Assembly (NCBI GenBank): GCA_013697735.1
Contig: JACCWH010000140.1
Span: 1 to 36,051, forward strand
Direction of reading: 5' to 3'
From: Trueperaceae bacterium
Lineage (GTDB): Bacteria; Deinococcota; Deinococci; Deinococcales; Trueperaceae
Length of the DNA stretch: 36,051 nucleotides
Part shown: in pieces, positions 1 to 36,051 of the stretch
Layout: every line of letters begins with the position of its first letter
Position numbering within the stretch: position 1 is the first letter of the stretch
Made by a program: the position numbers and the translations under genes
The notes under the pieces: generated by a model
Databases searched by the model: none
What the model was told of the DNA's origin: nothing
Seen by the model: only the letters and a program-made list of their open reading frames with translations

Positions 1-24
1 GACAGGGTCGCCCGGGCGTGACCG

Positions 25-115
<91 letters not shown>

Positions 116-249
116 GAACGCTTCGCGCGGACCCCGCGGGGCGGGTCGCTCGGCGCGAGCCTGCACAGGCTATCACGACACCGGCGACGCGAGGGGTTCG
201 CGAGCGGCGCGCGCCAGACGACGTGCATCTTCGCGGCCGTCCGCTTGCC

Positions 250-279
250 TTGCACTCGGGTGGGTAGGCGTGCTGTAAT
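250..279 (+). promoter_or_regulatory. candidate rpsA promoter
   Basis: TTGCAC at 250-255 resembles a -35 box. TGTAAT at 274-279 resembles a -10 box, with an 18-base spacer. It sits about 45 bases before the rpsA start, and a good ribosome binding site (GAAGGAGGA, 304-312) follows. The match is by eye and the start site is not proven. Confidence 0.45.
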
Positions 280-323
280 AGCATGTTGCGATTCGTCGTA
301 GCTGAAGGAGGACCCCCCTTTCC

Positions 324-2606
324 ATGAACGACAAGCCGAACCAGGCCGTGGACACCCCTGCCCCGGCCACCGACCCAGCCCCGGAGACCAACCACGACCA
401 GGCCCCGACTGCGGTTGCTGAGCAGGGTGACCAGAACGCAGCGGCGACGAACGACCACGTGTCCTCCGTTGCCCAACACGACGAAGCCCAAGACGACGAA
501 GCCCAGAACGACGCGATCTCGATGGACGACCTCCTCGACGACGCCGCGTTCGACCAGAAGCCCGACGACACGTCCGACGACGAGATCACGATGGAAGACG
601 TGCTCGCCGCCTCGGACGAACAGTTGGCCCGCAAGCCCGTCCATCGCGGAATGATCGTCAACGGCGAGATCATCATGCTCACGCAAGATGGCATCGTCAT
701 CGACGTCGGCGCGAAGATCGAAGGCCTGCTGCCGTACAACCAACTGTTCGAACACGACAGCACGCAGGAAGAGGCAGCCCAGTACTACAAGGCGGGCGAC
801 GCCATTCTCGTGTACGTCGTGCGATCCGACGTCCCGAACAACACGATCGTCCTTTCCAAGCGCCGTGCCGACGCCGAGCGCGCGTGGAACCTCCTGCAGG
901 AGATCCATGAAAAGGAGAAGCCGGTCGAGGTCGAGATCGTCGAGAAGGTCCGTGGCGGTCTCGTCGCGAACCTCGGCGTGCGGGCATTCCTCCCCGCCAG
1001 CCAGGTCGACATCCGGCGCGTGAACGATCTCGACCCGTACGTCGGCCAGCGCATGAAGGTCAAGATCATCGAGCTCAACCGTCGACGGAACCGCGTGATC
1101 ATCTCGCGCCGCTCCATCCTCGAACTCGAGCTCGCCGGCCAGAAGGACAAGACGCTCAAGCAACTCGAGCCCGGGTTCCGGACCGAGGGCGAAGTCGTGG
1201 AGATCACCGACTTCGGCGTCTTCGTCAACCTCGGCGGCATCGACGGGCTCGTGCACCGCAGCGAACTGACCCACGGCCGCTTCAGCCACCCGCGTGACGT
1301 GCTGAAGGTCGGCGAGAAGGTCAAGGTCGAGGTCCTCGACATGGACCTCGAGCGCGAGCGCATCAACCTGTCGATGAAGAAGCTCCTCCCGAACCCGTGG
1401 GAGAACGTGCTCACGACCTACAACATCGGCCAGCGCGTGACGGGTAAGGTCACGAACCTCACCCCGTTCGGCGCGTTCGTCGAGATCGAAGCGGGCCTCG
1501 AGGGCCTCATCCACGTCTCCGAGATGAGTTGGACCAAGCGCGTCCGGCACCCCAAGGAGATCGTCACCGAGGGTGACGAGGTCGAGGCGATGATCCTCAA
1601 GATCGACACCGAGCAGCAGCGCATCTCGCTCGGGCTCCGCCAGACCCAGCCCGATCCGTGGAGCAGTCTCCCCGACCGCTTCCCGCCCGGCACCGAAGTC
1701 ACCGGCCCCATCACGGGCATCACCGACTTCGGCGTGTTCATGGAGATCGAAGAGGGCATCGAAGGCCTCGTCCACATCTCCGAGCTGGCGCACGATCACA
1801 TCGAAGACATCAACGAGCACTTCAAGCGTGGCGACGAAGTCACCGCGGTGATCCTGAACATCGACCCGGTCGAACAGCGTGCCAGCCTCTCGCGTAAGCG
1901 CCTCCTCCCCTTCACGGCGGGCACGGGCTCCTACGACGACATCGGCACCGGAGCGCCCGCAGCTCGCGGCGCCGGAGCCGGCGCCCGTCGCGGCGGACGC
2001 CGCGGTGGTCGCCGCGGTGCGGGCATCGACTACGACTACAGCTACGCCGCCGACACGGCGGGTCAGAAGACGACCACGAAACTCGGTGACGTCTACGCCG
2101 ACCTCTTCGCGCAGTTCGGTCTGAGCGACGCGAAGGACAAGGATGACGACGCCGCCAAGGAGACGCCCGCCGCGGACGCCGCCGACGGCGCCGGTAGCGA
2201 CGACGCAGGAACCGAGGCTCCCAAGGATCAGGCCGCGCCCGAAGCGACCGCTCCCGCAGCGCCCGCCCCGCGCCCCGCACCCACGCCGAGGGTCGAAGAG
2301 CCCGTCGATCCCGAGAACGCGATCGACGCCGCCGAAGCCGCCGCGCTGCTGACCGCCGCCTTCCGCGATGGTCGCCGTCCCAACCCCGCCGCCGAGAGCG
2401 CTCCCGCGACCGACGAGGCCGCCGTGCCCGACGCGCGCAGCGCCGATCACGCGGATCACGCCTCAGACGAAGCGGCCAGACGCGAACGTGAAGACGCCGA
2501 AGAGGCCTCCGCCCAAGCGGAGGACGAGGCCCAGGCCGACGCCGAGAAGGCGCTCGGGTTCGGTGACGACGACGACAAGCGCGAGGGAAAGCGGGACGAA
2601 GGCTGA
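324..2606 (+). CDS. rpsA: 30S ribosomal protein S1
   Basis: RNA-binding ribosomal protein S1, which helps load mRNA onto the 30S subunit. Five S1 (OB-fold) repeats are visible at about residues 105-182, 198-264, 280-353, 365-438 and 452-525. The last three carry the typical TDFGVFV / TPFGAFVEI / TDFGVFMEI cores and GLVH(I/R)SEL segments. The start ATG follows GAAGGAGGA by 11 bases. The protein is 760 residues, longer than usual for S1. About 100 acidic residues precede the first repeat. After the fifth repeat comes an Arg/Gly-rich patch (about 548-567) and then a roughly 190-residue Ala/Asp/Glu/Pro-rich tail. The tail composition suggests a disordered region. The S1 identity is secure; the role of the tail is unknown. 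Confidence 0.95.
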
Positions 2607-2654
2607 TCCTCTGACCCGCCCCATGCGGCCACGAGGCCGTTCGCACGACGGCAG

Positions 2655-2682
2655 CGCGCCGGACCCTCGGGTTCGGCGCGCC
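2655..2682 (+). terminator. stem-loop after rpsA
   Basis: A 12-base-pair stem with one G-T wobble (2655-2666 against 2671-2682) closes a four-base CTCG loop, about 50 bases after the rpsA stop codon. No T-run follows, so it is either a GC-only terminator of the kind common in high-GC genomes or an mRNA 3'-end stabiliser. Confidence 0.65.
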
Positions 2683-2743
2683 CCTCATTGGACCTACCCC
2701 ACGGCGATCACCGACCTCGCCCCCTCGCGACACGACCAGCCGC

Positions 2744-2749
2744 TATGAT
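2744..2749 (+). promoter_or_regulatory. -10 box of a near-leaderless promoter
   Basis: TATGAT lies six bases before the GTG start at 2756, with no ribosome binding site between. This TANNNT-then-start layout is the leaderless promoter pattern described in Deinococcus. It also supports the short gene that follows. Confidence 0.5.
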
Positions 2750-2755
2750 CCACGG

Positions 2756-3022
2756 GTGAGCGGCATGCTGATTGCCGTGTTCATCCCCATGCTCGCGTGC
2801 AGCATCGGGGCGTGGGCAGGGAGCCACATACGCGGCGACCGCCAGGTGCGGGGGTCGCTACGAGTTCTCGCTGGCCTCGGAGGGCTCGGGGCCCTCCATG
2901 CGTCGATGGTCTGGCCGGCAGCACCCGACACACCCGTCGGCTTCGCCGCGCTCGTCATGTCCGGGTACCTCTTCGGCCTCGCGGCTCCGTATCGCCCTGC
3001 AGCGGACTCCGAGCACGAGTGA
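2756..3022 (+). CDS. small hydrophobic membrane protein, unknown function
   Basis: An 88-residue protein starting at GTG. Three hydrophobic stretches are visible: residues about 4-22, 38-53 and 62-77. This suggests a small three-helix membrane protein with a short charged C-terminus. No family is recognised. The start is supported by a -10 box six bases upstream rather than by a ribosome binding site. It lies between rpsA and the convergent htpX-like gene, whose end is 18 bases away. The coding call rests on hydrophobic pattern and promoter placement; a spurious ORF is possible in DNA this GC-rich. Confidence 0.5.
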   Translation: MSGMLIAVFIPMLACSIGAWAGSHIRGDRQVRGSLRVLAGLGGLGALHASMVWPAAPDTPVGFAALVMSGYLFGLAAPYRPAADSEHE

Positions 3023-3040
3023 CCGCCGCTCGATCCCTCC

Positions 3041-4012
3041 TCAGACGCGCCGCAGCCGGTCGATCCGCTCCTGGATGGGCGGGTGCGTGGAGAAGAGGCC
3101 GTGGGCATTGCGCTTCGCCAACGGGTTCACGAAGAACATGTGCTGCACGCCCTCTGAGACCTGCAAACGCTCGCCGGAGAAGTCGCGCAGCTTTTCGAGG
3201 GCGCTCGCGAGCCCCTCGGGATTGCGCGTGATGTAGGCGCCCGTCGCGTCCGCGAGATACTCGCGGCGGCGGCTCACCGCCATGCGCAGGAGGGTCGCCA
3301 GGATCGGCGCCACGATCAGTAGCACCACCAGCGCCACCATCGCCAGCGCCTGCCCCTTCCCGCCCCCCGACGACCGCCCTCGACCGCGCGCGCCACCGAA
3401 GCGCATCGCGCGCAGGATCACGTCGCGCATCAACACGACGGCCCCCACCGTGGCGGCGAGCAGCGATGCGAAGCGGATGTCGTAGTTGCGGATGTGCGCC
3501 AGCTCGTGCGCCACCACGCCCTCGAGCTCCTGCCGGTCGAGCAGGTCGAGCAGCCCCGTGGTCACCGCCACCACGCCGTGCTTCGGATCGCGCCCCGTGG
3601 CGAACGCGTTCGGGGCCGGGCTGTCGATCACGAAGATGCGCGGCACCGGCACCCCCGCGCCGAGCGAGACCGCCTCGGTCACGTTCACCAGGTAGCGGTG
3701 CTCCTCACGCGTCGCGGCGCGGGCACCGGAGGCGGCGAGCGCCATCTTGTCCGAGAACCAATAGGCAGCGAAGGTCATCCCCGTGGCGACCACCACCGCG
3801 ATCACCACGAAGAACAGCGCCGCTCCGGGCTCGAGCGCGAGGGCGACGAGGTAGGCGATCGCGACGAGCATCAGCACCACGCCGGCGCCGAGCAGCCACG
3901 ACGCGCGCATGTTCCCCGCCTGCCAATCGAGCAGGCTGATGCGCTGGCCCGTCGCCGGATCGGTGATCGCGTCGGGCAGGCGCGACGGCGCCGAACGTGT
4001 CGACGTGGTCAC
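3041..4012 (-). CDS. htpX: M48-family membrane zinc metalloprotease (HtpX-like)
   Basis: Integral membrane zinc protease of the M48/HtpX family, which degrades misfolded membrane proteins. Residues 169-173 are HELAH, the HEXXH zinc site. E251 in the REYLAD segment is the expected third ligand. STHPP at 308-312 is the conserved C-terminal motif. Hydrophobic helices lie at about 38-60, 65-85, 180-197 and 222-243. The 323-residue length is normal. A Gly/Arg-rich loop (205-220) sits between the catalytic helix and the next membrane segment. It follows lemA by 15 bases, and lemA-htpX pairs are common in bacteria, so co-transcription is likely. The gene symbol is used at family level. Confidence 0.88.
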   Translation of the reverse strand: MTTSTRSAPSRLPDAITDPATGQRISLLDWQAGNMRASWLLGAGVVLMLVAIAYLVALALEPGAALFFVVIAVVVATGMTFAAYWFSDKMALAASGARAATREEHRYLVNVTEAVSLGAGVPVPRIFVIDSPAPNAFATGRDPKHGVVAVTTGLLDLLDRQELEGVVAHELAHIRNYDIRFASLLAATVGAVVLMRDVILRAMRFGGARGRGRSSGGGKGQALAMVALVVLLIVAPILATLLRMAVSRRREYLADATGAYITRNPEGLASALEKLRDFSGERLQVSEGVQHMFFVNPLAKRNAHGLFSTHPPIQERIDRLRRV

Positions 4013-4027
4013 GAGGGGTCGGCGGAC

Positions 4028-4591
4028 CTAGGCCGTCGCGCCGAAGGAGACCTGCGGAACGGCCTTGTCTTCCTCGGGGACCTCGAGGTAGACGTGGCGC
4101 GACTTGCCCATCGGGTTGGCGAGGAAGACGCCCGGGACGGTCTCGATCACGGTGTTGTACTGCAACACGGCGTCGTTGTAGAACTGCCGCGCGTACGCGA
4201 TCTTGTTCTCGACGCTCGAGAGCTCCTCCTGCAACAGCTTGAAGTTCTCGTTCGCCTTCAGCTCCGGGTAGGCCTCGGAGATCGCGAAGAGGCGGCCGAG
4301 GGCGGCCGTCATCATGTTGGCGGCCTCCGCCGACTGGTCGACGTTCTTCGCGCCCGCCATGGCGGCTCGCGCCCTGCCGACGTTGTCGAAGACCTCCTTC
4401 TCGTGCGCGGCGTAGCCCTTCACGGTCTCGATCAGGTTGGGCACGAGGTCGTTGCGCCGCTTGAGCTGCACGTCGATCTGGCTCCAAGCGTTTTGGTAGC
4501 GATTCTCGAGCGTGATGATCCGGTTGTAGATGTTGACGACGAACAGGACCAGCGCCGCGAGCAGCACCAGGACGACGATGGTTGATGTCAC
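4028..4591 (-). CDS. lemA: LemA family protein
   Basis: LemA-family protein of 187 residues: one N-terminal membrane helix (about 4-24) followed by a long helical cytoplasmic or extracytoplasmic domain. The diagnostic stretch with NRYQNAW, the RRNDLVPNL segment and the NDAVLQYN segment is present. The start is GTG at 4591, fixed by an AGGAGG box at 4599-4604, seven bases upstream. It lies between mnmA (23-base gap) and the HtpX-like protease (15-base gap). LemA proteins are frequently encoded next to M48 proteases, but their molecular role is poorly defined. Confidence 0.92.
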   Translation of the reverse strand: MTSTIVVLVLLAALVLFVVNIYNRIITLENRYQNAWSQIDVQLKRRNDLVPNLIETVKGYAAHEKEVFDNVGRARAAMAGAKNVDQSAEAANMMTAALGRLFAISEAYPELKANENFKLLQEELSSVENKIAYARQFYNDAVLQYNTVIETVPGVFLANPMGKSRHVYLEVPEEDKAVPQVSFGATA

Positions 4592-4614
4592 CTGAAGGCC
4601 TCCTGGGGGTCAGT

Positions 4615-5736
4615 CTACTTCGTAGGCGGCCGCGACGTGTGGGACGCTCCTCCGTCGCCCCGGGAGACGATCACACCGCCGCCGAGCAAGCGCTCGCCGT
4701 CGTAGAGCACCGCCGACTGTCCGCGCGCCACGGCGAACTGTGGCTCGTCGAACGTCAACGAGAAGCCGTCGTCGCCACGCCGCGCCAGGCGCGCCGCGAC
4801 CGGCGACTGCCGATAGCGCACCTGCGCCCAGACGCGCTCGGGAAGCTCGGCGGGGTCGCACAGGAGGTTCATCCGGTCGGCCACGAGCTCGCGCCACCGG
4901 CACATCTCGCGTGGCCCGACCACCACGGTATTGGTCGCGGGCTCGACGTCGATCACGTAGCGCGGCACGTGCGAGCGCCAGAGCCCCAGGCCGCGCTTCT
5001 GCCCGATCGTGTAGAACGGCACGCCAGCGTGCTCACCCACCACCTCGAAGTCCGCACTCGCGTCGACCACCGGCCCCGGCTCCGCCTTCGCGCGCCCCTC
5101 GAGGTAGCCCTTCACCGTGTCGGGGATGAAGCAGAGCCCGCTCGACGACGCCTTCCAAGCGACCGAGAGCCCACGCTTGACCGCCTCTTGGCGTACCTCG
5201 GGCTTCGTCATCTCGCCGAGCGGGAAGAGCAGGTATGGCAGGATCTCGCGCGGCAGCGCCCACAGGAAGTAGGTCTGGTCCTTGTCGTCGTCACGACCTC
5301 GGTGCAGTTCTGGGCCCCGCCGCCCGTCGACCCGGCGCACGTAGTGACCCGTCGCCATGAACTCGCAGCCGAGGCGCTGCGCGCGCCGCACGAAGTCACC
5401 GAACTTGATCTCGCGGTTGCACCAGACGCACGGGTTGGGCGTCTCCCCCGCCTCGTACCCCGGCACGAACGGGTCGATCACCACGCGATCGAACGCCTCG
5501 CGGGCGTCGAGCAGATAGAAGGGGACGTCGAGCCGATCGGCGATGCGGCGTGCGTCGAACGCTGCCTCCGGACTGCAGCAAGCGTCGAACGCCCCCTCGG
5601 GGCGGTCGTCCGACCAGAAGCGGAGCATGGAGCCGACTACCTCGAACCCGGCCTCCACCAGCAGCGCCGTGGCGACCGACGAGTCGACCCCTCCCGACAT
5701 CGCCGCGAGCACCTTCGGGCCTCCCGAGGGACGCAT
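4615..5736 (-). CDS. mnmA: tRNA-specific 2-thiouridylase MnmA
   Basis: Cytoplasmic enzyme that activates U34 of tRNA-Lys/Glu/Gln with ATP and replaces O2 with sulfur. The PP-loop SGGVDSSV is at residues 14-21. The two catalytic cysteines are in place: C103 in NPCVWC and C202 in the SSGLCF segment, matching C102 and C199 of E. coli MnmA. The chosen ATG at 5736 has a GGAGG box about eight bases upstream and gives the usual N-terminus and a 373-residue length. An ATG at 5796 is an alternative: it sits just after a -10 box but adds 20 residues that do not look conserved. It heads the mnmA-lemA-htpX cluster. Confidence 0.93.
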   Translation of the reverse strand: MRPSGGPKVLAAMSGGVDSSVATALLVEAGFEVVGSMLRFWSDDRPEGAFDACCSPEAAFDARRIADRLDVPFYLLDAREAFDRVVIDPFVPGYEAGETPNPCVWCNREIKFGDFVRRAQRLGCEFMATGHYVRRVDGRRGPELHRGRDDDKDQTYFLWALPREILPYLLFPLGEMTKPEVRQEAVKRGLSVAWKASSSGLCFIPDTVKGYLEGRAKAEPGPVVDASADFEVVGEHAGVPFYTIGQKRGLGLWRSHVPRYVIDVEPATNTVVVGPREMCRWRELVADRMNLLCDPAELPERVWAQVRYRQSPVAARLARRGDDGFSLTFDEPQFAVARGQSAVLYDGERLLGGGVIVSRGDGGASHTSRPPTK

Positions 5737-5804
5737 CACCTCCCCCTCCGCGGGCGTGGCGCTCGGACTCCGGACGTGGTCGTCGCTGCGGCTCATGACC
5801 CACG

Positions 5805-5810
5805 AGTCTA
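5805..5810 (-). promoter_or_regulatory. -10 box upstream of mnmA
   Basis: On the minus strand TAGACT lies eight bases before the ATG at 5796 and about 68 bases before the preferred start at 5736. It fits the TANNNT box seen before other genes here. If used, the mRNA would begin near 5798, giving either a near-leaderless long form or a roughly 62-base leader for the preferred start. Confidence 0.4.
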
Positions 5811-5836
5811 GCCGACCGGCCACGGCGGGCGCGCGG

Positions 5837-5842
5837 TAGGAT
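5837..5842 (+). promoter_or_regulatory. -10 box upstream of the LapA-like gene
   Basis: TAGGAT lies 17 bases before the GTG start at 5860, with a CGGAGG ribosome binding site at 5849-5854 between them. It is back to back with the mnmA box about 30 bases away, so this is a compact divergent promoter region. No clear -35 box is visible. Confidence 0.35.
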
Positions 5843-5859
5843 GGACGTCGGAGGTCCGC

Positions 5860-6225
5860 GTGAAAGCCATCCGCATCGCCCAGGTCGTTGCGCTCGTGCT
5901 CGTCGCCATCTACGGGTGGGTCTTTCACAACGTCAACCCCGACTACGTCATCCTTCCGCTCCTCATCTCCATGTCACCCGCGCTCCTGGTGCTGATCGCG
6001 GTGCTGCTCACGTGGCTCCTCACCAGCCTGCCCGCGCGAGCCCGCACCTGGCGGCTCGAGCGCCGCCTCAAGCAGACGCGCGAGGAGCGCGATGCACTCG
6101 AAGCACAGCTCAGGCCGCCGCTCCCCTACGACCCCGCCGCCGGCCCGGTGATCCCCGACCGGATCGATCCCTACGAGGCATCGAGCGCCGAACGGCGTGG
6201 CGACGATCCCACCGACTACCTGTGA
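5860..6225 (+). CDS. LapA-like two-helix membrane protein
   Basis: A 121-residue protein with two membrane helices at about residues 5-22 and 31-57, separated by a short loop with FHNVNPDYV. A charged, probably coiled-coil segment follows (about 60-85), then a Pro/Asp-rich tail. This order (helix, short loop, helix, cytoplasmic coiled coil) is that of LapA/DUF1049 proteins. In some bacteria these help assemble the lipopolysaccharide export machinery; in others their role is unclear. The GTG start is supported by CGGAGG at 5849-5854. recJ follows after 67 bases. Family membership rests on topology rather than on a firm motif. Confidence 0.72.
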   Translation: MKAIRIAQVVALVLVAIYGWVFHNVNPDYVILPLLISMSPALLVLIAVLLTWLLTSLPARARTWRLERRLKQTREERDALEAQLRPPLPYDPAAGPVIPDRIDPYEASSAERRGDDPTDYL

Positions 6226-6292
6226 GTGCCCCGCACCGCGCCCCGCGCGCTCGCCGCACGCTCCACCCGAACCGCCGGTCCGTAGGGGCCGC

Positions 6293-8569
6293 GTGAGCAC
6301 CCCCGATACCGCCTGGGCGCTGCGAATGCCCGCCCCCCTCGACGCGGTTCGCGCCCTCACCGACGAGCTCCACGTGCATCCGACGCTGGCGGCCGCCGTC
6401 TGGGCGCGCGGGCTGCGCACGCACGCATCGCGGCGCCTGAGGCCCGAGCTCGTCCCCGCACCGATCCCGCACCTCGACGAGGCCGCCGAGCGCCTCGAGC
6501 GCGCGATCGAGCGGCGCGAGCGCATCGTGCTCCACGGTGACTACGACGCCGACGGCGTCACCGGGACGGCCGTGCTCACCCTCGGCCTGCGCGCACTCGG
6601 CGGCCGTGTCGCCCCCTTCATCCCCGACCGACTGGGCGACGGGTACGGCGTCTCGAGCGCTCGCATCGACGAGCACGTCGCTGCAGCCGATCTCTTCGTC
6701 ACGATCGACTGCGGCATCTCGAACCACGACGAGGTCGCGCGCCTGCGCTCCGCCGGCGTCGACGTGATCGTCACCGATCACCACGTTCCCGGCGCCACGC
6801 TGCCCGCTGCGCTCGTGGTCCACCCGGCGCTCGCACCACGCGACGACGACGGCACCGCCGATCTCACGGGCGCCGGCGTCGCCTACCACCTGTTGTGGGC
6901 GCTCCACCGCCGCCGCGGGCTCGCTGCCCCGCTCGAGTACGCCGACCTCGCCACCGTCGGCACGATCGCCGACGTGGCCCCCCTCCTCGGCGCCAACCGC
7001 GCCCTCGTGCGCGCCGGGCTCGAGCGCATGCACGCCTCGACCTCCGCCGGACTCCGTGCGCTCGTGGGGCTCAACAAGCTCCGCGGCGCCGTCAGCGCCC
7101 ACCACGTGGCGTTCGTGCTGGCGCCGCGGCTCAACGCCGCTGGTCGCCTCGGTCGCTCGAACGACGCCCTCGAACTCCTCACCACCGGCTCCGACGACCG
7201 CGCGCGCGTGCTGGCCACGCTGCTCGACGTCCTGAACGGCGAGCGCCGCACCCTGCAGGCCCGCATGCTCGAGCAGGCGCTCGAGATCGTGGACCCCGCC
7301 GCCCCCGCCGTCGTGATCCGCCATCCGGAGTGGCACCCGGGCGTGATGGGGATCGTGGCGAGCCAGGTGCTCGAGCGGCACTACCGCCCGGTGTTCGTGG
7401 TGGCGCAAGGGAAAGGAAGCGTCCGCTCCACACCGGGCATCTCCGCCGTCGCCGGCCTGAACGCTGCCGGCACCGTGCTGCAGCGCTGGGGCGGGCACGC
7501 TGCGGCGGCGGGCTTCTCGCTCGACGAGGCGAACTTCGAGGCATTTCGCGACGCGATATACGACTTCGTGTCGTCGCACCCCGTGCCCGTGCGCACCGTC
7601 ACGGCCGACGCGGTGCTCCGCCCCGACCAGGTGACGAGCGATCTCTTCGCCGCGCTCGCCGAACTCGAGCCGTATGGCCAGGGGCACGTCGCTCCACGCT
7701 TCGCGGTGCGCGGACCCCTCACACGGCTCCGCGCGGTGGGCAAGGGGGGCGACCACCTGCAGCTCGGCGTCGGGGCCGTGAAGGGCGTCGCCTGGAACCG
7801 CGGCCACGAAGCGGAGCGCTGGACCCTCGGTGGCGCCATCACCGCCTTCGCCAGCCTCGCCGAAGCGACCTACCGCGACATCACCACCATCGAGTTGCGC
7901 GCCGAGGCCCTGACCGACTCGCCGTCGCTCCACTTGGCACCCGAAGCCATCGACGCCCACCGCTCGGGCGCCGAGCGACACCCGAGCGCGCCCTGCCGAC
8001 TCCGGCTCGGCCCGCCGCCGGCCCGGTCGGCGGACGTCACCCACATCACCGCGCTCGTCCCCGACGGGCTCGACCCGCTGGCGCCCCTGCGCCGCGCGCT
8101 CGCCGGCGCGGGCGTCGTCCACCTCGATCTCGACGAGCGCGCGCTCGTCGCCCTGGAGCGCGCCGCGGACGCCTACCCGAACGTGCACGACCTGCGCACC
8201 GCATTCGTGGCCGCGCAACGCGGTCGCGCCCTGCCGTGGTCGGACGCGAAGGCGACCCTCGCACGGACCGCCCTCGAGGAGCTCGACTTGCTCGACGTGC
8301 GCGGCCGCGCTCGCCGCGCCCAGCGGCGCGACCCCTACGACGCCGCCACGCTGCGCGCCTCACTCGTGGCGCGGCACGCGCTCGACACCCTCGTGAACGT
8401 GATTCGGTGCCTCGGGCGCGACGACGCGGCGCGCGCGATCGCCGCCCTCGTCGCACCGTCGGGTGCCGACGGGGGCGACGCTCGGACGGGCGGGCTGATC
8501 GCGGACACGGAAGATCAACCGCCCGAGGGAGCCGTCGCGAGCGATCGCGACGGCGTGGTCGCGGTCTGA
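6293..8569 (+). CDS. recJ: single-stranded-DNA-specific exonuclease RecJ
   Basis: 5'-3' single-strand DNA exonuclease of recombination and mismatch repair (DHH superfamily, Mn/Mg dependent). GDYDADG at residues 82-88, IDCGIS at 138-143 and the DHH triad at 162-164 are the metal-binding motifs. The DHHA1 region shows LNAAGRLGRSND and the WGGH motif. The GTG start at 6293 is chosen because it keeps the W-A-L-R N-terminus typical of RecJ; the ribosome binding site is weak (AGGGG at 6284-6288). At 758 residues it is longer than E. coli RecJ. The excess is a C-terminal region after the OB-fold, as known for Deinococcus-Thermus RecJ. Confidence 0.93.
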   Translation: MSTPDTAWALRMPAPLDAVRALTDELHVHPTLAAAVWARGLRTHASRRLRPELVPAPIPHLDEAAERLERAIERRERIVLHGDYDADGVTGTAVLTLGLRALGGRVAPFIPDRLGDGYGVSSARIDEHVAAADLFVTIDCGISNHDEVARLRSAGVDVIVTDHHVPGATLPAALVVHPALAPRDDDGTADLTGAGVAYHLLWALHRRRGLAAPLEYADLATVGTIADVAPLLGANRALVRAGLERMHASTSAGLRALVGLNKLRGAVSAHHVAFVLAPRLNAAGRLGRSNDALELLTTGSDDRARVLATLLDVLNGERRTLQARMLEQALEIVDPAAPAVVIRHPEWHPGVMGIVASQVLERHYRPVFVVAQGKGSVRSTPGISAVAGLNAAGTVLQRWGGHAAAAGFSLDEANFEAFRDAIYDFVSSHPVPVRTVTADAVLRPDQVTSDLFAALAELEPYGQGHVAPRFAVRGPLTRLRAVGKGGDHLQLGVGAVKGVAWNRGHEAERWTLGGAITAFASLAEATYRDITTIELRAEALTDSPSLHLAPEAIDAHRSGAERHPSAPCRLRLGPPPARSADVTHITALVPDGLDPLAPLRRALAGAGVVHLDLDERALVALERAADAYPNVHDLRTAFVAAQRGRALPWSDAKATLARTALEELDLLDVRGRARRAQRRDPYDAATLRASLVARHALDTLVNVIRCLGRDDAARAIAALVAPSGADGGDARTGGLIADTEDQPPEGAVASDRDGVVAV

Positions 8570-8616
8570 ACGATCGCTCGCCGCCCGCCGAACCATGCAC
8601 GACGACTGGAGGCACG

Positions 8617-9261
8617 ATGCAGGAGATTTGGTGGATTCGCCACGGCGAGACGGATTGGAATCTGAACGGACGCGTCCAGGGGACGTCCGACATCCCCCTC
8701 AACGCCACGGGCCGAGCGCAGGCCGCCGCCCTCGCCGAACGATTCGACGGTACGGCCGAGTTCGACGGCGTCTACGCGTCCGACCTCGAGCGCGCGGCCG
8801 AGACCGCGCGCCTCGCCCTGCCCGATGTGGGCGCAGTCCTCGACGCGCGCCTGCAGGAACTCGACTACGGGCACCTCGAGGGGCATCGCTGGGCCGACCC
8901 GATGCCGGCCGAACTCGTCGATCCCGTCCGCGCCTGGCAGGCCGATCCCTTCGAGGGGCGCGTGCCGGGTGGCGAGTCGTACGGCGATCTCACCGACCGC
9001 GTCGCTGCCTTCCTCGCCGAGCTCCCGACGGCGGGACGCTTCGCGCTGTTCAGCCACGGCGGCACCATCCGCAGCGCCCTGTACGCCGTGATCGGGCGCC
9101 CCCGAGGCGAGTGGCGCATCGCCGTGGAGAACACGTCCATCACGCGCGTGCGCTTCGATCGGCGCGGCGCGACGCTCGTGACGCTGAACGATCACGGCCA
9201 CCTGGATCGGTTCGAGCCGTTGGAGAAGGTCGGCCCGGAAACGAGCGCCCTCACGACCTAG
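8617..9261 (+). CDS. histidine phosphatase family protein (phosphoglycerate-mutase-like)
   Basis: A 214-residue cytoplasmic phosphatase of the histidine phosphatase superfamily, branch 1. The phospho-accepting H9 is in IRHGETDWN, E81 in LQELDYG is the likely acid, and H147 in LFSHGG is the second catalytic histidine. Arginines R8 and R59 fit the phosphate pocket. The ATG at 8617 has GGAGG at 8608-8612, four bases upstream. It sits 47 bases after recJ in the same direction. The substrate is not decidable: cobalamin-pathway alpha-ribazole phosphatases and broad-specificity sugar-phosphate phosphatases share this motif set, and no cobalamin gene is nearby. Confidence 0.88.
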   Translation: MQEIWWIRHGETDWNLNGRVQGTSDIPLNATGRAQAAALAERFDGTAEFDGVYASDLERAAETARLALPDVGAVLDARLQELDYGHLEGHRWADPMPAELVDPVRAWQADPFEGRVPGGESYGDLTDRVAAFLAELPTAGRFALFSHGGTIRSALYAVIGRPRGEWRIAVENTSITRVRFDRRGATLVTLNDHGHLDRFEPLEKVGPETSALTT

Positions 9262-9280
9262 AGCGCTCCACGCCGCGTGC

Positions 9281-9286
9281 GATACT
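9281..9286 (+). promoter_or_regulatory. possible -10 box of a near-leaderless promoter
   Basis: GATACT lies six bases before the ATG at 9293 and no ribosome binding site is visible. The spacing matches the box before the small membrane protein gene at 2756, although the first base deviates from TANNNT. Confidence 0.3.
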
Positions 9287-9292
9287 GCTGGC

Positions 9293-12259
9293 ATGACCGC
9301 GCCTCGGATCGCTCCACCGCGCCCGGGCGCGGCGCGCGCCACCCGCCACGCCGCGACCGACGACGCCACGCTCGCTCTGAGGCGCACGGTCGCGAGCGCC
9401 TTGCGCGAGCGCGTGCAGGGCGAAGTCCGCTTCGCCGACGTCGACCGCGCCCTCTACGCAACCGACGCCAGCCCCTACGAGATGACGCCGATCGGCGTGG
9501 TGCTGCCGCGCTCGAGCGACGACGTCCAGGCGACCCTCGCGGTGGCGGCGAGGTTCGGCGTGCCGGTACTCCCGCGCGGCGGCGGCACCAGCCTCGCCGG
9601 GCAGACCGTCGCCGAGGCGATCGTGATCGACGTCTCCAAGTACCTGCACGCGATCAAGGCACTCGACGTGGAGCGGCGCACGGTCACGGTCGAACCCGGC
9701 GTCGTGCGCGACCACCTCAACGCGTACCTCGCCCCGTACGCGTTGCAGTTCACGCCCGACATCGCCACCACCAATCGCGCCAACGTGGGCGGCATGGTCG
9801 CCAACAATTCCGCGGGCACGCGCTCGATCAAGTACGGCAAGACCGTCGACCAGGTGGTCGCCATGACGGTCATGTTCGCCGACGGCTCGGTCGCCGAACT
9901 ACGCGAGCTCGACGACGCCGAGCTCGCCGCCAAGCTCGCTGCCCCGGGAACCGAGGGGGAGGTCTACCGCAGCGTTGCGCGCATCGTACGCGACCATGCC
10001 GACGAGATCGAGGCGCGCTATCCGAAGGTCATGCGACGCGTCGGCGGCTACAACCTCGACGAGCTCGTGGCGCCGAAGCCGTTCAACCTCGCGAAGCTGG
10101 TCTGTGGTTCGGAGGGGACGCTCGCCTTCATCCTCGACGTCACGCTGCGCCTCCACCCGGTCCCCGCGAAGCGCTGCCTGGCGATGCTCCACTACGACAC
10201 CCTCGTGGGCGCGCTCGAGTCCGTCGCCCTCATCAACCGGCACGGCCCCTCCGCCGTGGAGATCTTCGACCACGACATGTTCGACCTCGGCCGCCGCAAC
10301 CCGGCGCTCCGGCCGCTCCTCGGCTGGCTGGAGGGGGAACCCGCCGCCGTGCTGGCGGTGGAGTTCGACGGACCCGACGAAGCCGACCTGCAGCGCCAAC
10401 TCGCTTCCCTCGCCGGCGACGCCGAGATCGAGCGGCGCACCTACGCCACCCACGTCGCCGTCACCGCGACGGAACAGCACGACATCATCGAATTCCGTCG
10501 CAAGGGGCTCGGCATCTACGCCACCGTGAAGGGGCCGAAGAAGCCGACGCCGTTCATCGAGGACGCCGCCATCCCCATCGAGCACCTCGCGACCTACGTG
10601 CCCGAGGTGCTCGAGATCTGCGAGCGGCACGGCGCGCGCGCCGTGCTCTACGCGCACGCCTCCGTGGGCGTGATCCACATCCGCCCGCACATCGACCTCA
10701 AGACCGTGCACGGCGTCGCCACCTACCGCGCGATCGCCGACGAGGTGTTCGCGCTCGTGCGCCGCTACGGCGGCTCCTGGTCGGGTGAGCACGGCGACGG
10801 CCTCATCCGCTCGGAGAAGAATCGCGAGCTCTTCGGCGACGTCCTCTACGAAGACTTCCGGGCGCTGAAGCGCGCGTTCGATCCGGAGGGGCGCTTCAAT
10901 CCCGGCAAGATCGTCGACGCCCCGCCCATGACGCAGCACCTTCGCTATGGCCCCGACTACCCTTCGATCGAGCTCGACACCGTCCTCGACTTCGGTGCGC
11001 AGGAGGGCTTCGGCGGCGCGATCGAGATGTGCACGGGTGTGGGCGACTGCCGCAAGGTGGGCGTCGGCACCATGTGCCCCTCCTACATGGCGACGCGCGA
11101 CGAGGACCACTCCACGCGGGGCCGCGCGAACGTCCTGCGCGAGGCGCTCACCGGCGGCATGCCCGGCGGCCTCACGAGCCGCGAGGTCTACGACGTCCTC
11201 GATCTCTGCCTCGAGTGCAAGGCGTGCAAGGCCGAGTGCCCGAGCCAGGTCGACATGGCGAAGATCAAGTACGAGTTCCTCCAGCACTACCACGACGCGC
11301 ACGGCACGCCGCTATCGGTCCGGGCCGTGGGGGGGGTCGCGCGACTCGCACCGCTCGCGCAGCGCGTGGCGCCACTCGCCAACGCCGTACTGGCGGCGCG
11401 TCCGGTCCGCTGGGCGAACGAACGTCTCCTCGGCATCGATCGCCGGCGCACGTTGCCGGCCTACGCTCGCCAGCGCTTCGACGTCGGATTCGTGCGGCGC
11501 CCGGCCTCGACGCGCAAGCCTGCGTCGCAGGGGGGCGCCGAGTCCCGTGGCTCGGTGGCGCTCTTCGCCGACACCTGGACCATGTTCAACGCCCCCGCCC
11601 CCGGCCACGCCGCGGTGCGGGTGCTCGAGGCACTCGGCTACCGCGTCGAACTCGTCCCGTATCGCTGCTGCGGTCGGCCGCTCATCTCCAAGGGCCTGCT
11701 GCGGCAGGCGAAGCGACAGGCCGAGGGTGTGGTGCAGGCGTTGCAACCGTTCGTGGCGCGCGGCGTGCCGATCGTGGGCCTCGAGCCGTCGTGCATCACC
11801 GCCCTCAAGGACGACTACCGTGATCTGGTGCCTGGCCCGCGGACGGACGCCCTCGCCGACGGCGCCATGCTCCTCGAGACGTTCCTCACCAAGGCCTGGA
11901 CGCGCGGCGAGATCGATCCCGCCACCACGTTCGCACGCAACGGCCGCCCGGTGCTCCACCACGGGCACTGTCAGCAGAAGGCCGTGCTCGGCACCGCCGC
12001 TACGCGCGCGGTGCTCGAGTGGACCTCAGGGGAGGTGCGCGACCTCGACGCCGGCTGCTGCGGTATGGCCGGCTCGTTCGGCTACAGTCACCACGACGTC
12101 TCGATGACGATCGGGGAGGACCGCCTCTTCCCCGCAGTACGCGCGCACGAGGGCGACACGGTGGCGTGCGGGTTCAGCTGCCGGCACCAGATTCGTGACG
12201 GTACGGGGAAGCAGGCGATGCACGTCGCGGAGGCGTTGGCTGCAGCGCTGGGTGACTGA
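9293..12259 (+). CDS. FAD- and Fe-S-binding D-lactate/glycolate-type dehydrogenase
   Basis: A 988-residue fusion of the whole electron path of 2-hydroxyacid oxidation. An FAD-binding type 4 domain comes first (PRGGGTSLAG at 94-103; NNSAG near 170), then the FAD-oxidase C-terminal domain (to about 545). A ferredoxin-like region follows with C580, C586 and C595-P, plus CxxCxxCxxxCP at C639, C642, C645 and C649. Two cysteine-rich CCG motifs end it (C792-C793, C922-C923). This layout is that of YdiJ/Dld-II-type proteins, which oxidise D-lactate, D-2-hydroxyglutarate or similar acids and pass electrons to the respiratory chain. The substrate cannot be told. A possible leaderless promoter precedes it. 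It ends 47 bases from the convergent FAH-family gene. Confidence 0.88.
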   Translation: MTAPRIAPPRPGAARATRHAATDDATLALRRTVASALRERVQGEVRFADVDRALYATDASPYEMTPIGVVLPRSSDDVQATLAVAARFGVPVLPRGGGTSLAGQTVAEAIVIDVSKYLHAIKALDVERRTVTVEPGVVRDHLNAYLAPYALQFTPDIATTNRANVGGMVANNSAGTRSIKYGKTVDQVVAMTVMFADGSVAELRELDDAELAAKLAAPGTEGEVYRSVARIVRDHADEIEARYPKVMRRVGGYNLDELVAPKPFNLAKLVCGSEGTLAFILDVTLRLHPVPAKRCLAMLHYDTLVGALESVALINRHGPSAVEIFDHDMFDLGRRNPALRPLLGWLEGEPAAVLAVEFDGPDEADLQRQLASLAGDAEIERRTYATHVAVTATEQHDIIEFRRKGLGIYATVKGPKKPTPFIEDAAIPIEHLATYVPEVLEICERHGARAVLYAHASVGVIHIRPHIDLKTVHGVATYRAIADEVFALVRRYGGSWSGEHGDGLIRSEKNRELFGDVLYEDFRALKRAFDPEGRFNPGKIVDAPPMTQHLRYGPDYPSIELDTVLDFGAQEGFGGAIEMCTGVGDCRKVGVGTMCPSYMATRDEDHSTRGRANVLREALTGGMPGGLTSREVYDVLDLCLECKACKAECPSQVDMAKIKYEFLQHYHDAHGTPLSVRAVGGVARLAPLAQRVAPLANAVLAARPVRWANERLLGIDRRRTLPAYARQRFDVGFVRRPASTRKPASQGGAESRGSVALFADTWTMFNAPAPGHAAVRVLEALGYRVELVPYRCCGRPLISKGLLRQAKRQAEGVVQALQPFVARGVPIVGLEPSCITALKDDYRDLVPGPRTDALADGAMLLETFLTKAWTRGEIDPATTFARNGRPVLHHGHCQQKAVLGTAATRAVLEWTSGEVRDLDAGCCGMAGSFGYSHHDVSMTIGEDRLFPAVRAHEGDTVACGFSCRHQIRDGTGKQAMHVAEALAAALGD

Positions 12260-12306
12260 CGGATCGATCCAGTCCTGCTGCCCAAGGGTGGTCGAGTGCA
12301 CCTCGG

Positions 12307-13110
12307 CTACGACTCCTGTACGACCGGGTTGCGAAGATCACCAATACCTACGACGGAGACCGTGACCACGTCGCCGGCGTGCAACCAGCGCGGCGGAACC
12401 GACGCCATGCCGACCCCGTGGGGCGTTCCCGTCAAGATGACCGTGCCGGCCAACAGGGTCGTACCCGCGCTGAGGAACTCGATCAAGGCAGGGACGTCGA
12501 AGATCATATCGTCGGTGTTCCAGTCCTGAACGATGTCGCCGTTCAACTCCGTGCGGATCTGCAGCGCATTGGGGTCGGGGATCTCGTCGCTCGTCACCAG
12601 CACTGGGCCGAGTGGGCAGAAGGTGTCGAACGACTTCCCGCGCGACCACTGGCCGCCCCCCTTGTCCAGCTGCCAGTCGCGGGCGCTCACGTCGTTGGCA
12701 CAGGTGTACCCATACACGACTTCGAGTGCTCGCTCGCGCGGCACGTCCTTGCAGTCGATCCCGATCACGACGGCGAGCTCGCACTCGTAATCGGTCTTCT
12801 CGCAGTGGACGCCTTTGGGGAGGACGATCGGCGCGCCAGGCGCCTGGACGGTGTTCAAGGTCTTGTGGAACACGACCGGATAGTCCGGCGGCGTCATCCC
12901 GGACTCCACGGCATGCCGCTTGTAATTGAGGCCGATGCCGATGATCTGCGTCGGGTCGATCGGAGCGAGGAGTTCGCCGACCTCGACCACCTCGTCGGTG
13001 AGACGGTGCTCGCCGAACGGATCGCCCTCGATGGCGCGGGCGGAGCCGTCCGCCCCCAAGGCGGCGTAGGCGATCGTTTCGTCGGCCGCTCGGTAGCGGA
13101 TGATCTTCAT
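12307..13110 (-). CDS. fumarylacetoacetate hydrolase (FAH) family protein
   Basis: A 267-residue FAH-fold enzyme, typically a Mg-dependent C-C hydrolase of 2,4-diketo acids, or a related decarboxylase or lyase. The metal ligands are visible as E109 and E111 in YECELAV and D140 in CANDVSARDWQ. KSFDTFCPLGP and the GTPHGVG signature follow. AAGGGA lies upstream of the ATG. It is the last gene of block A, 33 bases after a ceramidase-fold gene. With a sugar-acid dehydratase in the same block, a 2,4-diketo-3-deoxy-sugar-acid hydrolase (as in non-phosphorylating L-fuconate or L-rhamnonate breakdown) is a reasonable guess. Ureidoglycolate lyase and fumarylpyruvate hydrolase share the fold. Confidence 0.88.
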   Translation of the reverse strand: MKIIRYRAADETIAYAALGADGSARAIEGDPFGEHRLTDEVVEVGELLAPIDPTQIIGIGLNYKRHAVESGMTPPDYPVVFHKTLNTVQAPGAPIVLPKGVHCEKTDYECELAVVIGIDCKDVPRERALEVVYGYTCANDVSARDWQLDKGGGQWSRGKSFDTFCPLGPVLVTSDEIPDPNALQIRTELNGDIVQDWNTDDMIFDVPALIEFLSAGTTLLAGTVILTGTPHGVGMASVPPRWLHAGDVVTVSVVGIGDLRNPVVQES

Positions 13111-13143
13111 GGTTGAGAGTTTCCCTTCAGGGGCGCCATCGGT

Positions 13144-14550
13144 TCAGCCGCGGGCCAGGAGCGCGCGCACGGTGGCCGTGCTCGCGTCTCGGAGCGATTC
13201 GAGGCAACCGCGATCGAGCGGCGTCTGCCACACCTCGTACATGTCCTCGTCGTAGAACGCGTCGGGCGGCAGGTAGCCGATCGAGCCATTGACGACGTTC
13301 ATCACCACCACCGCCTGGTCGGGGAATTCGGCCCGCAGGTCGATCTGTAGATTCGAGAATGCCTCCCCGGGATAGCCGACGAACACGATGTCGCCCAACC
13401 GCCAGACCCAGATCGCCAACGGGTAGTGGTCGGCGTCGCCGAGCGTCTTGCGTAGCCGCAGCTTGCGCGTCCAGCGCTCGCGCATGAATGGCTCGCTCGC
13501 GCGCGCGAGCTCCGCGTCGATCTCGTCGAGCGTAGGGTAGTCGGCCTTGATCGGCAGCGCTAGCTCGATACGCTCCCCCGCCACCTGCGAGGCGTCGGCG
13601 GATCGTGCGCTCAGCCGCCACACGGCCAGCGGAGCGCCCGACTCGACGATCTCGCTGAAAACGAGGTCGTGCCCATGGGGGTGCATCCCCTCGAGGGTCG
13701 AGAGTGCTGCCAGGCCGAGCCGCCGTCCGTGGCGGTCGGCCACGCTCACGTCGCCGAGGTACTGCAGGTCGGGCGCCAACTCACCGCAGGCACCGACGAG
13801 GAAGAGACAGGGTGCGCCGCCGGTCCCGGCCTCTACCGTCTCGCGCATTGCGCCGATGTAGTCGGGCGAGAGCAGTTCGTTGTCCCAAGCGAGGGTGGTG
13901 GGGTGACAGGCGTAATTGACCAGGGTCGCGACGATCGTGCCGTCCGGCTCCGTCACGCGACCGACCATGAGGGTGTCGTCGGCGGCGTTCGCTGGCTCAT
14001 AGCCGGTGACGTATCGCTCCCCCGCGGGATCCCAGCGACTGCGATTGGTCGCCAGGTCGCACCGGCCCCGTGCCCATCGGAGTTCGCCGTCGACCTCGGC
14101 GGCCAATGCCCGCCGGGCGACGTCGGCGATCGCCGTTCGCAGCGACTCGAGGTACGGGCCGACGTGCTCGCCCCCTGGCCGGTCGACGTTCTCGGAGACG
14201 AGCGGCGGCCCTGCGTGGGTGTGCGACAGATTGATCATCACGCGCGACGGGTCGAGGCCGAGATCCTCGAGCACTCCCGAACGGACGTGTGCCTCGTCTG
14301 CACCGTCCTGCCACCAACCGGCATCGAGGGCGACGAGGACGAGCGGTGGCTCATCGGACACCGTACGCATCGTCAGCGCGGTGACGGTGAACGGACGGTG
14401 GACACCGGTCGCGACGTCGCGGGTCCCGGCGCCCCAGTTGCGGAAGAAGATGCCCTGCGGGGGCGTCACGTCGGCGCGGGCGACGCCGAAGCGACCGCCG
14501 ACACGGGTGGCGGGCGCGACGTCGGGGCCGATGCGTTCGGGGTGCTTCAT
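13144..14550 (-). CDS. neutral/alkaline ceramidase-fold protein, paralogue 1
   Basis: A 468-residue protein of the neutral/alkaline non-lysosomal ceramidase N-terminal family (PF04734 type), normally zinc amidases. It begins GVARADVTPP. SHTHAGP (H110, H112), NYACHP (H216) and GYPGEAF with a downstream tyrosine segment fit the zinc site. Where classical ceramidases have GDVSPN with the nucleophile serine, this protein has GELAPD, with A259 at the serine position. It has no signal peptide and no C-terminal Ig-like domain, so it is probably a cytoplasmic hydrolase of another substrate. ATG 14550 has GGAGGAG eight bases upstream. It is the third gene of block A, 58 bases after the galactonate-dehydratase-like gene. 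Confidence 0.83.
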   Translation of the reverse strand: MKHPERIGPDVAPATRVGGRFGVARADVTPPQGIFFRNWGAGTRDVATGVHRPFTVTALTMRTVSDEPPLVLVALDAGWWQDGADEAHVRSGVLEDLGLDPSRVMINLSHTHAGPPLVSENVDRPGGEHVGPYLESLRTAIADVARRALAAEVDGELRWARGRCDLATNRSRWDPAGERYVTGYEPANAADDTLMVGRVTEPDGTIVATLVNYACHPTTLAWDNELLSPDYIGAMRETVEAGTGGAPCLFLVGACGELAPDLQYLGDVSVADRHGRRLGLAALSTLEGMHPHGHDLVFSEIVESGAPLAVWRLSARSADASQVAGERIELALPIKADYPTLDEIDAELARASEPFMRERWTRKLRLRKTLGDADHYPLAIWVWRLGDIVFVGYPGEAFSNLQIDLRAEFPDQAVVVMNVVNGSIGYLPPDAFYDEDMYEVWQTPLDRGCLESLRDASTATVRALLARG

Positions 14551-14608
14551 TGTGTCTGCTCCTCCCGGCCCCACTCGGGGACACGGCGGTCGTGATCCGA
14601 ACTTGCGT

Positions 14609-15787
14609 TCACCAATCGAGGACACTGCCATCAGCATGGAATGAACGCTGCGGCAGCTCCTGCTGGAAGGGGTGCTTCGCGATCTCGGTCTCGTCGAGTT
14701 CGATCCCGAGGCCGGGCTTCGTATTGGGCCGCACGATGCGCCCATCGGGTTCGGTGACGAAGCCCTCACGCACCACGTCCTGGCGCCACGGGACGTCGCC
14801 ATGGACGGTCTCGCAGATGACGTAGCTCGGCTGAGAGAAGCCGAACTCCAGCGAGGCGGCGGTGCTGACGGGACCCTGGGGATTGTGGGGCGCTAGTGCG
14901 ACGCGGTGCGCCTCGGCCAACGAGGCCACGTGGCGCGCCGCGGTGAAGCCTCCGCAGTGCGTGATGTCGAGCTGGCAGACGTCGGCGCCGCCGGCAGCGA
15001 AGAGATCGCGGAACGCGGCGAGGTGGGTGAGGCGCTCCCCCGTCGCCACCGGCGTCGTGAGCGCGGCGCGGATACGAGCGAGTCCTTCCAGACTCTCGGG
15101 CCAGCAGGGCTCCTCGAAGAAGTACAGTCCGTACGGCTCGAGTGCCTGGCCGAAGCGCAGCCCCATCGCCGGCGAGGGGCGGGCATGGCAGTCGACCATG
15201 ATGTCGATGTCGTCGCCGACCGCCTCGCGCATCGCCCGCACGTTGGCCTCGGCGTACCTGACCGGCTTCAACCCTTCGAGCGCCATCGTCTCGGGGACCG
15301 CCATCGCCTTGAAGGCCGTGAAGCCCATCTCCACCGCCTCGAGCGCAAGGTCCGCGAAGCGCTGCGCGTCGCCGGCGTCGGTCTCGTAGAAGTCCTCCAT
15401 GCGGCCACCGCCGAGGTGCGCGTACGTGCGAACGAAGTCGCGCACCGGACCGCCCCAGAGCTTCGAACACGGGACGCCGGCGATCTTGCCTGCGATGTCC
15501 CAGAGTGCGATGTCGATGCCCGAGATGGCCGTCGCGCGGACGATCCCGTTGCCGTGCCAGAAGTGCTGGCGGTACATGACCTGCCAGAGGTGCTCGATGC
15601 GGGTGGGGTCCTCGCCGATGAGAAGCTGCGCGAGGTCCTCGACGGCGCCGACGATCGATCGCGTGTGCCACTCGAGCGTCGCCTCGCCCCAACCGTACAG
15701 TCCGTCCTCGTCGGTGACGACCTTGACGAAGATCCAGTTCCGCATCCGCGCGTGGCAAACGAGCGTCTCGATCGCGACGATCTTCAC
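14609..15787 (-). CDS. galactonate-dehydratase-like enzyme (enolase superfamily)
   Basis: A 392-residue sugar-acid dehydratase of the enolase superfamily, probably turning an aldonate into its 2-keto-3-deoxy acid with Mg2+. It resembles E. coli D-galactonate dehydratase along its whole length, including WGEA, the [10 protein letters not shown] segment, FFEEP and the TKPGLG end. Metal ligands D199, E225, E251 and catalytic H201 and H301 each sit 16 residues after E. coli D183, E209, E235, H185 and H285, so the active site spacing is preserved. The GTG start overlaps the aminotransferase stop by four bases. The exact sugar acid is unknown; the similarity supports the chemistry more than the substrate. 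Confidence 0.88.
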
Positions 15788-17118
15788 AGCACCCCGCCGA
15801 GCAGGCGCTCGGTGACGTCCAGGGTGGTCGCGACGTCGTCCCGGCTGTGGGCGAACGAGATGCTCCCCTGCTTCGACGGCGTGGGAAAGTGGAAGATCCC
15901 GCGCTCGATGAGCGCGGCGCGGTAACGCTTGTCGCGTTCCATGTCGTTCGAACGGATCAGGTCGAGCCAGTCGACGGGAGCATGGTCCATGAAGTAGACG
16001 ACGAACGCCGAGCTCTGGCGCACGATGGTGAACGGGTAATCGGCCTTGGCGAAGATCGCGCGGAGGCCCTCCTCCATCATCCGGCCGAGGTCGTCGACGT
16101 GACCGTAGATCTCGTCGTGGCGGTCACGGAGCTTCTTCAGCGTCGCGATCGCGGCGAAGACCGGGACCGGGTGGCCGTTGTAGGTGCCCGCGATCAGCAC
16201 CTTCTCCTTCGCGTCCGGGTGGTCGAAGTACCGCATGTACTCGGCGCGCCCGCCGATGACCCCAAGCGGATACCCGTTGGCAACGGCCTTGCCGAAGGTC
16301 GACAGGTCGGGTCGGATGCCGCAGATCGCTTGATAGCCGCCGAGGCCGTTGCGGAATCCGGTCTTGACCTCATCGAACACGAGGAGGGTGCCGTACGTGT
16401 CGCAGAGCCGGCGCAAGCCCTCGAGGTAGCCCGGAAGCGGCTTGACGACGCCGATGTTCTGCAGCACCGGCTCCAGCATCAAGGCGGCGATCCTGCCGGT
16501 CTTGAGCACCGTCTCGACCGCGTCGAGGTCGTTGAACTGGACGACGTAGACGTTGCGCCGGATGGCCTCGGGAATCCCGTTCGTGATCGGCCGGAGCGAG
16601 AGTCCGGGGCCGTCGTCACGGGGCTTCAGGGTGTCGGCGGGATCCATGAGGTTGAAGGCGACGTCGTCCTCCCAGCCGTTGTAGCCGCCTTGCATCAGCA
16701 GGATGCCGTCGCGCCCGGTGACGGCCCGGGCCAGGCGGATCGCGTAGGCGGTCGCCTCGGAGCCCGTGTTGGTGACCTGCACCACGTCGAGCGTCGGGAC
16801 GCTCTGGACCAGAAGTTCGGCGAGTTCGCCCTCCCACGGTGTCGTCCCGGCGCCGAAGAGCGAGGCCTGGCGTTGCAGCGCCGAGATGACCGCGCCATCG
16901 ACATCGGGGTCGGCGTGGCCGAGGAAGTAGGGCGCGAAGGCGGCGTGATAGTCGAGGTAACGACGGCCCTCGACGTCCCACATGTACGCACCCTGGGCAC
17001 GTTCGAACACGATCATCGGATCGGTCCGCCGGTTCATCGAGAAGAGGCCGCCGGGGATGAAGCGTCGGTTGCGCTCCAGGTAGCGTTCGGTCGCGGTCGA
17101 TTCGGTGGTCTCGCTCAC
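15784..17118 (-). CDS. class-III aminotransferase, glutamate-1-semialdehyde-aminomutase-like
   Basis: A 444-residue PLP enzyme (fold type I, class III). The N-terminal [11 protein letters not shown] resembles glutamate-1-semialdehyde aminomutases. NTGSEAT binds cofactor phosphate, [10 protein letters not shown] holds the pyridine-binding Asp, and K277 in [10 protein letters not shown] is the Schiff-base lysine. The GTG start at 17118 is preferred because AAAGGA (17127-17132) is eight bases upstream; the ATG at 17127 has no room for a binding site. It heads block A and is coupled to the dehydratase. The context makes it unlikely to be HemL; it probably transfers or moves an amino group on a sugar-acid or amino-acid-like intermediate. 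Confidence 0.87.
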
Positions 17119-17178
17119 GCTCGGCATCCTTTCATGCGCGGGGGCGCGTCGAGCCAACGCTTCGACGAGCCCTCCTTG

Positions 17179-17203
17179 CGATCCGATTTTCGATAATATA
17201 ATA
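17179..17203. promoter_or_regulatory. AT-rich divergent promoter element between blocks A and B
   Basis: In the 152-base gap between two divergent operons, CGATCCGATTTTCGATAATA and the next few bases stand out as AT-rich. They contain a perfect TATAAT (17197-17202) on the plus strand, with TTGCGA at 17176-17181 as a weak -35, and TATTAT on the minus strand. ATA-A-TAT (17193-17199) is a small palindrome. The 22 bases 17179-17200 match 19998-20019 at 18 positions, so it is also a candidate shared operator. Confidence 0.55.
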
Positions 17204-17270
17204 CACCGAGTCCAACGCTGCGGAACGCGGCCGGACGGCGACACCGCCGGAGGACGGGAGCGAGTTCCAC

Positions 17271-18365
17271 ATGATCATCGAACGGGTCGACGCGCGCACG
17301 GTGCGCGTACCCCTCGCGCGCCCGGTCCAGACGAGCGATCTCGTCATCGACGCCCGGGAGTTCGTCATCGTCGAACTGCACGCCGACGGCCTCGTCGGCA
17401 CCGGCTTCGGCTTCACCCGCGACGGTCTGGTCGCCGAGACGATCTGTCGGAACCTCTCTCCCCTCCTCGTCGGTGCCGACGCCCGCTTGACGGAGCGGCA
17501 CTGGGAGCGCATGTGGCGTGCCACACGCTACCTCGGGCGGCGCGGCCTGCTCATGCGCGCCATCAGCGCGGTCGACATCGCACTCTGGGACCTGAAGGCG
17601 CAAGCGGCGGGCCTTCCGCTATGGACCCTCCTCGGCGGCTACCGCGAACGGGTACCGGCGTACGTCGCCGGCGGCTACTACGGGCCCGCCACCGACCCCC
17701 ACGACGTCGAGCACGAGTTCCGCGGCTACCGCGAGGCCGGCTACCAGGGCGCCAAGATCAACGTCGGCGGCCTGCCGCTGGCCGAAGACGTCGTACGGGT
17801 GGCGGCGGCGCGCAGCGGCCTCGGCAGCGAGCCTGGCCTCGCCGTCGACTTCAACGGCGCGCTCACCTCGGCGCGCGCGGGCATGACGTGGGCAATCGCG
17901 CTCGAGCCCTACGGGATCGACTTCCTCGAAGAGCCCTTCCTCATGGACGACCTCCCAGCGCTCCGCAGCTTTCGCGCGCGGTCGCCGATCGACGTCGCCA
18001 TGGGCGAGGACGAGTCTGGCCGGTGGGCCTTCGCCGAACTGATGCGGAGCGAGGCGCTCGACGTCGTGCGCCACGACGCGACGCTCGTAGGCGGCATCTC
18101 CGAGTGGGTGAAGGTGGCTGGCCTCGCGCTCGCCCACCGCTTGACGCTCTTCCCCCATTGGTTCCCCGAGATCCACATCCACCTGGCCGCCGCCTTCCCC
18201 GGCTGCCGCGGCGTCGAACTCATCGCGCCGGAGAGCGGGATCATGAACCTGGACGTCCTCATAGCCAACCCCTGCACCCTCGTCGACGGCCACGTCGCCG
18301 CGCCGACCCTGCCCGGTCTCGGCATCGTCTGGAACCGCGACGCGCTCGAGGCTCACACCCTGTGA
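17271..18365 (+). CDS. mandelate racemase/muconate lactonizing-type enolase superfamily enzyme
   Basis: A 364-residue enolase-superfamily enzyme, which abstracts a proton alpha to a carboxylate and usually dehydrates or epimerises a sugar acid. The capping domain covers residues 1-125. In the barrel, K162 (AKIN) is a candidate base on strand two, D193, E220 or E221 and E246 (GEDE) are the metal ligands, and H296 in FPHWFPEIH is a candidate base from the other side. The second lysine of the classic KxK pair is N164. It is the first gene of block B and overlaps the next gene by four bases. It is only distantly like the two other superfamily members in the window. Substrate unknown. Confidence 0.85.
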   Translation: MIIERVDARTVRVPLARPVQTSDLVIDAREFVIVELHADGLVGTGFGFTRDGLVAETICRNLSPLLVGADARLTERHWERMWRATRYLGRRGLLMRAISAVDIALWDLKAQAAGLPLWTLLGGYRERVPAYVAGGYYGPATDPHDVEHEFRGYREAGYQGAKINVGGLPLAEDVVRVAAARSGLGSEPGLAVDFNGALTSARAGMTWAIALEPYGIDFLEEPFLMDDLPALRSFRARSPIDVAMGEDESGRWAFAELMRSEALDVVRHDATLVGGISEWVKVAGLALAHRLTLFPHWFPEIHIHLAAAFPGCRGVELIAPESGIMNLDVLIANPCTLVDGHVAAPTLPGLGIVWNRDALEAHTL

Positions 18366-19135
18366 CCCTGTCGGCGACCGATCGCTCGTCGCTCGTGGGC
18401 CGCGTCGCCCTGGTGACGGGCGCCGCCCGCGGAATCGGCCTCGCGATCGCCAGGGCGCTTGCCGAGGCCGGCGCGACGTTGGAGCTCTCCGACGTCGATG
18501 GCCCGGCCGTCGAAGCCGCGGCTGCGGACCTGCCGCAGGGCACCGCCGTCGGCCACCCGTGCGACGTCGCCGATGGCGACCGGGTGCGGGCTTGGATCGA
18601 CGACGTCGCCGCGCGCCGTGGGCGGATCGACGTCCTCGTCAACAACGCGGGCGTGCAGCTCAACCGCGCGGCCAGCGACCTGAGTGACGACGACTGGCAC
18701 AAGGTGCTCGGCGTGAACCTCGACGGGGCCTTCTTCTGCAGTCGCGAGGCCGGCCGCATCATGCGCGCCAACGGGAGCGGCGTCATCGTCAACGTCGCCT
18801 CGATCGCGGAGCGCTTCGGCATGCCGCGGCGCCTCCCCTACGGTGTCTCCAAGGCCGGCATCACCGCCCTCACCCGAGGGCTCGCAGCCGAATGGGCGCG
18901 AGAAGGCATCCGCGTCAACGCGGTCGCCCCCGGCTACGTCGAGACCGAACTCGTACGACACGCGTTCGAGAAGGGACATATCGACCGTGACACCATCGTG
19001 GCCAAGATCCCTCTCGGACGGCTGGCAGAACCGCGCAGCATCGGCGACGTCGTCACGTTCCTCGCCTCCGATCGGGCCGACTACCTGACCGGGCAGACCC
19101 TGTACGTCGATGGCGGCTACTCGATCTTCAAGTGA
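18362..19135 (+). CDS. short-chain dehydrogenase/reductase (SDR 1)
   Basis: A 257-residue classical SDR: TGAARGIG at 19-26 binds NAD(P), NNAG follows strand four, and YGVSK holds the catalytic Tyr and Lys. An Asp two residues after strand two (LSDVDG) favours NAD over NADP. The C-terminus LTGQTLYVDGGY is typical. The GTG start overlaps the stop of the enolase-type gene by four bases (GTGA), so translation is probably coupled. It probably oxidises a hydroxyl of the sugar-acid product made by its neighbour. Confidence 0.9.
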   Translation: MTLSATDRSSLVGRVALVTGAARGIGLAIARALAEAGATLELSDVDGPAVEAAAADLPQGTAVGHPCDVADGDRVRAWIDDVAARRGRIDVLVNNAGVQLNRAASDLSDDDWHKVLGVNLDGAFFCSREAGRIMRANGSGVIVNVASIAERFGMPRRLPYGVSKAGITALTRGLAAEWAREGIRVNAVAPGYVETELVRHAFEKGHIDRDTIVAKIPLGRLAEPRSIGDVVTFLASDRADYLTGQTLYVDGGYSIFK

Positions 19136-19173
19136 CGCACCTGGCCGACGCACCACACGAGGAGGCGATACCC

Positions 19174-19959
19174 ATGCACACGAAGTGGTTGACGGGGCGT
19201 ACGGCGCTCGTGACCGGCGCGAGCCGCGGCATCGGGGCGGCGATCGCCACTTCGCTCGCGGAGGCCGGCGCCCGCGTCTGCCTCACCGGCCGCAGTGAGG
19301 AAGCGTTGCACGAGGTCGCGACCTCGATCGAGGCCGACGGGGGCGAGGTGGCGTTCACGTGCAGCCACGACCTGGCAGAGCGCGACGGGGTGAACGCGCT
19401 GGTCGATGACGTCTTCGAGCTCGCCGGCCACGTCGACATCCTGGTCAACAATGCCGGCATCGGCAGCCGCGAGGACCTGCGACCGGTGGTCGAGTTCGAC
19501 CCGGCCTTCTGGGACCGGACGCTCGCGCTCAACCTGACGGCCCCGTTCCTACTTTGCCGTGCGCTGGTGCCGGGGATGGTGTCGCGGGGGTTCGGCCGCG
19601 TCATCCAGGTGGCGTCGATCAACGGTCGGGTGCCCTCGTCACACGGCGCTGCCTACGTCACCAGCAAGCACGGTCTGATCGGCTTCACGCGGGCGCTGGC
19701 CATCGAGGTGGCCCCGCACGGCGTGACGGTCAACGCCGTCTGCCCGGGCCCCGTCGATGTCGACGACGATCGAAGGATCGCCTTCGACGCAGCCCGCGCC
19801 GGCGTCACGGTGGCGGAGCTCGAACGCCGCCTCACGCCGATGGGGGGCCGATTGCTGCCGAGCGAGATCGCACCCTTGACGGCGTTCCTTGCCTCCGACG
19901 GGGCGCGATCAATCACGGGCCAATCGATCAACGTCGACCGCGGCATGGTCATGTCGTGA
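19174..19959 (+). CDS. short-chain dehydrogenase/reductase (SDR 2)
   Basis: A 261-residue classical SDR with TGASRGIG at 14-21, NNAG and the YVTSK catalytic pair. TGRSEEAL after strand two, with Arg instead of Asp, leaves NADP use possible. The start ATG at 19174 is set by GAGGAGG (19159-19165) eight bases upstream; a GTG at 19132 overlapping the previous stop would add 14 residues with no family support. The loop before the C-terminus (RRLTPMGGRLLPSEIAPL) is SDR-like. It follows SDR 1 by 38 bases. Confidence 0.9.
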   Translation: MHTKWLTGRTALVTGASRGIGAAIATSLAEAGARVCLTGRSEEALHEVATSIEADGGEVAFTCSHDLAERDGVNALVDDVFELAGHVDILVNNAGIGSREDLRPVVEFDPAFWDRTLALNLTAPFLLCRALVPGMVSRGFGRVIQVASINGRVPSSHGAAYVTSKHGLIGFTRALAIEVAPHGVTVNAVCPGPVDVDDDRRIAFDAARAGVTVAELERRLTPMGGRLLPSEIAPLTAFLASDGARSITGQSINVDRGMVMS

Positions 19960-19997
19960 ACGATCTCCCCGGCCGTTCTCGACCCTCTCGCACCTGT

Positions 19998-20031
19998 CGA
20001 TCTGATGTTCTATATTATATGGAAGGTTCCA
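19998..20031 (+). promoter_or_regulatory. AT-rich promoter/operator before the ABC receptor gene
   Basis: The 167-base gap before the receptor gene holds a 22-base stretch (19998-20019) that matches the divergent promoter at 17179-17200 at 18 positions. It ends in TATATTATAT (20011-20020), which includes candidate -10 boxes TATATT and TATTAT. Directly after it, TGGAA-GG-TTCCA (20020-20031) is a perfect inverted repeat placed where transcription would begin, a usual site for repressor operators. No regulator gene is present in the window. Confidence 0.5.
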
Positions 20032-20126
20032 GTTGGAGGAGGTTGAATCGCAACGGCCGAGACCGTCACCGGGCCCCTGGACGCCCCGTCGACCCAGGAC
20101 GCCGACCATTCGAAAGGGAGATCTGC

Positions 20127-21635
20127 ATGCGCATCGTTCGAACGTTGACCCTCGCGGTCGTGGTGGCGAGTCTCGGACTCGCCTTCGCCCAAACGCCCCA
20201 GCAGGGTGGCGTCTTGCGGGTCGGAAGCAACGCCGATCCGGCCACCCTGAACCCGTACGTCTTCGGCAACGAGTTCGACCGCAACGCCTTCCGACCGATC
20301 TACGACCCACTGCTCGACTACGACCTGACGACGTACGAGGTGGTCCCGGCACTCATCGAGTCGTTCGAGATCTCCGCGGACGGGCTGACCTGGACACTGA
20401 ACGTACGTCAGGGCGTCTCCTTCCACGACGGCACTTCGATGACGGCCGACGACGTCGTGTGGTCGATCGAACAGGCCCTCAAGCCTGAGGCGACCCGCAC
20501 CGCACCGCTACTCAGCTTCGTCGAGACCGTCACCGCTGCCGACGACGCCACGGTGATCCTCTCGCTCAGCCAGCCCGACCAGCTGCTCAGCCACACGATG
20601 ATCGACATCCGCGTCACGCCGAGCGGCTCCACCGACTACAACTCCAATCCGATCGGCACCGGCCCCTTCAAGTTCGTGTCGTGGGAGCCGAACCGCCAGC
20701 TCACCTACGAGCGCAACGACGCCTACTGGTCGGCCGGCCTCCCGTACCTCGACGGGCTCGAGATCCGCACCGTCCCCGACTCGAGCGTCCTCGTGATCCA
20801 ACTGATCAACCGCGAGATCGACTTCATCTCATCAGCACCGTTCGGCCAGATCGCGCAGCTCGTCAACGCCGGCATGGTGACCGCCGTGCCCCCCGAAGGC
20901 CGCGCGATGGGCTTCTACGACATCATCCTCAACACGCAGCGCGAGCCGTTCGACGACCCGCGCGTCCGCCAGGCGCTCAGCTACGCCCTCAACCGCGAGG
21001 CGCTGGTGCGCTCGCTGTTCGGGTACGCGACCGTCCAATCGAACCCCATCCCGCGCTCGAGTCCAGCCTTCGCCGAGGACGCCCCGAACTACGACGTCCG
21101 CGACGTGGAGAGGGCTAGGGAGCTCCTCGCCGAAGCCGGCTATCCGGACGGCGTCGAATTCGAGATGTTCGTGCACCGAACGGGCGCACTCGAGTGGGAC
21201 ACCGGCGCTCAGGTCATCCAGCAGAGTGCCGCCGAAGCAGGATTCACGGTCAACATCCGAGGAGTCGACATCGGCACGTGGGTCGATTTCATCTTCGGCC
21301 AGAAGGAGTTCCAGGCCGGCTTCTCGGCCAAGGTGCCGAAGCCCGTCGAATACGACCTGATCGCCCACATGTTCGCGAAGACCGTCGGCGATGCCAGCGG
21401 CTACGAGATCGAGAATCCCGAGTTCTACGAGCTCCTCACCGCGGCCCGTTCCATCGCTGATCAGGACGAGTTCGAGGCGGCGCTCATGGAGCTGCAGCGC
21501 ATCGCGATGGCGGGCCTGCCCGACATCCTGATTGCCGGGCGCGTCATCCCGGCGGCGCACGCACCATACGTGAAGGGCTTCATCCACCAGGTCCAGGGGT
21601 CGACGATCTTCAACCGCGTCTGGCTCGACCAGTAA
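20127..21635 (+). CDS. ABC transporter solute-binding protein, family 5 (DppA/OppA type)
   Basis: A 502-residue periplasmic receptor for a peptide-type ABC importer. Residues 1-21 form a signal peptide cleaved after AFA; there is no lipobox cysteine, so it should be soluble or held by other means. The family 5 signature is visible: GGVLRVG, DPATLNPY, the FHDGTSMTADDVVWS segment, GTGPFKFVSWEPN and the RQALSYALNREALV segment. AAGGGAG precedes the ATG by about seven bases. Family 5 receptors bind peptides, but also oligosaccharides, opines, nickel or glutathione. The neighbours (sugar-acid enzymes, amidase-fold proteins) make a glycan- or amide-derived ligand plausible. Confidence 0.93.
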   Translation: MRIVRTLTLAVVVASLGLAFAQTPQQGGVLRVGSNADPATLNPYVFGNEFDRNAFRPIYDPLLDYDLTTYEVVPALIESFEISADGLTWTLNVRQGVSFHDGTSMTADDVVWSIEQALKPEATRTAPLLSFVETVTAADDATVILSLSQPDQLLSHTMIDIRVTPSGSTDYNSNPIGTGPFKFVSWEPNRQLTYERNDAYWSAGLPYLDGLEIRTVPDSSVLVIQLINREIDFISSAPFGQIAQLVNAGMVTAVPPEGRAMGFYDIILNTQREPFDDPRVRQALSYALNREALVRSLFGYATVQSNPIPRSSPAFAEDAPNYDVRDVERARELLAEAGYPDGVEFEMFVHRTGALEWDTGAQVIQQSAAEAGFTVNIRGVDIGTWVDFIFGQKEFQAGFSAKVPKPVEYDLIAHMFAKTVGDASGYEIENPEFYELLTAARSIADQDEFEAALMELQRIAMAGLPDILIAGRVIPAAHAPYVKGFIHQVQGSTIFNRVWLDQ

Positions 21636-21648
21636 CGAGCATCCGTCG

Positions 21649-21686
21649 CGTGTGTGGGGGCGCCGCTCGCCGCCCCCACACGCGCA
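21649..21686 (+). terminator. strong hairpin between receptor and permease genes
   Basis: A 15-base-pair stem with one U-G wobble (21649-21663 against 21672-21686) and an eight-base loop begins 13 bases after the receptor stop codon. No T-run follows. In ABC operons such hairpins commonly protect the receptor mRNA or partly stop transcription, giving more receptor than permease. A matching hairpin lies upstream of the permease pair at the right end of the window. Confidence 0.75.
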
Positions 21687-21717
21687 CGGCCCCACCGCCA
21701 CCCCGAGGGATCCCATA

Positions 21718-22668
21718 ATGTTCTTCCGCTTCATCGCCGAGCGCCTCTTCCACATGGCCATCGTCATGTGGCTCGTTGCAACGCTCGTCTTCTTCATCTT
21801 CCGCGTGTTACCCGGCGATCCTGCCCAGTTGGTCCTCGGCCTCGAGCCCAGCCGTGCCTCCCTCGAAGCGCTGCGCGAACAGATGGGACTCAACCGACCC
21901 CTGTTCGTCCAGTACACCGATTGGCTCTGGCGCGTGGCCCAAGGCGACCTCGGCCTCTCGATCAGTCAGGGAAACCGAGCCGTTGCCAGCCTCATCTTCC
22001 CTGCCCTGTGGCGCACCCTCGAACTCGCCGCGATCGGTATCTTGATCGGCCTGCTCGTATCCATTCCCCTCGGAATCCTTGCCGCGCGGCGCGCGGGAAC
22101 CTGGGTCGACCAGGTGACGCGACTGTTCGCGCTCGCCGGGTTCAGCTTGCCGAGCTACTGGCTCGCGATCCTGCTCATGCTCGCCTTCTCGTACCAGTGG
22201 AACCTATTACCGGCTGGGGGGTACGTGGCCCCGAATGAGGACTTCGGTCGCCACCTACGCCACCTCGTTCTCCCCTCGATCACGGTCGGGGTGGTGATGG
22301 CGGCCGTACTGACGCGCTTCATGCGCTCCGGCATGCTCGAGGTCTTACGACTCGACTACGTCAGGACGGCGCACGCCAAGGGACTCTCGCCCGCCAACGT
22401 CGTCTACCGCCACGCCCTCCGGAACGCGATGATTCCCTTCATCACGGTCGTCGGAATCAACTTCGGCGCCCTCATCGGCGGCATGGTGGTCACCGAGCAG
22501 GTGTTCGCTTGGCCGGGCCTCGGCTGGTTGATCATCCAGTCGATCACCGTGCGCTCCTACGCTGTCGTCCAAGGCGCGGTTCTCATCACGGCGGCGCTAT
22601 TCGTGACGATCAACCTCATCGTCGACCTCCTCTATGCATTCATCGATCCGCGGGTCAGCTATGGCTGA
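21718..22668 (+). CDS. ABC transporter permease (DppB type)
   Basis: A 316-residue inner-membrane permease of the DppB/OppB type. An N-terminal helix (about 10-30) ends in FRVLPGDPA, typical of the family; about six helices are visible. The EAA loop that contacts the ATPase is present as the DYVRTAHAKGLSPANVVYRH region (about 220-240). The end VDLLYAFIDPRVSYG is also characteristic. GAGGG lies about nine bases before the ATG. It follows the receptor gene after the hairpin and overlaps the next permease by eight bases. Confidence 0.94.
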   Translation: MFFRFIAERLFHMAIVMWLVATLVFFIFRVLPGDPAQLVLGLEPSRASLEALREQMGLNRPLFVQYTDWLWRVAQGDLGLSISQGNRAVASLIFPALWRTLELAAIGILIGLLVSIPLGILAARRAGTWVDQVTRLFALAGFSLPSYWLAILLMLAFSYQWNLLPAGGYVAPNEDFGRHLRHLVLPSITVGVVMAAVLTRFMRSGMLEVLRLDYVRTAHAKGLSPANVVYRHALRNAMIPFITVVGINFGALIGGMVVTEQVFAWPGLGWLIIQSITVRSYAVVQGAVLITAALFVTINLIVDLLYAFIDPRVSYG

Positions 22669-23554
22669 CACAACGGCCGACGTGCTCGGCGACGACCCCG
22701 TCACGGCCGTCAGGCGGCGTCGGATGAACAAGACCCTCCGTCGCCTCCTGCGCGATTGGGCCGCGCTCGTCGGCGCCGGCATCCTGCTGCTGCTGGGCGT
22801 GTCGACCGTGATGGCACCCTGGATCCTGCCGTACGGGTTCGCAGAGGTCGTCGCGTTCCCGTTCGAGCCCGCGTCGGCGCAGTTCTGGTTCGGCACGGAC
22901 GAGATCGGTCGCGACATCTTCACCCGCATCATCTACGGTGCGCGCGTTTCACTCACCGTCGGCTTCGTCTCGACGTCGATCGCCCTCGTCGGCGGGATCC
23001 CGCTCGGACTCATCAGCGGCTACCGTGGTGGCTTGATCGACACCGTGCTGATGCGGCTCATGGACATGATGTTCGCCTTCCCGGCGATCATCCTGGCGCT
23101 TGCGATCATCGCCGTGCTCGGCCCCAACCTGTTGAACGCCATGATCGCGATCGGCGTGATGCAGATCCCGTTGTTCGCCCGCCTCGTGCGCGGCAACACC
23201 CTCTCACTCAAGAACCAAGACTACGTCCAGGCCGCCATCGCCGCCGGGGCAGGTATGGCCCGCATCCTGACCTTCCACATCCTGCCGAACACGATGTCGG
23301 CGATCATGGTCCAGTTCACGCTCACCTTTGCCAGCGCCGTGCTCGTCGAGGCCGCGCTCAGCTTTCTCGGGCTAGGCGTTGCGCCACCGACGCCGTCGTG
23401 GGGCGCGATGCTCGACACCGGCCGCAAGCTGATCACGGTCAGTCCGCTCTACTCGGTCTCTGCCGGCGCTGCGATCTTCGTGACGGTCCTCGGCCTGAAC
23501 CTCGTGGGCGATGCGTTGCGCGACGCGCTCGACCCGCGCATGGTCGACGCGTGA
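22661..23554 (+). CDS. ABC transporter permease (DppC type)
   Basis: A 297-residue partner permease of the DppC/OppC type. A basic N-terminal segment (RRRRMNK) precedes helix one. The FGTDEIGRDIFTRIIYGAR signature follows at about 85-103. The EAA loop QDYVQAAIAAGAGMARILTFH (about 185-206) and ALSFLGLGVAPPTPSWG complete the family pattern. Its ATG lies inside the end of the preceding permease gene (eight-base overlap), so coupling is likely. No ABC ATPase gene follows; the next genes are two ceramidase-fold hydrolases, so an ATPase must come from elsewhere. Confidence 0.94.
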   Translation: MADTTADVLGDDPVTAVRRRRMNKTLRRLLRDWAALVGAGILLLLGVSTVMAPWILPYGFAEVVAFPFEPASAQFWFGTDEIGRDIFTRIIYGARVSLTVGFVSTSIALVGGIPLGLISGYRGGLIDTVLMRLMDMMFAFPAIILALAIIAVLGPNLLNAMIAIGVMQIPLFARLVRGNTLSLKNQDYVQAAIAAGAGMARILTFHILPNTMSAIMVQFTLTFASAVLVEAALSFLGLGVAPPTPSWGAMLDTGRKLITVSPLYSVSAGAAIFVTVLGLNLVGDALRDALDPRMVDA

Positions 23555-23564
23555 GGGGGACGGC

Positions 23565-24998
23565 ATGGCGCTGCACGCAGGGGTAGGTCGGGTCGACGTC
23601 ACACCTGTCCCCGATATCCCGAACGGTATGTGGATGGCCCAGCGTCACGTGCGCGCGGAGGGAATCCACCAGGACCTTTGGTTGACGGCCCTGGCGCTCG
23701 CCGATGGGGCCGAGCGGGTGCTGTTGATCGACCTCGACTGGTGCGTGCTCTCCGACGACCAGGACAGGCGCCTCCGCGCCGCCGTCTCCGCAGCGACCGG
23801 CGTTCCCGCCCACCGGGTGCTCCCCTGCTGCACGCACAACCACGCGGGACCGGTCACGCAGGACACCTACCAGGGCGAAGGCGCAGACTTGGTCGCCGAC
23901 TACGTCGCGGCCCTGCCAGACCGTGCCGTAGAGGCCTGTCGCACGGCGCTCGGTGGTCTCGAGCCCGCGCGCGTCGCGGCCGGCTGGGGCACCAGCGACA
24001 TCGGGGTCAACCGCGACCTCCGGCTCCCCGAAGGGCGCGCCGTCGCCGGGCCCAACCCCGACGGCCCAGCCGACCTCTCCGTGGGCGTCGTCCGCCTCGA
24101 ACACGCCGGGGGCGCACCGCTGGCGCTCCTCGTCAACTACGCGTGCCACCCCACCGTGCTGGGCCCTGACAACCGGTTGGTCAGCCCCGACTTCCCCGGC
24201 ACGATGAAGCGGGTCGTCGAGACGCACCTCGGCGCCCCCTGCCTCTTCTTCCAGGGCGCCCACGGCGACATGGGTCCGATCGAGGGCTTCGTGGGCGACG
24301 CCGCGGTCGCCGAGCGGCTCGGCACCCGCCTCGGCCTCGAGGCCGCGAAGGTCGCGCTCGGGCTCGATGCACGCCCCGTCCGGCGCCGGCTCGAGCGCAT
24401 CATCCCCTCGGGGGCACCGCTCACGGTGTTCGTCGACGAGCCGACGGGCGAGCCGCCGCCCCGCCTGGTGGTTCGCAGCGGCCGCGCTCGGCTCCCGGTG
24501 CGCGACCCGCTCCCCGACGTCCTCGCGGGCGCCGCCCAGCGGATGGCGCGATGGAGCGCCGAGCTCGGCGCGCGCCGGCAGGCGGGCGCCGACCCTCGAG
24601 CGATCACCGAGGCCCACCAGAACCTCGAGCGCGAACGCCTCCGGCACGCGCGCTTCGAGGCCTTCCACGCCAGCGAGCACGCGGAGACCGAACTCCAAGC
24701 CGTGGTTCTGGGGCCCGTCGCGCTCCTCCTGACATGGGGCGAGCCGTACAGCGCGATCGGTATCGACATCAAGCGGCGCTCGCCGTTCGCGTCGACTTTC
24801 GTGGTCAGCTGCCTCGGCGGCGACCCGACGTACGTCGCTACGCCGGCCGGCTTCGAGCCGCCGCAACCCTTCCAGATCGACAACTGCACGTTTACGCCGG
24901 CGGCCGCGGCGGCGCTCGCGGACGCGGCGGTCGAGCTGCTCGAGGAGGCGGCCGCGCACAGCGCGTGGCTCGCGGCAGCGCCGCTCTCGGTCACGTGA
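23565..24998 (+). CDS. neutral/alkaline ceramidase-fold protein, paralogue 2
   Basis: A 477-residue ceramidase-fold protein (PF04734 type) without signal peptide. GVGRVDVTPVP starts the fold. THNHAGP (H91, H93), NYACHP (H195), WGEPYS and the DPTYVATP segment keep the expected zinc ligands. The ceramidase nucleophile motif GDVSPN reads GDMGPI here, with G237 at the serine position. AGGGGG precedes the ATG by about six bases, and the gap to the permease is ten bases, so it is part of the transporter operon. It is closer to paralogue 3 than to paralogue 1: both share the CHPT(V/T)LGPDNRL stretch and the MEGF/IEGF segment. Probable zinc-dependent hydrolase of the imported solute. Confidence 0.82.
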   Translation: MALHAGVGRVDVTPVPDIPNGMWMAQRHVRAEGIHQDLWLTALALADGAERVLLIDLDWCVLSDDQDRRLRAAVSAATGVPAHRVLPCCTHNHAGPVTQDTYQGEGADLVADYVAALPDRAVEACRTALGGLEPARVAAGWGTSDIGVNRDLRLPEGRAVAGPNPDGPADLSVGVVRLEHAGGAPLALLVNYACHPTVLGPDNRLVSPDFPGTMKRVVETHLGAPCLFFQGAHGDMGPIEGFVGDAAVAERLGTRLGLEAAKVALGLDARPVRRRLERIIPSGAPLTVFVDEPTGEPPPRLVVRSGRARLPVRDPLPDVLAGAAQRMARWSAELGARRQAGADPRAITEAHQNLERERLRHARFEAFHASEHAETELQAVVLGPVALLLTWGEPYSAIGIDIKRRSPFASTFVVSCLGGDPTYVATPAGFEPPQPFQIDNCTFTPAAAAALADAAVELLEEAAAHSAWLAAAPLSVT

Positions 24999-25033
24999 CC
25001 CGTCCCCGCGCCCGCACCGCTGAGGAGTCCCCG

Positions 25034-26449
25034 ATGACCAACCCGCACCTCCACGCCGGCTTCGGCCGCACCACGATCACGCCCAGTCTCTCGGTCCCGC
25101 ACGCGGGCTGGGGCGCGCAGACGCACCTGCTCGCCGACGGCGTGCACCGCGACCTCCACGTCAGCGTCCTGCTCGTGACGCTCGGCGACACGGTCGCTAC
25201 GACCCTCGTCGAGTTCGATCTCGTGGGCGTCTACGGCCTCGAGCGGCTCATCCAGGAGGCGGTCGCCCGCGAGATCAGCGTCGCCGTCGACGACGTCCGC
25301 GTCTCCGTCACCCACAACCACGCCAACCCGATCATGTGGGACAACTGGATCGGCGGCCGACCGGAGGACGTGCAGGCCTACCGTGCCTCGCTGCCCGGCG
25401 CCGCGGCCGGGGCCGCTCGCGCCGCTCAGCTCGCGCTGCGCCCGGTGCGCGCGGCCGCCGGCGTCGGGGAGGCCCACATCGGCCGGAACCGCCGCCAGCG
25501 GGTGCCCGACCCGACGGACCCCGGTCGCACACGCATGATCGTCGGGCGCGACGACTCCGGTACGGTCGACCCGGCCGTCACGGTGGTCCGCTTCGACGAA
25601 CTCGATGGTCGGCCCTATGCGGCACTCCTTGGCTATACGTGCCACCCGACGACGCTGGGCCCCGACAACCGGCTGCACAGCCCCGACTACCCCGGCGTCG
25701 CCAAAGCGGTGATGGAGGCCGCGACCGGCGCCCATTGCCTCTTCCTGCAGGGCGCCGCGGGCAACGTCGGCCCCATGGAGGGCTTCACCGGCGACGTCGC
25801 CGTCGTCGAGCGGCTCGGCACGCTCCTCGGCCTGGAGGGGGCGAAGGTCTTCGTCGGGATCGAGACCCGGCCCGTCGAACTCCGCTACGTGCGCCCCCGC
25901 GAGTCGGGGGCGACGCTGGCCGTCTGGCAGGAGGACCCGGTCGCCGACGCGCCCGCTCGGCTGACGGTCGGGCGCCTCCCAGTCACACTCCCCCTCCGGC
26001 CGCAGCCGCCGTTGGCGGAGGCCGAGGCCGAGTACGAGCGCTGGCGGACCGAGCTCGCCCGGGTCACCTCGGACGGCTCGCCAGCCGACCGCGTAGAAGC
26101 GACGATGTGGCGCGCCCGCCGCGCCCAGATGGCGGTGACCCGGGCCACGACCTACGGCAGCCGCACGAGCATCGACCTCACCCTCGAGCTGCTGCGCATC
26201 GGTGACGTGGCGATCGTCGGCTGCAACGGCGAGCCCTTCTGCGAGATCGGGCTGGCGATCAAGGCGGCGTCGCCCTTCGGTGTCACCTTCTTCGGCGGCT
26301 ACACCGGCGCCGCGCTCGGCTACATCCCCTGGCCCGACGCCTACGCGCAGGGGGGCTATGAAGTCGAGACGACTCCATACGCCCCCGAGGCCGCGCAGCG
26401 GCTCGTCGAGGCAACGACGGCCGCCCTCCACGACCTAGCGCGCGCCTGA
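25034..26449 (+). CDS. neutral/alkaline ceramidase-fold protein, paralogue 3
   Basis: A 471-residue ceramidase-fold protein without signal peptide, last gene of block B. GFGRTTITPSL begins the fold. THNHANP (H94, H96), YTCHP (H204), NGEPFCEIG and the GYIPWPDAY segment preserve the zinc site. The nucleophile motif reads GNVGPM, with G246 instead of serine. GAGGAG precedes the ATG by about eight bases. It follows paralogue 2 by 35 bases and was probably made by an old tandem duplication, since the two share several stretches but differ through most of their length. Its end is only 22 bases from the convergent block C. Confidence 0.82.
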   Translation: MTNPHLHAGFGRTTITPSLSVPHAGWGAQTHLLADGVHRDLHVSVLLVTLGDTVATTLVEFDLVGVYGLERLIQEAVAREISVAVDDVRVSVTHNHANPIMWDNWIGGRPEDVQAYRASLPGAAAGAARAAQLALRPVRAAAGVGEAHIGRNRRQRVPDPTDPGRTRMIVGRDDSGTVDPAVTVVRFDELDGRPYAALLGYTCHPTTLGPDNRLHSPDYPGVAKAVMEAATGAHCLFLQGAAGNVGPMEGFTGDVAVVERLGTLLGLEGAKVFVGIETRPVELRYVRPRESGATLAVWQEDPVADAPARLTVGRLPVTLPLRPQPPLAEAEAEYERWRTELARVTSDGSPADRVEATMWRARRAQMAVTRATTYGSRTSIDLTLELLRIGDVAIVGCNGEPFCEIGLAIKAASPFGVTFFGGYTGAALGYIPWPDAYAQGGYEVETTPYAPEAAQRLVEATTAALHDLARA

Positions 26450-26471
26450 GCAAGGGGGCGTCATCCTCGGG

Positions 26472-27224
26472 CTACTCGCCCTCCGCCAAGTAGTCGTGCA
26501 CGATCCGCCCGTAGGGGAGCGTGAAGTCGGCGCGCCAATGGTATCCCTCGCCGAAACTGCGCACCGGCAGCCGCCAGACGGGGAACTGGGCGTTCGGCCG
26601 AACTTCGATCGTAGCCGGGCCCACGTGGCACTCGTGCACGACCACGTCGGCCAGGGTCCGCGCCGTCAGCTGCCGGATCGCCGTGGCACCGGTCACGTGC
26701 GGAACCACCTTGTAGTTCAGGTTGGTGGCGAACGGAACGAGGTCGAGCAGCGACGCGATCTCGGCGGTCGCTGGCTTGTAGGGCATGGTGCCCGTCACCA
26801 CGTCGATGCCGTTTCGCGCCGCGACGCCCACCAGGAGGTCGCCCCGCACCTCGAGCGACGGTTCGCCGAGCTTCTTCGGCTGGCCGTAGGTCTCGCGCCC
26901 GGTCGCTAGGCCGCCGTCGGTCGTGAGCATGATGAAGGGCGAGTAAGCGCCGTGCAGGTCGCCGCCGTCGGGTCCGCCGCCGGGGAGCCGAGCGTCGAGC
27001 TGCACGGCGAACTCCCGATGCGGCCCGAAGCGGTCCGGGTCGTGCATCACGTAGAAGTGGACCAGCACGAGGTCGCTGACCGCCTCGAGCGGTGGCGGCA
27101 ACAGGGCGGTGACGGCCGCCGGGTCGCTGCGGTACCAGATCGAGAGGATCTCGGTGTTCCTGAAGCGGATCGGGAATTCGGGCACCAACGGCGCACCGAA
27201 CGGCGTGGAGAACGTGTCGATCAT
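26472..27224 (-). CDS. acetoacetate decarboxylase family protein
   Basis: A 250-residue acetoacetate-decarboxylase-fold protein. The key segment ETYGQPKKLGEP places K117 and K118 where Clostridium decarboxylase has K115 (Schiff base) and K116, so Schiff-base chemistry is feasible. RFRNTEILSIWYRSDPAAV is typical of the family's N-terminus. Some relatives act as aldolase-dehydratases or decarboxylate other beta-keto acids, so the substrate may be a sugar-derived keto acid. Its ATG overlaps the stop of SDR 3 by four bases. It is the last gene of block C. Confidence 0.85.
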   Translation of the reverse strand: MIDTFSTPFGAPLVPEFPIRFRNTEILSIWYRSDPAAVTALLPPPLEAVSDLVLVHFYVMHDPDRFGPHREFAVQLDARLPGGGPDGGDLHGAYSPFIMLTTDGGLATGRETYGQPKKLGEPSLEVRGDLLVGVAARNGIDVVTGTMPYKPATAEIASLLDLVPFATNLNYKVVPHVTGATAIRQLTARTLADVVVHECHVGPATIEVRPNAQFPVWRLPVRSFGEGYHWRADFTLPYGRIVHDYLAEGE

Positions 27225-27997
27225 CGGCTGGACCACCCTCCGTCGACGACGAGCGTCGCACCGTGGACGAAGTCCGAGGCGGACGACGCCAGGAACACGA
27301 TCGCGCCCGCCAACTCGTCCGGCGTGCCCCAGCGCCCGGCGGGGACGCGAGCGAGCAGCGCCCGACTGCGCTCCGGGTCCTGCTTGAGCCCCTCGAGCAG
27401 GTCGGTGTCGATGTAGCCGGGCGCAATCGCGTTGACGTTGACGCCGAGCGGCGCCCATTCGTTCGCCAGCGCACGTGTCAGGCCGATCAGAGCGTGCCGC
27501 GACGCGGCGTACCCGGCGACGGTGTACCCCCCCTGGAACGAGAGCACCGATCCGATGTTCACGATCTTGCCGTGCCCGCGCGCGATCATCGAGCGACCGA
27601 AGCCCTGGCAGAGCAGGAACACCGACTTCGTGGAGAGGTCGACGACCCCGTCCCAGTCGTCGACCGTCCAATCGAGCGCGGCCTTGCGGACGAAGGTGCC
27701 GGCATTGTTGACGAGAATGTCGACCGGGCCGACCCGTAGCCCGCAGGTGGCGACGACGGCGGCGATGGCGGCTTCGCCGACCAACTCGCCCACCACGACC
27801 TCCGCTCGGCCGCCCGCCGCCTCGATGGCGGCGCGCGTCTCGTCGAGGTTCGGCCGACGGCCCACGAGACAGACGTGCGCCCCCGCCCCCGCCAACGCGA
27901 TCGCCATCGCGGCCCCGAGGCCGCGGCTCGCGCCGGTGACGACCGCGGTGCGCCCCTGCAGGCCGAACAGGCCCTGGAGGTAGGTGGTGGGGGTCAT
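27221..27997 (-). CDS. short-chain dehydrogenase/reductase (SDR 3), KduD-like
   Basis: A 258-residue SDR most like 2-deoxy-D-gluconate 3-dehydrogenase/KduD enzymes of hexuronate breakdown: N-terminal LFGLQGRTAVVTG, TGASRGLG at 21-28, NNAG, the ALANEWAPLGVNVNAIAPGY region and the VDGGW end. The catalytic motif reads YAASR, so the usual lysine is R167 (codon CGG) after Y163. This may lower activity or mark a changed proton relay. Start and stop overlap its neighbours by four bases (ATGA) on both sides. Confidence 0.88.
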   Translation of the reverse strand: MTPTTYLQGLFGLQGRTAVVTGASRGLGAAMAIALAGAGAHVCLVGRRPNLDETRAAIEAAGGRAEVVVGELVGEAAIAAVVATCGLRVGPVDILVNNAGTFVRKAALDWTVDDWDGVVDLSTKSVFLLCQGFGRSMIARGHGKIVNIGSVLSFQGGYTVAGYAASRHALIGLTRALANEWAPLGVNVNAIAPGYIDTDLLEGLKQDPERSRALLARVPAGRWGTPDELAGAIVFLASSASDFVHGATLVVDGGWSSR

Positions 27998-28770
27998 GGC
28001 GCAGTGAGGCGGAGCGAGACGCCGCCGTCGACGATCAGGTGCGTGCCCGTGATGAAGCGCGCTGCGCCCGAGCAGAGGAAGAGCGTCGCGTCGGCGATGT
28101 CGGCGGGGGTCCCGCGGCGACCGATCGGGTGGAGGGCCCGCACCCGCTCCGCGAACGCGGCAGCCGCCTCCGGCGTCATCGCGTCGAGGTTCCGCTGCCA
28201 GATCGGCGTGTCGATGAAGCCTGGGCAGATGGCGTTGACGCGGACGCCGCGGGGCCCCAGCTCGACGGCCAGGGCGCGCGTCATCCCGATCACGCCGGCC
28301 TTGGCCGCGGTGTACGCCACGTAGCCGGGGGCCGTGTACCAGGCCATGACCGAAGAGACGTTGACGACGGTGCCGCCGCTGCACTCCAGCAGCGGGAGGG
28401 CGCGCCGCGTCGTCAGGTAGACGGACTTCTGGTCGACGGCGATGACGCGGTCGTAGGTCGCCTCGTCGAGGTCGTCGAGCGGCATCGGTCGGTCGATGCC
28501 GGCGCAGTTCACCAGGTGGTGCAGCGCGCCCCAGCGCGCCTCGACCGCGTCGATCGCGGCGGCGACGGCGGCCGCGTCGGCGACGTCGGTGGTGATCGCG
28601 AACGCCTCCGCCCCGCCTCTCCGTAACGCGTCGGCGGCCTCGGCCGCCCGCGGGCCGTCCAGATCGGCGATGCAGACGCGGGCGCCGTGCTCGGCGAAGG
28701 CCTGCGCGATCCCCCGACCGATGCCGGAGGCGCCGCCGGTTATCAGGGCGACGGTGTCGTCGAACCTCAT
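27994..28770 (-). CDS. short-chain dehydrogenase/reductase (SDR 4)
   Basis: A 258-residue classical SDR with TGGASGIG at 11-18, an Asp after strand two (IADLDG) that favours NAD, NCAG in place of NNAG, and the YTAAK catalytic pair. The C-terminal FITGTHLIVDGGVS is typical. AAGGAA precedes the ATG by about five bases. It is coupled to SDR 3 by a four-base overlap. Although equal in length to SDR 3 it is clearly divergent, so the two probably act on different hydroxyls or substrates. Confidence 0.9.
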   Translation of the reverse strand: MRFDDTVALITGGASGIGRGIAQAFAEHGARVCIADLDGPRAAEAADALRRGGAEAFAITTDVADAAAVAAAIDAVEARWGALHHLVNCAGIDRPMPLDDLDEATYDRVIAVDQKSVYLTTRRALPLLECSGGTVVNVSSVMAWYTAPGYVAYTAAKAGVIGMTRALAVELGPRGVRVNAICPGFIDTPIWQRNLDAMTPEAAAAFAERVRALHPIGRRGTPADIADATLFLCSGAARFITGTHLIVDGGVSLRLTAP

Positions 28771-28822
28771 GGGTGTTCCTTCCTCGCGGCGAGCGTCCGC
28801 GCCGCCGATCGGATGTCCGCCC

Positions 28823-29782
28823 TCACGGCCGCCACCAGACCCGCTGCGTCCCGTCCACGTGCCAGTCGACCACACCGTGGCGCCTCAGCGCGACGAGGTG
28901 GGCGTGAACACTGAGCCCCGCCACCATGCTCCCCTCGACACCGGGCGCCACCGTCGGCACCACCCGTTCGGTGATCTCGCGGAGTCCACGCGGACGCCCA
29001 TCGGCCAGCAGCGCGCCGACGGCTTCGTCGAGGCGTCGGACGAAGGCCTCGCTGAGGTCGCAGAACGCCGCCAGCTGCGCGTGGTTCATCGTGGGGAAGT
29101 GCGCCGGCAGGGTGAGAGCCGGCTGCAGCGCCCGCACGGTGCGGATCGAGGCGAGGTAGGCATCGACGTCGAGGTAGGCGGGGATGCCGACCACCCTGCC
29201 CCCCTCCCGCTGGCCGTCGCCGAGGATGGCGTCGTTGAGCACGAGCAGTCCACGATCGGCGTCCCACAGCCCGAGATGGCCGGGCGAGTGCCCGGGCAGG
29301 TGGAGCACCCGCAGGGTGCGGCCGGGGCCGAGCTCGATCCGGTCCCCGGCCTCGACACGCTGTACCGGCGCGGGCGGGCCGAGCAGCGCCGCGACCCACG
29401 CCTTGACCTCGTCCGGGCAGGGGTACTCGGGGGTGAGCGCGTCGTAGGCGTCGCGAACGTGCCAGGCGGGGTCGGCAGCCCAGGCGGCGTCGTCACGATG
29501 GACGAGGATGCGGCACGCCGGGTCGGCGGCCAGGAGCTCGGCGTTGCCGCCGAAGTGGTCGGCGTGCGCATGCGACACGACGGCGTAGCGGATCGGCAAT
29601 CCCGGCCGAATCGCCGCCACGCTCGGCAGTGCGAGGTCGCGCATCATGCCGACACAGCCGGTGTCGGTCACCAGCCACCCGTCGGCGCCCTCGAAGAGGT
29701 GGAACGCCAGCGGCATCCGGGTACCGGTGACGGTAGTCTCGACCCGGTACGTGCCGGGGGCGACGCGACGTGGCGCGCTCAC
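28823..29782 (-). CDS. metallo-beta-lactamase-fold hydrolase
   Basis: A 319-residue metallo-beta-lactamase-fold protein with no signal peptide. HAHADH at 71-76 is the dinuclear metal motif, GHSPGH follows, an Asp in LND bridges the metals and LPAHFPT holds the last histidine. The region after about 230 is helical with Arg-rich and His-containing segments, like the C-terminal domain of glyoxalase-II-like and lactonase-like relatives. The GTG start overlaps the metallophosphoesterase stop by four bases. In this setting a lactonase or thioesterase opening a sugar lactone is possible but unproven. Confidence 0.85.
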   Translation of the reverse strand: MSAPRRVAPGTYRVETTVTGTRMPLAFHLFEGADGWLVTDTGCVGMMRDLALPSVAAIRPGLPIRYAVVSHAHADHFGGNAELLAADPACRILVHRDDAAWAADPAWHVRDAYDALTPEYPCPDEVKAWVAALLGPPAPVQRVEAGDRIELGPGRTLRVLHLPGHSPGHLGLWDADRGLLVLNDAILGDGQREGGRVVGIPAYLDVDAYLASIRTVRALQPALTLPAHFPTMNHAQLAAFCDLSEAFVRRLDEAVGALLADGRPRGLREITERVVPTVAPGVEGSMVAGLSVHAHLVALRRHGVVDWHVDGTQRVWWRP

Positions 29783-30603
29783 ACCGCTACCCCTTCGGCC
29801 GGGCCGACGAGCGGCACCTCGAACAAAGCGCTGCTCAGTCCATCCCCGTCGACGCTCAGCACCCGGTACTGCAGAGGTTGGATGAGAAAGGTCGGCTGCT
29901 CGGAGCCTCCGAACTGGAAGCATGTCGACCGCAGTCCCCAGACGGGGATGTTCTCGACGCACCGCTCCACCGACGTGTGGGCGTGCCCGAACAGCACCCC
30001 GAGCACCCGTCCCCTCCGTAGCGCGCGCCACAAACGATCGATGCCCTCGGGAACGGCGCGGTCGAGCCAGGGGATGCCGACCTCGACCGGGTGGTGATGC
30101 AGCACCAGCACGGTCGGGCGACCACGCGCCAGGACAGCGTCGAGGAACGCCAGGGCGTCGTCGCGAAGGTCGCCCGCCCGCCCCGCCGTCCCGAGGTCGA
30201 GGAACGCGAACTGCACGTCCCCGACCGCCCAGTCCAGGTGCATGCGCTCGGCTGGCGCGCTGCAGGGGAAGAGGTTCCGGGTCCACGCCGCGCGCGGGTC
30301 GTGGTTGCCCGGCACGAAGTAGGCCGGCAGCCCCGCGAGACCGGGCCTCGTCATCGCCAGAGGTCCGGGCGCCTCGCCGCCGGCGGAGACACCGTAGAGC
30401 TCGCGCGCGTACGCGTACTCCGCGTCCTCGCCGACATCGACCAGATCGCCGGTGCAGAGGAGGAAGTCGACGCCGTGCCCGTCGGCAGCGGCGATCGCCG
30501 TCAGCACCCGCTCGAGCGCCCAGGCGGTCGCGTAGCCGCGGTTGATGGTGGTCACGTCGCGGCCGATGTGGTGGTCGGTCACTTGGATCCAACGCAGGTT
30601 CAC
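29779..30603 (-). CDS. calcineurin-like metallophosphoesterase
   Basis: A 274-residue metallophosphoesterase. D10 and H12 (TDHHIG), D53 (TGDLVD), GNHD at 99-102, the HHH run at 169-171 and the GHAH motif are the dimetal ligands in standard order. It is closest in layout to CpdA-type cyclic nucleotide phosphodiesterases and to glycerophosphodiester phosphodiesterases. No signal peptide. The GTG start overlaps the stop of the epimerase-like gene by four bases. Its presence suggests a phosphodiester in the pathway substrate or a signalling role; sequence cannot decide. Confidence 0.86.
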   Translation of the reverse strand: MNLRWIQVTDHHIGRDVTTINRGYATAWALERVLTAIAAADGHGVDFLLCTGDLVDVGEDAEYAYARELYGVSAGGEAPGPLAMTRPGLAGLPAYFVPGNHDPRAAWTRNLFPCSAPAERMHLDWAVGDVQFAFLDLGTAGRAGDLRDDALAFLDAVLARGRPTVLVLHHHPVEVGIPWLDRAVPEGIDRLWRALRRGRVLGVLFGHAHTSVERCVENIPVWGLRSTCFQFGGSEQPTFLIQPLQYRVLSVDGDGLSSALFEVPLVGPAEGVAV

Positions 30604-31682
30604 GTCACGACCCCCCGAGCGTCGACGTAGGTGACGTCGCGGTCCGAACGGAAGGCGCTCGCCGTGAGGCTCAGGTCGAGCGAGGCGCCCGGATCCAGGT
30701 GCAGCAGCGGTGCACCCGATGCGAAGTCGGCCGGGAAGGTCGACTGCGGCTCGAGGGCAGCGACGTACGCCCGCCCGTACCAGGGTGCGCTGCGGGCGCC
30801 GCGGAAGTTCTGCCAGAACAGGACGTAGGGGAAGGTCGCCGCCGGGAAGCGGCAGGCGAAGCCGACCCCCTCGTCGGGCTCGCGGATCGCGAACCACCCC
30901 TCCGCGAAGTCCGTGAGGTAGGCCCAGTCGTGGGTGACGACGTCGTCGCCGGGCAGCAGCGACAGGTCGGCGGTGCCGCCGTCGCGCGTCCGGGCGTACG
31001 GCCAGCTGGAGCGCTGGTCGGGCAGAAGGCGGCTCGCCGGATCGTCGTGGATGCCGCTCGTGAGCACCGTGCGCGCGTCGGTGGCGATGCGGCAGCCGCT
31101 CTTCAGGAACGGGGCCCCGAACGCGGGGTGGTGGCCCCACATGAAGGCGAGACCGACGGCGCCGAGGTTGGTGACCCGCTCCTCGAGCAGCAGCGCAGCG
31201 TGGTCGTCATGCACGGTCATCCGACGCTGCAGCCGGAACGGGGTGCGAACCAGGTCGACCTCGAACAGCACCGCGACCTCGTCGGGCCGATCGACCTCGA
31301 CCCACCAGCGCCAGGGCAGCATGCAGGCCTCGCCGTGGACGCCGATGCGGGCGCCGTGGACGTCGGCCGCGGCGCCGCACAGCGGGAGCATCTCCTGCCA
31401 ACCGCCGTGGTAGCGGTCGAGGAAGGCGTCCTCGGCGGAGGCTGTCCACGGCCTTGCGCCCGCCGGCCGCGGCGCCCAGGGGCTCTGCCACAGCACGTCG
31501 GTGTCGGTCTGCTTGTGGCGGAACTCGGTGATGTCGGCGCCCGTTCCGGGCCACACCGTGACCCGGAGCCCGCGGTTCTCGATCACCACCTGCTCGTGGC
31601 CGTCGATGGAGACACGCTCGACGCGGCAGCCGTGGCGACGCTTCGGTCCGGACGCGAGGCGCCCAGTCGCTTCGGTTGCCAC
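30600..31682 (-). CDS. aldose 1-epimerase-like (DUF4432-type) protein
   Basis: A 360-residue protein with the beta-sandwich pattern of the galactose-mutarotase superfamily. Visible parts are RVTVWPGTGADITEFRHK near the N-terminus, WQEMLPLCG, the MWGHHPAFG segment that carries a conserved histidine, and FPYVLFWQNFRGA. It probably interconverts sugar anomers or binds a carbohydrate. The GTG start directly abuts the RidA-like stop codon and has no clear ribosome binding site, so re-initiation is likely and the exact start is uncertain. It supports a carbohydrate substrate for block C. Confidence 0.75.
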   Translation of the reverse strand: MATEATGRLASGPKRRHGCRVERVSIDGHEQVVIENRGLRVTVWPGTGADITEFRHKQTDTDVLWQSPWAPRPAGARPWTASAEDAFLDRYHGGWQEMLPLCGAAADVHGARIGVHGEACMLPWRWWVEVDRPDEVAVLFEVDLVRTPFRLQRRMTVHDDHAALLLEERVTNLGAVGLAFMWGHHPAFGAPFLKSGCRIATDARTVLTSGIHDDPASRLLPDQRSSWPYARTRDGGTADLSLLPGDDVVTHDWAYLTDFAEGWFAIREPDEGVGFACRFPAATFPYVLFWQNFRGARSAPWYGRAYVAALEPQSTFPADFASGAPLLHLDPGASLDLSLTASAFRSDRDVTYVDARGVVT

Positions 31683-32057
31683 CTAGATCTCGGCCACGAA
31701 CTCGATCTCGACGCGGGCGCCGAGAGCGAGAGCGCTGACCGCGACGGTGCTCTTCGGCGGCGCATGGTCGCCGAAGTGGCGGACGTAGACGGCGTTCATC
31801 TCCGGCCAATCCGCCAAGTCGACCAGGAACACGCTCACCTTCACGACGCGCTGCAAGTCGGAGCCGGCCGCCTCGAGCACGTGGGCCGCACTCTGGAAGA
31901 CGCGCTCGGTCTGGGCGCCGACGTCGTCGGCCACCAACCGGCCCGTGGCGGGGTCGATGCCGATCTGCCCGGCAACGTAGACGGTGCGGCCGCTGATCGC
32001 GGCCTGGCTGTAGGTCGGGTTCTGCGGCGGGCAGCCGGGGGGGTTGACGAGCTTCAT
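31683..32057 (-). CDS. RidA/YjgF/YER057c/UK114 family protein
   Basis: A 124-residue RidA-family protein, which forms trimers. Family marks include the VYVAGQIGIDPATG segment and VEIEFVA with E117. The arginine that canonical RidA uses to bind the carboxylate of reactive 2-iminoacids (position 105) is replaced here: the segment reads HAPPKSTVAV, with K102. It is therefore probably not a standard 2-imino-acid deaminase and may act on another intermediate. It sits between the enolase-type gene (40-base gap) and the epimerase-like gene. Confidence 0.87.
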   Translation of the reverse strand: MKLVNPPGCPPQNPTYSQAAISGRTVYVAGQIGIDPATGRLVADDVGAQTERVFQSAAHVLEAAGSDLQRVVKVSVFLVDLADWPEMNAVYVRHFGDHAPPKSTVAVSALALGARVEIEFVAEI

Positions 32058-32097
32058 GGGTGCAGCTCCGTTCGCTCGTGCGCGTGCGACAGGGCGC

Positions 32098-33216
32098 TCA
32101 CACGCCCACCGCGTAGCGCTCCAGCACGTCGACGTCGATCTCGACGCCGAGGCCGGGATCGTCGCGCACGTGGACGTGGCCGTCCACGACCTCGAAGCGG
32201 TTGCGCACCAGTTGGTTGCGGATCGGGGAGTCCTCGACGCAGAACTCGAAGAGCGGCGCCTCGGGGATGGCGGCGAGCAGGGCGAGCGAGGCTGCAACGT
32301 TGATGTCTGTCGTGAACGAGTGGTTGACGACCGAGCGACCGCGGTCGTACGCGGCCCAGGCGATCTTCTTCGCCTCGGTCAGGCCGCCCGTCCGGGTGGG
32401 GTCGATCTGGACGACGTCGATACGGCCGGTATCCATGAGGTGGGTGTAGGAGTGGCGCTCGCTCTCGGCCTCGCCGGCGGCGATGCGGGTGGGGACCGCG
32501 CGCGCGAGCTCCGCGTAGCCGGCGACGTCGTCGGGCCGCAGCGGCTCCTCGAGCCAGTAGAGGTCGTAGGCCTCGAAACGGTGCGCCATCCGGATCGCCG
32601 TCTTCGCATCCCAGACCTGCCCCGCGTCTATGAGGACATCGACGTCGGGGCCGACCGCGCCGCGGATCGCGGCGACGAGCTGCTCGTCGTACTTCGCGTC
32701 CTGACCCATGGGATCCCAACCGAACTTGACGGCGGTGAAGCCCTGGTCGACGCACCAGCGGGCGCGGTCGGCGGTCGCAGCGAGGGTGTCGCCGAACAGG
32801 GTGCTGGCGTAGGCGCGGACCTTGCGCCGAAAGGCGCCGCCGAGCAGCGTGTGGACCGGCAGGTCGGTCGCCTTACCGAAGATGTCCCACAACGCCAGAT
32901 CGATGCCGCTCATGGCGTGGATGAACAGCCCGCGGCGCCCCGCGTAGCGCGATGCCTGGTACATGTCGTGCCAGAGCCGCTCGATCTCGAGGGGGTCCTT
33001 GCCCAGCACCACCTCGCGCAAGCCGCTGGTGATGCTGTTCGACATCGGCGCCTCGATCGCGGCCTTGGCGACCAACGGCGAGGAGTCGACCTCGCCTACC
33101 CCGGTGATGCCGGCGTCGGTCGTGACCATGACGATCAACGCGTCCTGGGTGCCATCGGACCGCTTGGCGATTGTGGGTAGCGCAAGGTGGATCGCACGGA
33201 CGTCGGTGATCTTCAT
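32098..33216 (-). CDS. mandelate racemase/muconate lactonizing-type enolase superfamily enzyme
   Basis: A 372-residue enolase-superfamily enzyme, likely a sugar-acid dehydratase or epimerase using Mg2+. K164 (AVKFGW) is a candidate base; D197 (IDAGQ), E223 or E224 (WLEEP) and E249 (AAGEAE) are metal ligands; H299 in VVNHSF is a candidate base from the opposite face. FGTD-like elements are absent, as expected. The C-terminal DDPGLGVEID resembles other sugar-acid dehydratases. AAGGGA lies about five bases upstream of the ATG. It is unlike the two superfamily members at 14.6 and 17.3 kb, so the island carries three different ones. Confidence 0.88.
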   Translation of the reverse strand: MKITDVRAIHLALPTIAKRSDGTQDALIVMVTTDAGITGVGEVDSSPLVAKAAIEAPMSNSITSGLREVVLGKDPLEIERLWHDMYQASRYAGRRGLFIHAMSGIDLALWDIFGKATDLPVHTLLGGAFRRKVRAYASTLFGDTLAATADRARWCVDQGFTAVKFGWDPMGQDAKYDEQLVAAIRGAVGPDVDVLIDAGQVWDAKTAIRMAHRFEAYDLYWLEEPLRPDDVAGYAELARAVPTRIAAGEAESERHSYTHLMDTGRIDVVQIDPTRTGGLTEAKKIAWAAYDRGRSVVNHSFTTDINVAASLALLAAIPEAPLFEFCVEDSPIRNQLVRNRFEVVDGHVHVRDDPGLGVEIDVDVLERYAVGV

Positions 33217-33245
33217 GGGGTCCCTTTCGCGCGGTCGTGCACGGC

Positions 33246-34124
33246 CTAGAAGCCGAACGGGAGGTCGCGGGTGGCCGAGGCGACGCGCTTCTCACGCCGC
33301 GGCGGGGCAGGGCGGGCCCGGAACCACGCCACCAGATCGACGAACTCCGACACCGCACGCTCGAAGGCGAGCCGCCCCTTCTCGGCGGTGGCCTCCTGCG
33401 GCCGGCCGAACGCGCCGCTCTCGGTGTACGTCGACGTCCACTCGACGATCGTGGCGGGACCGCTGCCGCCGGTCAGGTCGACGTACTGCCAGCGGTCGCC
33501 GCCCGGTAGCTTCATGTAGTCCGGCAGGTCGCCCTCGACGCGGTCGAGGCGCACGGCCCCGCCATCGACGTGCAGGTACATCGAGGTCTCCAGCTCGCCG
33601 GCATGGGCGCAGCCGCCCGGGTTGACGGAGGTCCGCACCTCCTCGTTCCAGTACTTCGCCACCAGGCTCCACCAGCTCAGCGTCAGGCAGAGCGCGTCGG
33701 TCTGCAGGTTGGTCTGGCGCCCGACCTGCTCCATCAGCGGGTGGTTGGAGCCGTGTCCGTTCACGATGATGATACGTGTGAAGCCGTGGTGGGCGACCGA
33801 GCGGGTGATGTCGAGCAGGAACCCGACCAGGTGCGACGGTTCGATGTTGATCGTGCCCGGGAAGTCCATGACGTGGTGGGTGTAGCCGTACGCGACCGGC
33901 GGCAGGACCAACATCGACTCGGGGGCGCGGCGGGCGGCCTCCTCCACCACCGACGACGCCAGCTTCGTATCGACGTCGAGCGGGAGGTGGTACCCGTGCT
34001 GCTCGGTGGAGCCGAGCGGCAGGACCACCACCTTCTCGAGATCGACCGCCTCGTTGATCTCGGGCCAGGTCAGCCGCTCGTAGCGGTACTCGCGGCTGGC
34101 GGTGGTGCGTTCTTCTCTGGACAT
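33246..34124 (-). CDS. creatininase family amidohydrolase
   Basis: A 292-residue creatininase-family protein, a metal-dependent amidohydrolase. LGSTEQHGYHLPLDVDT holds E41, H43 and D52, NGHGSNH holds H124, and HAGELETS holds the next glutamate, E177; together they form the two-metal site. Known members hydrolyse creatinine, formamidopyrimidines or peptide-derived substrates, so the reaction should be amide or formamide opening, but the substrate is open. AGGA lies about six bases before the ATG. It follows the permease pair by 16 bases and precedes the enolase-type gene by 29 bases. Confidence 0.9.
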   Translation of the reverse strand: MSREERTTASREYRYERLTWPEINEAVDLEKVVVLPLGSTEQHGYHLPLDVDTKLASSVVEEAARRAPESMLVLPPVAYGYTHHVMDFPGTINIEPSHLVGFLLDITRSVAHHGFTRIIIVNGHGSNHPLMEQVGRQTNLQTDALCLTLSWWSLVAKYWNEEVRTSVNPGGCAHAGELETSMYLHVDGGAVRLDRVEGDLPDYMKLPGGDRWQYVDLTGGSGPATIVEWTSTYTESGAFGRPQEATAEKGRLAFERAVSEFVDLVAWFRARPAPPRREKRVASATRDLPFGF

Positions 34125-34140
34125 GTGGTTCCTCTCGGGG

Positions 34141-35034
34141 TCAGATCTTCAGCTTGGGGTCGAGTGCGTCGCGGATGCCGTCGCCCATGAGGTTGGCGCC
34201 GAGGACGGTCAACGCGATGGCGATCCCGGGGAAGAAGCCGATCCACCAGGCGAGGCGCATGAACTGGCGCGCGTCCGCCAGGCTGGTGCCCCATTCGGGT
34301 GCGGGCGCCTGAGCGCCAAGCCCGAGGAAGCTGAGCGCCGCGCCGGCGAGGATCGCGTTCGCGACGCCCATCGACGACATGACCATGATCGGCGTCAGCA
34401 CGTTCGGCAGCACGTGGCGCACGACGATGCGGAGGTCGCGACTGCCGAGCGCGTGGGCAGCATCGACGTACACCCGCTCCTTGGCCTCCAGGACCGAGGC
34501 GCGCACCATGCGCGCGTAGTAGGGCACCCAAGCGATGCCGAGGGCGATCATGATGTTGACGAGGCCGGTGCCGAGGACGGTGACGATCGCCATCGCGAGC
34601 AGGATGGGCGGGAAGGCGATCCAGACGTCGGCGATCCGCATGATGACCAGATCGAGGAGACCGCCGTAGTACCCCGCCATCAGGCCGAGGATCAGACCCG
34701 CCACCGCGGCGACTGCGATGGGCGCGACCCCCATGGGCAGCGACATCCTCCCGCCGTGCAGCACGCGGGCCAACACATCGCGCCCGAGTTGGTCGGTGCC
34801 GAACGGGTGCACGAGCGACGGCCCCTGGAACCGATCGGCAGCGCTCATGCGCACGGGGTTGTAGGGCGTGATCAGCGGCGCCGCGAGTGAGGCAACGACC
34901 ACCGTCGCCACGATCAGCGCGCCCACGACGAACGGCGTGGAGCGCAGCAGCCGGCGAAGCCAGCGCCGCCGTGAACGGTCGCCGTTCGGCGGTGGCGCGA
35001 CCGCCACCCCTGACACGGTCGGAACGTCACTCAT
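34141..35034 (-). CDS. ABC transporter permease (DppC type)
   Basis: A 297-residue DppC/OppC-type permease. A basic N-terminal stretch (RSRRRWLRR) precedes helix one; HPFGTDQLGRDVLARVLHGGR is the signature; the EAA loop is at about 192-213 (KERVYVDAAHALGSRDLRIVVRH region); AALSFLGLGAQAPAPEWG follows. Its ATG overlaps the stop of the upstream permease by eight bases, the same overlap as in block B. It should pair with the DppB-type protein encoded next door. Confidence 0.94.
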   Translation of the reverse strand: MSDVPTVSGVAVAPPPNGDRSRRRWLRRLLRSTPFVVGALIVATVVVASLAAPLITPYNPVRMSAADRFQGPSLVHPFGTDQLGRDVLARVLHGGRMSLPMGVAPIAVAAVAGLILGLMAGYYGGLLDLVIMRIADVWIAFPPILLAMAIVTVLGTGLVNIMIALGIAWVPYYARMVRASVLEAKERVYVDAAHALGSRDLRIVVRHVLPNVLTPIMVMSSMGVANAILAGAALSFLGLGAQAPAPEWGTSLADARQFMRLAWWIGFFPGIAIALTVLGANLMGDGIRDALDPKLKI

Positions 35035-35953
35035 AGCGGATCCTCGGGTCGATGAAGGCATAGAGCACGTCGACCGCCAGGTTGACCAGGACGTACATGC
35101 TCGCGGCCGCCAGCACCACGCCCTGGACGACCGGTGCGTCGCGATTGATCACCGCCCGCGTCACCAGGGTGCCGAGCCCTTGCCTGGCGAAGACGTTCTC
35201 GATGACGACCGCGCCTCCGAGGAGGCTGCCGAACTGCATCCCGAGCATGGTGAGGATCGGGATGAAGGCGCTGCGAAGTGCGTGGCGCCATACGACCCGG
35301 ACGCCGCTCATGCCTTTCGCCCGCGCGGTGCGGATGTAGTCCTCCTGAAGCGTCTCGATGACGCTCGCTCGCGTCAGACGCGCGAGGATGGCGGCCTCGG
35401 CGACGCCCAGTGCGAACGCCGGGAGGATGAGCGCACGCCACGGCGACCCGCCTCCGGTGATCGGTAGCCATCCCAGGTTGACCGAGAAGACCTGGATGAG
35501 GAGCAGCCCGAGCCAGAAGCCGGGGATCGAGATGCCCACCAGGGCCACGATCATCCCGGAGAGGTCCCAGACCGTGTTGTGCCGCACGGCGGCGAGGACT
35601 CCGAGCGGGATCCCGAACGCCATCGCCACGGCCATCGCTGCGATCGTGAGCTGCAGTGTGGCGCCGATGTTGGCAGTGATGAGGGTGGCGACCGGGCGGT
35701 AGCCGAACACCGAGTTGCCGAGGTCGCCGCGCACGAGGTCGGCGAGGTAGCGGCCGAGCTGGACGTGCAGCGCGTCGTCGAGGCCGAGTTGGCGGCGGAG
35801 GTTGGCCATCTGAGCCGGCTCGAGCTTGACCTGCGTCATCATCGCCGCGACCGCATCGCCGGGGATCAGCGCGACGACCAAGAAGACCACGACCGTGATG
35901 CCGAACAGCACCGGCACGGTGAACAGAACGCGCTTGAGAAGATAGGTGATCAT
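35027..35953 (-). CDS. ABC transporter permease (DppB type)
   Basis: A 308-residue DppB/OppB-type permease with an N-terminal helix ending in ALIPGDA, GDLGNSVFGYRPV, an EAA loop around EDYIRTARAKGMSGVRVVWRH and the end VDVLYAFIDPRIRYE. The ATG at 35953 is preferred, as MITYLLKRVLF is the usual DppB N-terminus; the ribosome binding site is weak. A hairpin lies upstream at the window edge, where the gene before it should be the solute receptor. Confidence 0.93.
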   Translation of the reverse strand: MITYLLKRVLFTVPVLFGITVVVFLVVALIPGDAVAAMMTQVKLEPAQMANLRRQLGLDDALHVQLGRYLADLVRGDLGNSVFGYRPVATLITANIGATLQLTIAAMAVAMAFGIPLGVLAAVRHNTVWDLSGMIVALVGISIPGFWLGLLLIQVFSVNLGWLPITGGGSPWRALILPAFALGVAEAAILARLTRASVIETLQEDYIRTARAKGMSGVRVVWRHALRSAFIPILTMLGMQFGSLLGGAVVIENVFARQGLGTLVTRAVINRDAPVVQGVVLAAASMYVLVNLAVDVLYAFIDPRIRYE

Positions 35954-36022
35954 GCGCCGCCCGCCGTCCAGCGGAGGGTCGGCACGGCACGCGGGTCCCG
36001 CGGCGGCCACCTGCTTGAGGCG

Positions 36023-36051
36023 GTGAGGGTGGCCGCGAAGGCCACCCTCAC
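36023..36051 (-). terminator. perfect hairpin upstream of the permease pair
   Basis: A perfect 12-base-pair stem (36023-36034 against 36040-36051) with loop GCGAA ends at the window edge and could continue beyond it. It lies 70 bases before the DppB-type start. By analogy with the hairpin after the receptor gene in block B it probably ends or protects a receptor mRNA encoded to the right. Confidence 0.7.

Follow-up and report, generated by a model that had tools for sequence, protein, structure and literature searches.

Hairpins at the border between the solute receptor (binding protein, SBP) gene and the permease genes of ABC importers have been described in two groups of bacteria. In cellulolytic Clostridia, according to the available portion of PMC9045158, stem-loops with long GC-rich stems follow the 5' SBP genes in 87.3% of long intergenic regions and terminate transcription in dependence on U-rich tracts, and at least 15 such stem-loops are recorded from E. 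coli. PMC5927463 describes decay-regulated ABC operons of E. coli, in which the SBP gene is the stabilised member (five ABC systems) and hairpins without a uridine tract stand at the borders of differential decay; Newbury 1987 is cited there for malE-malF. Both the placement and the role of such hairpins are already known from these organisms (PMC9045158, PMC5927463).

The hairpins described here were found at the same border in a Trueperaceae genome. They resemble the malE-malF type in that the SBP gene comes first and a stable hairpin, apparently a structure of the sense RNA, stands at its 3' end, at the permease border, with no uridine tract. At malE-malF the element is made up of REP sequences, whereas the present hairpins have unique sequences. 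The protective structures of E. coli lie mostly inside the downstream coding sequence (17 of 26 in the available part of PMC5927463), whereas those reported here begin shortly after the stop codon. The Clostridial internal terminators, as far as the accessible text of PMC9045158 describes them, are likewise GC-rich stem-loops after SBP genes, but their termination depends on U-tracts, which are absent here. The I-shaped, or U-lacking, 3' ends in the accessible text of PMC8269248 share the strong GC hairpins, the missing U-tract and the GC-rich genome; those are RNA 3' ends, however, whereas the present hairpins are known from sequence and are rare at ordinary gene ends. What is new is the lineage, the specificity relative to within-genome controls, the strand test and the effect on contig breaks; a limited search of the open-licence literature found no report of SBP hairpins in Trueperaceae or Deinococcus.

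Two importer loci and a contig join

The window, that is, the whole stretch of DNA analysed, is an entire contig (C229, 36051 bases). Importer B, on its forward strand, comprises an SBP_bac_5 gene (20127..21635; PF00496, E 6.2e-88) and two permease genes (21718..22668, PF00528, E 2.8e-44, with PF19300; and 22661..23554, PF00528, E 8.9e-31, with OppC_N). Hairpin B (ACGGCCCC; 21648..21685, + strand) begins 12 nt past the SBP stop codon and ends 32 nt ahead of the first permease ATG. Its arms (21648-21662 and 21671-21685) form 15 consecutive pairs, 14 Watson-Crick and one G.U, around an 8-nt loop, with no U-tract downstream. The original prediction had put a 15-pair hairpin at 21649-21686, between receptor and permease genes; the stem and the identity of the flanking genes hold, but the coordinates were one base off and one pair is G.U. 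The fold of 21640-21695 reached -39.4 kcal/mol (z -6.1), equalled by 0 of 200 dinucleotide shuffles; when the 100 nt 3' of the SBP stop were shuffled 60 times, no shuffle matched the hairpin.

Importer C lies on the reverse strand at the right end of the window, with permease genes at 35027..35953 (PF00528, E 1.5e-42, with PF19300; the start is taken as the ATG at 35953, upstream GTG starts being possible) and 34141..35034 (PF00528, E 1.3e-29, with OppC_N). The perfect 12-pair hairpin predicted at 36023-36051 is present and has a loop of 5 nt; the end of the contig falls within this hairpin. The same 25 bases terminate both the window and contig C14 (7366 bases), and a 21-base hairpin C probe, allowing no mismatch, matched the genome's contigs solely at these two ends. 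Because of this overlap, C14 (+ strand) and the window (- strand) are joined in that order, on the basis of 25 bases in a short-read assembly. Across the join, from C14:7339 to window position 36020, hairpin C extends to 15 pairs without a mismatch (-34.5 kcal/mol); C14 carries the three outermost bases of the 5' arm (7339-7341) and the window carries the remainder (36020..36051, - strand). The solute receptor gene that had been expected just right of the window is an SBP_bac_5 gene on C14 (5720-7324, + strand, E 3.7e-75); its stop codon precedes hairpin C by 14 nt, and the first permease ATG follows the hairpin by 66 nt. A GntR/FCD regulator gene, assigned by a protein domain match, lies divergent to the SBP gene (C14:4786-5463). 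Downstream of importer C and in its orientation lie a mandelate racemase/enolase-like and a creatininase-family gene (32098-34124), a possible hint at its substrate.

Hairpins after SBP genes across the genome

Gene calls came from a custom codon-usage finder and give approximate values for starts and gap lengths. The genome of the window holds 150 permease domains and 71 SBP genes, 36 of SBP_bac_5 (37 profile matches, two of them within one gene), 33 of SBP_bac_8 and 2 of SBP_bac_3; the census covered these three families and missed others, one SBP_bac_1 gene having surfaced just among the control gaps. Sixty-one genes, each with at least 100 nt after the stop, were analysed, and ten were dropped, one because its contig ends ahead of the stop and nine for having less than 60 nt after it. 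A hairpin was counted as strong at -20 kcal/mol or below within 100 nt after the stop, a cut picked after the data had been seen.

Strong hairpins follow 46 of the 61 SBP genes at a nearly constant place, starting a median of 20 nt past the stop (quartiles 14 and 32) and with a median of 13 pairs. They were present at 39 of the 46 genes whose next gene lies on the same strand at least 40 nt away, at 5 of the 12 with a closer same-strand neighbour, at one of two with a convergent neighbour and at the single gene with no gene called beyond it. Of the 42 gaps in which the next gene was at least 40 nt off and a permease followed within 2.5 kb, 38 had a strong hairpin and 29 outscored all 200 dinucleotide shuffles. 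The four gaps without one are L016, L024, L032 and L332; the last (C163:1965-3057) is a split gene with its SBP_bac_5 match in two pieces, perhaps by frameshift or assembly error, and its called stop is possibly false. SBP genes placed last in their operon, after the permeases, had a strong hairpin in three of seven cases (L012, L020 and L027, as against L043, L045, L052 and L053). From the hairpin end to the next start the median distance is 32 nt, and a block on permease translation is unlikely because just 3 of 39 hairpins end less than 12 nt from that start.

The controls came from this genome as well, from the window and 20 further stretches (21 in all). Among other tandem gaps, strong hairpins occurred in 5 of 96 with lengths of 40-250 nt, in 3 of 118 shorter ones and in 1 of 13 longer ones; they also occurred at 6 of 50 convergent gene ends and in 6 of 289 random coding windows; the same script found them in 34 of 38 SBP-to-permease gaps (Fisher p 5e-22). 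Two of the five exceptions among the 40-250 nt gaps themselves follow SBP genes (SBP_bac_1 and SBP_bac_3), the others following grpE, an S1-domain gene of the window (324-2606) and a gene without a Pfam match. Such non-SBP cases are few: the S1-domain gene is followed, 47 nt past its stop, by a 12-pair hairpin of -26.5 kcal/mol (2653-2680), and the grpE gene (L192:4680-5285), after 6 nt, by one of -26.5 kcal/mol; 59 nt separate grpE from the following same-strand gene. A long hairpin of 18-21 pairs was also seen between the convergent TRAP genes DctM and DctP (L197:14822-14899); DctP is a binding protein, and hairpins of binding-protein genes are therefore possibly not confined to ABC importers.

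Contig ends fall within 60 nt past the stop of 9 of the 71 SBP genes, where 0.57 were expected (Poisson p 1e-8), for example at C14:7366 and on C125, C158, C141, C231, C168, C29, C221 and C150; eight of the nine genes are on the + strand of their own contig. The assembly seems to break at SBP hairpins, which serves as a warning that assemblies may be interrupted at such spots.

Sequence turnover and strand preference

Comparable gaps were found in related genomes, rows without a downstream permease being left out (2 in the kin genome G017, 20 in other relatives and 19 among named records). In G017, which from the matching coordinates of its importer B SBP ortholog appears to be Trueperaceae bacterium bin86 (CP070651.1), 20 of 28 SBP-to-permease gaps reached -20 kcal/mol or below, the corresponding figure for its other tandem gaps being 11 of 94. 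This contrast is smaller than in the window's genome; the 11 G017 exceptions may include SBP genes of other families. Other relatives gave 23 of 31. Six genomes from the order's other families had strong hairpins in 16 of 24 gaps, and 19 of 24 were matched by at most 1 in 100 shuffles; in five AT-richer relatives 15 of 23 outscored all 50 shuffles (hand count). Named records from several phyla gave 15 of 62 at the energy cut and 34 of 62 outscoring all 40 shuffles; among the matches listed, Bradyrhizobium gaps with a permease close by were mostly without a hairpin.

Between orthologs whose SBPs are 60-86% identical, the hairpin keeps its place while the stems are unrelated, as in L010 and L221 (85.6%) or L033 and L201 (64%). 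In the importer B ortholog of G017 (SBP 80.6% identical) the hairpin close to the stop is weaker (-18.1 kcal/mol), and a second stem of 10 pairs can be made out by eye further down, past the 100-nt cut; the gap of the importer C ortholog there has no hairpin (best -7.2 kcal/mol). Within the window's genome, sharing among the 46 hairpins amounts to six 12-mers (with their complements), each found in two of them.

In a stem kept for its sense RNA, G-T oppositions (G.U in RNA) should persist and A-C ones should not, while a function as DNA or on the other strand should leave the two even or reversed. With a stem finder that treats both alike, the ratio of G-T to A-C in SBP stems was 23:4 in the window's genome, 12:2 in G017 and 13:2 in other relatives; the 4:1 of the AT-richer (low-GC) set is quoted separately because it has at least two loci in common with the other relatives. 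The overall 52:9 (p 2e-8) includes this overlapping set. Other tandem gaps gave 3:3, a small sample, and the convergent control is necessarily equal, each hairpin there being read on both strands. Base composition does not account for the excess, since the G x T and A x C products of the spacers are nearly equal (0.055 and 0.052). The 5' arm is the G-rich and the 3' arm the C-rich one in 35:9 hairpins of the window's genome (including 21648-21662) and in 18:5 of other relatives, with 11:6, not significant, in G017; G-rich 5' arms are thus a strand-specific trait beyond the needs of pairing.

The far greater frequency of G-T than of A-C in the stems shows selection on the sense RNA, and indirectly suggests that the sense RNA forms the hairpin. 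The presence of strong inverted repeats between genes might also be taken to mean that they act as DNA, as a protein-binding site or cruciform, or that they are mobile REP-like repeats. Both versions are very improbable. A DNA-level element was rejected because such a function would not yield the 23:4 ratio, and a REP or mobile repeat because the 12-mers are barely shared, the stems being otherwise unrelated, and the hairpin C probe has no other copy at up to one mismatch (there are two partial matches at three mismatches). Rfam, moreover, matched only tRNA in the window, by which a known RNA family was rejected as the identity of the hairpins. The earlier proposal that the feature is selected for structure and not for sequence is supported by the survey, by the unrelated stems in orthologous gaps and by the G-T bias.

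Decay protection, termination and the receptor-to-channel ratio

What follows the stems bears on whether they terminate transcription. A GC-rich stem after the SBP gene is what a terminator would share, but the U-rich tract of intrinsic terminators is missing in the window's genome: only one of the 46 strong hairpins has at least four T among the 8 nt that follow it, and a T run longer than two is absent, within 15 nt, from 34 of 35 spacers. Ordinary U-tract terminators were rejected on these tails and on the scarcity of strong hairpins at convergent ends. In a GC-rich genome the lack of a U-tract is not in itself proof against termination, and the hairpins might be leaky internal terminators of the U-less, I-shaped kind, at which a fraction of the RNA polymerases would be released once past the SBP gene. 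In favour of this are the place and gene pair shared with the Clostridia of PMC9045158, the G-rich 5' side of the stem, and the abundance of U-lacking hairpins at RNA 3' ends in a Streptomyces of 72.5% GC, as reported in the available part of PMC8269248. Tails are also T-richer in some AT-richer relatives, 8 of 15 shuffle-beating hairpins there having at least four T in the next 8 nt (hand count). However, the strongest Clostridial hairpin failed to stop transcription once its U-rich tract was removed (in the accessible text of PMC9045158), and just 6 of 50 convergent ends have such a hairpin, although terminators are needed there. Partial termination of this kind is accordingly considered unlikely. 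Among orthologs of L012, in which the SBP gene is last in the operon, GC-rich relatives have U-less hairpins and some AT-rich ones (for example G002) a hairpin followed by a T run, as if the U-tract tracked base composition.

Alternatively, Rho could terminate beyond the hairpin and 3' exonucleases trim the transcript back, the hairpin then marking a Rho-dependent 3' end. A Rho gene is present (C8:24732-24947), and C predominates in the 8 nt that follow the 46 hairpins (174 C, 91 G, 64 T, 39 A), but this excess is modest and not localised. Before translation begins again there is little space for Rho to land, the median distance from hairpin to permease start being 32 nt, and significant Rho-dependent termination was not seen at such borders in E. 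coli in the part of PMC5927463 available. Rho-coupled trimming is a rather improbable explanation.

The hairpins are probably barriers to 3' exonucleases of the malE-malF type, keeping SBP mRNA above permease mRNA. A decay barrier is the best supported reading because a U-less hairpin did not stop transcription in PMC9045158 and protective hairpins are U-less in PMC5927463. The stem-loop would form in the sense mRNA just past the SBP stop, at the permease border; breaks would arise in the permease part, and 3'-to-5' exonucleases would eat back from them and halt at the hairpin. The SBP message would then outlive the permease message, giving more receptor than channel. The mixed picture at SBP genes placed last, the bare importer C ortholog of G017 and the four gaps lacking a hairpin weigh against this reading. 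Both the barrier and the unequal protein yield are proposed by analogy with other bacteria, and the unequal expression of receptor and permeases suggested in the original prediction would accord with the effect of such hairpins in PMC9045158 and PMC5927463.

The count of G-T against A-C offers a simple test, using sequence only, for a hairpin that acts in sense RNA. One genome with 36 SBP_bac_5 genes provides many natural replicates in which termination could be separated from decay protection, because the stems have neither common sequence nor U-tracts. Among ABC importers of another phylum, a device described earlier in individual operons and in Clostridia comes near to being the rule. It is possible, if still tentative, that the SBP-permease border in this order is a sequence-free stoichiometry element, at which any strong sense-RNA hairpin suffices, individual stems continually disappear and arise anew at a constant position, and a single device without a U-tract may set the receptor-to-channel ratio of dozens of importers together.
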